From Candidatus Methanoperedens sp. (lineage in GTDB: Archaea; Halobacteriota; Methanosarcinia; Methanosarcinales; Methanoperedenaceae): 64,000 nucleotides of DNA. A program made the translations under genes and the position numbers. The notes under the pieces were generated by a model. That model saw only the letters and a program-made list of their open reading frames with translations, did not search any database and had not been told where the DNA came from. This document shows, piece by piece, positions 1-64,000 of the stretch; the first letter of the stretch is position 1; the number at the start of each line of letters is the position of its first letter. The stretch is taken from contig JAPMTR010000066.1 in the NCBI GenBank assembly GCA_026552975.1, forward strand, positions 1-64,000, read 5' to 3'.

Positions 1-552
1 GACAATACCCTGACCGGATTCACCATGAAATACAAAAGCATCAGTATCGCCATTAGGATCAATAATTGCAGTCATGGTCTGTCCAGATTCGATATTTCCA
101 CCATCAGGATCCTGAGAGGAGGAAGCATTTCCTTGTATTAGTATAAGGGATAAACCGTATTCTCCAGTCCTAGATGTAGAATAAGCTTTACTTGCATTAG
201 TTATTATAATATATTTTCCCGTTTGTTCAAGAAGATGCTCCTTGATTCGAACACGATTGGCATAACTATTACCAATTACTTCTTTTTCGAGGGTTCCATT
301 AGGACGATAAAGGTAAAGGGAAGGACCAAGATCGCTGCCAGAGAGAGCTGACATCTCAAGAACAATGCCCTGGCCGGCTTCACCATAAAAAAATAAGGAA
401 TCGGATTGATCTGCAAGATTTATAATACTAACTTTTGTTTCTCCTGAAAGAATCTCACCAAGTTCGGCAGCATTCGCCTCCAAAAACACTACATTCAACA
501 ATAAAACTATTATTCCCAATTTTAGACAACTTTGTATAATATTTTTTTTCAT
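1..552 (-). CDS. Secreted PPC-repeat protein, 3' end cut by window edge
   Basis: The reading frame starts at an ATG at 552 and stays open to base 1, so the C-terminus lies outside the window. The first 24 or so residues form a signal peptide (basic MKKN, hydrophobic core, cleavage near EANA-AE). Two copies of one module follow, beginning SGETKVSIINL and SGQTMTAIIDP, each leading to a FxFxGExGQGIV motif. This looks like the bacterial/archaeal pre-peptidase C-terminal (PPC) beta-sandwich found in secreted proteins. A GGTGG ribosome-binding site lies 7 nt upstream of the ATG. The gene lies downstream of, and codirectional with, the giant cohesin gene, separated by about 115 nt, so it may belong to the same surface-protein group. 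The PPC assignment comes from the motif pattern only. What catalytic domain, if any, follows cannot be seen. Confidence 0.75.
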   Translation of the reverse strand, partial: MKKNIIQSCLKLGIIVLLLNVVFLEANAAELGEILSGETKVSIINLADQSDSLFFYGEAGQGIVLEMSALSGSDLGPSLYLYRPNGTLEKEVIGNSYANRVRIKEHLLEQTGKYIIITNASKAYSTSRTGEYGLSLILIQGNASSSQDPDGGNIESGQTMTAIIDPNGDTDAFVFHGESGQGIV

Positions 553-668
553 AATCAAACCACCAATTTAACTTGCCAGGTATTGATCTGGCACTAACTC
601 AATATAAAGCTGGTATTATGTAATTTAATATTTTCTCTAACAATTCATATTATTCCTTCATTCATAAT

Positions 669-3600
669 TCAACTTATATTATTCCATAAAGCTATATTCT
701 TCGCATCCATCCAATACCCTCTACCTGGTTCCAGTTCACTGAAACCCTCAGATCCAGTAGCAGGCCACCAGCCCCAATCCAGGAAGTGGTCAGATTTCTC
801 AAAGAGCGCAGATGTGGTATTGTATCTGTAAATCGAGGTCAGGCTGTTAGCTGGTGTGACGTTAAGCGGATTACCTACCACAGATTCTTCACCCAGCTGC
901 GCTTCATTCATGGAATACCATCCGATCAGGTTCCAGCCTGATTTAATTGGAATATCCAGACCAGACGGCGCAGCGCCGGTGAATGTCAGGTTGCAATCCT
1001 GCTGAGCCATAATCCAGTATCCTCTACCTGGTTCTAATGCCGTGAAGCTCTCTGAACCTGTGGCTGGCCACCAGCCCCAATCTTCAAAATGGTCTGATTT
1101 TTCAAACAGCTCTGATGTAGTATTGTAGCGATAGATGGATAAAATACAGTTTGCTGGAGTGACGTATATCGGTTTTCCAACGTTTGATTCATCACCAAGT
1201 TTCCATGTTGTTAGATCAATAGGAACTGAAATAAGGTTCCATCCGGACTTGAGAGAAATTGTAGAAGACAATAATTCTGACAAAGGTGCTGTCCTTGCAG
1301 TTTTGTTCACCCATGTTTGATTTACATTCCCGGATGTATCAGCAGTATGCGTTCCGATTTCGTATTCTGTATCCGGCATTAATCCTGTGATGTTGTAGTA
1401 GTTCTGGGGCGCGGGGACGTTCGTGAGGAAGGCGCCGTTGAGGTAGAGGATGGTGTGGTTGAAGTCGGGGTCGGGGGGGTTGAGCCAAGTGAAGTTGATC
1501 CAAGTGGGGCCGGGGGTGGGGTGGAGGTTAGATATGGATGAGGGGGGCGTGCCTTCGATCAAGGTAAAGTAAGCCATTGCATATCCTTGCAGATTGTCAA
1601 TATCTCCGAATGTCACCTGGAGGGAGTATGGTTCACCAATTATTAACTCAGGATAATCATTGGTGTTGAAATCAACAGAGTATTGTTCATCTATGGAGTT
1701 GATTCCTACACTGTTAGTACCTGTGCCATTGGTGAAATAAGTAATTACTTGCCCTGTGGAATTTATGATTGTAACATTAACAGTTGAGTCATAAATAAAT
1801 TCATCAGTACTGCGATTTCTGGTTGTGAATTTTATTGGGAGGATGCTGCCATCTGTGAGATTAAACGATTCCTTGGTTGAGATGGGTGGCAAGAAGGTGA
1901 TGTTGTATCCATCCTCAGTGTAAGTATCAAAAATTGGTGAAATGTACTCATCAATTATTCCATCATTGTTGTTGTCTAATGATAAAATATAGGAATTCGT
2001 TCTGCCAATGTACATTTTTCCTCTTGTTAAGGAAGTAATCGGAATATCATTGAAAGTCAAGATAATATCTTTACTGGAAAAACTTAAATCTGCATCTCCA
2101 TTACCAGTTCCGATCATTTCAATGGTATACATTAAATCTGATGGTAAATTGTAAATCTCAAACTCTTCTCCTGAATTTAGACTTGCATTTGGTATTTCAT
2201 TTGTATCACCATTAAAAGTTGTAATGACTCTACCATGTTGATCAACTATTCTTAAATCTGCAGGACAAGCCAAGGTAATAATATAAGATTTAATATCACC
2301 AAGCTTCCCTTTCAATTGATTAGAAAAGAATTTAAGCATTTGTTTAAATACATTAATTTCAAATTTTTTTTCTGGATTGAAAGATAGAAATTTATCGAAA
2401 CGAATTTTTTGTTCATTCCAATAAGGATTATCGATATATTCAATATAATTTTGAGTCACTTCAATTTCACGTGTTTGATATGGTAGACTATTATCATAAA
2501 TATATATTATATCCGAATTACTTCCTGTCGAATAGCCTATAGGTGTGACAGCATGTTGTGCATTGCCACGTAGATGCATCCATAAAGGTTTATTTTCATC
2601 TATTGAATTTTTTATTTTTTGAAATTCTTGTTGTCCATGTCCATTCCAATTACGATCAAATATTCCAAAGAATAGAATATCTACTGCTGACTTAGTGCTC
2701 AACTGTGTTGCCTGATAATAATCTATATTATATCTTGCATCATTTTTTAGGATTTCAATAGTTTTACCTTCTTCATATCCAATGGGTTTGTCTATTTCAT
2801 TTTCAAAATATAATATACTTGTAGTTGTCATTCCAAAACAATGTCCCCCAAACTGGGTTATAGAACTGACTAATACCTTAAAGGTATTATATATTGGAAG
2901 TTCGATTGGATTCAATGAACTAAACATAGAATCCCAAAACATAATTGATAAATCTTCTCCTTCTATTGGATAATTCGGAAATTGATACCCATCTATACTT
3001 GGGCTGGCAATAAATTTGAAATTATATTCATCACTTTCAAATTTATCTCCAAATTCATTGAAAGAAGATAATCTATAATAATAAGTCTGCTGATAATCAA
3101 TATTTACTATTTCTATTTCATGTTTAGTGTCGAATGATGGATTTGATTTGCCATTTTCATAAGATAATGGTGATTTACCATAATTTACCGTACTATTGCT
3201 TGATATATCAGTTTCCCACTTTATAATCACTGAATTATCGTTAGTCATATTTAATCTGGGCCCACTGATAATTTTTGGAGTTGAAGGTAACTCGATTATA
3301 AAATGTCCATCGCTTATATCATTATAATAGCTATTAGTAGTACTCATGACCGTTACTTGATATTCAGTTCCTGGAACTAAATCTAAAGGAATTTTCCAGT
3401 TATAAGTCCCAACTCCATCACTGCCTATCGAAGTACTTGATACGATATCTATAGTACTGCCTTCACTGTTGAGAAGTTCAATTTTCACATTCGATCCAAG
3501 ATCTCCTGCATAAACCCATTTTATCGGATAAGTATTGCTAATATACCATGCTTCTCCCCCATTCGGTGAAGTGACAGTTATACCAGGTTCAGGCATACCA

Positions 3601-6600
3601 CTATAAATAATTGAATATTTCCCATCAAATCCTGCATCATAGCGATCAACAATCAATATCCTCCCATTCCTCATCCAGTAATTATACGAAGGTATCTCAG
3701 TCCCATCCCTCGTCCTTATCACTTTCTCAATAGGCACAGCATTATTATACGGATCTAAAATAGAAACGATCACCCAATCCCCTGTATAATCCTCTATGCT
3801 CAAATCCAGAACAGGATTATCAGGTTCTGGCATATTGACAACTGTATAACTGGCATTAATCACGAATGTTGAGCTTCCAGTAGAAGAATTGAACAACATA
3901 TAATGAGTCTCATTATCCTGCGAATTCGCCAGGAAATCATAACCCAATTCTCCTGAACCCATCTGCTTCTGGATAATGTATGTGTTTATCTTCTTGATCA
4001 ACGAAGTTTCCATTCCTCCAAGCTCACTTGAATGTGTATATTCACCGGTGAACTTAGTGAATGTCCCATCAATGCTTGTGACCATATCCCACCAGGCGAT
4101 CTTACTATCACCAGGCTGGATATCTCCAAAGTCCACTTTCATTGAACTACTTCTCTCTTCTCCCTGCAACTGGCTTCTGATGATCTCAAAGTCAAGCAGA
4201 AGACCTGAAGGATTATAATAGATAACAGGCTGTGCTGTTTCTATGGCAAAATTCCTGGCTTCTCCATGTCCTTCATTTGTGACCTTCACCGCAAGTTTGA
4301 ACGGCTTATTTGCGATCACATCAGATGGTATGAAGTAATCGAGCACGATCTCAGGCTGAGGTTTGACAAGAATTTCAATTTCCTGTGTTGATATCTCGAA
4401 ATTTACTCCATCTACGCTGTAACTGATATTGGCAGAGATGTTATATTTCACACCTTCAGGATCCACACCGCCTGCCCCAGTTTTGGGAATTATGAGCCAC
4501 TGGGATCTTGCAAGGGCTAATGGAGATATTACTCCTGATCCATCTATGCTGCTTATGCCATTCAATCTTGGCGCCTGTATGAAGAATTTATCGTTGGCCG
4601 ATCCGCTATTATCTTTTATGTGCAGGTCAACTCTCACATTATTGATGTTCTTATCAGGCAGCCTGTTCCTAATTCCAAGACCTGCCCAGAATGCATCACG
4701 CTCCATGGTCACGTTCTGGGATATTGAAAGTTCGACCACTTCATGTATTGTTTGAGTTACTCTGGGTTTTGGCTTTGGACGGATCGGATCGCCACCGCCA
4801 GGATGCCAGTTCCATTCAGGCCAGTCCCATGGAACAAAAGTTATTCCACTGAAATGGGGTAGTGTTGGTACTATGAATATATCTGGAACACAATTCCAGC
4901 AGAATGAGTCACTGCCCCATCCACCGGAAGATCCTCCTCCGCCACTTCCTGCAACAAGATGCACTTGAGGAATATATATCGTAAAATGCGGCAAACCACC
5001 TATTGTTGGAACGGAGTAATCGAATCCTGCCATTGGAAGGATCCAGAAACAATTATAACAGGAAGAGTTTCCAAATTGGAAAAGAAGGCCGCCAAGCATT
5101 AATTCAGGTAAAGTAACACCGACACCAGTTGGCAGTCTTTTGATATCAAGACTGGAATTCTGTTCTGGAACTATTAGATTTGTATCAAAATCCCCTAACC
5201 AGATACCATTAAAATAAGGAATATTAAATTTTTTCTCTAATACTTTCCCAACTACATCAAATCCCACCGGCATTCCTGTAAGTGATTCTATTATATCACC
5301 AATTCCAAATGAGAAAGTTATCCCAATTGCCTCGCTTAATTTGATATCGCCGATCTCATTGTTATTGGTTGCATCACTAACATCAGGGAGTGTCAATTCA
5401 TTTGTTCCAACAACCTCACCCCATTCTCCTGTCAATATCCATATAGTACTTGGATCAACATCCAGGTTTTCTTTTTGAGTCCCAAATTTTAAACCATCAA
5501 AATTGATACAATAATCTGGAAAGGGAATATTTAATTCTAGCTTGCAGGTTTCATCAACAGGTGTTCTTACCATAACAGGTATGCTCGTTCCAATATAGCT
5601 GATAACCTCATGGTTATTTATGAAATGAACATATCTTCCCTGGATATTGATCTTTCCAGATAATTCCTGGCAATTTGCTGCGCCTGGATCTATCTTTATT
5701 CGATAGGGGATCTGAACATTGCTTTTTCCTCTTATTTCATCCACGGTTGTTACTAATGGATCCAAAGTGATACCATTGTAATTTATTGGAGAAATTGTAA
5801 CATTATACGCGGATACCAATCCAACATTATATAATGCAAAAGAACCCATTTTTTCTTGCCCTGCAGCCATGTTATATTGAATATAGGGAGGATTAGCAAG
5901 AAGAAGCGGTATTGGAACATCTGTTTCAAACCTCATCTTCAGGATAACATTATAATAATCCTGAATTGATGTTGGCGTAACTTCCCAGTCAAAATCAATG
6001 AAACTCATATAAAGCGCTATTTCTATCAATTTTGGAGTATCCATCGGTTCTACTTCAATAGTTCCCATTTGTGGAAGTGTGTTTGTGCCGTCAGATGACA
6101 CCTCAAAAATATATCTGCCAGTCGGCAGGTCGGCCATCAAAGCGTATCCTGTAGAATTCGTGGATGATGCGAATTCATCATAGGTATCCTGATTGATCAG
6201 GGAGATATTGGTGTTTGAAAGATTTCTTTCAAGAGCATCTGTTACATGGAATAAAAGACTTCCATTTGTAAGTTCATTTACAAATGCTGTCACATTTACC
6301 TGGACTTCGTGATGGTTATCGCTTGTGATATTTATTTGATCCCTGTAAATTCCGGTATCTACATTGTATGAATTAATATGAATATCAAATGTTGCGTTCT
6401 CACCAGGCGGCAGGTCGCCAATACTTGTATTTGATGTAATGCTCGTCCAGTTGTTGTCAGGCTGATGCAATGTGACATTTCGAAGTACGCCATAGCCCAT
6501 GTTGTATATTGCAACTGTTTCGATCTGTGTTTGATTCTTATTTAGCCCTGTTATTATTTCTGAGGGATAGACTTTTAAGATCGGGTCAGGTTTAAATAAT

Positions 6601-8546
6601 TTGACATTCAGTTCGCTTATTTCATTCGAGTTCTGGTCAGATGTTATTTCAATATTGAATTTTGCAGCATCTGGAACTGGTGTTTCAGCATTTATTTGAA
6701 TTCTTATCGTAGCGCTTTGATAGGGTTGCAGTTCTGATGGCACAGTATCTATGGTAGCTGTCACCTTATCTGAAATATCAAGATCATTAAGTGTGGATGA
6801 TATACCTGTTATTGCCGTATCACCAAGATTGTAAAGAGTAAAATTAATAGTCCGTGTAGAATCCTCAACCATTTCTATTGTTGCAGATTGAGGGATAAGA
6901 TAGAGTCCATGGATCGTGAAGTTGCGCTCAGCGAACCTTAGAAGTCCCAGATTTGATGCTTCCGCTCTGATAGAATAATTTCCGGCTTCGGTATCAAATG
7001 GATTGAAGGAATAATTGAAATGTCCCGTTTCATTCGTGGTTACTGAATATGATCTCTTAAATCCATGAAGATCTATTTTCAAATTGACACTGATATTTTC
7101 TAAAGGACTGTTATTCAGGTATTTCACAATTCCAGAAATGTTAACGGCTTCGTCTCGATCGTAAAACGCTTTTTCAGTTTCCAATTCAATGACAAAATCG
7201 TCAGTAACTCCAATTAATAGTTCGGCAGTCTCAGAATTTCCTGATGTATCATTCCCTTTGAACACTATATTAAATAAACCTGGACCAATTGATCCAGTGT
7301 CTATGCTTCCATAAAAGATATTTGAAGTATCATTGAACTCCATTTCAATGGATCCAATTACAGGAGTTGAAGTATTGAATAGATAAACTGAAAAATTAAG
7401 ACTCAAGTTCTGATCAGTAAGGATCTGTGGAGAACTTCCCGGTTTTGCAACTCTAGCAGTAAAATTAGCGATATCGCCGATAAGATATGAATGTGAACGC
7501 GAATAAGGTTGAATTATATAAGCGCCTGTAAACAACAACCTTACCGAAGCCTTTCCTGAAGCAGTAGAATTATATGCTGTGATATTTGCCGCCCATATTC
7601 CAGAAGGATCATCCTCGCTTACCAGATATTCTCCGGAAAAATTCCCAGCATCTTCTGAAAGTAAGACCTGTCTTGAGGCGCCGTTCGGACCTGAGAGATC
7701 GGCAATTGATAAGATATCAGAGGTCACAGGATTACCTGCAAGATCTGTAACATTGATCTGGATTGTCAATTTCTCCCCGGCAGGAATTATCGAATAATTT
7801 TGAGGTTTAAGGATATTGATCTTCAAACCATCGGGTGAATATCCATAAGTTACAGCCGTATTGTTCACCCAGGTCTGATTTATATTACCTTTTATATCAG
7901 CGGTATGTGTGCTGATGGTGTGAATGGTTGCAGGCAGCAAACCAGTTGCGTTAAAATGATTTTCAGGAGAATCTGCAACAAATGTAGCATCAAAATAGAT
8001 TTTTGTATGATTGAAATCCGCGTCTATAGGATTTGTCCATGTCCAGTTTATCCATGTATCCCCCACAGTTGACCGTAAATCTGTAATTGAAGAAGGAGGT
8101 GCATCAGGCGACAAAAGAACTTCAACGCTTCCATTTTTTATTGTCGGAGTAATAAGCTGTCCCGACTCATTATTCAGGATCGCATAGGTAAGATTCACAC
8201 CTGTAAAACCTGTTATGGATCCATTGAAGACAATATTTGCCAGCACTGATTCATTCTTATTAACATTATAAACCCGCGCAACAACAAATTTGACCCATCC
8301 ATGAGTATTATTTATATTAGCCACAGGATCACCGAAATCTCCCGCGACTATATTTTTTACAGAAACGATGGACGGATCAAATGAGATATTGACCACTCCC
8401 CCGGCTACGTTTCCTGATCCGTTGATCATCACGGGAACAGTAACTTCAGAACCCACGGCTGTATAAGAATCCCCAATGCTCACTAATTCAGCCGATGCTG
8501 ATGAAATTGTAAGTAAAATGAAAAAAAGGACAAACAGATATTTCAT
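669..8546 (-). CDS. C3: giant secreted cohesin protein with candidate cysteine-protease domain
   Basis: This 2625 aa secreted protein begins with a signal peptide (1-19, cleavage at SSASA). A cohesin-like beta-sandwich follows at about 20-146 (VPVMINGSGNVAGGVVNISF, then ...VLANIVF). Next come an FN3-like module (150-235), many Asn/Thr-rich Ig-like modules, a Gly/Trp-rich stretch near 1200, a Kre9/KNH-like module (about 1655-1750) and another FN3 module. Around 1880-2060 lies a candidate papain-like cysteine protease with C1903 in GGHCFGM, H1998 in AQHAVT and D2018 in IYDNS. The C-terminus has an FN3 module (2336-2383 encoded by strikingly C-ending codons) and two SGWNL modules ending in GRGYW. 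No C-terminal membrane anchor is visible. The start lies 1 nt after the dockerin gene's stop with GGAG upstream, so translation is probably coupled. Function is inferred: a surface scaffold that may bind the neighbouring dockerin protein. Protease activity is unproven. Confidence 0.8.
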   Translation of the reverse strand: MKYLFVLFFILLTISSASAELVSIGDSYTAVGSEVTVPVMINGSGNVAGGVVNISFDPSIVSVKNIVAGDFGDPVANINNTHGWVKFVVARVYNVNKNESVLANIVFNGSITGFTGVNLTYAILNNESGQLITPTIKNGSVEVLLSPDAPPSSITDLRSTVGDTWINWTWTNPIDADFNHTKIYFDATFVADSPENHFNATGLLPATIHTISTHTADIKGNINQTWVNNTAVTYGYSPDGLKINILKPQNYSIIPAGEKLTIQINVTDLAGNPVTSDILSIADLSGPNGASRQVLLSEDAGNFSGEYLVSEDDPSGIWAANITAYNSTASGKASVRLLFTGAYIIQPYSRSHSYLIGDIANFTARVAKPGSSPQILTDQNLSLNFSVYLFNTSTPVIGSIEMEFNDTSNIFYGSIDTGSIGPGLFNIVFKGNDTSGNSETAELLIGVTDDFVIELETEKAFYDRDEAVNISGIVKYLNNSPLENISVNLKIDLHGFKRSYSVTTNETGHFNYSFNPFDTEAGNYSIRAEASNLGLLRFAERNFTIHGLYLIPQSATIEMVEDSTRTINFTLYNLGDTAITGISSTLNDLDISDKVTATIDTVPSELQPYQSATIRIQINAETPVPDAAKFNIEITSDQNSNEISELNVKLFKPDPILKVYPSEIITGLNKNQTQIETVAIYNMGYGVLRNVTLHQPDNNWTSITSNTSIGDLPPGENATFDIHINSYNVDTGIYRDQINITSDNHHEVQVNVTAFVNELTNGSLLFHVTDALERNLSNTNISLINQDTYDEFASSTNSTGYALMADLPTGRYIFEVSSDGTNTLPQMGTIEVEPMDTPKLIEIALYMSFIDFDWEVTPTSIQDYYNVILKMRFETDVPIPLLLANPPYIQYNMAAGQEKMGSFALYNVGLVSAYNVTISPINYNGITLDPLVTTVDEIRGKSNVQIPYRIKIDPGAANCQELSGKINIQGRYVHFINNHEVISYIGTSIPVMVRTPVDETCKLELNIPFPDYCINFDGLKFGTQKENLDVDPSTIWILTGEWGEVVGTNELTLPDVSDATNNNEIGDIKLSEAIGITFSFGIGDIIESLTGMPVGFDVVGKVLEKKFNIPYFNGIWLGDFDTNLIVPEQNSSLDIKRLPTGVGVTLPELMLGGLLFQFGNSSCYNCFWILPMAGFDYSVPTIGGLPHFTIYIPQVHLVAGSGGGGSSGGWGSDSFCWNCVPDIFIVPTLPHFSGITFVPWDWPEWNWHPGGGDPIRPKPKPRVTQTIHEVVELSISQNVTMERDAFWAGLGIRNRLPDKNINNVRVDLHIKDNSGSANDKFFIQAPRLNGISSIDGSGVISPLALARSQWLIIPKTGAGGVDPEGVKYNISANISYSVDGVNFEISTQEIEILVKPQPEIVLDYFIPSDVIANKPFKLAVKVTNEGHGEARNFAIETAQPVIYYNPSGLLLDFEIIRSQLQGEERSSSMKVDFGDIQPGDSKIAWWDMVTSIDGTFTKFTGEYTHSSELGGMETSLIKKINTYIIQKQMGSGELGYDFLANSQDNETHYMLFNSSTGSSTFVINASYTVVNMPEPDNPVLDLSIEDYTGDWVIVSILDPYNNAVPIEKVIRTRDGTEIPSYNYWMRNGRILIVDRYDAGFDGKYSIIYSGMPEPGITVTSPNGGEAWYISNTYPIKWVYAGDLGSNVKIELLNSEGSTIDIVSSTSIGSDGVGTYNWKIPLDLVPGTEYQVTVMSTTNSYYNDISDGHFIIELPSTPKIISGPRLNMTNDNSVIIKWETDISSNSTVNYGKSPLSYENGKSNPSFDTKHEIEIVNIDYQQTYYYRLSSFNEFGDKFESDEYNFKFIASPSIDGYQFPNYPIEGEDLSIMFWDSMFSSLNPIELPIYNTFKVLVSSITQFGGHCFGMTTTSILYFENEIDKPIGYEEGKTIEILKNDARYNIDYYQATQLSTKSAVDILFFGIFDRNWNGHGQQEFQKIKNSIDENKPLWMHLRGNAQHAVTPIGYSTGSNSDIIYIYDNSLPYQTREIEVTQNYIEYIDNPYWNEQKIRFDKFLSFNPEKKFEINVFKQMLKFFSNQLKGKLGDIKSYIITLACPADLRIVDQHGRVITTFNGDTNEIPNASLNSGEEFEIYNLPSDLMYTIEMIGTGNGDADLSFSSKDIILTFNDIPITSLTRGKMYIGRTNSYILSLDNNNDGIIDEYISPIFDTYTEDGYNITFLPPISTKESFNLTDGSILPIKFTTRNRSTDEFIYDSTVNVTIINSTGQVITYFTNGTGTNSVGINSIDEQYSVDFNTNDYPELIIGEPYSLQVTFGDIDNLQGYAMAYFTLIEGTPPSSISNLHPTPGPTWINFTWLNPPDPDFNHTILYLNGAFLTNVPAPQNYYNITGLMPDTEYEIGTHTADTSGNVNQTWVNKTARTAPLSELLSSTISLKSGWNLISVPIDLTTWKLGDESNVGKPIYVTPANCILSIYRYNTTSELFEKSDHFEDWGWWPATGSESFTALEPGRGYWIMAQQDCNLTFTGAAPSGLDIPIKSGWNLIGWYSMNEAQLGEESVVGNPLNVTPANSLTSIYRYNTTSALFEKSDHFLDWGWWPATGSEGFSELEPGRGYWMDAKNIALWNNIS
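694..1560. repeat. Long direct repeat, copy 1 (3' end of C3)
   Basis: This segment encodes the last roughly 290 residues of C3: FN3 module, linker and two SGWNL/GRGYW modules. It matches the corresponding end of C2 (about 10829-11690) at DNA level, with long near-identical runs such as the stretch at 1021-1080 against 11161-11220. The two copies lie about 10 kb apart in the same orientation, so they could recombine. Confidence 0.8.
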
Positions 8547-8547
8547 T

Positions 8548-9375
8548 TCACTCCAATCCCACGATCTTCCTCATCAGGATGGTAACATCTCCGCTATCCA
8601 GCACGCCATTCCCGTTGAAATCACCGAACAAACCGCCATAGTAATAATACACTTTGATGGATTTTTCAGCGCTGTATGTCGTATTCGTGGTAACGTTCAC
8701 CTTTATCGTATTGATACCAAAATTCAAAGGAACTGATGCATTCCAGGAAGTTGTGCCAGTTGCATGAACACCGTTCACCGTCACATCCACGATCTCGTTT
8801 GGCGAAAAGGCTGTGCCATTCACATTGACCGGTGAACTCAGGACAATATCACCATGCTGCGGGTTTGATATGTTGATATCGAGTTCTCGCTTTTCTACGT
8901 TTGTTGGATTATCCAGAGGTTGGTAGGAGATAACGTCGGCATATTTTACTATCATGACACCGGGTTCACCGACAAGATGGTTTACTTCAGTGGCATTTTC
9001 CAGAGGTTGATAGGAAATAACATCGGCGTATTTCACTACCATGACACCGGGTTCACCGACAAGGTGGTTTACTTGAGTGGCATTTTCCAGAGGTTGATAG
9101 GAAATAACATCGGCGTATTTCACTACCATGACACCGGGTTCACCTACAAGATGGTTTACTTCAGTGGCATTTTCCAGTGGCTGATAGGAGATGACATCGG
9201 CGTATTTTACTACCATGACGTCGGGTTCACCGATAAGATGGTTTACTTCAGTGGCGTTTTCCAATGTCATATTCCAAACATAACTGGCGTCAGTAACATT
9301 TATTTCAGCAGCTAAAGCTATTTGATAATATCCTGATAATAAAATAACAATGGCTATCAGAATCTTATTCTGCAT
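8548..9375 (-). CDS. B3: secreted repeat protein with C-terminal dockerin-like loop
   Basis: This 275 aa protein has a signal peptide (MQNKILIAIVILLSG..., cleavage near ALAA). Four 29-residue repeats of the type PLENATEVNHLVGEPGVMVV follow, then one Ig-like module (about 165-235, INISNPQHGDIVLSSPVNV). It ends in a calcium-loop half-dockerin, GDFNGNGVLDSGDVTILMRK. The open frame reaches upstream to 9417, but the ATG at 9375 directly opens a signal peptide and overlaps the stop of A3 by 11 nt, so I chose it. C3 begins 1 nt after its stop. Dockerins bind cohesins through Asp/Asn calcium loops, and the cohesin gene next door is the obvious partner (inference). Only one F-hand is clear, whereas classical dockerins have two. 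The repeat domain is not one I recognise. Confidence 0.8.
   Translation of the reverse strand: MQNKILIAIVILLSGYYQIALAAEINVTDASYVWNMTLENATEVNHLIGEPDVMVVKYADVISYQPLENATEVNHLVGEPGVMVVKYADVISYQPLENATQVNHLVGEPGVMVVKYADVISYQPLENATEVNHLVGEPGVMIVKYADVISYQPLDNPTNVEKRELDINISNPQHGDIVLSSPVNVNGTAFSPNEIVDVTVNGVHATGTTSWNASVPLNFGINTIKVNVTTNTTYSAEKSIKVYYYYGGLFGDFNGNGVLDSGDVTILMRKIVGLE
8917..9264 (-). repeat. Four in-frame 87-nt tandem repeats in B3
   Basis: The marker atgacaccggg (variant atgacgtcggg in the last copy) recurs at 8954, 9041, 9128 and 9215, an exact 87-nt period encoding 29 residues. The copies are nearly identical in DNA, which points to recent expansion or gene conversion. Confidence 0.9.
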
Positions 9376-10120
9376 ACTCCAACACCAGACCAATGCGACC
9401 TGTGCCGCTATATGCATCTATTTTAACTTCATGTTCAATCCCGTTTGCGAATAGTCCTAACATAGAACCATATGAAATTGTATCCTGTCCCAAATTACTG
9501 AAAGGAGTAGCACTTCCATCAAGATAAGCCCTACTATAACCATAACACGCATATCCACAACCTCCCGTGGCTGAAAAATGCGACCAATCCACAGCAAACA
9601 TCGAAAAGGTCGTAGGTATCGTCACTTTGAAAGAATTAGTCCCAGTTGTGGACTCAAATATAATCATCATCTTTGAAGCATCTGGGTATCTAAAATCATA
9701 ATATTTTAGACCAGTACTTGTTCCCCCAACTACTGTTGCTACATTACTCACTGCTTTACTCAATGTTGTCGATGTGATTGGTCCACCTGTATAATCCTGC
9801 CATGGCATTATCCAGCCAGAAGACCTTGCTTTCGGATAGTATGCAACGATCCAGCCATCTTTGCTTACATACACATGGGGATATTCTTCTTCTAAATAAC
9901 GCCACATTTCAACAGTCCCTATAATATAATCAGGTGTTTCCCTTTCGATCGATGCAAACGCAGATTTAGTTAAATTTAGATCAATACTCGCCTTCGCCTT
10001 CACATAAGCGGATATCCCCGCCTCATCTGCCGGGAAGTCAACTGCTGCACTGGCGCTTCCTGCAAGCAAGAAGATGCAAAGAAGCGCGAACGATATGATC
10101 ACGGTATTTTTTTTATTCAT
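9365..10120 (-). CDS. A3: secreted protein of unknown family, third module
   Basis: This 251 aa protein has a signal peptide cleaved near GSASA-AV. It is a paralogue of the genes at 16194-17018 and 17761-18633. Shared features are an E-x-G-(I/L)-(S/A)-AYV start of the mature chain, DYIIGTVE, PHVY-x-S-x-DGW-x-x-AYYPK followed by IMPW, and KYYDFRYPDA, ending in a hydrophobic strand (GLVLEYAE). The sequence suggests a soluble, mostly beta exported protein. I do not recognise the family and no catalytic motif is obvious. A GGAG ribosome-binding site overlaps the stop of the small S3 gene 11 nt upstream. The dockerin gene B3 starts inside its last codons. It is the most diverged of the three A paralogues. 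Confidence 0.8.
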   Translation of the reverse strand: MNKKNTVIISFALLCIFLLAGSASAAVDFPADEAGISAYVKAKASIDLNLTKSAFASIERETPDYIIGTVEMWRYLEEEYPHVYVSKDGWIVAYYPKARSSGWIMPWQDYTGGPITSTTLSKAVSNVATVVGGTSTGLKYYDFRYPDASKMMIIFESTTGTNSFKVTIPTTFSMFAVDWSHFSATGGCGYACYGYSRAYLDGSATPFSNLGQDTISYGSMLGLFANGIEHEVKIDAYSGTGRIGLVLEYAE

Positions 10121-10131
10121 GGTATTTTCTC

Positions 10132-10359
10132 CTAATCTATAAATGGTGGTTTTTCAAGCGGGATTGAAATAGGGCCTGTCCGGGTATTGTTTGTGGTATT
10201 GGAAGCTGGAACCTGGCCTGGGGTTGTATTAGTAATGCTGTCATTCAGAGAAGTTTTAGTATCATTTTTCTGGGCAGGTTGTGCTCCAGGAAAGACAGAC
10301 AGAGCAAACACAATTATTGCCAGAATGAGAATAAGAATGATTTTAAGATTTATTTTAAT
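10132..10359 (-). CDS. S3: small secreted peptide with apparent AUU start
   Basis: This 75-residue frame begins IKINLKIILILILAIIVFAL, a signal or anchor segment, continues with an Asn/Thr/Pro-rich linker and ends ISIPLEKPPFID. The same ending occurs in S1 (ISIPLKNP...) at the equivalent place upstream of A1, and a variant (VSILLEKSQFI) in S2. No ATG, GTG or TTG lies between the in-frame TAG at 10363-10365 and the hydrophobic core. An ATT codon sits 7 nt after a perfect GGAGGG, so AUU is the likely start. Its stop is followed 11 nt later by A3, whose ribosome-binding site overlaps the stop. Function is unknown. Conservation of position and C-terminus argues that it is translated. A decayed gene is the main alternative. 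Confidence 0.55.
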   Translation of the reverse strand: MKINLKIILILILAIIVFALSVFPGAQPAQKNDTKTSLNDSITNTTPGQVPASNTTNNTRTGPISIPLEKPPFID

Positions 10360-10366
10360 AAGCTAT

Positions 10367-10372
10367 CCCTCC
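10367..10372 (-). promoter_or_regulatory. Shine-Dalgarno GGAGGG of S3
   Basis: On the minus strand GGAGGG is followed by ATAGCTT and then ATT. Spacing is ideal for the ATT codon at 10359, and an in-frame TAG lies between them, which excludes a start further upstream. Confidence 0.55.
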
Positions 10373-10693
10373 TCTTTTTTTTTCATTCATTTTTCCATTC
10401 GGTCCTGTATAATGAATATTCTTGAGATCTATACACGAGAATACTCCAACAGGAAACTTTTCTTGTTTTTGCATAATATCCTGTCCACCTTTTACTGTTA
10501 ATAATAAAATCGAATAAAATGGCCTGAATGAACCATTTCATCCACTTTCACCACTATCTCGTGAAATATGAAATATTTCTTTCAAAGATAAATCTTTCGA
10601 TTTTGTTCTATTTTTTATGAGGGATAAATTATATTATTTAAGATCAAAAGCGGTTCTTGCCCATCGATTTATTATTATTCTTCTCGTTTTTTT

Positions 10694-10750
10694 GACACAG
10701 ATATACACCGATTTTATATAATCCGCGCAAATCTGTGAAATCCGTGTCTG
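10694..10750. repeat. Imperfect inverted repeat, 57 bp
   Basis: The outer arms GACACAGAT and ATCCGTGTC pair at 8 of 9 positions, and inner arms (ACACCGATTT against AAATCTGTGA) pair partly, around an AT-rich centre. The wording (CACAGAT, AATCTGTGAAATCCGTGTC) resembles dispersed intergenic repeats that I recall from many prokaryotic genomes. No copy was seen elsewhere in this window. It lies just downstream of the C2 stop. Confidence 0.5.
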
Positions 10751-10818
10751 AAACATTACTTTTTCATATATCCATCATTATGTTAATTCACTACCTATTG
10801 TTTGATCCTATTCAAAAT

Positions 10819-13800
10819 TCAACTCCTATGCCTCCACTCGGCCCCATTTTGCGCCATCACCCAGTACCCTCTGCCCGGCTCAATTTCAGTGAAACCCTCT
10901 GAACCAGTTGCAGGCCACCAGCCCCAATCCGGGAAGTGATCGGATTTCTCAAAGAGCGCAGATGTTGTATTATATCTGTATATTGAGGTCAGGCTGTTCG
11001 CTGGTGTGACATTAAGCGGATTCCCTGCCTCCGCTTCTTCATCCAGCGGCGCCACATTCATTGAATACCAGCCGACAAGGTTCCAGCCTGTATCCAGCGG
11101 AATGTCAAGATCAGACGGCGCTGTGCCGGTGAATGTCAGGCTGCAATCCTGCTGAGCCATAATCCAGTATCCTCTACCTGGTTCTAATGCTGTGAAGCTC
11201 TCTGAACCTGTGGCTGGCCACCAGCCCCAGTCGGTGAAGTGATCGGATTTTTCGAAGAGGGCTGAGGTTGTGTTATATTGATACAGGGAGGAAATACAAT
11301 TTGTTGGTGTGACGTTTATCGGTTTTCCAACGTCTGATTCATCCCCAAGTTTCCATGTTGTTAGGTCAAACGGAACCGAAATGAGGTTCCATCCGGATTT
11401 GAGGGAAATTGTTGACGACAATAATCCAGACAAAGGCGCTGTTCTTGCAGTTTTGTTGACCCATGTCTGATTGACATTCCCAGAGCTGTCCACGGTATGC
11501 GTTCCGAGTTCGTACAAAGTATCTTGTTCCAGCCCTGTGAAATTGTAGTAGTTCTGCGGCGCCGGTATGTCTGTGATATGGGTGCCGTTGAGGTAGAGGA
11601 TGGTGTGGTTGAAATCGGGGTCGGGGGGGTTGAGCCAGGTTAAGTTGAGCCAGGTGGAACCAATTATAGTTTGAGGATTGACAATGGAATAAGGAAGTGT
11701 TTTATCTATCTTAATTGTTTGATTATTTATTGATTCTACATTGCCTATGTTATCGGTTGAACGGAAATAAACAGTTGTTATCCCTTCGCTTGTTATATTG
11801 AAATGAGTTAGGTAGGTAGTCCAAGTTGCATTATCAAAACTGTATTCTGTTATATTGACGCCTGATCCGGTTTGGGTATCTGTTGCTGTAAGAGTTACAT
11901 TGACTTCAGAAATAAACCAACTATTATTACCAAGCGTTCCTGAAGGAATTAAAGTTGTAACAGGCGGCGCAGTATCAGCAATTGTAATAGTCATACTGCT
12001 CGCACCATATAGGTACATGCTGTCATTAACCATGAGAGTTATTATATGCGACCCAGCTGAGAGGTTTACAGTGCCAAATCTCTCTCCAGAACCAATGAAT
12101 CCATCAATGTCTGAATACCAGACTAATGACGTGTTTGTCAGAATACCGTCTTCGGGATCCCTGCCAGTACCATTGAATTCTATTATCTCACTTTCGTTGT
12201 ATATCGAACCAATTTCAGGAGTAATAATTGCTGCTGTTGGTGCATAGTTTGTTTCAATAGAATTCGGATATTTTGTTTCGTCTGTTATCGTATCACCATT
12301 GTAATCCAAACTCATCTTCGGATTTTCCGTGGTTATATTTACATGAAGAGTGGCAATTGTATTCTCATTAAGTGTTATATTTTGGAATGATTCAATTGTC
12401 CGTATGCCTTCTGATTGTCTATCCATAGTGAAGTTGAAGGACTCATTTTCTGGTGAGTTCTTTTGCTCCTCTGTGAGATTTGCAATTATTTCGAAACTGT
12501 ATTCTTCAGTTGCATTATATATAAATATTGTTTCTGGTTCATCTGGATCTGAAGCGTTGTATCGACCGATATAGAAAGATTCTGGAATATTTGTTTCGAT
12601 TCCACCAGATGAATTTAAACCTGTATGTCTGCCCTGCGAGTCATAAACATGAAGATTTGCCGGGCAACGCAATTCTAAAGTTAATTTTGACCTATCTGTA
12701 GATTCAAACAGAGGCATTAAATCCGTATTAGGCGCTAAAAGAGGTTCCATAGGCCTAAATTGTCGTGGATATACTTTTCCATCCCTCAGGTCTATTATTC
12801 TATAACCATACAAAGGTGGTCGATTTGAAAAACTAAGCCCATCAGACTCATCTTTATATTCATTACCCATCGCACTTCCTGTTTGGATGAATAAAGGTCT
12901 ATCCTCACTAAGTACATCGAGTTTTGTCCCATGAGAATTAAAAATATAATTCTCATGAGTATGGCCAGAAAGAACTAATTGAACATTATATTCAATAGTA
13001 TAATCGATAAATTCTTCACGATTATTAGCTATTGTTTCATCATTTCCCCCATAATTAATGTTAGGGATAAGGGCTGGTTTACATATTTCTGGAGTTAATG
13101 GATAAAGATAACACTGAATTGGCTTTTTATCATCTGAATTATCTATTGCTGGGTTATGCATAAAAATAATTTTTGGTGTTGTTTTATCAAATTCCATTAA
13201 TCCTGATAATTGGGTGTCTGTTAAACCTGTTCCTTCTGGGGAGAAATCATTCATATAATAGGTGTCCAGAGATGGATACAAATAATCATAATCTGAACCT
13301 GAATCTAAACCAATAAATTGATATCCCCTTTCTTCGAAATTATATATGTCATTAATATAATGTAAATTTTGTGATTTATCAATATTCTTACGATAGTTAA
13401 CAAGATTATCATTTCCCCCAATAGCTGGCCAAAGACGTCTGTCATGATTTCCAGGCACTATATAAGCTTTTACACTTGTGAAAATATCATTGAACTGATT
13501 AAAAAAATCTTCGTTGCTATAATCCACAAGATCACCACTAATTAATACAAAATCAGGTTTTGGTATTTCTTTATTTATTTGATCAAGCACATTAGTAATT
13601 CGACTCTTTTTTATGTTTGATAATGGAAGTGTTATATCACCTATATGCACATCAGTCATGTGTACAAAACTAAAATCTGGTTCATCATAATAAACATATA
13701 TTGTATCACGTGATCCATGAAAATTTCCGTCTGCTACACTTACATTAATTATATTCAGACCATATTGTAAACCCACATTAGTTTCCCATTTAGTTGTTTT

Positions 13801-15480
13801 ATAATCATAAGGTATTCTATAAAAAGTAGGATTTCCATTACTTGATTTTACCATGGCATCAATCCTCGTAATCAGTCCATCACTAACAGCTATTCCAGAT
13901 AATCGAATTTTTTGATCAGCAGTATGGAAATTTGTTTGAGGAATCTCGATTTTAATCGTCGGTCCCCTAGTTACATCTTTTGGATAAGTCACAAAATTGA
14001 TGCCATCTAATGTTGTGATATATCCACCCTCGCAATTAACTTGAAGATATCCGAAATTATTTACGTAATCATTCGAAACCGGGAATCCAAGCCAACCGCC
14101 GCTGCCACCTTCAGCATAATATTTATCTGCAATCTTTTTGCCTTCAGGCTGGTTCAATCCTATGACAAATATTTCATTCGTTTCTCGAATCCAGTGAATA
14201 ATCCCGCCTTCAAAGACACTATATCTTCCTGTCAATCCTGAAGGAGATTTCGCCGCTTCTCTCTCATCCGTTGTGGGCAATCCCAGGTTTGAAGCAGCAT
14301 AACCTAATTCTCTCCATTTCTGTAAGATCCCGCCGTGTACTTCAAAGACTTTCCCTGATGTAATGTTTAACTCCAGATTACCGCCTTCGAATTTCTGGTA
14401 TCTGAATGGAGTCCCATATTTTGATTTTTCAGGAGGGAGCTGATGAACATAAGGCTCAATATCGCTTGTTGGCGGTCCTAACCAAAAATTAAGGTTTGTT
14501 TTTGCATTTGCCCCGCCCATACTGTAATACCGCTCCCAGATTTCACTGTGAATATAATATGCATACTTTTGATACGTGTTGTAAATGATTATCCCGCCGC
14601 CATAGCCTGATGCTCCAGGGAAATCCTGCACAAGATAGCCCCATGCTCGGTGAACTACTGTGGCAGGACTGCCCAGGACAATTATTCCACCATTACGATT
14701 GTAAGCGGCAATGAAATGATTCTGGGTTGCTAAATCTGGGGCGTCTTGACCTACCGATATGGTAAGATCACCAGCAGTCAGCGCTGTATTATTCACCCAG
14801 GCCTGATTTATCATACCATTTATATCAGCAGTATGTGTACCGATGGTGTGAATTGTTGCAGGTTGCAGACCCGTTGCATTAAAATGATTTTCAGTGAATT
14901 CTGCAACAATTGCACCATCCAAATAGATTATTGTATGATTGAAATCAGCATCAACCGGATTTGTCCATGTCCAGTTGATCCAAGTATCCCCCACTGTTGA
15001 TCGCAAATCTGTAATTGAAGATAGAGGTGTTTCATCCAGTGATAAAACAACTTCAATGGTTCCGTTCTTAATTGTCGGAGTAAAAATCTCTCCCGACGCA
15101 TTATTCAGGATGGCATAGGTAAAATTCACACCTGTTAAACCTATTGTGGATCCATTAAATACCAAATTCGCCAGTACAGCCTGGCTTTTATTGACTTTAT
15201 CAATCCGCGCAGCTACCAGCTTTACCCAGCCATTTGTATTATTTATGTTAGCAAATGGTGAACCAAAATCACCTGCAGTCACTATTTCCAAATGAATTAT
15301 AGATGGATTAAAAGATACATTGACCACTCCCCCTGCGATCAATTCAGCATCATTTATGTTGATCGGAACAGCAAATTCTGAATCCAAAGCTATCTGATGA
15401 TCCCCAATACTTACAGTCTGTGCGCAAGCTAATGGAGTTAAAAATATGAAAAGTAAGAAAAGTGAGAAAATTGTCTTCAT
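10819..15480 (-). CDS. C2: giant secreted cohesin protein with phosphoesterase domain
   Basis: This 1553 aa secreted protein has a signal peptide (1-20), a cohesin-like domain (about 21-146) and an FN3-like module (150-232), all close in sequence to the start of C3. Next come LGFP-like repeats (about 245-470; SNLGLPTTDER, GGWLGFPVSNDY) and a beta module. A calcineurin-type metallophosphoesterase spans about 605-870, with D610 and H612 (TDVHIGD), GDLVDYS, GNHDRR, MHNP and H840/H842 (SGHTHE); the metal-ligand motifs look complete. PKD- and Ig-like modules, an FN3 module and two SGWNL/GRGYW modules close the protein. Translation starts in an ATGA overlap with the dockerin gene. The likely role is a cell-surface or secreted enzyme scaffold; the substrate is unknown. 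Confidence 0.85.
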   Translation of the reverse strand: MKTIFSLFLLFIFLTPLACAQTVSIGDHQIALDSEFAVPININDAELIAGGVVNVSFNPSIIHLEIVTAGDFGSPFANINNTNGWVKLVAARIDKVNKSQAVLANLVFNGSTIGLTGVNFTYAILNNASGEIFTPTIKNGTIEVVLSLDETPLSSITDLRSTVGDTWINWTWTNPVDADFNHTIIYLDGAIVAEFTENHFNATGLQPATIHTIGTHTADINGMINQAWVNNTALTAGDLTISVGQDAPDLATQNHFIAAYNRNGGIIVLGSPATVVHRAWGYLVQDFPGASGYGGGIIIYNTYQKYAYYIHSEIWERYYSMGGANAKTNLNFWLGPPTSDIEPYVHQLPPEKSKYGTPFRYQKFEGGNLELNITSGKVFEVHGGILQKWRELGYAASNLGLPTTDEREAAKSPSGLTGRYSVFEGGIIHWIRETNEIFVIGLNQPEGKKIADKYYAEGGSGGWLGFPVSNDYVNNFGYLQVNCEGGYITTLDGINFVTYPKDVTRGPTIKIEIPQTNFHTADQKIRLSGIAVSDGLITRIDAMVKSSNGNPTFYRIPYDYKTTKWETNVGLQYGLNIINVSVADGNFHGSRDTIYVYYDEPDFSFVHMTDVHIGDITLPLSNIKKSRITNVLDQINKEIPKPDFVLISGDLVDYSNEDFFNQFNDIFTSVKAYIVPGNHDRRLWPAIGGNDNLVNYRKNIDKSQNLHYINDIYNFEERGYQFIGLDSGSDYDYLYPSLDTYYMNDFSPEGTGLTDTQLSGLMEFDKTTPKIIFMHNPAIDNSDDKKPIQCYLYPLTPEICKPALIPNINYGGNDETIANNREEFIDYTIEYNVQLVLSGHTHENYIFNSHGTKLDVLSEDRPLFIQTGSAMGNEYKDESDGLSFSNRPPLYGYRIIDLRDGKVYPRQFRPMEPLLAPNTDLMPLFESTDRSKLTLELRCPANLHVYDSQGRHTGLNSSGGIETNIPESFYIGRYNASDPDEPETIFIYNATEEYSFEIIANLTEEQKNSPENESFNFTMDRQSEGIRTIESFQNITLNENTIATLHVNITTENPKMSLDYNGDTITDETKYPNSIETNYAPTAAIITPEIGSIYNESEIIEFNGTGRDPEDGILTNTSLVWYSDIDGFIGSGERFGTVNLSAGSHIITLMVNDSMYLYGASSMTITIADTAPPVTTLIPSGTLGNNSWFISEVNVTLTATDTQTGSGVNITEYSFDNATWTTYLTHFNITSEGITTVYFRSTDNIGNVESINNQTIKIDKTLPYSIVNPQTIIGSTWLNLTWLNPPDPDFNHTILYLNGTHITDIPAPQNYYNFTGLEQDTLYELGTHTVDSSGNVNQTWVNKTARTAPLSGLLSSTISLKSGWNLISVPFDLTTWKLGDESDVGKPINVTPTNCISSLYQYNTTSALFEKSDHFTDWGWWPATGSESFTALEPGRGYWIMAQQDCSLTFTGTAPSDLDIPLDTGWNLVGWYSMNVAPLDEEAEAGNPLNVTPANSLTSIYRYNTTSALFEKSDHFPDWGWWPATGSEGFTEIEPGRGYWVMAQNGAEWRHRS
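10829..11690. repeat. Long direct repeat, copy 2 (3' end of C2)
   Basis: This is the counterpart of 694-1560. It encodes the FN3 plus double SGWNL C-terminus of C2, with the same unusual C-ending codon patch (about 11575-11660). Upstream of this module the two proteins differ completely until their N-terminal cohesin and FN3 domains. Confidence 0.8.
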
Positions 15481-16181
15481 GTTATCATTCCTACAACCTT
15501 CTGCATAAGTATTGTTACATCGCCGCTATCCAGAATACCGTTTCCGTTCAGGTCACCCAGCATTCGTCCAATGCCAAACGGATTTACCCAGAATCCCGAC
15601 GGCGTATTATTTTCCTGGTCCAATGCATCTATTACACCATCCCCATCTGTGTCAATATAGATTGAGTTGTTAGATGGAGGTGAAAGGAAAAAAGATGCCA
15701 TCTGCGAATACCATGAAGAATCAAAATGTTCAATAAAGATCCTCGGTCGAACAGCATTTAAAGAATTATTAAGATCCGCTGCAACAACTATTAAATTTCG
15801 TCCAGGTAGGGAATCCACATCTTCAGTGAATATCCTCGGTCGAACCGTATTTAAAGAATTATTAAGGTCAGATGGAGCAACATTTAAATTTCGTCCAGGT
15901 AGGGAATCCACATCTTCAGTGAATATCCTCAGTCGAATAGTATTTAAAGAATTATTAAGGTCAGATGGAGCAACATTTAAATTTCGTCCAGGTAGAGAAT
16001 CAACATTCTCTGTGAATATCCTGGAACGAATACTATCTAGTGGGCTACTAAGCTCCACTGGTGCAGTGTTCAGGGTTAAATTTCTTACTGAAGCATTCTC
16101 CACATATATCTCTGCTGAAGCGCCTCCTATAAAAGCAGGCAGCAGTAATATGATTAATAGCACCGAATATTTGATTCCCAT
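15477..16181 (-). CDS. B2: secreted repeat protein with dockerin-like C-terminus
   Basis: This 234 aa protein has a signal peptide (MGIKYSVLLIILLLPAFIGG, cleavage at ASA-EI). Four 31-residue repeats follow (LNNSLNTVRPRIFTEDVDS-PGRNL type). The C-terminus has two calcium-type loops: DTDGDGVIDALD near 180 and the terminal LGDLNGNGILDSGDVTILMQ. The pair resembles a loosely spaced dockerin. The gene begins 12 nt after A2 with an AGGT ribosome-binding site, and its TGA overlaps the ATG of the cohesin protein C2. Asp/Asn loop positions are intact, so calcium-dependent cohesin binding is plausible (inference). It is closely related to B1 and more distantly to B3. Confidence 0.8.
   Translation of the reverse strand: MGIKYSVLLIILLLPAFIGGASAEIYVENASVRNLTLNTAPVELSSPLDSIRSRIFTENVDSLPGRNLNVAPSDLNNSLNTIRLRIFTEDVDSLPGRNLNVAPSDLNNSLNTVRPRIFTEDVDSLPGRNLIVVAADLNNSLNAVRPRIFIEHFDSSWYSQMASFFLSPPSNNSIYIDTDGDGVIDALDQENNTPSGFWVNPFGIGRMLGDLNGNGILDSGDVTILMQKVVGMIT
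15715..16065 (-). repeat. Four in-frame 93-nt tandem repeats in B2
   Basis: Equivalent positions recur at 15731, 15824, 15917 and 16010, an exact 93-nt period (31 residues). The middle copies are nearly identical in DNA and the outer ones more diverged, as expected for expansion from inside the array. Confidence 0.85.
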
Positions 16182-16193
16182 CTCAAGACCTGC

Positions 16194-17018
16194 TTACGGT
16201 TGTTTGTATATCAGGACGATTGCGATGTTTGAGGAACCTTCATCGGTAGTCCAAGCAGTGTACCCAATGTCGCCCTTATGCAATACATCTTTTGTTAGAG
16301 CGCTTATTGTTCCAAAATATCTTTCATCCACCAGGTTACCGCCATCTGATAAACTGGTATGACTAATTACACCATTTGTCCCAGAAAGGTAATTGCCATC
16401 CAAAACAAAGTAGCTTGGACCATTATAATTATAACTATCGTATGAATAATACGCCCACGAAGCATCGTACAGCAAATATTCGTTCGGCACCCTGAACCTG
16501 AAGCTATCTACTCCATTGGTAGCCCTGCTCTCAGCTATCAGTGTCAATCCATTAGCCTCTGGATACTGGAAATCATAATATTTCGTGTTTGGCTTGATGC
16601 TGGAATAAGCGACACCTACAATAGTTGATACTGCAGATAGCGCCTCTTCAAGTCGTGTATTACTCATTAAGCTCGTGTCAGGATTATTTTTGTCAAACTG
16701 CCCCCATGGCATTATCAGAGCTCTGGGCCTTTCTTTGGCATAGTATGCCATGACCCAACCATCTGAACTCGTATAAACATGCGGCTGTTCGTAATCATTT
16801 GCATTTGGAACTTCTACAATTCCAATTATATAAGTGCTTGTTCTATCCTCGATTATCTTATATGCGGTTGCTGCCTGATCGAGACTTATGTTTTTGCCCA
16901 CATTTACATAGGCAGATAATCCTACTTCATTTGTTGCAAAGGCTGCTGATGCATTTGCTGCTAAAAATGACACTACACACACAAGCGTGATTAATGCTGC
17001 GAATATTTTTGTTTTCAT
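16194..17018 (-). CDS. A2: secreted protein of unknown family, second module
   Basis: This 274 aa protein has a signal peptide cleaved near NASA-AF. It is strongly similar to A1 along its length: TSTYIIGIVEVPNANDYEQP, DGWVMAYYAKERPRALIMPW, IKPNTKYYDFQYPEA, FRFRVPNEYLLYD and a final SSNIAIVLIYK strand. Export and beta-rich character are visible; no catalytic motif or membrane anchor is. The gene is preceded by GGAG 8 nt upstream of the ATG and the truncated S2 frame, and followed 12 nt later by B2. The recurrent linkage to dockerin and cohesin genes suggests it works with them outside the cell, perhaps as the effector or ligand of the assembly (inference). Confidence 0.8.
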   Translation of the reverse strand: MKTKIFAALITLVCVVSFLAANASAAFATNEVGLSAYVNVGKNISLDQAATAYKIIEDRTSTYIIGIVEVPNANDYEQPHVYTSSDGWVMAYYAKERPRALIMPWGQFDKNNPDTSLMSNTRLEEALSAVSTIVGVAYSSIKPNTKYYDFQYPEANGLTLIAESRATNGVDSFRFRVPNEYLLYDASWAYYSYDSYNYNGPSYFVLDGNYLSGTNGVISHTSLSDGGNLVDERYFGTISALTKDVLHKGDIGYTAWTTDEGSSNIAIVLIYKQP

Positions 17019-17035
17019 ATTTGTTTCTCCTAATC

Positions 17036-17140
17036 TTAAATAAACTGTGATTTTTCAAGTAAAATCGAAACTATTTTATTGAGAGCAGAAGCGTTTTGGC
17101 TGTTGTTCGGTGCCGATACGTCGATTCCGGTAGTTCTCAT
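17036..17140 (-). CDS. S2: truncated S peptide opened by a cohesin-type ATGA start
   Basis: This 34-residue frame starts at the ATG that overlaps the B1 stop (ATGA), exactly where a cohesin gene starts after B2. It reads MRTTGIDVSAPNNSQNASA and continues to VSILLEKSQFI, matching the linker and conserved tail of S1 and S3 but lacking the hydrophobic N-terminus. I read it as a junction left when the module-1 cohesin gene and the first part of S2 were deleted. It may still be translated by coupling but has no export signal. The region also carries the A2 ribosome-binding site. Confidence 0.5.
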   Translation of the reverse strand: MRTTGIDVSAPNNSQNASALNKIVSILLEKSQFI

Positions 17141-17748
17141 GTCATCATTCCTACAATCTTCTGCATGAGTATTGTTACATCGCCGCTATCCAGAATGCCA
17201 TTTCCGTTCAGATCGCCCAGCATTCTTCCTATACCCAGCGGATTTACCCAGAATCCCGGTGTAGTGTTATTTTCCCTATCCCATTTATCGATCACACCAT
17301 CTCCATCCATGTCACCATCGATTGAGTTGTTGGGTGGAGGCAAGGGGAAATAAGGCGCCATCAGTGAGTGCAATAGCCCATCAGCATCATCAGTGAATAT
17401 CCTTGATTGAACAGTATTTATTGAACTATCAAGTCCAGATGGAACAGACATTAAATTTGGCGCAAATGCATCATCAGCATCATCAGTGAATATCCTTATT
17501 CGAACAGTATTTATGGAACTATTAAGTCCGGATGGAACAGACATTAAATTTGGTGAAAATGCATCATCAGCATCATCAGTGAATATTCTGGAACGAACAT
17601 CATGAATGGAACTATTGAGTTCCACTGATGCAATATTCAGACTGAAATTTATGACCGAAGCATTCTCAACATAAATATCTGCTGAAGCTCCGCTCATTAA
17701 AGCGGGCAAAAGAAATACGATCAACATCATAGAAATTTTGATTCCCAT
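17137..17748 (-). CDS. B1: secreted repeat protein with dockerin-like C-terminus
   Basis: This 203 aa protein has a signal peptide (MGIKISMMLIVFLLPALMSG, cleavage at ASA-DI). Three 31-residue repeats follow (LNSSINTVRIRIFTDDADDA type). Two calcium-type loops follow: DMDGDGVIDKWD and the C-terminal LGDLNGNGILDSGDVTILMQ. It is nearly superimposable on B2, with one repeat fewer. It starts 12 nt after A1, with the same AAGCAGGT leader as B2. Its stop overlaps an ATG as in B2/C2, but that ATG opens only the 34-residue S2 frame, so this dockerin has no cohesin gene of its own. It could pair with the cohesin of C2 or C3 (inference). Confidence 0.8.
   Translation of the reverse strand: MGIKISMMLIVFLLPALMSGASADIYVENASVINFSLNIASVELNSSIHDVRSRIFTDDADDAFSPNLMSVPSGLNSSINTVRIRIFTDDADDAFAPNLMSVPSGLDSSINTVQSRIFTDDADGLLHSLMAPYFPLPPPNNSIDGDMDGDGVIDKWDRENNTTPGFWVNPLGIGRMLGDLNGNGILDSGDVTILMQKIVGMMT
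17375..17640 (-). repeat. Three in-frame 93-nt tandem repeats in B1
   Basis: The marker cagtgaatat recurs at 17391, 17484 and 17577, a 93-nt period equal to that of B2 but with different unit sequence, so B1 and B2 arrays expanded after they diverged. Confidence 0.85.
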
Positions 17749-17760
17749 TGCAAAACCTGC

Positions 17761-18633
17761 TTATGGTGCTTTGTAAATCACTGCAATTGCTATGTTCGAA
17801 GAACCTGCATCGATATAAGGACCATAAGCACAACCATTAGGATTATTATAATATTGATAATACCAAAGATCCCCCTTATGAAGGACATCTTTTGTTAAAC
17901 CATTTATTGTACCATAGTACCGTTCATCAAGGCCGTTACCGCCATCAGATCTGCTGTTGTGATTAAACGATCCATTTGTTCCAATAAGTTCATTGCCATC
18001 CAGCTTGAACAAACTGTTTTGTCTGCTACAGCGACCATTTTGCTCACTACCATACGAATAATACTCCCACGAAGTATCGTATAATGTTATTTCAGTTGGT
18101 ACTCTGAACCTGAAACTTTGTACTCCATCGATAGCACTACTCCTTGCGATCATTGTCAACCTATTAGCATCTGGATACTGGAAATCATAATATTTCGTAT
18201 TTGGCTTGATGGTAGAGTATTCAATGCCATTTACCCCTGAAACCTTAGCGATTGCCTCCTCAAGTCTTGAATTACTCAATTGGCTAATATCCGGAGTATT
18301 TTTATCAAACTGCCCCCACGGCATGATCAAAGCTCTGGGCTTCTCTTTTGGGTAATAAGCCATGACCCATCCATCTGAAGTTGTGTACACATGCGGCATT
18401 TCATAATCGTTCGCATTTGGAACATCAACAATACCAATTATGTATGTGCTTGTTCTGTCCTCTATGCCCCTATATGTCCCGGCTGCCTGGTCTAAATCGA
18501 TGCTCATACCCACATTTACATAGGCTGCTATGCCTGCTTCACTGGATGCAAAGCCTTCTGCTGAAGAATTTCCTGTTAAAAATAAAACTGTACACATAAG
18601 CGATATTAACGGTATGAATATTTTTGTTTTCAT
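17761..18633 (-). CDS. A1: secreted protein of unknown family, first module
   Basis: This 290 aa protein has a signal peptide cleaved near NSSA-EG and is the longest of the three A paralogues. It shares STYIIGIVDVPNANDYEMP, DGWVMAYYPKEKPRALIMPW, IKPNTKYYDFQYPDA, FRFRVPTEITLYD and the SSNIAIAVIYK ending with A2. It has a few cysteines in insertions near the C-terminal half (QNGRCSRQ, NPNGCAYG) that could form a disulfide outside the cell. It follows S1 by 14 nt and precedes B1 by 12 nt in what looks like one operon running to the left. Family and function are not recognised. Confidence 0.8.
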   Translation of the reverse strand: MKTKIFIPLISLMCTVLFLTGNSSAEGFASSEAGIAAYVNVGMSIDLDQAAGTYRGIEDRTSTYIIGIVDVPNANDYEMPHVYTTSDGWVMAYYPKEKPRALIMPWGQFDKNTPDISQLSNSRLEEAIAKVSGVNGIEYSTIKPNTKYYDFQYPDANRLTMIARSSAIDGVQSFRFRVPTEITLYDTSWEYYSYGSEQNGRCSRQNSLFKLDGNELIGTNGSFNHNSRSDGGNGLDERYYGTINGLTKDVLHKGDLWYYQYYNNPNGCAYGPYIDAGSSNIAIAVIYKAP

Positions 18634-18647
18634 ATTTATTACTACTC

Positions 18648-18830
18648 CTATCTAATCATTAATATACGGGGATTTTTAAGTGGAATTGATATCATATTAT
18701 TATTGGTGTTAGTCATTTGATTTTGATTGGTATTCACTGCTGAAGCATCGCCATTCCTACTCTTGTTGGCGCTAAGTAATAGAACGAGAGCGAAAATTAT
18801 GATTACATTAATTAGTGATTTTTTTTCCAC
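18648..18830 (-). CDS. S1: small secreted or N-anchored peptide, GTG start
   Basis: This 60-residue peptide has an N-terminal hydrophobic segment (SLINVIIIFALVLLLSA), an Asn/Thr/Gln-rich linker and the tail ISIPLKNPRILMIR. The tail matches S3 (ISIPLEKPPFID) and S2. The start is GTG at 18830 with GGTGG a few bases upstream. It is the first gene of the three-module operon, 14 nt before A1. The function is unknown; the repeated linkage S-A suggests a role in export, anchoring or processing of A (inference). Confidence 0.6.
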   Translation of the reverse strand: MEKKSLINVIIIFALVLLLSANKSRNGDASAVNTNQNQMTNTNNNMISIPLKNPRILMIR

Positions 18831-19012
18831 ATTTCCACCGTATCCACTGATCCATCGTCAATTCTCAGATATAATCTTGAAGAGACAATTTATTTGCTTT
18901 TTAAGTTATTTATTGGTAGTATTAAATCTTGTGTTTTTGTTTTTGAAAATCTCAAAATTTAAGGCTTATTCTCACAACGCTTATCATATCATAACAGATA
19001 TTATTACCCATA
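18831..19012. promoter_or_regulatory. Divergent promoter region, surface operon versus deaminase
   Basis: These 180 AT-rich bases separate the leftward S-A-B-C operon from the rightward deaminase gene. Candidate TATA-like stretches are TTAAAAAG on the minus strand near 18900 and AAAATTTAAGG near 18955 on the plus strand. Both are weak calls by eye. This is the only place where the whole surface operon could share one promoter. Confidence 0.4.
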
Positions 19013-20308
19013 ATGGCAGACCTGATCATAAAGGGCGGAACTGTGCTCACGATGAGCGACAAAACCCCTGAAAAATGCGACGTAGTTGTAGAAAATGGTC
19101 TAATAACCTTCATCAAAAAAGATCCGCATGAAGAAGCTGATAAAATAATCGATGCAAAAGGCTGCTTTGTCATGCCAGGTCTTGTCAATGCCCATACACA
19201 TCTTGCAATGACCCTTTTCAGGGGATTTGCAGACGATCTTCCTTACAGGGAATGGATACAAAAGATCCAGGCAGCTGAGATGAAACTCACACCAGCTGAT
19301 GTCAGAAAAGGCGCGTATCTGGGCGCACTTGAAATGATAAAGTCCGGGACAACATCATGCGCTGATATGTACATACATATGGATGAAGTGGCATCCGTTG
19401 TGGAAAAAACAGGAATAAGAGCTGCACTTGGGTACGGTATGATCGAGGGATTAAATGAAGATCCCACAACAAAGCTCAGGATAAGGGAGAAATTCAATAG
19501 GTTCTGGAGCGGTACCGCAAATGGCAGGATCACCACAATGTATGCCCCTCATTCAGCATCCACATGCTCAAAGGGATTCCTTGAAAGAGTAAGGGATCTT
19601 GCCAGGAAGGAAGGCGCCAGGATCCATATACACATGCTTGAAACCGAAGAAGAACTGGATCTTATGAAATCAAATTACAACATGTGCTCAGTAAATCTCC
19701 TGGATACTATCAATATGCTTGGACCTGAAACACTTGCAGCGCATTGCATATGGTTATCAGATCATGACCTGGAGGTCCTAAAAAATAAGAATGTGAACGT
19801 CGTCCACTGCCCAACAAGCAATATTGCTCTTGGTGCCGGGGTCGCGCGAATTCCTGAAATGCTGGAAAAAGGGATAAATGTGGCCCTTGGCACTGACAGC
19901 GCTGCATCCGGGGGAAGTCTTGATATGTGGAAAGAGATGAGGACAGCGCAGATGCTTCATAAAATTAAGAACCCTCGTGCAATGCACGCCCCTGACGTCC
20001 TTGGAATGGCCACGATAAATGGCGCAAAAGCGCTGGGAATAAATGCAGGAATCTTAAAAGCCGGATGCTTTGCGGATATAATTATTGTCGACCTTAAGAA
20101 ACCGCAGTTTGTATCAGCTGATCCTGTAACAGCCCTTGTGAATGGAGCATCAGGATGCGATGTGAGAACCACGATCGTTAATGGGAAAGTGCTTATGGAA
20201 GATCATGTGTTGATGGAGCTTGACGAGGAGAAAATAATCGAGGATGCCAGAAAAATAATCAGGAAAATCTGGTCAGGTAAACCCATACTGCAAAAAATGT
20301 CCCAATAA
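19013..20308 (+). CDS. dadD: 5'-deoxyadenosine / MTA / SAH deaminase
   Basis: This 431 aa cytosolic amidohydrolase deaminates the adenine ring of 5'-deoxyadenosine, methylthioadenosine or S-adenosylhomocysteine, by-products of radical-SAM and methyltransferase chemistry. Visible metal-site motifs are HTHLAMT (about 63-69), HMLETEEE, AAHCIW and LGTDSAASGG. The length and the opening (MADLIIKGGTVLTM) fit the MtaD/DadD family; in methanogens the homologue is called 5'-deoxyadenosine deaminase. The exact substrate cannot be read from sequence. It is divergent from the surface operon and its last 50 bases overlap the 3' end of the convergent membrane-subunit gene, which is compact but not unusual. 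Confidence 0.88.
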   Translation: MADLIIKGGTVLTMSDKTPEKCDVVVENGLITFIKKDPHEEADKIIDAKGCFVMPGLVNAHTHLAMTLFRGFADDLPYREWIQKIQAAEMKLTPADVRKGAYLGALEMIKSGTTSCADMYIHMDEVASVVEKTGIRAALGYGMIEGLNEDPTTKLRIREKFNRFWSGTANGRITTMYAPHSASTCSKGFLERVRDLARKEGARIHIHMLETEEELDLMKSNYNMCSVNLLDTINMLGPETLAAHCIWLSDHDLEVLKNKNVNVVHCPTSNIALGAGVARIPEMLEKGINVALGTDSAASGGSLDMWKEMRTAQMLHKIKNPRAMHAPDVLGMATINGAKALGINAGILKAGCFADIIIVDLKKPQFVSADPVTALVNGASGCDVRTTIVNGKVLMEDHVLMELDEEKIIEDARKIIRKIWSGKPILQKMSQ

Positions 20309-20603
20309 CCGTAAGCCCCCAGAACAATATTTTCTGTGCCCTGTCCGATATTCCAAAATCAATAGCAAATACCCTGAAACCATTCAATGCATGAGGAAGC
20401 ACAAGCAAAAATAAGATCAAGACTGCAGTTCTACCTGACAGGAAAAGTGTATTTGATAAGAAATCAAATGGTGTCTTAATATATGAAAAATGCAGCCACC
20501 AGACATGGATCAGCAGGTAAATAACAAGCAAAAATCCCGTAATTCGCTGTAGCAACCATGCCCACATTCCAGTTCCGTATCCTCTTTCCTTTTCCATAGT
20601 CAC
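20259..20603 (-). CDS. sdhC: Succinate dehydrogenase/fumarate reductase membrane subunit (SdhC-like)
   Basis: This 114 aa protein has three hydrophobic helices. The first is preceded by LLQRITG and carries H33; the second leads into PHALNGFRVFAIDFG with H71. This is the pattern of b-type cytochrome anchor subunits of complex II, with H33 and H71 as likely haem ligands (inference). It would pass electrons between quinone and the iron-sulfur subunit at the membrane. The frame starts at a GTG that overlaps the sdhB stop (GTGA); an ATG two codons later is an alternative. Only one anchor protein is present, whereas many complexes have two. The 3' end overlaps the convergent deaminase gene by 50 nt. 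Confidence 0.8.
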   Translation of the reverse strand: MTMEKERGYGTGMWAWLLQRITGFLLVIYLLIHVWWLHFSYIKTPFDFLSNTLFLSGRTAVLILFLLVLPHALNGFRVFAIDFGISDRAQKILFWGLTVIGTFFAVWVYLTRFS

Positions 20604-21355
20604 CTGAATACTTTTTTCATTTTATTTAATATTATGGCTCTTATGGATCCTGTAATGGCATTTGTGGGAGGAACCTGTTTGGGGCATACTTCAACACAGC
20701 GATAAACGTGGTTGCAGGCCCAGACTCCCTGTGGTATATCCAATCTTTCCAGCATCCTATCGCCATTTTGGTATCTTGAATCAGCATAGAACCTATACCC
20801 CTTCGCAAGAGCTGCAGGACCAAGATAATTCTTATTTCTTGAAGAAACGGGACATGATCCATAACATAAGCCACACAGGATGCATGCTGCATATTTATCG
20901 ACTTTATTAACTTCACCCTGTGACATTTTATTCTCTTTACCTTTTGTATTACTTTCAAACCAGGGTTTCATATATTCATAATTCTTAAAAAATGGGTTCA
21001 TGTCAACGATCAGATCTTTGATAAGAGGAAGATTCGGGAGTGGTTCTATAAGGATCTCATTTCCTGTTTTTATAACAGGTTTTGCGATAGGACCATACGC
21101 TGATATCGATAATACGTTCTCTCCAACGATTTCAGAAACCTGGGTGCGACAGGCAAGTCTGAGTTTCTTATTTATCATCATGGCACATGAGCCACAAACC
21201 GCTCCCCTGCATGAATACCGAAATGCAAGGGTACTGTCTTCTTCATCCTGTATCTGGAAAAGCGCTTCAAGGACAGACATATGAGGTTTTAGTTTCACTT
21301 CAAATAGATCAAATCTAGAATGCTCCCCATCAGATCTTTTTATTTTAAATCTCAT
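20600..21355 (-). CDS. sdhB: Succinate dehydrogenase/fumarate reductase iron-sulfur subunit
   Basis: This 251 aa protein has an N-terminal plant-type ferredoxin domain with C49, C54, C57 and C69 (CRGAVCGSC ... C) for a [2Fe-2S] centre. The C-terminal domain has CILCGLCYGSCP and CNHVYRCVEVCP for the two other clusters. It relays electrons between the flavoprotein and the membrane haem/quinone. It is translationally coupled to sdhC downstream. No flavoprotein (SdhA) gene is next to it: the upstream neighbour is a divergent DUF362 gene. SdhA must then be encoded elsewhere, or the pair serves another dehydrogenase. The family assignment is firm; the direction of catalysis is not visible. Confidence 0.9.
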   Translation of the reverse strand: MRFKIKRSDGEHSRFDLFEVKLKPHMSVLEALFQIQDEEDSTLAFRYSCRGAVCGSCAMMINKKLRLACRTQVSEIVGENVLSISAYGPIAKPVIKTGNEILIEPLPNLPLIKDLIVDMNPFFKNYEYMKPWFESNTKGKENKMSQGEVNKVDKYAACILCGLCYGSCPVSSRNKNYLGPAALAKGYRFYADSRYQNGDRMLERLDIPQGVWACNHVYRCVEVCPKQVPPTNAITGSIRAIILNKMKKVFR

Positions 21356-21473
21356 AATATATGAATTAACTAGAATCGATACAGACTATTGTTTTGTGTC
21401 TATTAATATTTTTGTTTGAGATAAGTTATATATTTTCCCAAAATCTATATCTGATGCTGGAAATGGAGAATAT

Positions 21474-22352
21474 ATGGTAAACGTAGGTGTTGTAAGAAAA
21501 AAAGACATAATTGAATCTGTAAAGACCTCTGTAGAACTTGCCGGGGGCATGAATATAAAAAAGAACTCCACTGTTTTGATCAGGCCGAATGCGAACTCAG
21601 CCGATTTCCCACCTGGATCCACAAATCCTGAAGTACTAATAGGTGCAATTCGCGCTGTAAAAGAATACGATCCTGCAAAGATCATCATAGCTGAAAAATC
21701 AATGACCACACTTGATACTATAAAAGTGATGAAATACCTGGGTTTGTACCAGGCTGCTGAATCAGAAGGCGTGGATGAGATAGTATCTTTTGAAGATGGG
21801 GGCTGGAAGAAAGTACATCCTTCAAAAGCAAGTTCCTGGCCTCACGGGTTTTCAGTCCCAATTATACTTGATACCATTGATTATATGGTTGCACTCCCGA
21901 TCGTAAAAACGCACTGGACAGCGTTGTTTACCATGGGATTAAAATCCCAGATCAGCATTACCTCAGATCCTGACAGGAGACAGCTCCCTCATGGACAGAA
22001 CAACGATGAACTCTTCGGTAATATGATCGCAGAGGCAAATCTTGTACATAAACCTGATTTTTACATAACAGATGCCACGAAATGTTTTGTGACAGATGGT
22101 CCAAATGTCGGGACATTGCGAGAACCCGGTATTGTCATGGCAACAGGGGATGTTATCGCAAATGATGTTGTAGGCCTGGCACTCCTAAAAACCCTGGGTA
22201 CGATCGATGATATCCAGGACAATTCAGTATGGGACCAACCCCAGATAAGAAGAGCTATAGAACTTGGTCTTGGGGTAAAGAGCAAAAAAGAAATACAGAT
22301 CAAAAGCGATGGCGTAAAAGAGATCGAGAGTATCAAAGAAAATATGTTATAG
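21474..22352 (+). CDS. DUF362 domain protein
   Basis: This 292 aa soluble protein matches the DUF362 pattern: VLIRPNANSADFPPGSTNPE early on, an AKIIIAEKS strand, then YMVALPIVKTHWTALFTMGLK and VTDGPNVGTLREPGIVMATGD. Members often carry an extra ferredoxin domain; none is present here. The biochemical function is not established to my knowledge. GGAG lies 7 nt before the ATG, and a TATA-like gttatatatttt sits about 40 nt upstream. It is divergent from sdhB and about 60 nt ahead of the M24 peptidase genes, with which it may be cotranscribed. Confidence 0.8.
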   Translation: MVNVGVVRKKDIIESVKTSVELAGGMNIKKNSTVLIRPNANSADFPPGSTNPEVLIGAIRAVKEYDPAKIIIAEKSMTTLDTIKVMKYLGLYQAAESEGVDEIVSFEDGGWKKVHPSKASSWPHGFSVPIILDTIDYMVALPIVKTHWTALFTMGLKSQISITSDPDRRQLPHGQNNDELFGNMIAEANLVHKPDFYITDATKCFVTDGPNVGTLREPGIVMATGDVIANDVVGLALLKTLGTIDDIQDNSVWDQPQIRRAIELGLGVKSKKEIQIKSDGVKEIESIKENML

Positions 22353-22414
22353 GTCATTCATGGCATCTTTGAATCCGAAGGTAATATGTATAATAATTTA
22401 CCTCATATACCAGA

Positions 22415-23563
22415 ATGAAATTGAATATTCCTGAAGCACAGGCATTTATGATGATCAGCGAGAGCGAACACAACGCTGATATGTATTATGCCAGCGGGTT
22501 CCTTGCCTATGATCCCTTTATTTACCTGAATTCCGGTGAAGAGAAGATCCTGATCTCGGACATGGAACTGGGAAGGGCCACAAAAGAATCAAAAGTACAG
22601 GAAGTGATCCCGACATCCAGGTTTAATATTATGGAAAAAATGCGAAAGACCGGGGATGCAGATGCTGCATATATTGAAATGATCCTGGAATTTTTAGGAT
22701 CCTTTGCCCTGGATCGGATCGCAGTTCCCCACAACTTTCCTGTCCAGCTTGCAGATAGTCTTCGGACATCTGGTATCCAGATACTCCCGATAAAAAGCCC
22801 GCTTCGTGAAATGCGCGAAATAAAAAGCAAAAAAGAGATTGGTGCGATCCAGTATGCCCAGAAAGCCGGTGAAAAAGCGCTGGCAGAAGGTATTAAAGCC
22901 ATAAAGAATGCGACGAATAGAGGGGGTGTTCTCTATAATAAAAACACACCTCTTAAAACTGAGGATGTAAGAGCAATTATTGATGTGTCCCTCTTATCGA
23001 TGGGGTGTGAGGCGCCGGATATTATTATTGCATGCGGGCGTGGTAGCGCTGATCCCCACTGGAAAGGAGAAGGAGCACTTCTTGCGGATGAACCCATAGT
23101 CATTGACATGGTACCCCGTTCGAAAAAAGAACGGTATTATTCTGACATGACAAGGACAATTCTGCATGGCACACCAGTTGATGAACTTAAAAATATGTAT
23201 GAGGCAGTGCTTGATTCTCAATCAGCCGCGATCAATAAGATAAAAGCAGGGGTCACAGGCGCACAGATACATAATGTCGTATGCGATGTGCTGGAAAGTC
23301 GGGGTTTTGAAACTTCCAGGAGCAAGAACAAAGAATTCACTGAAGGCTTTATCCATTCAACCGGGCATGGCGTTGGACTTGACATCCATGAAGGTCCTAG
23401 CCTCAGTGAGAGCGGAAAAGAATTAAAAGCAGGGTGTGTGGTAACTGTTGAACCGGGATTATACTACAGGAGCATTGGCGGGGTGCGTCTTGAAGACGTC
23501 GTTGTAGTTACCAAGAGCGGATGCAAGAATTTAACTATGTTTGAGAAGAATCTGGTGGTATAA
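22415..23563 (+). CDS. M24 family peptidase, Xaa-Pro dipeptidase-like
   Basis: This 382 aa protein has an N-terminal creatinase-like domain (1-130) and a C-terminal pita-bread domain with the five metal ligands of the family: two Asp in IDMVPR...YYSDMTRT, His in [14 protein letters not shown], and Glu in VEPGLYY and RLEDVVVV. It would cleave N-terminal residues before proline, releasing amino acids in the cytosol. PepQ and PepP types cannot be separated here. Its stop codon shares one base with the start of the methionine aminopeptidase gene (TAATG), so the two M24 genes are coupled. Confidence 0.85.
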
Positions 23564-24438
23564 TGACCGAAACTGATGAAATAATCGAAAAATACAGACT
23601 TGCAGGAAGGATACTCTCAGAAGTTCGAGCACAGACGGCAGAAAAAGTAATTGAAGGTGAAAGCCTTCTTATGGTTGCGGAATTCACAGAAAACCTTATC
23701 CGGGAAAAGGGAGGAAAACCGGCATTTCCCGTTAATATATCACGAAACGACGAGGCAGCCCATTCAACCCCATCCCTTAATGATAAAGCAGTCTTTGGAA
23801 AAGACATTGTCAAACTTGATATCGGTGTCCACATAGATGGATACATTGCCGATACCGCAATAACGGTTGACCTTTCCGGAAATCCAGAGTTGGTCAAAGC
23901 CGCAGAAGCTGCTCTTGAAGCTGCGATAAATTTCATTCATGCCGGCGTTAACACATCAGATATCGGGGGCGTCATAGATGAGACCATTACTTCTTTTGGC
24001 TATAAACCCATAATTAACCTTACAGGACACGGGCTTGCACAGTATATCCAGCATGCTCCGCCAGCGATCCCAAATAAGAGAATGCCTGGCGGGGTAATTC
24101 TTAAAGAAGGTGATATAATCGCGATCGAGCCCTTTGCCACAAATGGCGCTGGAAAAATACACGATGCGGGAAGCGCAGAGATATATCATATTGTTTCTGA
24201 AAAGCCAGTCAGGCATCCTTCCGCAAGAAAGCTTCTGGTCGAAATTGGTAAATATAAGACCCTCCCCTTTGCAAAAAGATGGCTCGGTGAACGCATTGAT
24301 TTTGCAATGATGGCTCTTGTAAGGGCAAATATCATCAGGCCATACCCAATACTCAAGGAAGTGCAGGGCGGCCTTATCTCGCAGGCAGAACATACCGTTA
24401 TTATTACAAAAGAAGGATGTGAGGTTATTACCAGATGA
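23563..24438 (+). CDS. map: Methionine aminopeptidase, type II
   Basis: This 291 aa protein is the archaeal type II enzyme that removes initiator methionine cotranslationally. Ligands are visible in LDIGVHIDGYIADTA (two Asp), TGHGLAQYIQH (His), AIEPFATNGAG (Glu) and GLISQAEHTVI (Glu). The helical insertion after the GHG motif typical of type II enzymes is present (about 195-255). It starts one base inside the preceding peptidase gene and its last four bases (ATGA) open the next gene. Confidence 0.92.
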   Translation: MTETDEIIEKYRLAGRILSEVRAQTAEKVIEGESLLMVAEFTENLIREKGGKPAFPVNISRNDEAAHSTPSLNDKAVFGKDIVKLDIGVHIDGYIADTAITVDLSGNPELVKAAEAALEAAINFIHAGVNTSDIGGVIDETITSFGYKPIINLTGHGLAQYIQHAPPAIPNKRMPGGVILKEGDIIAIEPFATNGAGKIHDAGSAEIYHIVSEKPVRHPSARKLLVEIGKYKTLPFAKRWLGERIDFAMMALVRANIIRPYPILKEVQGGLISQAEHTVIITKEGCEVITR

Positions 24439-25229
24439 ATATTTCGAAGATAATTTTATCCCTATTTCTTATTTTTTCTTTGATCGATCCTGCAATAGCC
24501 GGTACCCGGTGGATAAATAATATAACTGTAAATGAATATAATATCACGTGGAGTTACACAGAAAGCTTTTCAGGTCATGATTCAAATGTTTATAAGGTCG
24601 GGATTGATTCGATCCTTGGAAATAATGATAGTTTCATAAGTGCCTGGGAACTCCTCAAAGCAGACAAAGAAGTGCGTACAACATTTAAAAGCTCATTAGA
24701 AACTGAAATGGACATAAAGATAAATAACGAAACTTCAGGGGTCGAATTGATCGATATTGATTCAACATTATCGCAGGCTACTATCGGAGACATTAATAAC
24801 ACAGATACAATAATTAACACATATAATGTCACCTACAGATTAAAGGACAGTATTTTCAATTCAAGCACCATCTGGTTCCTCGGGGAATCATATTCACCTG
24901 TTACCCTTGTATTCCCACAGGGGATCGAAATAAAAGAAGTAACTGGAATGACAAATGCTTCAATTAATGCAGATCCACATCCAGAAATAAGCGGATTTTT
25001 CAAAGAACTATCAATGGATAGAGGAGAAATATTGCTAACGGTCGAAAAGAACGTATCATTTTTCGAAGACAAAATAGGGATCTTAACGCATAATACTTCT
25101 ACCCTGAAAGATGAAAATATAACTAAACCTTATTCCTGGATATCATCAACATCAAGTAAACTGAGCATTATCGGGATTGGAATTATATGTATTATATTTA
25201 TATATGTATACAAATTACGGAATAAATAA
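24435..25229 (+). CDS. Unknown membrane-anchored extracytoplasmic protein
   Basis: This 264 aa protein has a signal peptide (ISKIILSLFLIFSLIDPAIAG), an Asn-rich exported region with many N-x-S/T sites, and a C-terminal transmembrane helix (about 240-258) followed by KLRNK. The topology is therefore outside with a short cytoplasmic tail. It overlaps map by 4 nt (ATGA), an odd operon partner. I do not recognise a domain. It is convergent with the UPF0146 gene 26 nt away. Confidence 0.7.
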   Translation: MNISKIILSLFLIFSLIDPAIAGTRWINNITVNEYNITWSYTESFSGHDSNVYKVGIDSILGNNDSFISAWELLKADKEVRTTFKSSLETEMDIKINNETSGVELIDIDSTLSQATIGDINNTDTIINTYNVTYRLKDSIFNSSTIWFLGESYSPVTLVFPQGIEIKEVTGMTNASINADPHPEISGFFKELSMDRGEILLTVEKNVSFFEDKIGILTHNTSTLKDENITKPYSWISSTSSKLSIIGIGIICIIFIYVYKLRNK

Positions 25230-25255
25230 ATCTGGAAATTAAAGATCATAAGAAA

Positions 25256-25657
25256 TTATATCTGATATAAATAAAATCTCGCCTTCTTATAATTCACCAG
25301 GGAGTATTCTTTAAAATATTTCCTCAGATCTGCTTTTTCACTCCCGAACGGTCGTATGATAAGGTCTGATCCTGTTTCCTTTGCAACCTTTGCGATCGCA
25401 TCCTGGATATCTATCGGGGGTCTTACCGAATAAATAAGTGAAGCATTTCGATATATCCCCATATCAGGATTGAAGATATCGTCTATGCAAAATTTTACAC
25501 CTGCAAAATTTTGTGGATTGATATCAGTGACCACCACATCTAATTTGTCCCTGAACAGGAGCGCTACCTGGGGAAGATTTCCAACCCCTACCTCTATAAC
25601 TTTATTCCTGTAATGAGTAATGATATACTCAGCAAGGTCTTCATAGTCCGGGATCAT
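25256..25657 (-). CDS. UPF0146 family protein
   Basis: This 133 aa protein has a small Rossmann-like fold: VIEVGVGN resembles a SAM-binding glycine loop and DVVVTDIN the following acidic strand. The length and motifs fit the archaeal UPF0146 family, which looks like a shortened methyltransferase; activity is not established to my knowledge. It starts 2 nt after the stop of the m5C methyltransferase gene, so the two are likely translated together. Confidence 0.75.
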   Translation of the reverse strand: MIPDYEDLAEYIITHYRNKVIEVGVGNLPQVALLFRDKLDVVVTDINPQNFAGVKFCIDDIFNPDMGIYRNASLIYSVRPPIDIQDAIAKVAKETGSDLIIRPFGSEKADLRKYFKEYSLVNYKKARFYLYQI

Positions 25658-25659
25658 AA

Positions 25660-27021
25660 TCAGTATATTTCCTTCTTCCCTATAATTGCACCGAAAAAAC
25701 CATCTGTATTATGTATATGCGGCATTGACCTGAAAAAACCGTCCTTATCCATGAATTTGCTGAAAAGATCCGGATTGATCGAAACTGCCGGAACTTTTTG
25801 AAAATCATGGTTTTCTTTCAGAAAACCATAAATAATATCTTCATTTTCCTCTTTGCTGATCGTGCAAGTGACATAGACCATTAAACCTCCGGGTTTTACA
25901 AACCTGCTATACTCACTTATTATTTCCTTTTGTTTCAAAGCCAGCTGATTTATGTCATTTTGGCTCAAATGCCATTTTGAATCCGGATTCCGTCTGAAAA
26001 CCCCCATGCCAGAGCACGGTGCATCTATGAGAACACGATCTGCCATTTTATTATATTCATTTAAATCATCCATGCTTACGGTTTTGATATTGAATGCTCC
26101 GGCTCTTGTCGCCCTTTTTCGAAGGTTTAAAAGTTTTGCAGGTGACAGGTCAGAAGCGATCACTGTTCCACGATTCTTCATCAGTCCAGAAAGGAACAGA
26201 GATTTTCCACCATTGCCCGCGCACGCATCGATGACAAGTCCGCCAGGTTTTGCTCCAGTTAACATTGTAACAAGCTGGCTTCCTTCATCCTGCACCTCAA
26301 AAAGTCCATTTGCGAAGGATTCGGTCTTGAAGATACCCTCTTTCTTTTCAATGACAAGACCAAATGGAGAAAACTCAGTCATCGAATTAGAATAACCCTG
26401 CGCTTCAAGTGCATATTTTAGCGATTCACGATCTGATCTCACAGGATTCAATCTTATTGTTAATGGCGGTTCAATGTTGTTGGCACAACATAGCGATCCC
26501 ACTTCTTCTATTGATTGCAACTCTGTGAGCCATTTATCCACTATCCAGCGCGGATGAGAGTGATACACGCAGATATAGTCAATGGGCGCTTTTTCCCTGT
26601 CCTGAAAAACGACATTGTCTTTGTTTCTCAACACAGCTTCAACTGTTCGTTTTACGAAGCCGCCCAGCTTCCTGTCGTTTGCGGACATCGCCACCGCATT
26701 ATTTAAAATTCCCGCTGCGGATATGTCCATAAAAACAGACTGGTATGTACAGATCCTGATCGAATTGAGAATATCCATATTTATATTTGATATCCTGGCG
26801 CTTGATGCGTGTTCAATTATGTGATCGATCCTTCCAAGATGACGCAAAATTCCATATACAAGTTCAACTAAAACTCTTTTTTCATCTGATGAGAACTCTT
26901 CTTTCCGGAAAAGCTCACCAATTAGGATATCCGGATATTTCCTGGCTGTAAATATCGAATTAAGAAGCCAGAGAACCGATGAATAAATCCTCTGCCTGAT
27001 AAAAACATTATTCTTTTTCAA
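25660..27021 (-). CDS. RsmB/NOL1/NOP2-type RNA m5C methyltransferase
   Basis: This 453 aa protein has an N-terminal NusB-like helical domain (about 1-150) and a C-terminal SAM methyltransferase. Visible motifs are VIDACAGNGGKSLFLSG (SAM), IDAPCSGMGVFRRNPD and VTCTISKEENE, which supply the two cysteines used by m5C enzymes: one nucleophile, one releasing. The target would be rRNA or tRNA; the architecture is closest to bacterial RsmB (Sun). It overlaps the ZPR1 gene upstream by 14 nt and lies 2 nt before UPF0146, forming a minus-strand run SepF-ZPR1-methyltransferase-UPF0146. Confidence 0.88.
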   Translation of the reverse strand: MKKNNVFIRQRIYSSVLWLLNSIFTARKYPDILIGELFRKEEFSSDEKRVLVELVYGILRHLGRIDHIIEHASSARISNINMDILNSIRICTYQSVFMDISAAGILNNAVAMSANDRKLGGFVKRTVEAVLRNKDNVVFQDREKAPIDYICVYHSHPRWIVDKWLTELQSIEEVGSLCCANNIEPPLTIRLNPVRSDRESLKYALEAQGYSNSMTEFSPFGLVIEKKEGIFKTESFANGLFEVQDEGSQLVTMLTGAKPGGLVIDACAGNGGKSLFLSGLMKNRGTVIASDLSPAKLLNLRKRATRAGAFNIKTVSMDDLNEYNKMADRVLIDAPCSGMGVFRRNPDSKWHLSQNDINQLALKQKEIISEYSRFVKPGGLMVYVTCTISKEENEDIIYGFLKENHDFQKVPAVSINPDLFSKFMDKDGFFRSMPHIHNTDGFFGAIIGKKEIY

Positions 27022-27589
27022 AAATGATCATACCGGTCTTAAGGCAGTTCGCCTCTTCCTGTGAAAGTTCCCTGTGTGTTGCTCTGTCAGAAATTATAGC
27101 GCTGTTTCCCAGGGGGTCTTCAATGATAACAGTGATTGAGAACTCTCCTGCCTTGATCTTCTCGATATTTTGAAGCAATTCCCTTGCACGCTCGATATTG
27201 TCTTCCTCGTTCCATCTTATTACCATCTCAAGGATATCCACGACCCTGTCAAGAACACCTTCAATATTTGAAATAAATGACTCAGAAGCAGGTCCAGGCT
27301 CAATATCTACACCAAGTTCTGGTATTCTTATGGTTCCTGAAGTTGAGCGAACCACGCGGGCATCAATGTCATCCCTTGTCTTTATTTCCATTTCATAATG
27401 AACTGGTTTTTTCTGTGCAAGTATTAAGGTATCAGTGAATCTAAAACCGCATTCACACATTGAAGTAATATGCATTACTTCGCCAAAAAAAGGAATATTA
27501 TCCTGTACCCAATTAGTTATAATTTCCTTGCCACAAAGAGGGCATACGCTTCGTGTTACGTTTAATATATGACTTGATTCTGAGTTCAC
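27008..27589 (-). CDS. ZPR1-type zinc finger protein
   Basis: This 193 aa protein has an N-terminal zinc finger (CPLCG ... CECG, about 17-46) followed by the ZPR1 beta domain (IRIPELGVDIEPGP, then SFISNIEGVLDRV). Eukaryotic ZPR1 binds and helps fold EF1A; the archaeal single-module proteins are related, so a translation-factor chaperone role is possible (inference). It overlaps the sepF stop by 4 nt and the methyltransferase start by 14 nt. Confidence 0.85.
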   Translation of the reverse strand: MNSESSHILNVTRSVCPLCGKEIITNWVQDNIPFFGEVMHITSMCECGFRFTDTLILAQKKPVHYEMEIKTRDDIDARVVRSTSGTIRIPELGVDIEPGPASESFISNIEGVLDRVVDILEMVIRWNEEDNIERARELLQNIEKIKAGEFSITVIIEDPLGNSAIISDRATHRELSQEEANCLKTGMIIFEKE

Positions 27590-27954
27590 TTTATTTTTTG
27601 TCTGTCTATACGCATGCCGCGTGGGGTTACGATAACCTGGTCTTCCTTGATCATTGCGATATCCCCATGGACATCATTGACAACCTGTTTTAAGTCTTTT
27701 ATTGCCCTGTCAAAGATCAATTTGTCTTTTTTTGCCGGGGATACATCTATCATCAGTATATTACCATCATAAATCTGTTTTTTCAATTCAGGCATCAATT
27801 CAAGTCCTGAAAGTTCAGCTATTTTTATGTAAGAACTTGCGATCTCGCCCTTAAAACCATCCTCATACTCTGAGAGATCGAGTTCCTGGTAATCTTCCGC
27901 TTCAGATTTTGCTTTTTTCCCGCCGCCAATCAGCTTTTCTATAAAGTTAGCCAT
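27586..27954 (-). CDS. sepF: Cell division protein SepF (archaeal)
   Basis: This 122 aa protein has an N-terminal amphipathic membrane-targeting segment (MANFIEKLIGGG), an acidic linker and a C-terminal SepF domain (about 40-122; ILMIDVSPAKKDKLIFDRAI, then VNDVHGDIAMI). SepF anchors FtsZ to the membrane and is the main FtsZ anchor in many archaea. The gene heads the run with ZPR1 and the m5C methyltransferase; no ftsZ is in the window. Confidence 0.88.
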   Translation of the reverse strand: MANFIEKLIGGGKKAKSEAEDYQELDLSEYEDGFKGEIASSYIKIAELSGLELMPELKKQIYDGNILMIDVSPAKKDKLIFDRAIKDLKQVVNDVHGDIAMIKEDQVIVTPRGMRIDRQKIK

Positions 27955-28001
27955 TTAATAGTCTCCTATGCTTATTCCTTTTACTGTATATATCTATTTA
28001 T

Positions 28002-28484
28002 CTATTTCTGTTCAAGTGTCCATATCTCATCCCCAACATAATGGATGGACTTGACAGCTTTGCCTTTTCCCCGTGACATATCCTTTCCAGCGACCAGGGC
28101 TCTTCCTATAGCTATTGCCTTACCGTGAGTTTGTTCCACAATAATAACAAGATCGCCTTCATTTATGGTGGGATCAGCCTCAACTATCCCCGGGCTCATC
28201 GTGTCGGCACCATTAATAATGAACTTAATGGCACCAGGATCCACAACAACCCTGCGTCGCGCGGGGTTTAACTTAAGCGCACCCTTCACTGTCGGGAATA
28301 TCTTTCCGTCTATCTTAAATAAAAGCGGTTCTCCATCCACAAAAATGAAATCCTGTCCATCACTTTCTACATATTCAAGCTTCCTGTTCTCAAATGAAGA
28401 AGCATCACCAAAAGCTTCAACAATATCATTTACCAGGGCTTTCTGGTCGGTCTTTCTCAATACATTCCTTGATTTTATCTTCAT
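28002..28484 (-). CDS. PUA-domain RNA-binding protein (MCT-1-like)
   Basis: This 160 aa protein has an N-terminal domain of the DUF1947 type (about 1-70) and a C-terminal PUA domain (about 72-155; RRVVVDPGAIKFIINGADTM and HGKAIAIGRAL). The organisation matches archaeal relatives of eukaryotic MCT-1/Tma20, proteins tied to translation initiation or ribosome recycling. The archaeal role is inferred from family. It is divergent from the LSm gene across about 85 nt and 48 nt upstream of sepF on the same strand. Confidence 0.8.
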   Translation of the reverse strand: MKIKSRNVLRKTDQKALVNDIVEAFGDASSFENRKLEYVESDGQDFIFVDGEPLLFKIDGKIFPTVKGALKLNPARRRVVVDPGAIKFIINGADTMSPGIVEADPTINEGDLVIIVEQTHGKAIAIGRALVAGKDMSRGKGKAVKSIHYVGDEIWTLEQK

Positions 28485-28557
28485 TGGACACCAATAGTTT
28501 TAAATATTCTACGAACAACTTTGGAGCACTATTGAATTAATGGTTTATTAATATTAG

Positions 28558-28785
<228 letters not shown>

Positions 28786-28805
28786 TATTAATAAGGTGAT
28801 AAAAT

Positions 28806-28976
28806 ATGTCAAAAGGTACCCCCTCATTCGGAAAGAATCAGAAGAAAACCCACGTGATATGCAGAAGATGTGGGAAAGCTTCATTGAACACACACACAAA
28901 AATGTGCGCAGCGTGCGGTTTCGGTAGGACTGCACATATGAGATCCTACAAATGGCAAGAAAAATGTGGCTATTAA
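28806..28976 (+). CDS. rpl37e: Ribosomal protein L37e
   Basis: This 56 aa basic protein ([20 protein letters not shown]...) carries four zinc cysteines in CRRCG and CAACG and ends KWQEKCGY. It is a component of the large ribosomal subunit present in archaea and eukaryotes. It begins 20 nt after the LSm gene and is followed 11 nt later by purF, so the three are probably one transcript. The zinc-ribbon spacing is intact. Confidence 0.95.
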
Positions 28977-28987
28977 GGTGAGCACGA

Positions 28988-30388
28988 TTGCATGAAGAAT
29001 GCGGTGTAGTTGGTGTTTCTTTTAAAGAAGAAACATCTGCTGCACTGTCAATCTACTATGCATTATATTCACTCCAGCATCGTGGACAGGAGTCAGCTGG
29101 AATAACAGTTCATGATGGCGACCAGGTCAGAACCTTAAAAGGTATGGGACTGGTGCCAGATGTTTTTAAAAAGGAAGACATACAGAAATTAAAAGGTCAT
29201 GTGGGGATCGGACACGTCCGTTATTCGACTACGGGTAGTTCAAGGATCGAGAATTGTCAGCCTCTTCTAGTAAATTCCAAGAGTGGAACGATAGCCATAG
29301 CTCATAATGGAAATCTTGTCAACTCAAAGGATCTAAGGAGTGAACTTGAAAAAGAAGGAAGGATATTTTTATCAGACTCAGACACAGAAGTAATAGCTCA
29401 TTTACTGGTCAAGGAATTAATGCACAGCGAGCTTAAAGAAGCTCTAAAAGATGTGATGAAGCGTCTTGTTGGCTCTTATTCTCTTGCCATTATGATCGAT
29501 AAGAAACTTATTGTGATACGTGATCCACTTGGAATAAAACCTTTATGCCTTGGATTGCTGGATAATGGATATGTTGTGGCTTCTGAAAGCGTTGCGATCG
29601 ATATATTGAATGGACAGCTTATACGGGACGTGGTTCCAGGTGAAATGCTTGTTTTCAATAATGGTACTTATGAAAGTCATCAACTCATAAAATCAAAGAA
29701 TAACGCACATTGCGTTTTTGAATATATTTATTTCGCTCGCCCGGACTCTGTTATAGATGGAAAACTTGTTTATGCCGTGAGGATGCGTATAGGTGAAATG
29801 CTTTCACAGGAACATCCAGCAAACGCAGATATCATATCGCCAGTACCAGATTCAGGGATCACTTATGCGATCGGATACTCAAAAAGATCAGGTATCGATT
29901 ATATGGAAGGATTAATGAAAAACCGATATATTGGCCGGACTTTCATTATGCCTGGACAGGAAATGAGGGAAACTGCCATCAGGCTTAAACTCAATACAAT
30001 AAAACCTAATGTAGATGGAAAAAGCGTTGTTCTCGTGGATGACAGCATTGTTCGTGGGACTACATCCAGGAGAATAATCGAACTTGTCCGCAAATCCGGC
30101 GCCAGAGAGGTGCATATGCGTGTAGCAAGTCCCCCAATTATTTCACCATGCTATCTTGGTATAGATATGGCAACGCGGGAGGAACTTGTTGCAGCATATA
30201 AGGCAGTGAAAGGGGTGGAGGCGCTTATAAATGCTGACTCTCTTGGATATTTGAGCAAAGAAGGGCTTGTTAAAGCCATTGGCATACCAATGGAGGACCT
30301 GTGTATGGGATGTTTGAACGGTATTTATCCGGTTGAGGTCCCTGGAGAAAGCTGTTCAAAGAGACAGCTTAAATTAACAGAATTCTAA
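28988..30388 (+). CDS. purF: Amidophosphoribosyltransferase
   Basis: This 466 aa enzyme catalyses the first committed step of purine synthesis, PRPP plus glutamine to phosphoribosylamine. The N-terminal Ntn glutaminase begins HEECGVVGVSF with C5 as the likely nucleophile after propeptide removal. The phosphoribosyltransferase site VVLVDDSIVRGTTS is intact. Cysteines in AHCVFEY, SPCYLG and LCMGCLNG fit the iron-sulfur cluster ligands of the Bacillus-type enzyme. The start is a TTG at 28988 behind AAGGTGA; the nearby ATG at 28992 is out of frame. It closes the LSm-L37e-purF run. Confidence 0.93.
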   Translation: MHEECGVVGVSFKEETSAALSIYYALYSLQHRGQESAGITVHDGDQVRTLKGMGLVPDVFKKEDIQKLKGHVGIGHVRYSTTGSSRIENCQPLLVNSKSGTIAIAHNGNLVNSKDLRSELEKEGRIFLSDSDTEVIAHLLVKELMHSELKEALKDVMKRLVGSYSLAIMIDKKLIVIRDPLGIKPLCLGLLDNGYVVASESVAIDILNGQLIRDVVPGEMLVFNNGTYESHQLIKSKNNAHCVFEYIYFARPDSVIDGKLVYAVRMRIGEMLSQEHPANADIISPVPDSGITYAIGYSKRSGIDYMEGLMKNRYIGRTFIMPGQEMRETAIRLKLNTIKPNVDGKSVVLVDDSIVRGTTSRRIIELVRKSGAREVHMRVASPPIISPCYLGIDMATREELVAAYKAVKGVEALINADSLGYLSKEGLVKAIGIPMEDLCMGCLNGIYPVEVPGESCSKRQLKLTEF

Positions 30389-30437
30389 TACGAAAACTAA
30401 AAATGAGGGAACTGCTATTTAGCAATGAGGCACAACT

Positions 30438-31070
30438 ATGGGTATAATGAAAAGGCTTGGACTGAATTTTTCATGGTTGAAAAAGATATTCAAGAAAAAA
30501 AAAGCGAAAATTGGAATATATGGTCCTCCCAATGCGGGAAAAACCACATTGGCCAATCGGATAGTCAGGGATTGGACAGGGGATGCAATGGGTTCTGTTT
30601 CTCATATCCCACATGAGACACGAAGAGCAAGAAGGCGCGAAGATGTCACTATAACGAGCAACGGTTCATCTGTGACCCTCGATATTATCGATACGCCGGG
30701 AATTGCTACGAAGATCGATTTTCATGATTTTATGACATTGGGTCTTCCTGAAGAAGAATCGAAGCGACGGGCAAAAGAAGCAACAGAAGGGGTTATGGAA
30801 TCTGTAAAATGGCTTGAAGATTTAGATGGTGTAATACTTGTAATGGATGCGACTGAAGATCCATATACTCAGGTGAACGTAGTCATAATCGGGAATTTTG
30901 AAGCGCGAAAACTTCCTATCCTGATAGCTGCGAACAAGATAGACCTTCCAAATTCATCACCCGCAAGGATACACAGTGCTTTCCCGCAGCACCCTCTAGT
31001 TCCAATATCAGCTCTTGATGGAAAAAATATAGATTTATTATATAAAGAAATTGCAGAACATTTCGGGTGA
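30438..31070 (+). CDS. arvA: Era-like small GTPase (ArvA/OapA type)
   Basis: This 210 aa protein has a basic N-terminal segment and a P-loop GTPase domain: G1 GPPNAGKTT at 29-37, DTPGIATK, NKIDLPN and a final SAL motif. Order and neighbours (DUF2073 then a zinc-ribbon protein) match the archaeal cluster called oapABC or arvABC. In haloarchaea, as I recall, its GTPase drives extracellular vesicle formation. Whether it does so here is inference. It starts 49 nt after purF and ends 4 nt before the DUF2073 start codon. Confidence 0.75.
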   Translation: MGIMKRLGLNFSWLKKIFKKKKAKIGIYGPPNAGKTTLANRIVRDWTGDAMGSVSHIPHETRRARRREDVTITSNGSSVTLDIIDTPGIATKIDFHDFMTLGLPEEESKRRAKEATEGVMESVKWLEDLDGVILVMDATEDPYTQVNVVIIGNFEARKLPILIAANKIDLPNSSPARIHSAFPQHPLVPISALDGKNIDLLYKEIAEHFG

Positions 31071-31074
31071 TCAA

Positions 31075-31431
31075 ATGAAAGGAATTCAGATGGATTTAAT
31101 ATCGGAAGAAAAACTTGATCGAATGACTTCAATGGAAAAAGTCAGATTGATCCTCGACGAGGTGCGAAATGGAAAGATCCTTATCCTTGAAAAAGGACTC
31201 ACTCCCTCGGAGCAGACAAAGCTCATAGAACTTACCATGGCAGAGATAGCTCCTGACGATTTCTCCGGGATCGAAATAGAAAGTTATCCTGTCAAACAGA
31301 ATGAAAATTTCTTGACTAAGTTATTTGGAAAAACAACTATGAAGACACGTCTTACTGTTATCGGTCCTGCTTCCCAGTTAAAAACGATAAAGAAAAATAA
31401 GGACCTGATCAGCGCATTAGTTTCACCATAA
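31075..31431 (+). CDS. arvB: DUF2073 protein (ArvB/OapB type)
   Basis: This 118 aa soluble protein (DRMTSMEKVRLILDEVRNGK, LEKGLTPSEQTKLIELTM, FSGIEIESYP) fits the archaeal DUF2073 family. The open frame extends to 31051 inside the GTPase gene. I chose ATG 31075 because GGGTGATC lies just upstream of it and it falls directly after the GTPase stop. It is the middle gene of the GTPase/DUF2073/zinc-ribbon trio. Its biochemical role is unknown. Confidence 0.75.
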   Translation: MKGIQMDLISEEKLDRMTSMEKVRLILDEVRNGKILILEKGLTPSEQTKLIELTMAEIAPDDFSGIEIESYPVKQNENFLTKLFGKTTMKTRLTVIGPASQLKTIKKNKDLISALVSP

Positions 31432-31435
31432 GATC

Positions 31436-31876
31436 ATGCCACATAAATGTACGCGATGCGAGAGCATTTTTAAGGACGGTGCAGCTATAATCTTAAATGG
31501 CTGCCCTAAATGCGGCTGGAATAAGTTCCTTTATGTCCGGGATGAAACTCCAGTACCGGAACATGTAGTAAAAACCGATGCAATTGCGAGTTCAGGCCAG
31601 ATCTCTCCTGAAGCCTCAAAGTTCATACAAGAAGTTGATGATTTTCTTTCGGTCCGGGATGAGCCTGCGAAACCCGAAGTAAATATAAAAAAGGAACAAG
31701 AAACACCAAAAGAGATAGGGCATCGAGTAGAATCCATAAGAATCGTATCACCCGGACAATATGAATTGAACCTTGAATCGTTGCTTGAAAGGAAAGAGAT
31801 CGTTATGGCCCTTAAGGAAGATGGCAGCTACATCGTTCATCTGCCATCAGTCTTCAAACAAAAGAAGGGTCACTGA
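31436..31876 (+). CDS. arvC: Zinc-ribbon protein (ArvC/OapC type)
   Basis: This 146 aa protein has an N-terminal zinc ribbon (C5, C8, C23, C26: CTRC ... CPKCG), an acidic variable linker (about 60-95) and a conserved C-terminal segment (VESIRIVSPGQYELNLESLL, then IVHLPSVF). The layout fits the archaeal OapC/ArvC family. It begins 4 nt after DUF2073. Its last bases overlap the convergent unknown gene by 7 nt. Confidence 0.75.
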   Translation: MPHKCTRCESIFKDGAAIILNGCPKCGWNKFLYVRDETPVPEHVVKTDAIASSGQISPEASKFIQEVDDFLSVRDEPAKPEVNIKKEQETPKEIGHRVESIRIVSPGQYELNLESLLERKEIVMALKEDGSYIVHLPSVFKQKKGH

Positions 31877-32316
31877 CGATAAAATTTTGAGGGGGTCGCA
31901 TTAATTCCTTTATACTCGGATGGGCGTGAATCTCCGGGTATATAGATAATCATTTTATTTATGGTAGTTCCAAATTTTACGGAATCATGTAAATAATAAT
32001 TTAAATTCTTTTCATATCTTGAGATATTATTTACATGAAGAATTGTCTTTTCCTGGTCGATCTTTATAATTGTATAATCAAAATTCGAAAAAACATCGTC
32101 TATTCTTGGCTGGATGGTTTTCGCCCCCAGAAGTAAAATGTACATTTTGGGTAAGGTTCCGATATCATAATTGATTGTAAATATAGCATCGGTCTTATCA
32201 AATGTTACAGTTAGCGAATTAATATCTATGTTGTGGTTTCCAGATGTTCCCATTGTTGGGGAAAATGATGATGCAACAACAAATACTGCAATAATTACCA
32301 GGATTATGTTTTTCAT
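31870..32316 (-). CDS. Unknown small secreted protein
   Basis: This 148 aa protein has a signal peptide (MKNIILVIIAVFVVASSFSP, cleavage near TMG-TS) and a mature domain of about 120 residues rich in beta-forming residues. It has an IYIPGDSRPSEYKGINATP segment near its end. The open frame extends to 32385, but ATG 32316 gives a clean signal peptide. No family recognised. It is convergent with arvC and divergent from a 62-residue membrane protein. Confidence 0.6.
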   Translation of the reverse strand: MKNIILVIIAVFVVASSFSPTMGTSGNHNIDINSLTVTFDKTDAIFTINYDIGTLPKMYILLLGAKTIQPRIDDVFSNFDYTIIKIDQEKTILHVNNISRYEKNLNYYLHDSVKFGTTINKMIIYIPGDSRPSEYKGINATPSKFYRQ

Positions 32317-32397
32317 TCCATATTTGTTATGCATTCTATAAATATATCCTTTTGCAGAGGAAAGATATTTGCTATAATAAATCAATATGCTCCAATA

Positions 32398-32586
32398 ATG
32401 GTTGAAACGAATCCATATTTCACTGCTTCTGCTGCGTCTTTAGCTTATTTTGTTATATTTATTAGCCTAAAATATTTTTCTCAAAATAAAGAAATAGATT
32501 TAAAAGGAGCTTTAATAGGAGCATGCATTTTCTGGCTAGTGATCTTCATGGTACACCAGTATCTCAACAGGAAATCCAAAAATTAA
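32398..32586 (+). CDS. Small two-helix membrane protein
   Basis: This 62 aa frame starts MVETNPYFTASAASLAYFVI and has two hydrophobic helices (about 14-28 and 40-56) joined by a polar loop KYFSQNKEIDLKG. It has a basic tail NRKSKN. An upstream extension to 32329 lies within the divergent gene's leader and has no gene-like character. An AT-rich TATA-like run lies about 30 nt upstream. Its function is unknown. It ends 2 nt from the convergent lemA. Confidence 0.5.
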   Translation: MVETNPYFTASAASLAYFVIFISLKYFSQNKEIDLKGALIGACIFWLVIFMVHQYLNRKSKN

Positions 32587-32588
32587 TG

Positions 32589-33578
32589 CTATCGCGATGC
32601 TGCACCTTTCCTTACTTTTATCGGGAGGATCAAAGTCTGATCTTCAGCGTTCTCTTTATCGTTCCCGAAATAGTAAATGATCCTGCCATTCACCTCGAAA
32701 TCTCCGACCTGATTTGACACGATTCTTACCTCAATATCTTTTCCATCACCTGGTTCAAGCTGGTAACTGGCTGTGAACTGGCCTGCAGCGGACTTGCTAA
32801 ACTCAGATGAGGTCACACTCATCCCGGAAGGCGGGATAATAATAACCTGCACATACATCTTTGGTTTTGTTATAAGGTTAACTGCTGAGAGGCGCAACAG
32901 TATGTCCTCTCCAAGAACAACGTCTGTTTTCTCACCATGAAGGCTAACACTTGCGGTTGTTGAAGTCTGCGGAGTCGAGGTCGCAGTGGATGTTCCACTT
33001 CCCTGATTAAAATTAACTTTAGGAGCTAACTCTGCCCCCTTTTCTGCCTCGAAATATAACTTTGGTTCAAATCTGTACATTCCAGCCACCATCGATCCTG
33101 GCATTCTTTTGAGGCGCGTATTGTAATCCCTTACCATTTCATTATAGCGCATCCTTTCCACTGCGATGCGGTTCTCAGTGCCTTCTAGCTGTGACTGCAA
33201 GGCAAGGAAGTTCTCATTTGATTTTAACTGGGGATAGTTCTCTGATACCAGAAGCAACCTTGATATTGCGGAATCCATGCCGTTTGCAGCTGCTATCTTT
33301 TCATCCTGGGTTTTTGCTGCACCCCACTGGCTCCTGTATTTTGTCACCTCAAGGAACACTTGTTCTTCATGTGCTGCAAATCCTTTCACTGTTTCAACAA
33401 GATTCGGAATAAGGTCAGCACGCCTCTGGTACTGACTTTCAACCTGCGCCCACCCTGCATCTACTCCTTCCTGTGCTGTGACAAGGCCATTATATGTGGA
33501 TAGGAACCACCCTCCTATTAAAAGCGCTATTAACACTATTGCGCCAATAACTCCAAGTAAAATCTGTTTTGAATCCAT
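32589..33578 (-). CDS. LemA-like protein with C-terminal beta domain
   Basis: This 329 aa protein has an N-terminal transmembrane helix (7-28) and the LemA coiled helical domain (about 30-185; QYQRRADLIPNLVETVKGFA). A Ser/Thr linker (195-215) leads to an extra beta-sandwich of about 110 residues (VVLGEDILLRLSAVN). Typical LemA proteins end after the first domain, so this one carries an extension resembling CARDB/Ig modules. It is last in the TPM-unknown-LemA operon and its ATG overlaps the preceding stop (TAATG). LemA and TPM proteins often occur together; their role is not settled. Confidence 0.85.
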   Translation of the reverse strand: MDSKQILLGVIGAIVLIALLIGGWFLSTYNGLVTAQEGVDAGWAQVESQYQRRADLIPNLVETVKGFAAHEEQVFLEVTKYRSQWGAAKTQDEKIAAANGMDSAISRLLLVSENYPQLKSNENFLALQSQLEGTENRIAVERMRYNEMVRDYNTRLKRMPGSMVAGMYRFEPKLYFEAEKGAELAPKVNFNQGSGTSTATSTPQTSTTASVSLHGEKTDVVLGEDILLRLSAVNLITKPKMYVQVIIIPPSGMSVTSSEFSKSAAGQFTASYQLEPGDGKDIEVRIVSNQVGDFEVNGRIIYYFGNDKENAEDQTLILPIKVRKGAASR

Positions 33579-34213
33579 TATTTCACCTTATATTCATCTA
33601 TGATCTTGCCGAAATCATGCAATACTTTTATTAAGTCTTTGATATATTGCTCTTTATCCTTCTTAAATTTAGCCTTTCCTTTTCGAATATCCTGTATTTC
33701 TTCAAGGATGTGCAGATCAACGCCATATTTTTTTGAAACAAGTCCTACCATATCATCTTTATCTTCCATATCCCCGAGGAACATGAGCCCCCCAATAATA
33801 GGACTGAGCGTGGGAACAGCAGAAAGTATTAAATTATCGATATCTTTCCCCTTGAAATGAAGATATTGTTCACGAAGATGAATAAGTTTTGACCTGAACT
33901 CAAATTCAAGCTGCTGCCGCATGTTTGACTTTGATATTATAAAATTTTTCAGGATGTCCTCACCAAATAGCATCGTGTGGTGTTGCTTGATATTTAAGAA
34001 CTCAATAGGGAATACATCGATCCCATTGGTGAGCTCTTCTTTTGTAAAAACAAGAGGAATTTCCCCAAGTTGCTTCAGCTTTTTTAGCGTGTCAAAATCA
34101 AGTTCATTGCAGACTACAAGAGTGCTTTTTAAGTCGCCTGTATTATATTGTGCGATCAATACAAGATTTGTTCCAAGAATATCCTTTATCTGTTCTATAT
34201 TTTTATGCGTCAT
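33578..34213 (-). CDS. Unknown protein between TPM and LemA, possibly nucleotidyltransferase-like
   Basis: This 211 aa soluble protein has an alpha/beta N-terminal half (LVLIAQYNTGDLKSTLVVC, then GIDVFPIEFLNIKQHHTMLFGED) and a helical C-terminal half. The DVFPIEF...GED pattern recalls minimal-nucleotidyltransferase-like proteins, but the catalytic G-S/D-x-D signature is not evident, so activity is doubtful. It starts 5 nt after the TPM gene and overlaps lemA by one base. The three genes are probably one operon. Confidence 0.65.
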   Translation of the reverse strand: MTHKNIEQIKDILGTNLVLIAQYNTGDLKSTLVVCNELDFDTLKKLKQLGEIPLVFTKEELTNGIDVFPIEFLNIKQHHTMLFGEDILKNFIISKSNMRQQLEFEFRSKLIHLREQYLHFKGKDIDNLILSAVPTLSPIIGGLMFLGDMEDKDDMVGLVSKKYGVDLHILEEIQDIRKGKAKFKKDKEQYIKDLIKVLHDFGKIIDEYKVK

Positions 34214-34218
34214 TTATA

Positions 34219-34971
34219 TCACCACTTTCCTCCAAAGCCACCGCCACCCGATCCTCCCCCTCCGAATCCGCCACCGCCGAAACCTCCACCACCAAAGCCT
34301 CCCCCGAATCCACCGCCTCCAAAACCCCCTCTTCCGCGATGCCCTCCGTAATATCCACCACTATTTCGAAGCCGGTCTAAAGAACCCAGGATGATGAACA
34401 ATGCGAAAAACCCGAAGAAAGCTAATAACACCCAGGTGGGCATGTTCTGATCCTGACTCTGGTTTTGTGACATGCTGTATTTTGAAACTACCTCTGGATC
34501 GTTCTGTAAAAGGCCCTCGATAACAAGCATAGATTCATAGATACCTTTGCCATATTCTCCATTCTTGAAATTTGGCACGATTATCCTGTCCCCTATGTTG
34601 ACCTTCATGCTATCCGTGATCGTACCTTCAAGACCATAACCCACTTCAAACCTGTACTCTCGTTCCTGTTTTGCCACAAGGATCAAAAGTCCATTGTCTT
34701 TATCCTTCTTTCCTACACCTGCCTGCTCAAAAAGCTTAACTGCATACATTTCCTTTGATTCCCCTTCAAGGGATTCTACGGTAACAACAGCGATCTCGAC
34801 AGTTGTTTCTTTTTCTATTTTTGCCGCAAGCTGTGCAATGTTATTCGCATATGCAGGGCCTATCATATTGGCGTTGTCTGTAACAAAATCCCTGACCTGC
34901 GGATAGTTTACAGCGCCGACAGCTGGTGAGATAAAAAACATTAGGAGGAATATTAATAGATACGTCTTCAT
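34219..34971 (-). CDS. TPM domain protein (YgcG-like)
   Basis: This 250 aa protein has a signal peptide (1-19), a TPM domain outside the membrane (about 22-150; VTDNANMIGP, then GLLILVAKQEREYRFEVGYGLEG). A transmembrane helix follows (about 172-192), then a cytoplasmic Gly-rich tail (GFGGGGFGGG repeats). TPM proteins are linked to membrane-protein quality control and photosystem repair in plants; the prokaryotic role is unclear. GGGG lies just ahead of the ATG. The Gly-rich tail explains the Pro-rich shadow frame on the other strand. Confidence 0.88.
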   Translation of the reverse strand: MKTYLLIFLLMFFISPAVGAVNYPQVRDFVTDNANMIGPAYANNIAQLAAKIEKETTVEIAVVTVESLEGESKEMYAVKLFEQAGVGKKDKDNGLLILVAKQEREYRFEVGYGLEGTITDSMKVNIGDRIIVPNFKNGEYGKGIYESMLVIEGLLQNDPEVVSKYSMSQNQSQDQNMPTWVLLAFFGFFALFIILGSLDRLRNSGGYYGGHRGRGGFGGGGFGGGFGGGGFGGGGFGGGGSGGGGFGGKW

Positions 34972-35063
34972 TTTGTCCCCTGTTCGATTTGGATCATTTA
35001 ATTAATCTATAATATCTTATATGTCTTATAAAACCTTTTGAAAAGATCAAATAATAAAACTTA

Positions 35064-35069
35064 TTTATA
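35064..35069 (+). promoter_or_regulatory. TATA box of antiporter, leaderless start
   Basis: TTTATA inside the AT-rich run aacttatttatac sits 27 nt upstream of the ATG at 35093, the spacing expected if transcription starts at or next to the start codon. This supports the ATG at 35093 over the in-frame TTG at 35081. Confidence 0.55.
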
Positions 35070-35092
35070 CCCACCACTATTTGCAGTCACTT

Positions 35093-36457
35093 ATGAGAAG
35101 GATTACAATTGCTGTATTATTAATTCTGGCGTTAATACCAGGTGTTTTAGCATCAGATTCTGTTGGTTCGATAGATATTCCCCATATTGTCCTGAGCCTT
35201 GCGATAATGTTGCTGGTCGCAAAGATCGGTGGAGAGATAGCTGAACGAAAATTTAAACAACCAGGAGTGCTCGGAGAGCTCCTGGCAGGCGTTGTGATCA
35301 GTCCGTTCGCTCTTGGCCCTTTTTTAGGATTTAATCCTATTCCCGGTGAAATAATGCCTATTTCTCCAGAGATCGACCTGATTGGACAGATAGGCGTAGT
35401 CATCCTGCTCTTCCTGGCGGGAATTGAGACTGATGTTAAACAATTCATGAAATTTGGCAAAGTAGCCGGACTTGTTGCATTCGGCGGAGTGGTAGTTCCG
35501 TTCTTACTCGGTTATTTAGCAATAATGTATTTCTATACTCCACCTCCAGATGAACCCATAATTTATGTAGCCCTGTTTACGGGAGCGGTATTGACAGCAA
35601 CAAGCGTTGGAATCACTGCTCGCGTATTGAAAGATATAAACAGGATGAACTCAGAAGAAGGTACCACTATATTGGGAGCTGCTGTTATTGATGATATTCT
35701 TGGCATCATCGTTCTGGCTATGGTGATCGGTATAATAGGGGCGGCAGGAGTAGTAGAAGGGGCAGCAAAATCAAACATAATTGACAGCGCATGGAATGGG
35801 ATCGTACCAAAATCCACCACTACTGATATCATCTGGATCGTATTGAAGGCAGCGTTATTCTGGGCTGTGATATTATTCGTTGGCCTGAAATACTCAGATA
35901 AAATATCCAGTTTGCTCAGTAAATTCCAGACTAAAGGGGCGATCATGGTCATCGGTCTTGTAATTGGTTTTTTAATATCATATCTTGCTGCATATATTGG
36001 CCTGGCATTGATCATTGGCGCTTACGCAGCAGGTCTTGCCTTATCTGCGTCCTCGCATAAAGAGCATTTGATCGAAGAGATCACGCCGATCTTCAATTTC
36101 ATCGTTCCGATCTTTTTTGTTGCAATGGGTATGCTTGTTAATGTACAAGATGCTGTATCGATCGCAGGTCTTGGAGTACTTGTTCTTGTGCTTGCTATAA
36201 TTGGAAAAGCATTCGGATGCGGTATTGTTGCATATTTTAGCGGATTTAATTATAATGGAGCAATGCGTGTGGGTATGGGAATGATCCCAAGAGGTGAAGT
36301 AGGGTTGATAGTAGCTTATATCGGCTTATCCCAGGGAATTATTCAGCAGCCACTCTACGTAATAGCTGTCGTGATGTCTATAGTGACCACGCTGATAACA
36401 CCGCCGCTCCTGAAATCCGCGTTTGCAAAAGGACCAGAAAAAGGATGGAAAAATTAA
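35093..36457 (+). CDS. Cation/proton antiporter, CPA2 family
   Basis: This 454 aa membrane protein has about 12-13 hydrophobic helices. The family pattern is clear: KIGGEIAERKFKQPGVLGEL, FLAGIETDVKQF, and the helix with the paired acidic residues AAVIDDILGIIVLA that bind sodium and protons in NapA-type exchangers. A Ser-rich cleavable-looking N-terminus precedes helix 1. Na+/H+ exchange for pH and salt balance is the likely role; K+ cannot be excluded. No TrkA or RCK domain is attached. It is convergent with a CBS protein, with a shared terminator hairpin. Confidence 0.9.
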   Translation: MRRITIAVLLILALIPGVLASDSVGSIDIPHIVLSLAIMLLVAKIGGEIAERKFKQPGVLGELLAGVVISPFALGPFLGFNPIPGEIMPISPEIDLIGQIGVVILLFLAGIETDVKQFMKFGKVAGLVAFGGVVVPFLLGYLAIMYFYTPPPDEPIIYVALFTGAVLTATSVGITARVLKDINRMNSEEGTTILGAAVIDDILGIIVLAMVIGIIGAAGVVEGAAKSNIIDSAWNGIVPKSTTTDIIWIVLKAALFWAVILFVGLKYSDKISSLLSKFQTKGAIMVIGLVIGFLISYLAAYIGLALIIGAYAAGLALSASSHKEHLIEEITPIFNFIVPIFFVAMGMLVNVQDAVSIAGLGVLVLVLAIIGKAFGCGIVAYFSGFNYNGAMRVGMGMIPRGEVGLIVAYIGLSQGIIQQPLYVIAVVMSIVTTLITPPLLKSAFAKGPEKGWKN

Positions 36458-36491
36458 ATAAGATCAGATCAAGGATCTGCTCATAAATACA

Positions 36492-36533
36492 CAAGCAGAA
36501 GAGAGAATTTATTCTTCTGCTTGAATTTTTTTG
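36492..36533. terminator. Hairpin with T-run between convergent genes
   Basis: CAAGCAGAAGA (36492-36502) pairs perfectly with TCTTCTGCTTG (36513-36523) across a 10-nt loop and is followed by AATTTTTTT on the plus strand. It could end the antiporter transcript; A-runs on the other side are weaker. Confidence 0.7.
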
Positions 36534-36541
36534 AAAAAAAA

Positions 36542-36976
36542 TTAGTCCACTTTTATGAACTTCATAATATCGCCGCGAGTGATAATACCTTTCAGTACTT
36601 TTTTAGATTGATCCGTTACTAGCACAGCTCTTATCCTGTTATCAAGCATTTTTCTTGCTGCTTTTTGTATGGAATCTCCCAAACATACGGCAATTATCCT
36701 TTTTGACATTATATCCCCGGAATTTTTTGCATAGATCGATTTCAGGTCAGGGATCAATCTATCTGGATCAAAAGAAAATATTTTCAGGTAATTCAATTTT
36801 GTTACAACCCCCAGGATTTCTCCATTTTCAACAACAGGAAAAGCGTTGAAATCATGTTTATTGAACAGATTCCTTAATTCTCTTAAGTTTGTGGCCCTTG
36901 TCACTGTAATAACATCCTTTGTCATGACGTCTTCAATTTTCTTATCGATTATTCCTCGCATGTTTGGTCTCTCCAT
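36542..36976 (-). CDS. Paired CBS domain protein
   Basis: This 144 aa protein consists of two CBS domains: DVMTKDVITVTRATNLRELR with FPVVENGEILGVVT, then DIMSKRIIAVCLGDSIQKAA with LKGIITRGDIMKFI. Such Bateman modules bind adenine nucleotides or SAM and regulate partner proteins. No effector domain is attached, so it probably acts in trans. The partner is unknown. The neighbouring antiporter and MscS channel are candidates only by position. Confidence 0.88.
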   Translation of the reverse strand: MERPNMRGIIDKKIEDVMTKDVITVTRATNLRELRNLFNKHDFNAFPVVENGEILGVVTKLNYLKIFSFDPDRLIPDLKSIYAKNSGDIMSKRIIAVCLGDSIQKAARKMLDNRIRAVLVTDQSKKVLKGIITRGDIMKFIKVD

Positions 36977-37025
36977 TTATTTTATTCTTGCTAATGTAAT
37001 TTCAGGTATATTGAATGTTTCTTTT

Positions 37026-37811
37026 TTATTTGGCAATATACAATGTCCTGTGGGGGAATGGAATCTCTATCCCTGCTTCATCAAATGCCTCTTTAATACT
37101 TGTGATCAGCTCACTCCTAATTGAAAAAAGGGCTGACCTTTGTATCCAGACCCTTATCTCAAAATCAATACTGGATTCTCCAAATCGTGTAATATTGATC
37201 AAAGGATCAGGTTCCATGAGGATATTTTCATTGTTTTTTATTACTTTGTCCAATACTTCGATCGCTTTTGATATTTTTTCTTTATAAGCGATACCGATCT
37301 GTATATCAAGTCTTCTGATCTCATATCTTGATAAATTCACTATCCTTGCATTTGCGACCATTGAGTTGGGTAGTCTCAGATACCGGTTATCAAAAGTCCT
37401 TATTCTTGTTGACATAAGGCCAATATCAAGAACATGACCGCTCTGTCCATCGATCTCAATGGCTTCCCCTATCTCAAATGGTTTATCTGCAATAAGAAAA
37501 AAACCTGAGATTATATTGGATACCGATGTCTGGGCTGCAAAACCAATAGCAATACCCATGATACCTGCCGCTGCAAGTATTCCGGTGAGATCAATGTCAA
37601 AGGCTCCAAGAAAAACAAACATCGTTGATAAAACCAGTACATACAAAACGATATTTTTTGTCACGCCCCCTATATGACTTCCGAATTTTGCAGTTGTTAA
37701 TTTTCCCGATATGTTTGAAATTATTCTTGCCGCTATCATTCCCACAACAAGGATCAGCACAGCTTTGATAATTGTTGTATATTGGGAATAGATATTGTAG
37801 AAGTCGATCAT
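37026..37811 (-). CDS. MscS-type mechanosensitive channel
   Basis: This 261 aa protein has three N-terminal transmembrane helices. The third is the Gly/Ala-rich pore helix (LAAAGIMGIAIGFAAQTSVSN), followed by the beta domain (FEIGEAIEIDGQSGHVLDIG) and the C-terminal alpha/beta vestibule. It opens under membrane tension to release solutes at osmotic downshock. It overlaps the preceding DUF432 gene by 4 nt (ATGA), suggesting coordinated synthesis. Confidence 0.9.
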   Translation of the reverse strand: MIDFYNIYSQYTTIIKAVLILVVGMIAARIISNISGKLTTAKFGSHIGGVTKNIVLYVLVLSTMFVFLGAFDIDLTGILAAAGIMGIAIGFAAQTSVSNIISGFFLIADKPFEIGEAIEIDGQSGHVLDIGLMSTRIRTFDNRYLRLPNSMVANARIVNLSRYEIRRLDIQIGIAYKEKISKAIEVLDKVIKNNENILMEPDPLINITRFGESSIDFEIRVWIQRSALFSIRSELITSIKEAFDEAGIEIPFPHRTLYIAK

Positions 37812-38500
37812 AATCCCAGCTCCCTTGATATCCCGAATTTATCAAACCTTGTAAGTACGGTTTTGGCTACTGAAACTTTTCTATCGATTATCACTTCAGG
37901 ATCGATCACTTTAGTTGAGGTTTTCATGCCATACTTCACTTCAAACTCATTTGAAGTCATGACAAGTATGTAAACTTTGTTCGTGAAGAACCCGTTCTTT
38001 CCTTCTACAAGTGAGAGGTGCTCAGGTTCTATAACGATCTTTGATATTTCCCTTGTAACATCGCTTTTGTTGACGATCCTCAAAGGTACAAGAGCATCTT
38101 TAGTATTGAAAATTTTATCAAGTTCAAACTCTGCTTCCACATATATGCAAAGATTTCCTCGATGGACCTCGCCATGCCATGCCATTCTGTCATTATCACC
38201 ATGCCTGTCAATTTCCATCGATTTTTTGTCGTTTTTTAGCATGAGTTTTGTAACAAGGGGAAGTTTCAGGAATAATTTTAACAATGAGTTGGGGGGAAGA
38301 TACAGGTTTTCCTTGAATTTTATTAAATATGGTTTTCCATAAAATTCTTTTTCCGTATCAACGAACAATTTCCCGGAAAAGCTTGCAATGCCTTGCGACT
38401 TTTCGCAGCTGATCCTGACTGCGAACGGATCAATCCTTTCAAAAATGTATTCCTCCCCAAAAAAGTCAAATTTCAATCCGTCATTTTTAAACTTTTCCAT
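37808..38500 (-). CDS. DUF432-like protein coupled to MscS
   Basis: This 230 aa soluble protein, mostly beta (GKLFVDTEKEFYGKPYLIKF, AWHGEVHRGNLCIYVEAEF, LVPLRIVNKSDVTREISKIV), fits the archaeal DUF432 family as far as I recall. No signal peptide, so it is cytosolic. Its last codon overlaps the MscS start, which points to a shared function such as channel regulation (inference). Confidence 0.6.
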   Translation of the reverse strand: MEKFKNDGLKFDFFGEEYIFERIDPFAVRISCEKSQGIASFSGKLFVDTEKEFYGKPYLIKFKENLYLPPNSLLKLFLKLPLVTKLMLKNDKKSMEIDRHGDNDRMAWHGEVHRGNLCIYVEAEFELDKIFNTKDALVPLRIVNKSDVTREISKIVIEPEHLSLVEGKNGFFTNKVYILVMTSNEFEVKYGMKTSTKVIDPEVIIDRKVSVAKTVLTRFDKFGISRELGL

Positions 38501-38563
38501 AAAAGTTAATAGTTATTATATTATATAAAAATTGGTTGCTCTGGATCTGTTTCTTTTTTTTAA

Positions 38564-39001
38564 TCAAAACGGCATCGGATTTACTACTTCGATCCATGGA
38601 ACTTTAACAAAGTCTTTTATATTTTCGGTAATTATATTGGTGATGCCGTTATGTTTCATGGTTGCGCAAAGCAATGCATCCCAATAGTGAATATTGTATT
38701 TCATGCAGATATTAATTCCAGTCATTATCGTTTTATCATCAAATTTTATGACCTTCCAGGAATTAAAATTTATAATATCTGAAATGATTTTTTTTGCAAT
38801 TTCAGCAGGTAAAGGAGACTCAATTTTTCTTGTAACAGTGACATAAAACTCAGAAAGATTTTGAAGAGAGATCGCATAGGAAACCTCCCTCATCCAGCAT
38901 TTCTTGATCAATGACGCACATATCATCTGTTTATCAGGCTCGCTGGCGTCAAAGGAATACACCAGAATATTTGTATCTATTAAATACAGTTCATCTTTCA
39001 T
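38564..39001 (-). CDS. PIN-domain ribonuclease, VapC-like toxin
   Basis: This 145 aa protein has the PIN acidic residues in IDTNILVYSFD (D9), LSEFY, YWDALLCA and TENIKDF. It would be a magnesium-dependent RNase neutralised by the neighbouring RHH protein, whose gene it overlaps by 11 nt. Toxin-antitoxin function is inferred from gene order and family. Confidence 0.85.
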   Translation of the reverse strand: MKDELYLIDTNILVYSFDASEPDKQMICASLIKKCWMREVSYAISLQNLSEFYVTVTRKIESPLPAEIAKKIISDIINFNSWKVIKFDDKTIMTGINICMKYNIHYWDALLCATMKHNGITNIITENIKDFVKVPWIEVVNPMPF

Positions 39002-39230
39002 AGAGTTCTTCTCGAGAATTGAATTTTATTTTTCCCATTTTGAATCCTTTTTCAAGAAGCTCCAATTCTCTCTGGGAAATTTTATTCTGTGAAACTTCAT
39101 TGATCCATTTCTGCATGGCGCTAGTTACCGCTTTTCCAAGATAGCCTTTCTTATCAGGATAGAATTCCCTTGCAATTGCCCTGAACTGTTTTTCAACGTC
39201 ATCATTAACATTGATGGTTATGGTTCCCAT
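38991..39230 (-). CDS. RHH-type antitoxin, VapB-like
   Basis: This 79 aa protein has an N-terminal ribbon-helix-helix pattern (TITINVNDDVEKQFRAIARE, then KGYLGKAVTSAMQKWI) for DNA binding and a C-terminal segment (LELLEKGFKMGKIKF) typical of the toxin-binding tail that places a short motif in the PIN groove. It is upstream of and overlaps the PIN gene, the usual antitoxin-first order, and probably autoregulates the pair. Confidence 0.78.
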   Translation of the reverse strand: MGTITINVNDDVEKQFRAIAREFYPDKKGYLGKAVTSAMQKWINEVSQNKISQRELELLEKGFKMGKIKFNSREELYER

Positions 39231-39328
39231 AGTATAGTATATTTAGATAATTTATGTATTTAAATGTTAGCAAAATGTAAAATGTATCAGTAAAAAAGTT
39301 ATGGACTTTTCCGGCAGTCTCCTGATAA

Positions 39329-40357
39329 TTACTTGTTCTGGTTCTGATCATCCGTTTCAATATCATATTCATCGAAGATCTCACCGACCAGTTCCTCAAG
39401 GATATCTTCAATGGATATCATTCCTACAACTTTCTGGTTATCGTCTACTACCACCGAAATATTCATTTTCTTTTGCTGGAGTTCTTTAAGTATAGGATAT
39501 ATCTTTCGCCTGGATTTCACGATCAGGATCGGGCGCAAGACCTGATGTATTTGTATCCTGTTAAGCTCATGATCTTTGAACTTCAGGAAATCTTTTGCAT
39601 ATATCATCCCTATAATATTGTCAAAAGTCTGTTTATAAACAGGTATTCGAGTATGACCTGATTCATTTATTAAAACAAGTGCATTATCAATGGTATTAGA
39701 TTCCTCAATGAATACTAAATTCTCAAGGGGTGTCATCACTTCACTTGCTTTTGTATCTGATAATTCAAAGACGTTGTGGATTATCTCTCTTTCGTGTTTT
39801 TCGATGGTCCCTTCCTTTTCTCCAACTCTTAGCATCATTTTGATCTTTTCTTCAGTAACGAAGGGATTTTTCACCCGTTCTTTACCCCCAAGTACCACTA
39901 TCATGAAATTTATTAATTCTGTTAAGATCCAGACAAGGGGATTTAAAATATATATCACTGCTCTTATGGGACCAGCTACATACAGGGATATTGATTCTGA
40001 ATGTCTTGAAGCAAGTGTTTTAGGAAAAACTTCTCCAAAAATCAGGATAAAAAGTGTCATCAATGCTGTGGCTATTGCGATACCATTATCTCCAAAAGTA
40101 GTAAGTGCTGCGTCTGCTGCCAGCACAGAAGCTCCTATATTGACTATGTTATTGCCAATAAGGATGGCAGTGAGGAATTGTTCAGGGTTTTCAAGGAGTC
40201 CAACAAGTGTTGATGCTTTTTTGTTCCCTGTATCAGCAAGGTGCCTGATCCTTATTTTATTTACAGATATAAGTGCAGTCTCTGAACCCGAAAAAAAGGC
40301 AGAGAGCACGATCAATATCGAGATGATCGATATTTCAATTGTTATCCAGGAGTCCAT
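39329..40357 (-). CDS. CNNM/CorC-type transporter with CBS pair
   Basis: This 342 aa membrane protein has a DUF21/CNNM transmembrane domain (about 1-180; SAFFSGSETALISVNKIRIR) and a CBS pair (about 200-320; VMTPLENLVFI, then VGMISIEDILEELVGEIFDE). It lacks the CorC C-terminal domain of bacterial haemolysin-type members. The family exports magnesium or cobalt. It is last of a minus-strand group and ends about 100 nt from the VapBC-like pair. Confidence 0.87.
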   Translation of the reverse strand: MDSWITIEISIISILIVLSAFFSGSETALISVNKIRIRHLADTGNKKASTLVGLLENPEQFLTAILIGNNIVNIGASVLAADAALTTFGDNGIAIATALMTLFILIFGEVFPKTLASRHSESISLYVAGPIRAVIYILNPLVWILTELINFMIVVLGGKERVKNPFVTEEKIKMMLRVGEKEGTIEKHEREIIHNVFELSDTKASEVMTPLENLVFIEESNTIDNALVLINESGHTRIPVYKQTFDNIIGMIYAKDFLKFKDHELNRIQIHQVLRPILIVKSRRKIYPILKELQQKKMNISVVVDDNQKVVGMISIEDILEELVGEIFDEYDIETDDQNQNK

Positions 40358-40449
40358 TATTAATTAGATCGAGCATCATAATTACTTCAATAGGTTTTAA
40401 CTTTTATCCTTATTTCATCCTTAATAATGAACATTCTGGAAATGTTGCA

Positions 40450-40824
40450 TCAGTAAATTATAGAGGCTGATGGTTTTTCAATAATAATTATAATTCCTGC
40501 GATAAAATTTGAAATTATTGTTTGAGAACTCAAACCGATTATCAAGCCAACGATACCAAAACTTGCCAAAAAGGTATTTATGTTAAGTTTGAAAACATCA
40601 AGGATCAAAACCAGACCTATAAAACCAATAAAATATGTAATTATTTTATTTACCACTCTGGTAACATTTTCCGGGACATCAGATCTTTTCCCGAACCTTG
40701 AGATAATCATGGTTATTAACTTGGCGATGGCAGAGGCTGTAAGAATGATAATTATTACATAAACTATCTTCTCGATCAATGCAGTTATTCCGGCATCAAA
40801 AATAGCTTCCAGAACCATTATCAT
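40450..40824 (-). CDS. Truncated MscS-like membrane protein
   Basis: This 124 aa protein has three hydrophobic helices, the third a MscS pore helix (FLASFGIVGLIIGLSSQTII), and then stops shortly after IIIIEKP. In full-length channels that position continues into the cytosolic beta domain, which is absent here. The 92 nt up to the next gene do not restore it in an obvious frame. It may be a natural mini-MscS subunit or a C-terminally deleted remnant. It is unrelated in detail to the complete MscS at 37026-37811. Confidence 0.7.
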   Translation of the reverse strand: MIMVLEAIFDAGITALIEKIVYVIIIILTASAIAKLITMIISRFGKRSDVPENVTRVVNKIITYFIGFIGLVLILDVFKLNINTFLASFGIVGLIIGLSSQTIISNFIAGIIIIIEKPSASIIY

Positions 40825-40975
40825 TTATAATTGAACTATAATAGTATTAATTTATCGCAAGATATTCATGAAATAATGCTGGCAGTCAACTTCTTAAACA
40901 TTTTGTTTGAAAGACCATGCTCTTTAATCCTGTAATTACTGCAATTTTACTTAGATATGCGTATACTTAAATTAT

Positions 40976-41464
40976 ATGAATTCCAATTTAGGAATTATGA
41001 TCAAGATCCTTGAAAATATCGATACGTGGAAATGTGAATATAAAAAATGCGGCGCAAAATGCTGTTATGAAGGTATCCACCTTACGATCGAAGATATAAA
41101 AAGGATAAAGAACCTGGGATACTCTCCTGATGATTTCCTTGAGCTTGATGAAACTGTCAATGTTTTTAAAATAAAAGGAAAGGAAGGAAAATGCTTTTTC
41201 AATGGTGAGAAACTTGAATGCACGATCCGCGGTAATGAGCCGTTAGTTTGCCGTTTGCTACCATTCAATATCGTTGAGGTCTCATACTCCGATGAACCCA
41301 TGATGAAATTAAAACCAGTAGTTGATTGTCCGGGTGTAGGGCTTGGCAAGAAGATCGATAAGAAAAGTATCGAAGCGGATGCCACTAAATTCCTGCATCA
41401 GAATCAAAAACTGATACGGGATATAAAGAAAAAGGGAAAAAAAGGTGTCTTAGCAGATATTTAG
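40976..41464 (+). CDS. YkgJ-type cysteine-cluster protein
   Basis: This 162 aa soluble protein has the cysteine pattern of the YkgJ family: WKCEYKKCGAKCC near 20-32, then KCFFNGEKLECTI, LVCRLLPF and VDCPG. This cluster is thought to bind zinc or iron. Start ATG 40976 is used; an in-frame ATG seven codons later is possible. The C-terminus is Lys-rich. The cellular role is unknown. Confidence 0.8.
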   Translation: MNSNLGIMIKILENIDTWKCEYKKCGAKCCYEGIHLTIEDIKRIKNLGYSPDDFLELDETVNVFKIKGKEGKCFFNGEKLECTIRGNEPLVCRLLPFNIVEVSYSDEPMMKLKPVVDCPGVGLGKKIDKKSIEADATKFLHQNQKLIRDIKKKGKKGVLADI

Positions 41465-41518
41465 ATGGTTATTCAAGACCCTGGTTCATAATTTTTTCAA
41501 AAAGCATTCTAAGATATC

Positions 41519-43369
41519 TCATGAGGAATACACCCTCTGGTAATCAAGATTTATCGTACCGTTCACACTTTGATTTATACCAAGATAGCGAATAAATACA
41601 TCATATCTATTTATTGCAGAAGTATTACCCAAGACCGTCCCGTTGGGAATAAGCCAGTTTGAATTCAGAGTAATATTTCTGTAAGGCATAAATGTATTAT
41701 TAAGAATTGTGACGTTTTCCCATCCTGATGAAGTATTCATCACCTGGGTTGTAAAATTATCTCCAGATACATTATATTTTAACTGAAGCACTGAACTATT
41801 AGATTCCGGAACATCAATAGTAACGGAAGTAGTGTCAAGAAGGTAAATAGTTTTAATATAGGATACAGTCACATCTATCAGATCAATTCCCAGATTATTA
41901 TACACTGTAGAGTTGGTCCAATTGTACCTGATCTTTATCATTCCGCCCCCGGTATCATAACTGCTGGCATTTCCGCTTGCCCCCTTTATCACATTCACAT
42001 GCTCGATGGGTGAAGCTCCCCCGACAAATGGAGTGGTGAGGATCGATTCCCATATGTCGCTTGTGGCATTGAGTATGCTGACATTGGTAAGAGTGTCTCC
42101 TGAAGAATTATCCTTTATACTTATGCTCTGCCATAATGAGTTTGGGATCGTTTCGGTGAAATTATAGGTGATATTCAAAGAATACCTGGGCGTTACATTT
42201 ACGGTGAAATTTGTCTGTGATACTGACCCATATCCGTCTGTCACATTTATCTGCCAGGAATGGATGCCTGTATCGCTGCTAGCAGTCGTCCAGATCAAAG
42301 TACCATTATTCGTGTAAAACGTACCATTTGTGAAATTCCTGTTAAACACAGGTGTATCGCCATCCTGATCACTTGAATTGGGATATATCGATAAGGTGTT
42401 CCCTGCGGCTATCGTGTAACTGCCGGACACATTCCCTATGGATACAGGATTGTTGGCTACCTGCGTATTCCGGGAAAGTGGGGTAGCGCTAAGTGTGCCT
42501 GTACTGTTAAACGCATAGATCGTGATGTTGCTCCAGCCGTGCGGCCCTACGCTTGTGTTTTTAAATGAGTTCGAACTGCTGTTTGTCCATATACCGTTCA
42601 CGCTCACGTTATAGCTGTTAGTTACGTTGCCACTGCCTGCACTCCAGGTATAGTTTATCCAGAAATTTCCTGAAGTACTTGATAAACTGGTTGGGGAAGG
42701 TGGGATGTAAATTATAGGAGCAGAGACAGCAGGAGTTTCTGTTACCGAGAAATAACCAGACGGTATGTTTCCTAAGGCTGCAGTATCCCCCACATAGGCT
42801 CTTAAACTTCCACTTGATCCTGATTTTGATAATCTCAGTCCAAGTTTTGCACCTGCAGGGACTGTGCCGCTTATTCCTGACAATGAGACATTGAAATTTG
42901 CGCTTTGTCCTGATGTGACAGACTGGCTGGCTGATCCTGGTAGAACCGCTATTGTTCCATTTGGATAAACATAAATAAGCTTGAATATAAAAGTCCCTCC
43001 CCCCCCAGAACTATCTCTTAAACGTCCAAAGTACCAGTTACCCTGAACATTTGTATTCTGGGTATAAGCAGTATTATAGAACATGTCTGTTGCAGGATCA
43101 AGTGCAGCTGATCCATGTCTGTCTGAATCGCATCCCGCTGAATTTGCAGTTGAAAGTATTGTTGTGACAAATGATGATGGCCTTACATCGCAACTTCCCC
43201 AGTCTGTGCTTAGACCGGTCGCCACAGACACACCGCTGCTTGGAGTCCACCTATAAGTAACAGTTGCCGCGCTTACCGCGCTAGCACTGGTAAACAATAG
43301 TAAAATAAGCAAAGCTAACAAGAAAAAATATGATCTGTTTTTCACACTTTTTTGTTCCATAAACTTCAT
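41519..43369 (-). CDS. Large secreted Ig-like protein coupled to pilin-like gene
   Basis: This 616 aa protein has a signal peptide (SYFFLLALLILLLFTSASAVSA) and an N-terminal beta domain with two cysteine-containing loops (WGSCDVRPS, SAGCDSDRHG). An FN3-like module (about 220-300), a cadherin/Ig-like module (SSDTGIHSWQINVTDGYGSV) and an Asn/Ser/Thr-rich C-terminal region follow. The open frame starts at a TTG overlapping the previous stop, but ATG 43369 is preceded by AAAGGAAC at good spacing and gives a cleaner signal peptide. It lies directly downstream of the pilin-like gene, so the two products may form one surface structure (inference). No membrane anchor is seen at the C-terminus. Confidence 0.75.
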   Translation of the reverse strand: MKFMEQKSVKNRSYFFLLALLILLLFTSASAVSAATVTYRWTPSSGVSVATGLSTDWGSCDVRPSSFVTTILSTANSAGCDSDRHGSAALDPATDMFYNTAYTQNTNVQGNWYFGRLRDSSGGGGTFIFKLIYVYPNGTIAVLPGSASQSVTSGQSANFNVSLSGISGTVPAGAKLGLRLSKSGSSGSLRAYVGDTAALGNIPSGYFSVTETPAVSAPIIYIPPSPTSLSSTSGNFWINYTWSAGSGNVTNSYNVSVNGIWTNSSSNSFKNTSVGPHGWSNITIYAFNSTGTLSATPLSRNTQVANNPVSIGNVSGSYTIAAGNTLSIYPNSSDQDGDTPVFNRNFTNGTFYTNNGTLIWTTASSDTGIHSWQINVTDGYGSVSQTNFTVNVTPRYSLNITYNFTETIPNSLWQSISIKDNSSGDTLTNVSILNATSDIWESILTTPFVGGASPIEHVNVIKGASGNASSYDTGGGMIKIRYNWTNSTVYNNLGIDLIDVTVSYIKTIYLLDTTSVTIDVPESNSSVLQLKYNVSGDNFTTQVMNTSSGWENVTILNNTFMPYRNITLNSNWLIPNGTVLGNTSAINRYDVFIRYLGINQSVNGTINLDYQRVYSS

Positions 43370-43404
43370 TTCAGTTCCTTTTTCATGACTCCAATTCCAA
43401 TTAT

Positions 43405-45621
43405 TCAAGACACAGTAGGGATAGTGATATCGATCGCCCCATCACTTTCATTGAGAGTTGATGGTATGTATGAACCCGACTGCGTTCCAATGTTGATTTG
43501 CTTGGCAGGGTTAATTATTATTTTCTTCTGGTAAGCCGTTTTACTAAAATTGGCCGATGCATTACCATCGCTTGCATTTTTGGCATTATCCCTGTTCGTG
43601 ACAGTTCCATAGGCCGGGGTCAGGAAATCAAAGACATACGTAAACAGGGAAGATGTAGATGCTGTATGGTTTATCCATATTGTACTCGCATTGCCTGAGA
43701 GTTTCACTGTGCGGGTGCTGATCGTATGGGATGAATTAGGTTTAAAGTAGCTGGAATTGAAAGACTGAATGCCTTTTTCAACAGTGTCATTGAAATACCC
43801 ATCGATATATACTTCTACACGGTTAAATTCAGGATTGTCAGGGTCAGTCCATGTCCAGTTGATATACAATGGCATATATGTTGCATTTGTAAGATTGGTA
43901 ACACTTGATGGAGGTGTTAGATCTTGAATTGGCACTTCATCAGGTATTGTAACGAACATATATTCTGTACTATTTATGCTATTTTCACCCGGACGGCTGC
44001 TGTTTATTATGAAATAATATGCTGTTCCTGGTGAAAGACCGGTCAAAGAAACATTGTGGGATGAATTGACAATATTAGAACAAGAAGTAGAGATATAAGA
44101 TCCAGGATATTTGCCATAATTCACGCAGCCAGAACTGTTCACTTTAGTCGATGTAACATTATAATTAAAAATATTCCCGGTTTTTGCTGTGATAGTGATA
44201 TTATTTACCGCATCCCATATGATCGAAGCAGTACTATTTGTAATGAAGTCGGCTTTGATCCCTGTTATGGTAAGTCCTGAAGCGTTTCTTGAAGAATTAA
44301 GTTCTGTACTTGCGACCCCTGAAACAGTTGTGTTACTGTAATTAGATAAATTTCCATCGCTGGTATCAAAATATATGATCTTGTCGTTTACCTGAGTTCC
44401 AAGTCCATCTTTTAAAGTAGCATTGATAGTATAATTCGGTCCAGATCCTGAATAAGAAAGTGCAAGTGAATATCCCTGCGACGATGATGGAAATGCGAAT
44501 GTGGTAATATTTTTGGGGGAGATCGCTCCAATACTCGCATCAATATAATAAAATCCTGCTTCACCAGTCTTTAGAACTACGCTTGCTCTTCCATCTGTTC
44601 CGGTCATAGCAGAATCCTGAAGTAATTGTGCGGTTACATTAGCATTTGCCGGTTTTCTGGAATAGTTCTTGGTAAAACTCACGATCACATTTGGCACAGG
44701 GTTGTTGTACCTATCCTGAACTTCAGCTACAAGAGTTGTAAAACCATCCACAGGCAGATAGGTATTATCGGGTGTGATCTTAACTATCCTGTAAGGAGGT
44801 GCATGTTGCGGAGAAGACCCTGATGATATTGAGATATACTCTTCCCCCATCTTGATGACCGAAGTGTTAATAAAAGCGATAACTATTCCTGTACTATCAT
44901 TAACTAATTTCACATCGCCTCCTTCTCTTAAAATGGTATCATTCCACCAGTTGACATATTCTGGCTTTGTGTGCAATATAAGCCAAACATTCTTTCCGAG
45001 TACAGAATTCTTCTGTTGTGACGTTGGATAGATATTCACGGTTCGCATCTCTATCCCGTTCGTTTTTTCATGACCAAGCGGCTTTACGCTTAGAAGGTAG
45101 ATATTCCCGTTAGCAATAGCCGCCTGGGAACTTGTGGTGTAATTTGATCCATTCCGTCGTATCAATCCATGTTCGTAAATGAAAGAATTGTATAACTTTG
45201 TCCCCATGAGTCCATAGGTGATAGTGCTCGTGGTTAAATTTTTGATGCTTGTTTCATCCGTCATTCCTTCAGGGAACATTTCATTATATCGGACTTCTGC
45301 CCACGTATTTTCATTTATCTCCAGGGATGCAAAAGCGCTTTCTTTCGGGTTAACGACCAGAAATTTTGTAGAGTATTTAAAGCCCATATTGACTGGCAAA
45401 GATGTCGTAGTTCCACTCAGAACTGTGCTATCAATACCGGATTTTAATTCCCTGAAATCATTTGACATTTTTTGGATATGGTCAAGTTCCTCCTGGGTGT
45501 TCCAGACAGGAATAAAATTTATTTGAAAGGTAGTAAGCAGGGTCACTCCGATGGCGAGCATAAGTATTGCCCCTATGATCGGAGAAACTGCACTATCATT
45601 TTTTTGAAACCTTTTATACAT
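43405..45621 (-). CDS. Giant pilin-like surface protein with class III signal sequence
   Basis: This 738 aa protein opens MYKRFQKNDSAVSPIIGAIL, the archaeal type IV pilin / archaellin-related N-terminus: short basic leader, prepilin-peptidase site before SAVSPIIG, then a hydrophobic helix. Ordinary archaeal pilins are 100-200 aa; here the exposed part exceeds 690 residues and includes bacterial Ig-like modules (about 290-390; GFTTLVAEVQDRYNNPVPNV) and FN3-like modules (about 490-680). It may be a tip adhesin or a membrane-anchored surface protein using the pilin helix. No assembly ATPase or prepilin peptidase gene is nearby. Confidence 0.8.
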   Translation of the reverse strand: MYKRFQKNDSAVSPIIGAILMLAIGVTLLTTFQINFIPVWNTQEELDHIQKMSNDFRELKSGIDSTVLSGTTTSLPVNMGFKYSTKFLVVNPKESAFASLEINENTWAEVRYNEMFPEGMTDETSIKNLTTSTITYGLMGTKLYNSFIYEHGLIRRNGSNYTTSSQAAIANGNIYLLSVKPLGHEKTNGIEMRTVNIYPTSQQKNSVLGKNVWLILHTKPEYVNWWNDTILREGGDVKLVNDSTGIVIAFINTSVIKMGEEYISISSGSSPQHAPPYRIVKITPDNTYLPVDGFTTLVAEVQDRYNNPVPNVIVSFTKNYSRKPANANVTAQLLQDSAMTGTDGRASVVLKTGEAGFYYIDASIGAISPKNITTFAFPSSSQGYSLALSYSGSGPNYTINATLKDGLGTQVNDKIIYFDTSDGNLSNYSNTTVSGVASTELNSSRNASGLTITGIKADFITNSTASIIWDAVNNITITAKTGNIFNYNVTSTKVNSSGCVNYGKYPGSYISTSCSNIVNSSHNVSLTGLSPGTAYYFIINSSRPGENSINSTEYMFVTIPDEVPIQDLTPPSSVTNLTNATYMPLYINWTWTDPDNPEFNRVEVYIDGYFNDTVEKGIQSFNSSYFKPNSSHTISTRTVKLSGNASTIWINHTASTSSLFTYVFDFLTPAYGTVTNRDNAKNASDGNASANFSKTAYQKKIIINPAKQINIGTQSGSYIPSTLNESDGAIDITIPTVS

Positions 45622-45738
45622 GCGTTACTCTCTTCAATATCCTAATCTGAAACGTATTATTATTATCATAATAAGTACGTTCATAGATAAAAAAACTATC
45701 GTTGAATTCTCTATTATTATGGAAGCATAGAAAGAAGT

Positions 45739-46269
45739 CTAATGTAAACTTCTGCGGACATATTTTCGAACAAGCTTTAGCATCGCCCCACATTCAGGAT
45801 ATTCCACCTCGACCTGGTCGATCATAGAAATAAAAACATTTACAGGAAGTTCGCGGTTCGTATTAAAATATGCGATACATGGCTTTCCATCCTGGGTATG
45901 AAATGACCTGAGTTCCTCCCTACCAAGAATCTCAATCTTATCCCTGACATCAGGTGGTGAATCAACATCATATTTAACGATCCCGCCACAGATCGTTCCA
46001 AGTCCATGAAGAATATAATAGCTATTCCTGAAATCCTCATTAAAAGGAGCATACTTGGGCGCCATATCAGGATCGATATATGGAATGAGGTCTTCACGAA
46101 TTGAGTTGGTGATGTTTTTTATCACACCCACGATAAAACCGTCATCTATTGATATTTTTATGAATCTGCCAATGCGCTCTTTTTTGGAGTCTGGCGGGAT
46201 TTTGGCGATATATGTATTGGCGTCGTCAACGCGAATTATATCTCCTAAGACATCTAATTTTTTTTCCAT
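45739..46269 (-). CDS. Conserved-looking protein, possibly HAS-barrel-like
   Basis: This 176 aa soluble protein has a beta-rich N-terminal 60 residues (LGDIIRVDDANTYIAKIP, then IGRFIKISIDDGFIVGVI) that reminds me of the HAS barrel at the start of HerA-type ATPases. A second segment (GTICGGIVKYDVDSPPDVRD) and a basic C-terminus (KLVRKYVRRSLH) follow. No ATPase domain is attached. The assignment is weak. It lies between the pilin-like and multicopper oxidase genes on the same strand; the mre11-rad50-nurA operon is 6 kb away. Confidence 0.5.
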   Translation of the reverse strand: MEKKLDVLGDIIRVDDANTYIAKIPPDSKKERIGRFIKISIDDGFIVGVIKNITNSIREDLIPYIDPDMAPKYAPFNEDFRNSYYILHGLGTICGGIVKYDVDSPPDVRDKIEILGREELRSFHTQDGKPCIAYFNTNRELPVNVFISMIDQVEVEYPECGAMLKLVRKYVRRSLH

Positions 46270-46340
46270 AAGGTCACTTGTTCACCTATTGGATGTATTT
46301 CAACTTAATAATAGAGGTTATGCAATAAGATAATTTTAAG

Positions 46341-46372
46341 AAAAAAAGAATTCGGGGAGATTATCCCCGAAT
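46341..46372 (-). terminator. Terminator hairpin of multicopper oxidase gene
   Basis: ATTCGGGGA (46350-46358) and TCCCCGAAT (46364-46372) form a perfect 9-bp stem with loop GATTA. On the minus strand it lies 14 nt past the oxidase stop codon and is followed by TTCTTTTTTT, an intrinsic-type terminator layout. Confidence 0.75.
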
Positions 46373-46386
46373 AAAGTCTTGTTTCA

Positions 46387-49300
46387 CTAGTTTGTCACAA
46401 CAACATTTGATGCCGCAGAAGGCCCAGATACCTTAGTTATTGTTGGATATCCGACCGCTGGAGGCGCGTATGTCTGTGTGTAACCTACTACATTGTTGGC
46501 TATTACTCTGAAGTAGAAGGTCGTTCTTCTTGGCAGGCTGGGTGTGGTGTATGATACTGTACCTTTAGTCGGTCCAGTAGATGATAACACCGTTTGATAA
46601 TTTGTCCAGGGGCCACTGGCCGATGGAGCACTCTGGATAATCCAGCTTATTTCATTTGTGGAATTATCCGTCCACGTCAGGGTTATAACCTGGTTATTAT
46701 TGGGTCCAGTCCTGGTAGCCGTTCCAATGATCGGGTCTCTTGGTGTGAGTGCAACAATCATTGATCGCATCATGATATTCTCTTCATGACCGAGCAGATG
46801 GCAATGCCAGACATATTCCCAGCCAAAGTTGACCATCGAGTTCGTGACAGGTGCCGGGAAACCATATGGATCCATAGCCTGCATCCCCGGTCCGTTGATC
46901 GCTCCGAATTGAGCGGTCGTTCCGGTCGCTGCCGTTACATCCATTGGCCGAATGCTATTGGGTAGTTCAAATGGAACAACCGGTATGATCGGGCGCATGG
47001 CCACGATAATATCTTCCAGTGGGTTCATTCGAACTGTATCCTTCCAGCCCAGTTCATTAGCATCCGGTGCCCTGATAGCTCCGTCCCAGCCGACACGGTT
47101 TATCACCTGCACATTGAACATATGCCAGTGAATTGCATGGGTGTCAACTCCGTTATGGGTGATCTTCCATATCTGGGTTCCATCTTCCAGTGTTCCTATT
47201 GCGACCGCTGCAACCGAGTTATTGAATAACTCTGTGGGCGGATTGATGTCAGCATAGGGTATGGTCGTCTGTACCAATGCAGACGTCATCGGGATCTCGA
47301 CTCCCAGCAGTGAATTCATACGTCCATATTCAGGGTCGAACAACTCCTGTATTGCTTTTGGCTGCAAATTCATGGTTATACTTGCCATATCTACTGTTGC
47401 AGATGCGCCTGATCCCCCACCACCTGAAATGGTGACTGTGGGAGCAGAGGTATAGCCGTATCCGGCATTCGTAAGGGTGAAACTAACCACAGGTCTTGTT
47501 GTCAGAACTGAATTAGCTGTTGCGCCTGTTCCTCCACCACCTGAAATGGTGACTGTGGGAGCAGAGTTATAGCCTGAACCTGGATTAGTAAGTGTCAGGC
47601 TGGCAACAGATACTGCTTTCAGAACTGAATTAGCTGTTGCGCCTGTTCCGCCGCCCCCTGAAATGGTGACTGTTGGAGCAATGGTATAGCCTGAGCCTGG
47701 ATTAGTAAGTGTCAGGCCGGCAACAGCAACGCGTGTCAGAACTGCAGTAGCCGCAGCACCAGTTCCGCCCCCTCCTGAAAAGGTTACAGTAGGAACTGAT
47801 GTATAACCGGTTCCACCATTGGTAACAGTAATGGCTGTTACGCGGCGCTGACCATTTGTTTGTATTGTAGCTACAGCAATTGCACCAGACCCTCCACCTC
47901 CATTAAATATTACTTGTGGAGGAGTTGTGTATCCAGACCCTCCATTAGTAATGGTGACGCTGAGAACTGATCTGGGCGCTAATGTCGCTGTTGCAGTTGC
48001 TGTTGTTCCTGTTGCCGGAGCCGAGAGAGTGACAGTGGGAGCAGTGTTGTAGTTAGAACCTCCGTTCAAGAGGTTAAGACTTGCAACAGTCCCTGCCCCT
48101 GCTGCCAATGTTGCTGTCCCTGCAGCACCTGTGCCTCCTCCGCCAGATAATGAAACAGTTGGCGTAGTTGTATAACCAGACCCTCCAGTTAAAAGGTTAA
48201 GACCTGCAACAGTCCCTGCTCCTGCTGCCAATGTTGCTGTCCCTGCAGCACCTGTGCCTCCTCCTCCATTGAAAGTCACAATTGGCGAAACCGTATATCC
48301 AGCTCCTCCATTCGTCATTTTTAGATTTGCAAGCCCTCCATTCTGGAAGGTCATGTTCGTAGACTGGATCCTTGCATACGCATCTACTGGATAGTTCGCA
48401 CCGAAGGTAGCGTTGTATTCAGCCTGTGGCACAAGAGGCTTGCCCTGAGTCTGACTGTAGGCTACAGGCAATGCTGCTTTCAGTGCTGCCAGAAGAGTCG
48501 CATTTACATCATCGACTGGCGCGGTTCCTCCGGATCCTGAGACCTTGATCTGCATAATAGTACGGGTATTTGGGCCATAGCCTGGCAGGGTCGTTGGTGC
48601 TCCACCTGAGTCAGTCTGATCCATATCACCCGTATAGTAGTCATTTCTTGGGTCGTTTGCCGGAACAGGCGCTGAAGCATCATTGTAGAGAATAAGCGTT
48701 TTTCCAGCGAATTTTGAGAAATCGACAATTACGTCCGCTCTCTCTGCTGGTCCCAGGAATAATGCTTTTTCAAGTACGTTCAGGACAACGATATCTCTGC
48801 GATTGTAAACAAAGTTGATGGGCTGGTTCCTGATAACGGCAGGTGCAGGCAGGAATCCACCCTCAGTTCCGATCTGGATCATAGCCGGTCCTCTATATGT
48901 TGGATCCGGGACACCACCAGCGCGGTCATCAAACACAAACTGAAGTCCAGGTGTGTACCACCAATCCGGGAATGGAGTGAGCATGTTCTGGTTCGAATTA
49001 AAAGGAACCATATTGATATCACCGGCATTCTCATCAGACAAATTACCATCTACCCACATTGGGTTACTGGATTTAGCCTGGTACAATTGCAGGTTGAAGA
49101 ACCTGTCATTAGCTGCATTCAATATACGCAGGCGATAAGCCTTTGGTTCCACAGTTATGTTCGGATAGGCGACCCCATTGACTAAAGGAGTGTCTGCGAA
49201 CGCTTCTGGTACTATAGATGGATTCGGGATACCGGGGATAACCGATGGCTCCCATGGCGCATTGACTGGATCATAGTACGGATTTGGCAACTGGCCATTT

Positions 49301-51633
49301 ACAACAGGGAACACAGGCCAGAACCATGGGCCATAGTCCCATCTTCCCATTGGGTTTGCGCCAACCGTGGATTCTGGATTCTGGTTTGGCATGTAAACAT
49401 GTGGTAACCAGAGATTACTGAAACCGCCATAGTTGATCGAATCCCATGTGGGGTCCTGTGCTGCCAGCTGGTTGGGGCCTGGTACGAACGTCTTATCCTG
49501 TATGATCAGGGGAATTTCAGCACTGGGTATTGTTCCAGCTGTTACCAGGGCTTGTTCTACGGGGTCCTGTTCAAGGTAACCCGCGGCTTCTCCGGCGTAA
49601 ACATTCAGGCGTGTAATGCCATAAGCGTGGTCATGATAGAACATCAAACGGGCGCTTTGCCCATTGGTATAGTAGAATGTCTGTGATCCTGCGCCTGGAT
49701 TATTCGATGCTCCCGGGGTTCCCGCAGAGACTGTTGCGCCTGTTGAATTGAACCACATGTCAGGGACATACGCTACACTGACGCCTTTGGGATAAGTTGT
49801 TGAATCACCTGCAGGTGTGATCCACTGATGCTGCGTTCCGTCACTAATCCAGGGTGTATCGCCGCCATGAAGGTGAAGAGTTGCGCGGTTCTGGGCGAAG
49901 TTCCCTATCAGGTTTGGGTTTGTCCCAAGGGATAGTTTCGTTACTGGGTCCCAGTTTATGTTATACATGCCTGCTCCCATGACTGTGGGATCTACTGGCA
50001 GGAAGAGATTGCCACCTGCATCAGGCAGAAGTTTGTTTGTGAACTTGATTCGTACCGGCCTGTCTTTCTGGGCGACAATTACTGGCCCGAGATATTTGAA
50101 CACATTATCAGCCGGATTTGGGGCATTGGTCTGCTTGTAACCTCGCAGTTTTGTTGGGGCAAGGTCGGAATGCAGTTTCTGCGTATAATCATTCAGTTCT
50201 ATCTCATAATAATCTGTGTTTGGATATGTTGTTATATCAGGGATGGCGACGGGGAGATAGTTGCCGAGATTATTTGCGCCAGCAGCTGTCAGATCTGGCA
50301 GCGAATCAACGAATTTTCGGATGCCGCCGTAACCACTACCGCCATTTGTAACTGTTATAGCTGTGATTGGACCAGTTATGGTTGCTGTTGCAGTTGCTTG
50401 AATTCCAGAAGCTGGTGATTCAATTGTTACTCCAGGGGCAGAAGTATAACCGCTGCCTGAGTTAGTGATAAATAATCCAGTAACAGCGCCTGATACGGTT
50501 GCTGCAGCTGTTGCCCCAGTTCCTGTGCCAATGCCATCGGCTATGTTGACCAGAGGAACAGAAGAATAACCTGAACCACTGTTGGTGATTGTTATGCCTG
50601 TAATAGTTAATGTTGCCGTAGCAATGGCGTCAGTTGTAGCCCCACCACCAGTTATGGTGACTGTTGGGGCAGAAGTATATCCTGCGCCAGGCGTGTCAAC
50701 AGTTATGCTAGTAACTATACCGGCCGTAGTGTCTACTAAAGCTGTAGCCGTGGCGTCTGTTGTTGCTCCACCACCAATTATGGTAACTGTAGGAGTGGAA
50801 GTGTAACCAGAACCGCCGTTTGTAACTGGTATTGCATCAACAACACCAGTTGCTGTAGCTGTAGCTTGCGTTCCAGTCGTTGGTGTTATCGTGACAATGG
50901 GAGCAGTATAACCATTACCCGAGGCAGTAACTGCTATCGCTGAAACGATATCATAAGCTACGTTTGCTGTAGCAGTAGCTGTTATTCCTGCCGATGGGGA
51001 TGCAATTGTAACTAATGGGGTCGAAGTATAACCATTTCCTCCATTAGTAAGTGTGAGAGCTGTTACGGGGCCTGTTATGGTAGCTAAAGCTATAGCGCCC
51101 AAACCATCCATACCGGTGATTGCTACATTGGCAGATGTGTAACCTGAGCCGCCATTTGTCACCTTTACTGCTGTAACCACCCCAGCCTGTACTGTTGCTA
51201 ATCCTGTGGCACCTGTACCGTCACCCGTAATTATGACATCAGGCGGCAATGGGCTGAGTGCGAAGTTGGGTGTCATTCCGAAATAATCAGGAACTAACAA
51301 TCCGCTTGGTCCAGGCATGAGCATTGGTGCGCTGACCGTTACACCGGCAGCAGCTGCTGTTTGTTGGAGATTCTTAGCTCCAGCCTTCCTCATGGCTTGA
51401 GTAGTACTCCTCATAGGCATGGGGTTTTGATGATTTATCTGATTTGGATTTGCATTCGTAATTGTATTAGCATTTGCAGCATTATTTCCTGCTCCAAAAC
51501 TAATATTTGATAAAACAGTTGCGATTAGAAACGTACCTACAAGTAAAATTCCTAAGAATTTTATTGTATTGATGTGTATTTTCTTATTATCAGGTGCATT
51601 TTGCCCTGAGTTTGATTTTAAAGACATTTTCAC
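46387..51633 (-). CDS. Giant multicopper oxidase with two Gly-rich repeat blocks
   Basis: This 1748 aa exported protein has a signal/anchor helix (about 25-48). Block 1 of eight repeats (about 132-438; NGGSGYTSAPTVTI type) precedes the oxidase. Copper motifs are complete: HLHGG (H587, H589), YHDH (H667, H669), HAIHWH (H1499, H1502, H1504) and WHCHLLGHEENIM (H1610, C1611, H1612, H1616, M1621), giving type 1 copper plus the trinuclear centre. A second block of eight repeats (about 1100-1415) interrupts the fold between the second and third cupredoxin domains. An FN3-like domain ends the protein. It would oxidise a substrate such as a metal ion or phenol with oxygen outside the cell, or act as an electron-transfer surface protein; the substrate is unknown. 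Confidence 0.87.
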   Translation of the reverse strand: MKMSLKSNSGQNAPDNKKIHINTIKFLGILLVGTFLIATVLSNISFGAGNNAANANTITNANPNQINHQNPMPMRSTTQAMRKAGAKNLQQTAAAAGVTVSAPMLMPGPSGLLVPDYFGMTPNFALSPLPPDVIITGDGTGATGLATVQAGVVTAVKVTNGGSGYTSANVAITGMDGLGAIALATITGPVTALTLTNGGNGYTSTPLVTIASPSAGITATATANVAYDIVSAIAVTASGNGYTAPIVTITPTTGTQATATATGVVDAIPVTNGGSGYTSTPTVTIIGGGATTDATATALVDTTAGIVTSITVDTPGAGYTSAPTVTITGGGATTDAIATATLTITGITITNSGSGYSSVPLVNIADGIGTGTGATAAATVSGAVTGLFITNSGSGYTSAPGVTIESPASGIQATATATITGPITAITVTNGGSGYGGIRKFVDSLPDLTAAGANNLGNYLPVAIPDITTYPNTDYYEIELNDYTQKLHSDLAPTKLRGYKQTNAPNPADNVFKYLGPVIVAQKDRPVRIKFTNKLLPDAGGNLFLPVDPTVMGAGMYNINWDPVTKLSLGTNPNLIGNFAQNRATLHLHGGDTPWISDGTQHQWITPAGDSTTYPKGVSVAYVPDMWFNSTGATVSAGTPGASNNPGAGSQTFYYTNGQSARLMFYHDHAYGITRLNVYAGEAAGYLEQDPVEQALVTAGTIPSAEIPLIIQDKTFVPGPNQLAAQDPTWDSINYGGFSNLWLPHVYMPNQNPESTVGANPMGRWDYGPWFWPVFPVVNGQLPNPYYDPVNAPWEPSVIPGIPNPSIVPEAFADTPLVNGVAYPNITVEPKAYRLRILNAANDRFFNLQLYQAKSSNPMWVDGNLSDENAGDINMVPFNSNQNMLTPFPDWWYTPGLQFVFDDRAGGVPDPTYRGPAMIQIGTEGGFLPAPAVIRNQPINFVYNRRDIVVLNVLEKALFLGPAERADVIVDFSKFAGKTLILYNDASAPVPANDPRNDYYTGDMDQTDSGGAPTTLPGYGPNTRTIMQIKVSGSGGTAPVDDVNATLLAALKAALPVAYSQTQGKPLVPQAEYNATFGANYPVDAYARIQSTNMTFQNGGLANLKMTNGGAGYTVSPIVTFNGGGGTGAAGTATLAAGAGTVAGLNLLTGGSGYTTTPTVSLSGGGGTGAAGTATLAAGAGTVASLNLLNGGSNYNTAPTVTLSAPATGTTATATATLAPRSVLSVTITNGGSGYTTPPQVIFNGGGGSGAIAVATIQTNGQRRVTAITVTNGGTGYTSVPTVTFSGGGGTGAAATAVLTRVAVAGLTLTNPGSGYTIAPTVTISGGGGTGATANSVLKAVSVASLTLTNPGSGYNSAPTVTISGGGGTGATANSVLTTRPVVSFTLTNAGYGYTSAPTVTISGGGGSGASATVDMASITMNLQPKAIQELFDPEYGRMNSLLGVEIPMTSALVQTTIPYADINPPTELFNNSVAAVAIGTLEDGTQIWKITHNGVDTHAIHWHMFNVQVINRVGWDGAIRAPDANELGWKDTVRMNPLEDIIVAMRPIIPVVPFELPNSIRPMDVTAATGTTAQFGAINGPGMQAMDPYGFPAPVTNSMVNFGWEYVWHCHLLGHEENIMMRSMIVALTPRDPIIGTATRTGPNNNQVITLTWTDNSTNEISWIIQSAPSASGPWTNYQTVLSSTGPTKGTVSYTTPSLPRRTTFYFRVIANNVVGYTQTYAPPAVGYPTITKVSGPSAASNVVVTN
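47385..48340 (-). repeat. Repeat block 2 inside the oxidase
   Basis: Eight units of about 38 residues with core TNGGSGYTSAPTVTI-GGGGTGA lie between cupredoxin domains 2 and 3. Neighbouring units near 47510-47690 are nearly identical in DNA, showing recent duplication. Confidence 0.85.
50320..51240 (-). repeat. Repeat block 1, N-terminal to the oxidase
   Basis: Eight units of the same GSGYT family as block 2 span about residues 132-438, more diverged from each other than those of block 2, so this block appears older. Confidence 0.85.
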
Positions 51634-51783
51634 TCCATTAACTTTTCTGTATTCTTGAATCGATACAATTAATATTATAAAAAATATAATATTAATTAAT
51701 ACTCACCCTAATTTCATGTTCGTTTTTTCATAATATCATATATCACTCCTGATAATTATGTTAGTATTTATACGAATTACCCC

Positions 51784-51808
51784 TATATAAATCCACCTAT
51801 ATATAAAA
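51784..51808 (-). promoter_or_regulatory. Two tandem TATA-like boxes upstream of oxidase
   Basis: On the minus strand TTTTATATATAGG (around 51798-51808) is followed by ATTTATATAGG (51784-51792), similar boxes about 15 nt apart in a very AT-rich 230-nt intergenic region. The predicted leader to the ATG at 51633 is about 130-150 nt, long for an archaeon. Confidence 0.45.
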
Positions 51809-51866
51809 TTTTTAATAATAATTAGTATCATCATAATGAATAGTTAAAGACGATTATATAATATTC

Positions 51867-53012
51867 TCAATGTATCCTTTTATGGAAATCCTTGGAGCTC
51901 TTATTAATTTTTATTCCATTGATCCTGCAGAAATTCTCAAGCATACCGTAAAAAAGTCCATGTTCATTCGTCCTGATCACGGCGACATCATGCGCCCGCA
52001 TCAATATATCAGGATAATTACCGCGAATGACACACTGTGCCCTTATTATATCTGCAATTTTGTCAAGCGATCCTTCCCTGTGAACCCATGCGGGAAATTC
52101 AACGCGTGCGGGAAGACCATTACTCAGCATCATGTAACAAAATGCTATCTCGTTATTGAATCTGCCGTAATTGTCAAGAACCGATCTTGCTTCATCGCCG
52201 CGCCTGTCATCACGGTCGCAGAGGAATGCCGCTGTACGCTCACCCCATAGCATATTTGAAAAAAGATGTGTGTCTGATAATTTACTTTTTTTCAGTCCAA
52301 AAAGAAAATGCATCATCAATGTAATGTCCCTGGGCATGGTCGTATCAATGAAACCGATCACGGGATTTCGGGTTTTTTCACTGGACTCAAGAAGTTTTGT
52401 GATCGCCTTTATATATATCTCCCGGATGTTCTTGTTAAGAACATTTATATGTGACAGTATCAGGGCGCCATCAAGCATTACGAAAATACTTTTATGTTCG
52501 TTCATTAAACGGATGCTTCCTTCGCATTCCATCGAAAAACGGCACGCATCAATATATTCGGTGCCAAAAGCATACACGCTTGCTGCCTCAAATTCATCCG
52601 GCGTTATTATAATAACGTCTGTATCCTGGCTGTAATCCCGGTCACTTGTATGCCTGTTAAATATTCTGGATATTTGAATGACCGCAAGCGGTATCTCATA
52701 ATTCTTGTCAGAATATATCTGGCTTCCATCAACTGCTCCTACAGGGATGCCTGACAGGACTGAATCAACCCACTTCATTGATTCCAGGCGGTTTTTCCAG
52801 TTAAAAGGGAATGTGTGGATGAGCTTTCCAGGTTCGAGGAATTTTGCACCGCTATAGGGTGGAAGTTTTTCATTCCGGGCTGGATCGAGTATTTTCATTT
52901 TATCAAGCTGTTCCCTGTATTCATGGGTCAGTTCCGAGCGCTCAACATCATAAGATCTTATCGCAGAAAGCTTCTCATCGAATTGAAGTGAGATGTTTTT
53001 TAAGTTAAGCAC
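51867..53012 (-). CDS. nurA: NurA 5'-3' nuclease
   Basis: This 381 aa protein matches NurA: catalytic Asp in AVDGSQIYSD, a second acidic strand FVMLDGALI and GFIDTTMPRDI. NurA works with the HerA translocase and Mre11-Rad50 in resecting DNA ends. The start is GTG 53012 with GGGTAG upstream, overlapping the rad50 end by 13 nt. herA, often in this operon, is not next to it in the window. Confidence 0.87.
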   Translation of the reverse strand: MLNLKNISLQFDEKLSAIRSYDVERSELTHEYREQLDKMKILDPARNEKLPPYSGAKFLEPGKLIHTFPFNWKNRLESMKWVDSVLSGIPVGAVDGSQIYSDKNYEIPLAVIQISRIFNRHTSDRDYSQDTDVIIITPDEFEAASVYAFGTEYIDACRFSMECEGSIRLMNEHKSIFVMLDGALILSHINVLNKNIREIYIKAITKLLESSEKTRNPVIGFIDTTMPRDITLMMHFLFGLKKSKLSDTHLFSNMLWGERTAAFLCDRDDRRGDEARSVLDNYGRFNNEIAFCYMMLSNGLPARVEFPAWVHREGSLDKIADIIRAQCVIRGNYPDILMRAHDVAVIRTNEHGLFYGMLENFCRINGIKINKSSKDFHKRIH

Positions 53013-56000
53013 GATTCTACCCTGCTTTCCCCGTTGATCTTCTTAACTTTTATCACATGTGAATATTTCTCGTTGAATGTATCATCATGGGAAATCACAA
53101 AAACCTGTTTGAAACCTCTGATCTTAGTTATCTGCTCTGAAAGGTTCTCCCGTCGGATCTCATCCATATTCTGCGTGGGCTCATCAAGGAAAACGAAATC
53201 GCAATTAGAAATGGATTTTAAGAGAGAAAGCCGAACAGAAAGCGCAGCACTCATGCGTTCTCCTCCGCTTAATTGTCTGAAAGCGCAAACTTCACCGCCT
53301 GATTCTATCCTGATGTCATAATCATTTGTCCATTTAAGCGATGCGCTGTGATCATTCATTATCTCGCAATAAATATTGTTGGCTTCGCTGCTTATTTCCC
53401 CGATGAATTCATTTATCACGAACTCAGAAGAGGATTTGATGGTATCGCGGATAAAATTCGAGAACGAGAGAAAATCTTTTTCTTTTTCAAGATTTCTCTT
53501 ATTTTCTTTGATCTTAAGGAGAATTGATTCCATCTGGGAAAGTTCTTTTGTTATTTTTTGAAGGTTTCTGGTCTTCTGTTTGACGGCTTCAGTCATGCTG
53601 CTTGTGGATTTTCCAAGTTCGTCAAGTTTGGTGGTAGTTTCGTCAAGATCAGATTCATTAAATTCTCTTGAAAGCACCTCACGATCAGTATTCAATTCTT
53701 TTAGAGATGCTCCAGTTGCAGCGATGGTATTTTCAAATTCCAGTGTTTCACGTGCATATTCATCAAATTTAGATGCCATCGGAAGAGCTTGCAGATATTT
53801 ATTGTGGAGTGGTTCAAGCCTGATTATGGTTTCTTCAAGCGATAAAATGTTTTCATCCAGCCCTTCGAATCTTAAGAGATCTTGATTTAATGTATACTGT
53901 TCTTTCTTGCTTGAATCCAGAAGTTCTGGCACTTTCTCAAGTGTTTTTAGCTCAAGTAGGTTTTTCTTAATATTTACATCCAATACCTCAAATTGCTTAT
54001 CCGGGGATGCAAGGGATTTTAATTCTCGCTTCTTTTCTTCGATCAGATTATCAACAAGTTCGATCTCTCCCTTTTCGCCTTTTAATGAATCTTTCAAATG
54101 GAACCTTTGATTGAGTTCATCAAGTCGGTTCAAACAACCGTCGATCAATTGCGGCAGATCTTTATGCGAGTCTATATCTGCCCTCTTTGAAGTGATAAGG
54201 TTTTCAATTATAGCGATCTGCTGCATTGGATTTTTAAGATCTTTCAGGTCTTTTTCGCTGGATTTGAACTGTGAAACAACAGTTTTAAGATAATCATTTA
54301 TAGAATCGGGTTCAACCTTAACACCAAGATTGAATTTTTCATTAATTGCAGTTAGTTTTTCCTGTAATATAATAAGTGCTGCAGGAATATCAGGTAATCC
54401 TTCAAGATCTTTGTTTTTTGATCCCGCCAATGCAGTAATATTTTGAAATTCAGTGACGGCTCTTGTGAGGTCATCAAATTCCTTTTTCCTGGAGCGCAGG
54501 TTTTGTGATATCTCTTTGAGTTCCTCGTCTGTCCCTGTTAATATCCCGGGATATAATGAAGAGAGAGTATCCAGTTTTTCTTGAATTGTCTTAAGCTCTT
54601 TTTCTAATCCTTTATATAATTCAAGATCTTTCTTTCTTGAGGTAATAAGCACACTTTTTTCCTGCATCTTTTTTTGTGGATCATCGAGTTGGGCAAGTTC
54701 ATTGTTGTTGTTTTTCAAACTTGTTTCTAATTCATCCAATTCCCGGTTCTTCTGATCGATCTCATCATTGAAATAGGTATTAAAATCACTTACTGTGGAG
54801 CATTTTACGCCGTTCAATACAGGACAGATCCCCTGAGTTCCTGCCAGTTTCATATTTTTCTTTGTCTGCGTAATTGATGATTTTATAACAGCATGCTTAC
54901 TGTTTAGCTCCTGATGTGCCTGTTCAAGAGCGATCTGCTTATCAACCAATGGAATAAGAGATACAATCTCATTTTCAAGCTTTGTTACCTCTTCATTGAT
55001 GATTTTTGCACGCTTTTCTTTTTCACACGCCGTCCTTATTTGAAAATTAATAGCAGTGAGCGCCTCAATCAGGGTTGACAATTTTTTTATCTCGTCAGAA
55101 AGGGATCTTTGCTTTTCGACGGAAGTAGAAAGTTCATTTTTTCGTGATTCCAGTAGCGCGATCTCACCGCGCAGTTTTCCGCCAAGAACTTCCTTTTCCC
55201 TTAAAGCTGATATTTCCCGGGACATGTCATTTAACGATATTTCGATATCTTTCAATTCCATGATCCTCTTCTCAAGTTCGACCTGCCTGTTCTTTAATGG
55301 CACAAGCATCGATAATTTCTGGTTTTGCCTCTCGATCTCCTGTTTCATGGTCTCCACAAGCTGTGATTTTTCGTGAAGATTTAACATGCGTGAAATAAGG
55401 TCAGTCATAGGATCTTTCAATTCTTTTTCAAGAAGCTTTATCGAATCCTCAAGTTTGTGTGCATCTTCGATATTTGGAATAAGGAGTGTTTTTTGCTTCT
55501 CTATTTCCTCGTTTTCAATGGAAAGCCTTTTTTTGCGCTCAAATTTTTCATTGAGGCGGTTAATTTCTAGCTCGATCTTTCCAAACTTATCTTTCAATTT
55601 ATCTCGTTTTGCCCTGGATGTATTGAGTTCTTTTAGCTTCTCTGTCTCTTTATGGAACTCCTTCTCAGCCGGTTCACTCTCTTTGATGACATCACGTGCT
55701 GATCTTGCCTGAGCAAGGTCAGAGCGCGCCTTTTCAAGCTGCTTTGAAAGACCTGCAAGATGTATCCGCTCATTTGCTATCTGAGTTTTAAGAGCATCAA
55801 GTTGCGCCTTTTTTTCTGTCATATCTTTTTTTTTCAGGATGAGCATCGAAATCCTCTGGTTTACCTCAAGGATCTCTGTTTTCAATCCATCTATCTCAGT
55901 TTGCAACGATTCTTTTTCAATTTTTAATTCAGGATATTTCTCTGTACGCGTCGTAAGGGGGATGATCTCTTTTTCCATTTCCTCGATCGTCTTTTTTATA

Positions 56001-56530
56001 GCATTTACTACCGGAAGTAAATTGTCAAATGCAGTCTTGTATTCTTCTACCTTTAAAATATTATCAAATATGCTTTTCCTGATCCTTGCAGCCTCAAGAA
56101 ATGCGGTCGTGAATGTTCCCTGCGGTACGCCGATAGCATTTTCAAAGAGCGATGGCAGTTCTTCCTCAGACCTGACGCTTCGAAAAAGATTTCCTGCAAG
56201 CCATGCCTGGACATCCGTTTTTCCTTTGATATCACCGACCGGCGTTCTTATGAAATAGTCGCTGACACTTCCGATCTTCCTGGTGATAATATATTCAATT
56301 TCATCTTTTCCTTCAACAGTCACCGTAACATAGCCTGATTTTTCACCATGGCGCAGGAAATCAGCATTAGTGAATGGCAGGAAATCAAAGAGCACAAAGC
56401 CTATGGCTTCAAGAAGAGTCGTTTTACCGTGTCCGTTCTCACCACATATCCCATTTATACCCTCAAAAAAATCGATTATCTCATGGGAATAGGACTTTAT
56501 ATTCTTCAGTTCAAGCGATCTTATCAGCAT
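53000..56530 (-). CDS. rad50: Rad50 DNA repair ATPase
   Basis: This 1176 aa protein has Walker A GENGHGKTT (30-38), two long coiled-coil arms, and a C-terminal ABC signature LSGGERMSAALS with Walker B FVFLDEPTQNMD. It holds DNA ends with Mre11. The apex should be a CxxC zinc hook, usually CPVC. Here it reads GICPVLNGVKCS, with C569 and C577 seven residues apart. Length is normal or somewhat long for archaeal Rad50 (about 850-1000). It overlaps mre11 by 7 nt and nurA by 13 nt, so the three are translationally coupled. Confidence 0.92.
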   Translation of the reverse strand: MLIRSLELKNIKSYSHEIIDFFEGINGICGENGHGKTTLLEAIGFVLFDFLPFTNADFLRHGEKSGYVTVTVEGKDEIEYIITRKIGSVSDYFIRTPVGDIKGKTDVQAWLAGNLFRSVRSEEELPSLFENAIGVPQGTFTTAFLEAARIRKSIFDNILKVEEYKTAFDNLLPVVNAIKKTIEEMEKEIIPLTTRTEKYPELKIEKESLQTEIDGLKTEILEVNQRISMLILKKKDMTEKKAQLDALKTQIANERIHLAGLSKQLEKARSDLAQARSARDVIKESEPAEKEFHKETEKLKELNTSRAKRDKLKDKFGKIELEINRLNEKFERKKRLSIENEEIEKQKTLLIPNIEDAHKLEDSIKLLEKELKDPMTDLISRMLNLHEKSQLVETMKQEIERQNQKLSMLVPLKNRQVELEKRIMELKDIEISLNDMSREISALREKEVLGGKLRGEIALLESRKNELSTSVEKQRSLSDEIKKLSTLIEALTAINFQIRTACEKEKRAKIINEEVTKLENEIVSLIPLVDKQIALEQAHQELNSKHAVIKSSITQTKKNMKLAGTQGICPVLNGVKCSTVSDFNTYFNDEIDQKNRELDELETSLKNNNNELAQLDDPQKKMQEKSVLITSRKKDLELYKGLEKELKTIQEKLDTLSSLYPGILTGTDEELKEISQNLRSRKKEFDDLTRAVTEFQNITALAGSKNKDLEGLPDIPAALIILQEKLTAINEKFNLGVKVEPDSINDYLKTVVSQFKSSEKDLKDLKNPMQQIAIIENLITSKRADIDSHKDLPQLIDGCLNRLDELNQRFHLKDSLKGEKGEIELVDNLIEEKKRELKSLASPDKQFEVLDVNIKKNLLELKTLEKVPELLDSSKKEQYTLNQDLLRFEGLDENILSLEETIIRLEPLHNKYLQALPMASKFDEYARETLEFENTIAATGASLKELNTDREVLSREFNESDLDETTTKLDELGKSTSSMTEAVKQKTRNLQKITKELSQMESILLKIKENKRNLEKEKDFLSFSNFIRDTIKSSSEFVINEFIGEISSEANNIYCEIMNDHSASLKWTNDYDIRIESGGEVCAFRQLSGGERMSAALSVRLSLLKSISNCDFVFLDEPTQNMDEIRRENLSEQITKIRGFKQVFVISHDDTFNEKYSHVIKVKKINGESRVESCLT

Positions 56531-57828
56531 AAATCCCCCTTCATGCTTGATAGCAATGTTTGCTGCGTTGCTTCCTTTTTTCCACCGTTTTCAAATGTTC
56601 CAGGTGCAGGGGAGCAGAGTTTCTCAAAGCACCATCGAAGATCAGTTCTTATTTCAGCTTCTTCAATTCCTGCAGCCGCTTTCTTTTTGACCTCGATCAT
56701 GGTATTAACGATAGCATCCGCATCATCCCTGTATCTTGCATTAAGTTTTACTCGTTCAGAAAAAACACGAAGTTCGATCTGTTCTCGTGAGAGTCCCCTG
56801 ATGTCACCTTCATTGACTGTATACTGCGAATTGCTTTTCTCGATCTTCACTTCACTTGATAGTGGTAAAAACTCCACATCAAGCATTTTCTTGATCATGT
56901 CTATATCGATATCTGATTTTGGAAAGATCAATTCCCCATACAGCAAAAGTTCAACAAGAGGTTTATTATCCGAAAGGGTTGCTGGCTGTCGTTCCAGAAT
57001 ATTTCCAATACTTAAATAAAGCGCTTCAGGCGTTTCAATGCCGCTTATATCCAGTTTAATTCTCCTGATGCTGCGTGTCACCGGAGTTATGAGTTTTGCG
57101 CCGCTGTCCTTTACATGATAAAAACCCTTGGGCAGCCCATATTCGTTCATGGATATCATTTCAATGCTTCCCGGATTGAATATCCAGCCGCCCATCTCGT
57201 ACTGCATATGATAATGGCCAAGCGCAAGGTAATCCACTACTTCTTTTAACGGCATGAGCGAACTATAGGGGATCTCGCCAGCTTCAGACTGCTTGACCTG
57301 CCCTTCCAGGCCAAAATGCATCATCAGGATCGTAAATTTTTTACCACGTTCATACTCTATTTTCTTGATTTCATCATATATGCGAAGGATCGAAGATGTA
57401 GTATTGGCGCCGATGTATCTTACTCCGAATATGCGAATATTATCAAGTTCCACATGATCCCCCATAAGTTTTAGTTCGCCTGCTTCTTTTATCCTGATAA
57501 GTCTTAAAAGACCCTGGGAATTCAATATCTCAAGCCAGCTATTCCTGTCAGCGTGAAACGCAAGGTCATGGTTTCCTTCTATAGCATAAACCTGCGTATA
57601 TGGACTTTTTTCTTTAAGTTCCTTCAGCACTTTATATGCCTGAAAATAAGTGGGCGCATTAATATTTCGCTTGTGGAAAAGGTCACCTGATATCAGTATG
57701 AACTCAGCTTTGTGATCAATAGCATATTTTATGACTGACTGGAATGCGCGGGCATAGTCACGGAAGCGCTCTTCAAGTCCATATTGCGCATAACCAAGGT
57801 GCAAATCGCTTGTATGGATGAAGTTCAT
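56524..57828 (-). CDS. mre11: Mre11 nuclease
   Basis: This 434 aa phosphoesterase shows the full set of metal motifs: TSDLHLGY, SGDLFHKR, EGNHDL, MMHFGLEG and LGHYH near 221. A capping domain and a C-terminal Rad50-binding region follow. It processes double-strand breaks as exo- and endonuclease with Rad50. It heads the mre11-rad50-nurA operon, about 90 nt downstream of a small membrane protein gene. Confidence 0.93.
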   Translation of the reverse strand: MNFIHTSDLHLGYAQYGLEERFRDYARAFQSVIKYAIDHKAEFILISGDLFHKRNINAPTYFQAYKVLKELKEKSPYTQVYAIEGNHDLAFHADRNSWLEILNSQGLLRLIRIKEAGELKLMGDHVELDNIRIFGVRYIGANTTSSILRIYDEIKKIEYERGKKFTILMMHFGLEGQVKQSEAGEIPYSSLMPLKEVVDYLALGHYHMQYEMGGWIFNPGSIEMISMNEYGLPKGFYHVKDSGAKLITPVTRSIRRIKLDISGIETPEALYLSIGNILERQPATLSDNKPLVELLLYGELIFPKSDIDIDMIKKMLDVEFLPLSSEVKIEKSNSQYTVNEGDIRGLSREQIELRVFSERVKLNARYRDDADAIVNTMIEVKKKAAAGIEEAEIRTDLRWCFEKLCSPAPGTFENGGKKEATQQTLLSSMKGDLC

Positions 57829-57919
57829 GGGGAGTTAATGGTCGTACAGGTTAAAAATGATTATGGGGGCGGGGTGAAAGTGATGAGTGCTGTTGAATAA
57901 AAGTTAACTTGACTTAACG

Positions 57920-58207
57920 TTATCTATTATATACAAGCGCTCCGATCAGTACCCCAAGTAAACCTATCAGCACAAACCCAAGTCCTCGCATAACGAACAT
58001 AGAATCAATGGCGGATGCAATTCCCCAGAATATCAAAAAAAACCCGGTGGCAACAATTGAGATCGCTACCCCGATAATAAATATTTTTTTTCTGGATTTT
58101 TCTAAACCATCTTCTATTGAATTGCCAATTCCACATTGTGCTTCGGTAAAACCCTGGATTATCGATTTTGAAAGACCGCTAATAAAATATATTATACTTT
58201 GCTGCAC
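57920..58207 (-). CDS. Small two-helix membrane protein, phage-holin-like
   Basis: This 95 aa protein has two hydrophobic helices (about 43-65 and 72-92) after a polar N-terminal third, the layout of holin-superfamily-like accessory proteins. The start is GTG 58207, one base inside the stop of the upstream DUF883-like gene, with GGGG upstream. Function unknown. These pairs are common as stress-type membrane proteins. Confidence 0.65.
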   Translation of the reverse strand: MQQSIIYFISGLSKSIIQGFTEAQCGIGNSIEDGLEKSRKKIFIIGVAISIVATGFFLIFWGIASAIDSMFVMRGLGFVLIGLLGVLIGALVYNR

Positions 58208-58428
58208 TAGTTTTTTCCCCTGCTCATGATATAACCAACCATGAAACCACCGACGAATGCTCCTGCCACGTAAGCCAGAGGATTTTCTTTTATCTTTCCT
58301 TCAGCATATTCTTTATTCTCCCCAAGTGTCTTTTCAATTGACCTGGTTAGTTCTTCAATTCTTTGATCCATTTTGACGCTCAGGTCATTTATTGTTTTTT
58401 TTATCTGCTTTGTTTCTTCTTCTTCCAT
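58207..58428 (-). CDS. Small membrane protein, ElaB/YqjD/DUF883-like
   Basis: This 73 aa protein has a helical N-terminal 48 residues rich in Lys/Glu (MEEEETKQIKKTINDLSVKM) and a C-terminal helix ENPLAYVAGAFVGGFMVGYI followed by MSRGKN. This matches the ElaB/YqjD layout, inner-membrane proteins associated with ribosomes in E. coli stationary phase. The archaeal role is not known. Coupled to the holin-like gene by a 1-base overlap and divergent from uvrC. Confidence 0.65.
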   Translation of the reverse strand: MEEEETKQIKKTINDLSVKMDQRIEELTRSIEKTLGENKEYAEGKIKENPLAYVAGAFVGGFMVGYIMSRGKN

Positions 58429-58520
58429 AAAATAAACCTCCGCTAGTTATATTATGTAGATGATTATATATATAGATTGGCGATTATTGGAATGGATTCA
58501 TTGCTTATATTTTTTCATAT

Positions 58521-60287
58521 ATGCGACCCATGACCAAAAAAATTGAAGATATAAAGAAACTCCCCCTTTCTCCTGGGGTCTATATAATGAAAGACAGCCA
58601 GGACACGGTAATTTATGTTGGAAAAGCAAACTCGCTCAGGAACAGGGTGAGCCAGTATTTCAGGGAACAGGAATCACCCAAGAACCGTCTCCTTATGAAA
58701 AATATGGTTGACCTGGAATATATCGTTACAGGAAATGAAGTAGAGGCGCTTGTTCTTGAATCAAATCTTATTAAGGAACATAAGCCGCGCTATAATGTAA
58801 GGATGAGGGATGATAAGAATTATCCCCTGATCCGGATCACCAGGGAGGAATTTCCCAGAATTTGTATTGCCAGGAGGCGCCAGGCAGATGGGGCGCAGTA
58901 TTTTGGACCATACCCGGGTTCAAAAGCAGTGAGGGAAGTAATAAAAATGGCATCAGGTCTTGGCATCAGGAGATGCAGAAAAAAGCTCCCCTGCCCATCC
59001 TGTCTGAACTATCATATAAAACAATGCGCTGCACCATGTACAGGAAATGTGACAAAGGAAGAATACCTGGGTATAATAAATAAGGTTGCCACTTTCCTGA
59101 AAGGAAAACACAGTCAGCTTTTGCAATCCCTGAAAAATGAAATGAACAGCCTGTCAGACCGGCAGGAATATGAAAAGGCTGCACGCATCCGTGACCAGAT
59201 CAATGCGCTGCTTGAGCTTTCCGAAAAGCAGCGGGTGAATTTACCGGGCAGGAAGGAACAGGATATAATAGGTTATGCCGTAAAAGGAACAGCTGCGAGT
59301 GTCCAGGTATTCCATGTAAGCGAAGGCGTATTGAAAAGACGTGAGACTTTTTCACTTGACACAGCTGGGTCTGATGAGAAAGAGATCCTGGCAAGTTTCA
59401 TAAAACAATATTACCATGATATTGAGCCTCCAGAAGAGATCGTTATTCCTTCGGAATTGATGGATGGATCGATATCAAATTGGCTGTCAGAAAAAAGTTC
59501 AAGGATAAAAAGACCTGCAAATAAGCTTGAGAACGGATTGATGCGCCTTGCCATGGAAAATGCGGGAATGCTTCTTAAACAGGTCGAACTCACAGGGAAT
59601 AATACAGGAAATGAGGCTCTGGCTGAGCTGAAAGATGCTTTCTCACTTCCGGTCCTGCCTTCTATAATAGAAGCATTTGACATCTCAAATATAAGCGGTA
59701 CTGATGCGACCGGTTCTCTTGTCACTTTTAAGAATGGTTTGCCTGACAAGAAGGGTTACAGGCATTTCAAGATAAAGACAGTGGAAGGCGCCGATGATTA
59801 TGCGATGATGGAAGAAGTAATTGGACGCGCATACTCGCGAAGGAAAGATGAGGGAAAGAGAATGCCTGACCTGATACTGGTTGATGGGGGAAAAGGCCAT
59901 TTAAATGTTACCATGAATGCTATTTCAAGGATCGGATTGAATATAAATATAGCATCATTAGCAAAAGAATTTGAATATATCTTTCTTCCAGGAAGGGAAA
60001 CTCCTGTCATACTTTCTCATAATTCACATGCCCTCAAGCTGGTACAAAGGATACGTGATGAAGCCCACAGGTTCGCGCTGGGATATCACAGGAGACTTCG
60101 GGGAAAGAAGCTCGGTGAGTCACAGCTTGACAGGATACCAGGGATCGGGGAAAAGAAGAAGCGTTCGCTTTTGAAACATTTTGGGTCGATCGAGAAAATA
60201 AGAGAGGCTGAGGTTACTGAGATACTTAAGGTAAGGGGTATAACGAGGAAGGATACTGATAATATCAGGAAGTATTTTTCATCTTAA
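58521..60287 (+). CDS. uvrC: UvrABC system protein C
   Basis: This 588 aa nucleotide-excision-repair nuclease has an N-terminal GIY-YIG domain (SPGVYIMKDSQDTVIYVGKA), a cysteine cluster (CRKKLPCPSC), a UVR motif (RQEYEKAARIRDQI), an RNase H-like domain (AFDISNISGTDATGSLV) and a C-terminal helix-hairpin-helix (DRIPGIGEKKKRSLLKHFGS). It makes both incisions around a UvrB-bound lesion. UvrC is of bacterial origin but common in mesophilic methanogens. uvrA and uvrB are not in the window. The last 23 bases overlap the convergent gene. Confidence 0.95.
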   Translation: MRPMTKKIEDIKKLPLSPGVYIMKDSQDTVIYVGKANSLRNRVSQYFREQESPKNRLLMKNMVDLEYIVTGNEVEALVLESNLIKEHKPRYNVRMRDDKNYPLIRITREEFPRICIARRRQADGAQYFGPYPGSKAVREVIKMASGLGIRRCRKKLPCPSCLNYHIKQCAAPCTGNVTKEEYLGIINKVATFLKGKHSQLLQSLKNEMNSLSDRQEYEKAARIRDQINALLELSEKQRVNLPGRKEQDIIGYAVKGTAASVQVFHVSEGVLKRRETFSLDTAGSDEKEILASFIKQYYHDIEPPEEIVIPSELMDGSISNWLSEKSSRIKRPANKLENGLMRLAMENAGMLLKQVELTGNNTGNEALAELKDAFSLPVLPSIIEAFDISNISGTDATGSLVTFKNGLPDKKGYRHFKIKTVEGADDYAMMEEVIGRAYSRRKDEGKRMPDLILVDGGKGHLNVTMNAISRIGLNINIASLAKEFEYIFLPGRETPVILSHNSHALKLVQRIRDEAHRFALGYHRRLRGKKLGESQLDRIPGIGEKKKRSLLKHFGSIEKIREAEVTEILKVRGITRKDTDNIRKYFSS

Positions 60288-60579
60288 TATCATTAAGCGC
60301 CTCTGCCGCAGTATAAAGAGAACCGACGCCACTTATATAATAAGCTACCCTTAATGCTTCAGTGATCTCCTCTTTTGTAGCACCTGCTTCTATGGCCTGC
60401 AATGCCAGTGATTTCACGCCATTAGCTGCCCCATATGACGCATCAAATGCCAGGGCAATAAGTAACTTGAATTTTTTTGGCAGAGCACCATCAGCAAAAA
60501 CGAATTCTTTGGAAGTTTCAACATTCCTGAGAAGCTCAGGGTCTAATTTTTCATATATTTTTAACGGGTATTCTGTCAT
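60265..60579 (-). CDS. Carboxymuconolactone decarboxylase-like protein without active cysteines
   Basis: This 104 aa all-helical protein fits the CMD/AhpD family (ALPKKFKLLIALAFDASYGA, then AIEAGATKEEITEALRVAYY). The peroxidase-type CxxC that members carry at this helix is replaced by DASYGAAN, so a thiol redox role is unlikely. It may be a small cofactor-binding or structural member. It is convergent with uvrC and divergent from trpB2. Confidence 0.75.
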   Translation of the reverse strand: MTEYPLKIYEKLDPELLRNVETSKEFVFADGALPKKFKLLIALAFDASYGAANGVKSLALQAIEAGATKEEITEALRVAYYISGVGSLYTAAEALNDIKMKNTS

Positions 60580-60647
60580 AAAAACTCCAACTCAAATACA
60601 ATTGTATTGATATTAAAACATGTGCATGTGATTTTTTTGCGCCAACC

Positions 60648-60655
60648 TTAAATAT
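60648..60655 (+). promoter_or_regulatory. TATA box of trpB2
   Basis: TTAAATAT lies about 38 nt upstream of ATG 60690 and would set the transcript start near 60678, after the in-frame ATG at 60669. With GAGG 8 nt ahead of ATG 60690, this favours the later start. Confidence 0.5.
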
Positions 60656-60689
60656 CCCTGCGAAAATAATGTCCGCCGAGGAATCCTCT

Positions 60690-62000
60690 ATGAAAATAAC
60701 AAAAATACTTCTAGATGAGAACGATATACCCAAAAAATGGTACAATATCCTTCCCGATATGCCTACACCTCTTTCCCCTCCCCTTAATCCGGGAACGAAA
60801 GAGCCTGTAGGTCCTAAAGAACTTTCAGCTATTTTCCCGATGGAACTTATTAAACAGGAAATGAGCCCTGAAAGGTTCATATCCATACCTGAAGAAGTGC
60901 GTGAGATTTACAGGTTATGGCGTCCGTCCCCCCTGTACAGGGCGCATCATTTAGAAGCAGCACTTAAAACACCTGCAAAGATATTTTATAAAAACGAAGG
61001 CGTAAGCCCTGCAGGCAGTCATAAACCAAATACTGCGATCCCCCAGGCATATTATAATATGAAAGAAGGGATGAAGAGGCTTGCTACAGAAACCGGAGCT
61101 GGCCAATGGGGAAGCGCGCTTTCCCTGGCATGCAATTATTTTGACCTCAAATGCACAGTATATATGGTTAAGATCAGCTACCAGCAAAAACCCTACAGGA
61201 AATCTCTTATGCATTTATGGGGCGCAGATGTAATTCCTTCGCCAAGTGAGAAAACAAATTCTGGAAGGAATATCTTGAGTAAGCACCCTGATTCACCCGG
61301 AAGCCTTGGTATTGCGATAAGTGAGGCCGTTGAGGACGCAGCGACCCATGATGACACGCATTATGCCCTGGGAAGTGTTCTTAACCATGTCATGCTTCAC
61401 CAGACTATTATAGGTCAGGAAGCAAAACAACAGCTTGCAATGGTTGATGAATATCCGGATCATATAATCGGATGTGTGGGCGGAGGAAGCAACTTTGCAG
61501 GAACAAGTTTCCCATTCCTTATGGATAAGTTTTCAGGCAAAAAAGATACCAACGTAATAGCCGTAGAACCCACAGCCTGCCCGAGCCTGACAAAAGGAGA
61601 GTTCAGGTATGACTTTGGAGATACTGCCGGCCTTACCCCGCTTTTAAAAATGTATACCATGGGTCATGAATATATCCCGCCTTCCATACATGCCGGAGGA
61701 CTGCGTTATCATGGTGATTCACCCATAGTAAGCCAGCTGTATGCTGATAAAGTGATCGATGCAGTCGCTTACCACCAGACTGAAGTGTTCGATGCTGCTG
61801 TCCAGTTTGCCAGGACTGAAGGAATAGTTCCTGCTCCTGAATCTGCTCATGCTATTAAGTGTGCGATCGATAAAGCGCTTGAATGTAAGAAGAGCGGTGA
61901 GAAAAAGACGATCCTGTTCACGCTTAGCGGACACGGGCATTTCGATATGGGATCATATGACAGCTATTTTAGCGGGAATATGAAGAACAACACGGATTGA
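60690..62000 (+). CDS. trpB2: Tryptophan synthase beta chain, TrpB2 type
   Basis: This 436 aa PLP enzyme joins indole (or a related acceptor) with serine. The cofactor lysine is in GSHKPNTA, and the phosphate loop is [10 protein letters not shown]. The long N-terminus ([20 protein letters not shown]) and the [12 protein letters not shown] segment are typical of the TrpB2 branch, which works without TrpA. I used ATG 60690 because it aligns with the usual MK-x-x-K-x-x-LDE start and fits the promoter; ATG 60669 is the alternative. No other trp genes are near, also typical of TrpB2. Confidence 0.9.
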
Positions 62001-62130
62001 CTAGGACGCCAAGGTTTGCACGACGAAGGATCGCCTGAATCTCTCATGAGAATGTTGTTTTTAATAAAGTTGTCTGGGGTTTCTATTGCACACGATGCAA
62101 TAGACACCTATTTCATAGATTTTTTCAGAT

Positions 62131-64000
62131 TCAGTTAATCACCATGAATTTATCATCTACCGAACCTATTTTCTTCCGGCTGTAATATGCGATCACAGTA
62201 TACCTATACTCCCCGGTTTTTGACCTCTTCGCAATCCGCCATGTTTTCTCTATGGATTTTGGCATCCCAACCTGCATATTATTAATTCTTTTAACCAGCT
62301 TTTTGACAATGAGATTCTTTTCTTTATAAATACTTATGACGATTTTTGCTTTTTTCCATACAACCTCACCCGCGTTTATCAGATTGATCGAAAATATCAC
62401 TTTTCTTCCTACCCGGACCACATAAGGCTCTGCCTCTGCTTTCATTTCCACTTTTATCAGCGGCAATAGAATTCCCCGCTTCACTAAAACTTCCCTGATC
62501 AAATGCTCATAAGCACCATCGTAAATATTTTTATCCGCAATAATTATTGCATCAGCAGCATCCTCAAATCTTGAGTTAATATTCAGGTTAAAATTACTTT
62601 CAATGATCAATCGGATGGAATTATTCCTTGCTGCAAGCCTCCTTGTCTTGACCTTAGAAGCTCCGCCCATTTGTAGATAAATATCCCACAGGGATGCAGA
62701 CCATATCTCCCCATCCCGGTCACAGCTATCCAATCCCAGGAAATCCTCTGGATAATGCTTTTTACTGTCCACCCTGCTCACGCAATCACCTATTTTTCCG
62801 ATTCCATTCCAGTCCCCAACGCACTCCCGGTTAAAACCGCCATTTATTTCAGTAAAAAAACACGCCGCGAAGAAATCACCAAATCCTTCTGCGATCGGAC
62901 AGGTATTCCAGTTATGCCCAAAACCCGGTACCTGTTCATCCAGCATGACATGGCAATATTCATGCAGAATTATATCAGCGTCTTGTGCATCATCAATATA
63001 CCATGTACCAAAAATTAATTCTCTGGTATCAGGATTGTAATATGAGTTATCCACGAAATCTCCATGGACATTCACTTTAATTGTCTTACTGCACAAGTTT
63101 GTGAATCCAAGGCTCCGTATGTATCGTTGTGCCTCGTCAATATGATAATATACCATTACTTCCTTGAATCCCGGATCAGACCTTGAATAATTAAAAATCA
63201 AATCCGGTTCTTTTGCTCTATTTGGAGTTGTGCATGTATCCACATAAGGACCCCTCAGATAACCAGAATTGTCAAGATCATTTAGAACAACATCGGTGTA
63301 AGCTCTACCTGGAATTTCGGATTCTGCAGTAAGTTTTCTATCTCTAAGAGCCACTACAGGATTTGGTATGAAAACTCTTCCCCTTCCTGTGGCCTTAAGA
63401 AGTGCGTCCAGAATGTCCAATATATTACCTGTTTTACAGTCAAGAAATACATGCCATTCCTCAATGGGATCAATTAGAGGTACTGCCACTTTCCACGCCA
63501 CATAGTATTTATTATGCTTTGGATAGATAACCTGTTCTCCAAAAACCGCCCCAACGACTCTTTTTTGTGCATTAAGAGTATCAATGGCAATCCTGATCGC
63601 GTCTTCCTGTGAGATGCCTTTTTCCAGGGGCAACTCTACAAACAAATCTGGATGGTAGCATATATCGATTTTGTTGATCCTGTTATTTTTATCCATATGG
63701 ACTGAAGTAAATGCATTGTAGACCGGCAATTCATTGACAAACTGCTGGAATACAACATGAGATCCGCCAAGACTTTCGATATTCCTGATAAATGTTAAAT
63801 CCTCCAAACTCTCTTTCATTTTAAATAATTTAAAATGTTCTGAAATAAATTTTCTTGCAACTTTTTCGGGATATTCTTCCATCTCGACTGATAAGATCCC
63901 GCACAAATGTGAAGGGATTCCTCTTTTGCCCCATATAACATGGAGGCTCATGTCCAGTCTTTTTAACTTTTCAAGAACATGTTGCTGGGATCTTGATGGT
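62131..64000 (-). CDS. Thermolysin-like metallopeptidase, 5' end beyond window edge
   Basis: The frame is open to base 64000, so at least 622 codons are in the window and the N-terminus is missing; an internal ATG at 63951 is not convincing, because in-frame sequence before it (LEKLKRLDMSLHVIW) continues the domain. An FTP/PepSY-like propeptide (about 20-200 of the visible part) is followed by the zinc peptidase: HEYCH with the downstream EGFGDFFAA helix giving the third ligand Glu. The final 100 residues form a CARDB/Ig-like beta module. These enzymes are usually secreted as zymogens; a signal peptide, if present, lies outside the window. Confidence 0.82.
   Translation of the reverse strand, partial: PSRSQQHVLEKLKRLDMSLHVIWGKRGIPSHLCGILSVEMEEYPEKVARKFISEHFKLFKMKESLEDLTFIRNIESLGGSHVVFQQFVNELPVYNAFTSVHMDKNNRINKIDICYHPDLFVELPLEKGISQEDAIRIAIDTLNAQKRVVGAVFGEQVIYPKHNKYYVAWKVAVPLIDPIEEWHVFLDCKTGNILDILDALLKATGRGRVFIPNPVVALRDRKLTAESEIPGRAYTDVVLNDLDNSGYLRGPYVDTCTTPNRAKEPDLIFNYSRSDPGFKEVMVYYHIDEAQRYIRSLGFTNLCSKTIKVNVHGDFVDNSYYNPDTRELIFGTWYIDDAQDADIILHEYCHVMLDEQVPGFGHNWNTCPIAEGFGDFFAACFFTEINGGFNRECVGDWNGIGKIGDCVSRVDSKKHYPEDFLGLDSCDRDGEIWSASLWDIYLQMGGASKVKTRRLAARNNSIRLIIESNFNLNINSRFEDAADAIIIADKNIYDGAYEHLIREVLVKRGILLPLIKVEMKAEAEPYVVRVGRKVIFSINLINAGEVVWKKAKIVISIYKEKNLIVKKLVKRINNMQVGMPKSIEKTWRIAKRSKTGEYRYTVIAYYSRKKIGSVDDKFMVIN

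Follow-up and report, generated by a model that had tools for sequence, protein, structure and literature searches.

How did an open reading frame of only 34 codons come to stand between two sets of surface-protein genes? The window analysed here comprises 64,000 nucleotides of a contig of Candidatus Methanoperedens, a methane-consuming archaeon, taken from a draft genome of 121 contigs. On its minus strand, the gene order is S1-A1-B1-(34-residue frame)-A2-B2-C2, followed by S3-A3-B3-C3 (Table 1). S designates small peptides whose N-terminus is hydrophobic and is followed by a polar, N/T-rich linker and a conserved tail. The secreted A protein comprises 250–290 residues, B is a secreted protein with repeats and a dockerin-like end, and C is a very large secreted protein with a cohesin domain at its N-terminus. 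A preliminary description had interpreted the short frame, here termed mini-gene, as a deletion scar that fuses the start codon of a lost cohesin gene to the tail of an S peptide. As is detailed below, the mini-gene is very probably a junction scar that originates from a tandem rearrangement of the S-A-B(-C) surface-protein cassette.

Genes of the cassette

The C-termini of B1 and B2 were compared with the type I dockerin family PF00404, which is characterized by two calcium-binding F-hand repeats. B1 reached 18.1 bits (E 0.0032) and B2 reached 18.9 bits (E 0.0018), compared to a gathering score of 22.9, and in both proteins the region consists of one clear repeat and a DxDGDGVID loop. Due to these scores and the single clear repeat, the two ends are termed dockerin-like only. 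C3 belongs to the cohesin family PF00963 (30.6 bits; gathering score 24.1). The cohesin domain of C2 was assigned by its homology to C3 (59% over the N-terminal 150 residues), and a joint C2/C3 profile matches scaffoldin B (4ums) with an E-value of 0.0084. For the proteins of the S-A-B cassette, no Pfam or NCBIfam family was found above the cut-off, except for Glucodextran_B in B3. The AlphaFold model of A2, which was based on an alignment of 11 rows, had a mean pLDDT of 46 and was too poor for a fold comparison.

Cohesin and dockerin proteins have been reported from ANME archaea, where their role is unknown (PMC9012536; PMC5244752). In the Methanoperedens genes studied here, as among these non-cellulosomal surface proteins, a dockerin-like B is adjacent to a large surface protein that carries a cohesin. 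In contrast to the reported proteins, the S-A-B cassette consists of a small anchored peptide and a secreted A. Keyword searches of the literature yielded no description of the S-A-B cassette.

Table 1. Features of the locus in window coordinates, listed in the order of the minus strand.
Feature	Positions	Strand	Characteristics
S1, 60-residue peptide	18648–18830	minus	GTG start; hydrophobic N-terminal segment; apparent 1-nt frameshift of the tail within the conserved motif
A1, 290-residue secreted protein	17761–18633	minus	70% amino acid identity to A2
B1, secreted repeat protein	17137–17748	minus	dockerin-like C-terminus; Pfam Dockerin_1 E 0.0032, under the gathering score
Putative relic of a B-to-C junction	17137–17152	minus	AGGA (17152–17149), 8-nt spacer, ATGA shared by the B1 stop and the mini-gene start; same layout at B2/C2
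Mini-gene, 34 residues (putative fused S2 remnant)	17036–17140	minus	MRTTGIDVSAPNNSQNASALNKIVSILLEKSQFI; S linker and tail VSILLEKSQFI
Most likely breakpoint between the former cohesin-gene start and mid-S	17123–17139	minus	widest limits 17138 to 17107
TAA GAT TAG	17030–17038	minus	early stop, then putative ancestral D codon and stop position; AAA GAT TAA in G024
A2, 274-residue secreted protein	16194–17018	minus	17 nt downstream of the mini-gene stop
B2, repeat protein	15477–16181	minus	dockerin-like C-terminus; stop overlaps the C2 start (ATGA)
C2, 1553-residue surface protein	10819–15480	minus	N-terminal cohesin-like domain, LGFP repeats, metallophosphoesterase
S3, S peptide	10132–10361	minus	intact tail ISIPLEKPPFID; frame opens after TAG, with only CTT/ATT ahead of the hydrophobic segment
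A3, divergent third copy of A	9365–10120	minus	36% identity to A2; groups with A of G042 (85/96)
B3, repeat protein	8548–9375	minus	dockerin-like end; start assigned on the basis of relatives
C3, 2625-residue protein	669–8546	minus	N-terminal cohesin domain PF00963, above the gathering score

The 34-residue frame and its junction

The mini-gene is present as described and ends with VSILLEKSQFI. At the sequence level, its resemblance to the C-terminal half of the S peptides exceeds chance. An HMM of 12 S peptides, from which the mini-gene had been left out, matched it from residue 7 to the end with an i-E of 2.9e-6 and 13.9 bits; the best of 5000 shuffles reached 10.5 bits. With an HMM of the tail only, the mini-gene scored 8.6 bits and the best of 1000 shuffles 6.3 bits. 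The mini-gene aligns best with the S peptide of G024; no further member of the genus was found to possess A. The local BLOSUM62 alignment of the two, which places NNSQNASALNKIVSILLEKSQFI against NTSQNTSAATNNIISITLEKPPFIKD, has a score of 60, and 0 of 1000 shuffles exceeded 47; the corresponding DNA alignment scored 68, compared to 37 for the best codon shuffle. The alignment with S1 (DVSAPNNSQN / DASAVNTNQN) gave a score that was reached by 7 of 1000 shuffles. The mini-gene also occupies the position of an S gene, as its stop lies 17 nt upstream of A2. It possesses neither a hydrophobic N-terminus nor a lipobox; its frame begins within the S linker.

The tail of the S peptides (for example VSIPLEKPPFID) comprises 11 residues with the consensus [VI]SIPLE[KR]PPF[IL]. 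Its conservation was scored over 14 intact S tails: I3, L5, P8, P9 and F10 are invariant, and P4 (conserved in 12 of 14) and E6 seldom vary. The tail of the mini-gene fits this consensus at eight of the 11 positions. Non-matching are the three prolines, which are replaced by L at position 4, S at position 8 and Q at position 9. A serine at position 8 is found only in the mini-gene and, if it is read in the frame of the relatives, in S1. The 3' end of the mini-gene is TTT ATT TAA GAT TAG, compared to TTT ATT AAA GAT TAA in G024; due to the TAA in place of AAA, the final residues of the S tail are lost. The true tail is seen in S3 and the relatives. The likeness to the S1 tail that had also been claimed does not hold for S1 as read (LKNPRILMIR), which matches poorly because S1 appears to be frameshifted within the motif.

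On the other side of the junction, the overlap of the B1 stop with an ATG had been likened to the one between B2 and C2, and the same ATGA arrangement was indeed found at 15480–15477. Counted up to the stop codon, the ends of B1 and B2 are identical in 57 of 60, 108 of 120 and 127 of 150 nucleotides, and in both cases AGGA precedes the ATG by 8 nt. Because the two ends are near-identical through AGGA and ATGA, the ATG of the mini-gene is most likely homologous to the start codon of C2, and not a chance ATG. The similarity of the B1 side to the C2 start extends to ATGA and no more than about 10 weakly similar nucleotides beyond it, and neither a signal peptide nor a cohesin domain follows the ATG at 17140. 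Given that the B1/B2 identity ends after ATGA, that the S1-like protein sequence begins at residue 7 and that the G024-like DNA begins at 17107, the breakpoint most likely lies in the interval listed in Table 1. Note that its location within about 17 nt of the start codon is a coincidence under duplication and deletion models alike. Gene conversion was considered as a cause of the near-identical B1 and B2 ends and was rejected; the identity is distributed in patches over both A and B, with no clear tract.

Tandem duplications and deletions can leave gene remnants at their junctions, in which fragments are joined, one contributing the start region and one the tail, and such remnants erode. The mini-gene is similar in that its start region comes from one side and its tail from the other, and in that it is eroded. 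Only the neat reuse of the cohesin start codon and ribosome-binding site is unusual.

Relatives and the origin of the mini-gene

Including the genome of the window itself, 19 of the 238 genomes of the class contain a match to A. At 13 loci of relatives (G024, G042, G047, G055, G059, two in G036, G040, G116, G071, G078, G043 and G035), a full-length S with a hydrophobic N-terminus, and in several cases a lipobox, directly precedes A. A is shortened in two of these loci (G043 and G035), in G035 at a contig end. In G043 (L077:4326–4762), the full-length S is followed by a short A fragment and then by an ATPase-like gene, which represents another decayed cassette. In a more distant family (L073, L074, L075, L076), A itself begins with a lipoprotein-like or signal N-terminus, and a separate S was not seen. 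A fusion of the S tail to A in family f7, which would indicate a split-lipoprotein origin, was considered; the tail motif did not rise above shuffles and this origin is not claimed. Scanning viral contigs, genome contigs and plasmids with A gave nothing beyond the known relative G024, and no match in plasmids. Just upstream of S in G024 lies a gene (L013:11507–12829) that we take to be TnpB-like.

According to the preliminary description, a short frame shared by all relatives, with purifying selection on its own N-terminus, would speak against a scar. The short frame was found in none of the 13 relative loci, all of which carry a long S, and this objection is left without support. The sequences demonstrate that homology exists on each side of the junction, that S is full-length in relatives and that the S tail is eroded; the order of events we infer. 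A point just past the B1 stop, which includes the ribosome-binding site and ATGA of a cohesin gene, would have become connected with the middle part of an S gene. This S gene would thereby have lost its own start and membrane segment, and would now begin at the cohesin start codon. Most economically, this could be the result of a single partial tandem duplication that begins in mid-S and ends shortly after the B stop. An equivalent two-step route would be the duplication of a full module, followed by the deletion of cohesin gene 1 and the head of S2.

A partial tandem duplication alone would have converted S-A-B-C to S-A-B-[S tail]-A-B-C, such that C1 and the S2 head never existed. We lean towards this explanation, whose chance we consider to be close to even. 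It requires one step and no loss, and it fits the likely lineage-specific duplication of A and the dS values. The tree of A groups A1 with A2 (92/92) and places G024 outside this pair; AU tests on this tree do not reject the groupings A2+G024 (p 0.085) or A1+G024 (p 0.15). The dS value is about 1.0 between A1 and A2, and 1.45–1.48 to G024. Due to the sister grouping and the lower dS, it is likely that A1 and A2 were duplicated within this lineage, after the split from the nearest relative. A partial duplication yields, however, the same sequence as a deletion, and the locus itself cannot prove either; the two are not separated because none of the relatives preserves the arrangement that immediately preceded or followed the event. 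The deletion that had originally been proposed, in which two complete S-A-B-C modules lost, in one event, the S2 head together with cohesin gene 1 and the region between these genes, is possible, although we regard it as somewhat improbable. The locus does contain complete tandem modules (2 and 3), and B1 is followed by the ATGA that is also found at B2/C2. On the other hand, a deletion requires two events where one is enough. Modules 2 and 3 did not arise by a recent duplication (36% identity of A2 and A3), and no duplication of a whole module is documented. Moreover, cohesin gene 1 has left no trace, and the assembled genome contains neither a third copy of the cohesin domain nor a fourth B. 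Among the relatives, C directly follows B only in G042; the remaining inspected cassettes are limited to S-A-B, and the B-like repeats of G024 continue directly into a giant protein. As S-A-B without an adjacent C is usual in relatives, the missing C is no sign of a loss. The former existence of a module-1 cohesin gene was thus not borne out: none of the inspected relatives has an intact cohesin gene at this point or two sister S-A-B-C modules. What remains of the original proposal is the joining of a B-end/C-start to an S tail that lacks its membrane segment; the deletion of a cohesin gene from module 1 is not established.

Two further explanations do not involve a rearrangement scar. The mini-gene might be a working small gene that encodes a cytoplasmic peptide or serves as a translational coupler from B1 to A2, which would agree with the intact AGGA-ATGA start, the open frame and the short distance to A2. 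This is nevertheless unlikely: the tail is altered at three invariant or near-invariant positions, the early stop removes the last residues, an export signal is absent, and the short form occurs in no inspected relative locus. An erroneous joining of two similar modules during assembly has to be considered for a draft genome with adjacent paralogous modules, and is highly improbable. The longest exact match of the segment 16901–17300 to the rest of the window has a length of only 29 nt and lies within B1, some 30 nt upstream of the junction and not across it, and the B and S sides have no common sequence that could have caused a misjoin.

Erosion of S and possible function of the cassette

The scar, which we regard as an ordinary outcome of a tandem rearrangement, is not the only unusual copy of S at this locus. 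S1 carries CTTAAAAATC at the site of CTTGAAAAAYC in the mini-gene and S3. An alternative frame of S1 (18648–18700, minus strand) reads KSPYIND, which is similar to the tail of the family. In S3, no ATG, GTG or TTG precedes the hydrophobic segment, and CTT/ATT is located 5–8 nt after GGAGG. As S1 appears to be frameshifted and S3 lacks an ordinary start codon, selection on S seems to be relaxed across the locus; the defects of S1 and S3 may be single-base errors of the draft. Both copies of A seem to be maintained, given that the dN/dS value of A1/A2 is near 0.21.

Gaps of 12–17 nt and the two ATGA overlaps suggest one operon, and we infer that S1-A1-B1-S2'-A2-B2-C2 forms a single transcript. 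The scar is useful as a marker that links two adjacent modules to form one probable operon. If the remnant has a residual role, it would consist in passing ribosomes from B1 to A2. The dockerin-like end of B1 may bind the cohesin of C2 or C3 in trans. The scar furthermore led to the conserved S-A-B surface cassette, and the 11-residue tail of S is not described in the family libraries searched. One might speculate, with considerable doubt, that the cassette is a surface system of archaea, with S as a separate membrane anchor and its conserved tail as the docking site of A, and with B tying A via its dockerin to a cohesin scaffold. S1 with an anchor and a shifted tail, S2 with a tail and no anchor, and S3 without a standard start would then indicate that anchoring is passing from S to the dockerin-cohesin link.

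The cohesin-coding N-termini of C2 and C3 (15031–15480 and 8097–8546) are 58–59% identical with a dS of about 0.98, and are thus far closer to each other than A2 and A3 are. This suggests an exchange between modules 2 and 3 at the cohesin N-terminus.

What the first reader, a model, noticed from the sequence alone, without database searches (positions are those of the whole stretch)
18648..18830. Family of tiny secreted peptides with a conserved C-terminal motif
S1, S2 and S3 share a low-complexity Asn/Thr linker and a (I/V)SI(P/L)L(E/K)(K/N) tail at the same place before each A gene. Conservation of the tail rather than the signal region hints at a recognition sequence for A or a sorting system.
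Basis: inference. Interest (0 to 1): 0.55.

Follow-up and report, generated by a model that had tools for sequence, protein, structure and literature searches.

The report
Anchor peptide split from surface protein
Methane-oxidising archaea carry a tiny membrane-anchored protein whose conserved last dozen residues probably hook onto the surface protein encoded next to it, because in related archaea the same two pieces form one single protein.

Summary
In the order searched, 17 of 19 places matching A have an S frame directly before A. Full-length S proteins have a lipobox or one membrane helix, an Asn/Thr/Asp/Ser-rich linker, and a near-invariant C-terminal tail, [VI]SIPLEKPPFI. The tail is conserved as protein (pN/pS 0.15). 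Exact matches to a tail pattern occur only beside A (15 places; 185 and 392 genomes).

The key finding: ANME-1 and related archaea mostly lack a separate S. Their A protein carries the anchor, the linker and the same motif ([VI]ISLVPPPFI) at its own N-terminus. S and A are therefore two halves of what elsewhere is one protein. AlphaFold2 models the tail as a confident beta-strand both in a fused protein and in a split pair modelled without fused rows. Best reading: S is a membrane anchor whose tail binds A non-covalently, probably as a donated strand.

In the window only S1 is intact. S3, the given feature, is shifted by one base after "IPL"; S2 lacks an anchor. "Secreted" and "sorting" are not supported; "recognised by A" is.

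The parts
18648..18830 (-). S3 (the given feature): hydrophobic segment, Asn/Thr linker, tail start ISIPL, then out of register with the family
17761..18633 (-). A3, secreted surface protein of an unnamed family, 290 aa
17137..17748 (-). B gene after A3; repeats and a weak C-terminal dockerin-like EF hand
   Evidence: Dockerin_1 E 0.0032, below Pfam's cut-off
17036..17140 (-). S2, anchorless remnant with tail VSILLEKSQFI; ATG overlaps the stop of the B gene after A3
16194..17018 (-). A2, 274 aa, 70% identical to A3
15477..16181 (-). B gene after A2; repeats and a weak dockerin-like end
   Evidence: Dockerin_1 E 0.0018, below cut-off
10132..10359 (-). S1, intact S: membrane segment, Asn/Thr linker, canonical tail ISIPLEKPPFID; probable ATT start after GGAGGG (start inferred)
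10135..10170 (-). conserved tail of S1 (12 codons)
9365..10120 (-). A1, 251 aa, partner of S1
8548..9417 (-). B gene after A1; repeats, Glucodextran_B domain, weak dockerin-like end; overlaps the 3' end of A1
   Evidence: Glucodextran_B 1.6e-7; Dockerin_1 0.071
669..8546 (-). giant surface protein with N-terminal cohesin domain (context)
   Evidence: PF00963, E 4.5e-7

Best explanation
S is a membrane anchor for A. Its N-terminus stays in the membrane as a lipoprotein or a single membrane helix, and a flexible linker reaches outward (43-60 residues from anchor to C-terminus). The last 11-12 residues bind the secreted A protein non-covalently, most likely as an extra beta-strand added to A's C-terminal beta-sandwich. 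In ANME-1 and some other archaea the same anchor, linker and strand are fused in cis to the N-terminus of A, so the split S plus A does in trans what the fused protein does in one chain. Shown: S next to A, protein-level constraint, fused homologues. Predicted: the tail is an ordered strand. Inferred: binding in trans, the surface of A used, and that A in turn displays the repeat/dockerin B proteins encoded after it.
For: (1) S directly before A in 17 of 19 in-order places and in 11 of 33 named loci. (2) Tail pN/pS 0.147 (pS 0.66, 17 tails; shifted frames 3.2 and 2.4); tail identity 84% against 23% for the 30 residues before it. (3) A tail pattern matches 14 places in 13 of 185 genomes and 6 places in 5 of 392 (sets overlap; 15 distinct places), every one the S before A; reversed-pattern control 0. 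(4) Fused anchor-linker-motif-A in 18 of 24 loci outside the order and 16 of 33 named loci. A profile of S tails picks the motif in 14 of 15 fused proteins at shuffle p<0.05 (12 of 15 <0.01), in 0 of 5 A proteins with neither and 1 of 11 split A signal peptides. (5) AF2 of a fused protein: anchor and linker pLDDT <50, tail block 41-50 at 86 with a strand, residues 56-66 <50, domain mostly >90. (6) AF2 of a split S-A pair read through two stops, with no fused rows in the alignment: tail block 61-70 at 92 with a strand, linkers <50. Some structural alignments begin just before or in the tail strand and end in A's C-terminal sandwich, against single small beta-sandwich or cupin chains. (7) In G054, where A is gone but for its signal peptide, the S frame has lost its anchor part.
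Against: No binding experiment and no complex prediction with interface scores; coordinates and PAE were not available, so the docking surface is inferred from ranges in structural alignments. AF2 was run twice, with no scrambled-tail control and no model of A alone. Only two paired rows supported the split model. Fused motifs share only the I-x-L-x-x-P-P-F-I frame and differ at the E-K positions; three of 15 score weakly. A proteins of Methanothrix (L082, L091) and of two bins labelled bacterial (L088, L090) have neither S nor motif, so A can do without it. In the window A2 has only an anchorless S2 and S3 is frameshifted, so two of three local pairs look decayed.
Confidence: 0.7

Rival explanations
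1. The tail is a conserved partner-binding or folding motif, but for something other than A (for example a B protein, a membrane protein or a processing enzyme); S and A merely sit in one operon.
For: B genes follow A in split, fused and S-less loci alike, so a third partner is always at hand. AF2 cannot exclude a spurious dock.
Against: In fused loci the motif is in A's own chain; AF2 gives it as an ordered strand in both arrangements while linkers and A's signal peptide stay low in confidence; the pattern is absent from the searched genomes without A.
Confidence: 0.15
2. S is a leader peptide (upstream ORF) that couples or regulates translation of A; conservation reflects the DNA/RNA before A's ribosome site.
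For: S ends about 11-60 nt before A in most loci, and its stop can overlap A's ribosome site.
Against: Variation sits at third codon positions (entropy 0.31/0.12/1.17; pN/pS 0.147); L079 has about 165 nt between S and A; the motif recurs inside fused proteins, where no leader function is possible.
Confidence: 0.04
3. The tail is released as a secreted signalling peptide (pheromone), with A as its receptor or carrier.
For: Small precursor with a signal-like N-terminus and conserved C-terminus; S2 would be a tail without anchor.
Against: Anchors are kept in function though not in type (lipobox or membrane helix), and fused A proteins keep the motif attached to both anchor and A.
Confidence: 0.05
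4. The tail is a sorting or processing signal (archaeosortase/sortase type).
For: It is C-terminal and highly conserved.
Against: No membrane helix or basic cluster follows it; no sorting-signal family in NCBIfam or Pfam; in fused proteins it is N-terminal and internal.
Confidence: 0.03

Closest known systems
Exosporium leader / F-Anchor peptide docking on ExsF (Bacillus; PMC11952670, passages read)
   Same: A short proline-containing conserved end peptide of a tethered protein docks non-covalently on a TNF/C1q-type surface protein; PDB 9H3D appears among weak fold matches to the A domain.
   Different: There the peptide is N-terminal and lies in a trimer cleft; no sequence relation found. Here the peptide is C-terminal and predicted to form a strand, and natural cis fusions exist.
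Donor-strand complementation (chaperone-usher pili; recalled, no call)
   Same: A short peptide from another chain completes a beta-sandwich.
   Different: No relation found; S is a fixed anchor rather than a polymerising subunit; strand addition here is only predicted.
Archaeal and bacterial lipoproteins
   Same: Lipobox in part of the S family.
   Different: S has no folded domain of its own, only linker and tail; others in the family use a membrane helix.
ANME cohesin/dockerin surface proteins (Chadwick et al. 2022, PMC9012536, section 32 read)
   Same: Some B genes next to A end in dockerin domains; the window has a cohesin-bearing giant protein.
   Different: S and A carry no dockerin or cohesin; section 32 does not describe an S-A pair.

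Membership tests
Prokaryotic lipoproteins | lipobox [LVI][ASTVIMGL][GAS]C at the end of an N-terminal hydrophobic stretch | tested here: inconclusive
   8 of 19 S frames strict; two more (L089 MSGC, L007 TSAC) relaxed by eye; most of the rest have a plain membrane segment, and two (window S2, L032) have no anchor. Lipidation not tested.
Archaeosortase/sortase substrates | C-terminal signal: motif followed by membrane helix and basic cluster (definition recalled) | tested here: not met
   The tail is followed by only 1-3 residues; no such NCBIfam or Pfam hit
Exosporium leader peptides (TIGR03720) | N-terminal leader matching the NCBIfam model | tested here: not met
   Not among hits for six S and two A proteins; motif is C-terminal
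Donor-strand complementation | acceptor fold lacks a strand that the partner peptide supplies | tested here: inconclusive
   AF2 gives the tail as a confident strand; ranges place it with A's C-terminal sandwich; no coordinates, no model of A alone
Translational leader peptides | function in cis on the mRNA rather than as a lasting protein | tested here: not met
   Protein-level selection and cis-fused homologues
Dockerin proteins | dockerin domain above Pfam cut-off | tested here: not met
   None in A or S. Some neighbouring B proteins pass (L078, L061); the three window B proteins fall below the cut-off

The most novel reading that the evidence does not exclude
A surface protein has been split by evolution more than once into a secreted body and a membrane-anchored peptide that lends it the missing first strand of its beta-sandwich. 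This makes a reversible, exchangeable cell-surface display system in anaerobic methane-oxidising archaea, onto which repeat/dockerin proteins are hung.
Probability: 0.4. Interest if true: 0.75.

Novelty: new variant of a known kind. Interest (0 to 1): 0.6.

Why it matters
How ANME archaea attach proteins to their surface bears on how they hold syntrophic partners and extracellular assemblies. Here an unnamed, widely shared protein family comes with its own dedicated anchor peptide, short enough to be missed by gene callers, and with natural one-chain versions that tell which two pieces belong together. That makes a direct binding test easy, and it offers a short archaeal tag that might tether proteins to membranes.

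Tried and rejected
Rejected: chance motif; nucleotide-level leader; sorting signal. No A relative was found in viral contigs or plasmids.

Led nowhere: Pfam/NCBIfam/PDB sequence searches for A. Foldseek and VIA-align on the two models gave only middling jelly-roll-type matches (best Z 8.6, 110 residues, rmsd 2.8, BcsB), which show a common arrangement, not kinship. Alignments A5 and A6 put S rows on A's signal peptide and were dropped. The PSSM background (628 ORFs) includes S and fused A themselves and is not used. The direction of change (fission or fusion) stays open: the 16 split rows are rejected as one clade (p-AU 0.001), and so are 14 without L089/L092 (p-AU 0.024); but the tree is unrooted with long branches.

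Literature: searches listed no paper on an S-A pair; only section 32 and passages of PMC9012536 and passages of PMC11952670 were read.

Rows left out of counts: window S2 and S3; L032 also; loci not in the 40-row tree include L048, L053, L058, L059, L068, L093 and duplicates of named loci. In one search, places without a fetched locus were not examined.

Full report
WHAT IS THERE. The window lies in a genome of the same genus as G024. G024's contig C54 (51,095 bases) has the length of the named record behind L070, Candidatus Methanoperedens nitroreducens, so the window is read as Ca. Methanoperedens. On the minus strand are three A genes (9365-10120, 16194-17018, 17761-18633), each with an S frame directly before it and a B gene after it.

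CORRECTIONS TO THE READING. S1 is intact: hydrophobic segment, Asn/Thr-rich linker, tail ISIPLEKPPFID. It has no usual start codon; an ATT lies 7 nt after GGAGGG (start inferred). S2 is 34 residues with no anchor; its ATG overlaps the stop of the B gene before it. S3, the given feature, has lost register after 'ISIPL': aligned with S2 and the L070 S it lacks one base, and the next frame reads (E)KSPYIND-stop. Whether this is real or an assembly error cannot be told here.

S ELSEWHERE. A profile of A found 19 places in 15 of 185 genomes of the order. In 17 of 19 an S-type frame lies directly upstream. Of those 17, three are the window's own (two degenerate); G054 has S before an ORF sharing only A's signal peptide; G043's A frame breaks after 67 codons; G035's contig ends inside A. 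The two exceptions are a fused copy in G068 (L034) and a distant A in G058 (L015). Among 33 named loci of GTDB species genomes, 11 are split S+A: Methanoperedens, ANME-2 bins, GoM-Arc1 GB37 (twice), Argoarchaeum, one Methanophagales and one bin labelled bacterium. The named and unnamed sets overlap and are not independent.

THE TAIL IS CONSERVED AS PROTEIN. Over 17 tails (window S2 and S3 left out) pS is 0.66 and pN 0.097, ratio 0.147; the same bases read one or two positions off give 3.2 and 2.4; entropy by codon position is 0.31, 0.12, 1.17. Tail identity is 84% pairwise against 23% for the 30 residues before it (16 S proteins, ungapped). The tail ends 1-3 residues before the stop. Strict lipoboxes occur in 8 of 19 S frames; most others have one hydrophobic segment. 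The part after that segment, tail included, is 43-60 residues long in the frames that have an anchor, apart from the shifted S3 (36).

THE TAIL IS TIED TO A. A degenerate 26-base pattern for I[PSTA]L[EQ][KR]PPF[IL] hits 14 places in 13 of 185 genomes of the order and 6 places in 5 of 392 genomes of the phylum; the sets share genomes, giving 15 distinct places. By position each is the S before an A found. The reversed pattern hits none.

FUSED HOMOLOGUES. In a second search, 27 of 392 phylum genomes have A. I examined the 24 loci fetched from outside the order. One is split (L037). In 18 A itself starts with a membrane helix, a Gly/Ser-rich linker and a motif such as GVISLVPPPFIGVAGA before the A domain; some of these are partial or frame-broken (L038, L052, L054, L055, L058), and L051 and L057 carry looser forms. 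Three lack it (L048, L056, L059) and two are unclear (L045, L053). Of the 33 named loci, 16 are fused, 4 have neither, one is cut by the contig end and one is a weak match. The clearest pair is L012's split tail VSISLEKPPFI and L071's fused VSISLVPPPFI. A profile of 12 distinct S tails scores the fused N-termini above shuffles in 14 of 15 at p<0.05 (12 of 15 <0.01), none of 5 A proteins with neither, and 1 of 11 split A signal peptides. Fused rows are related to each other, so these are not 15 independent tests.

TREE. On a 40-row tree of the A domain the split rows need three changes of state and are rejected as one clade (p-AU 0.001); 14 of them without L089/L092 are also rejected, more weakly (p-AU 0.024). 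The tree is unrooted and has long branches, so repeated fission is plausible but not shown. G374 (SB_Co_68) has a fused copy (L060) and a split copy (L037/L079) that groups with GB37 (100/99), which suggests transfer.

STRUCTURE. AF2 of fused L071 (33 rows): mean pLDDT 82.7; residues 1-39 and 56-66 below 50; block 41-50 at 86 with strand 42-47 (VVSISL); most blocks of the A domain above 90. AF2 of split S-A from L081, read through two stops, with no fused rows and only one other paired row: anchor helix 2-26; 27-54, 77-89 and 103-110 below 50; block 61-70 at 92 with strand 61-67 (NRTTIPL). So the tail is ordered in both, between low-confidence stretches that serve as internal controls. In one search, rows such as 9u8o_B, 1nqj_A and 6b8w_A align from model residue 56-60 (just before or in the tail strand) to 331-335 against small single-domain chains; that suggests that the tail strand lies with A's C-terminal beta-sandwich. 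This is inference from ranges; no coordinates were seen. Fold matches of A are middling (best Z 8.6) and name no family; sequence searches name none.

NEIGHBOURS. A signal-peptide protein follows A in split, fused and S-less loci; its C-terminal part varies: dockerin (L078, L061), PKD (L071), beta-helix (L070), C25 peptidase (L092). The window also has a giant protein with a cohesin domain. This fits display of extracellular modules, but no binding of A to B is shown.

VERDICT. S is most likely the split-off anchor of A. Adjacency, selection and fusion are shown; the ordered strand is predicted; binding in trans and strand donation are inferred. The closest known mechanism is docking of a terminal peptide on a jelly-roll protein, as in F-Anchor/ExsF (PMC11952670, passages read), without kinship.

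Noticed in passing
window 8548-9417, 15477-16181, 17137-17748; L061-L092: B genes after A share short repeats with DAD/NAD-like motifs and a signal peptide but differ in C-terminal modules (dockerin, PKD, beta-helix, C25 peptidase); the start of B often overlaps the end of A.
   Followed up: partly
window 669-8546 and 10819-15480: Giant surface proteins: one with an N-terminal cohesin domain, one with a calcineurin-like phosphoesterase and LGFP repeats.
   Followed up: partly
L032 (G054): S frame without its anchor part, before a different ORF that keeps only A's signal peptide: S seems to decay where A is lost.
   Followed up: partly
L030 (G043): A frame breaks shortly after the signal peptide while S stays intact.
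   Followed up: no
L092 (Argoarchaeum Eth-Arch1): S and A are in one frame with a single TGA between them.
   Followed up: no
L072, L084, L087, L088, L090: A homologues in bins labelled as bacteria (Chloroflexi, Omnitrophota, Nealsonbacteria); mis-binning or transfer not resolved.
   Followed up: no
window 10359-10372: S1 appears to start with ATT behind a strong GGAGGG ribosome site.
   Followed up: no
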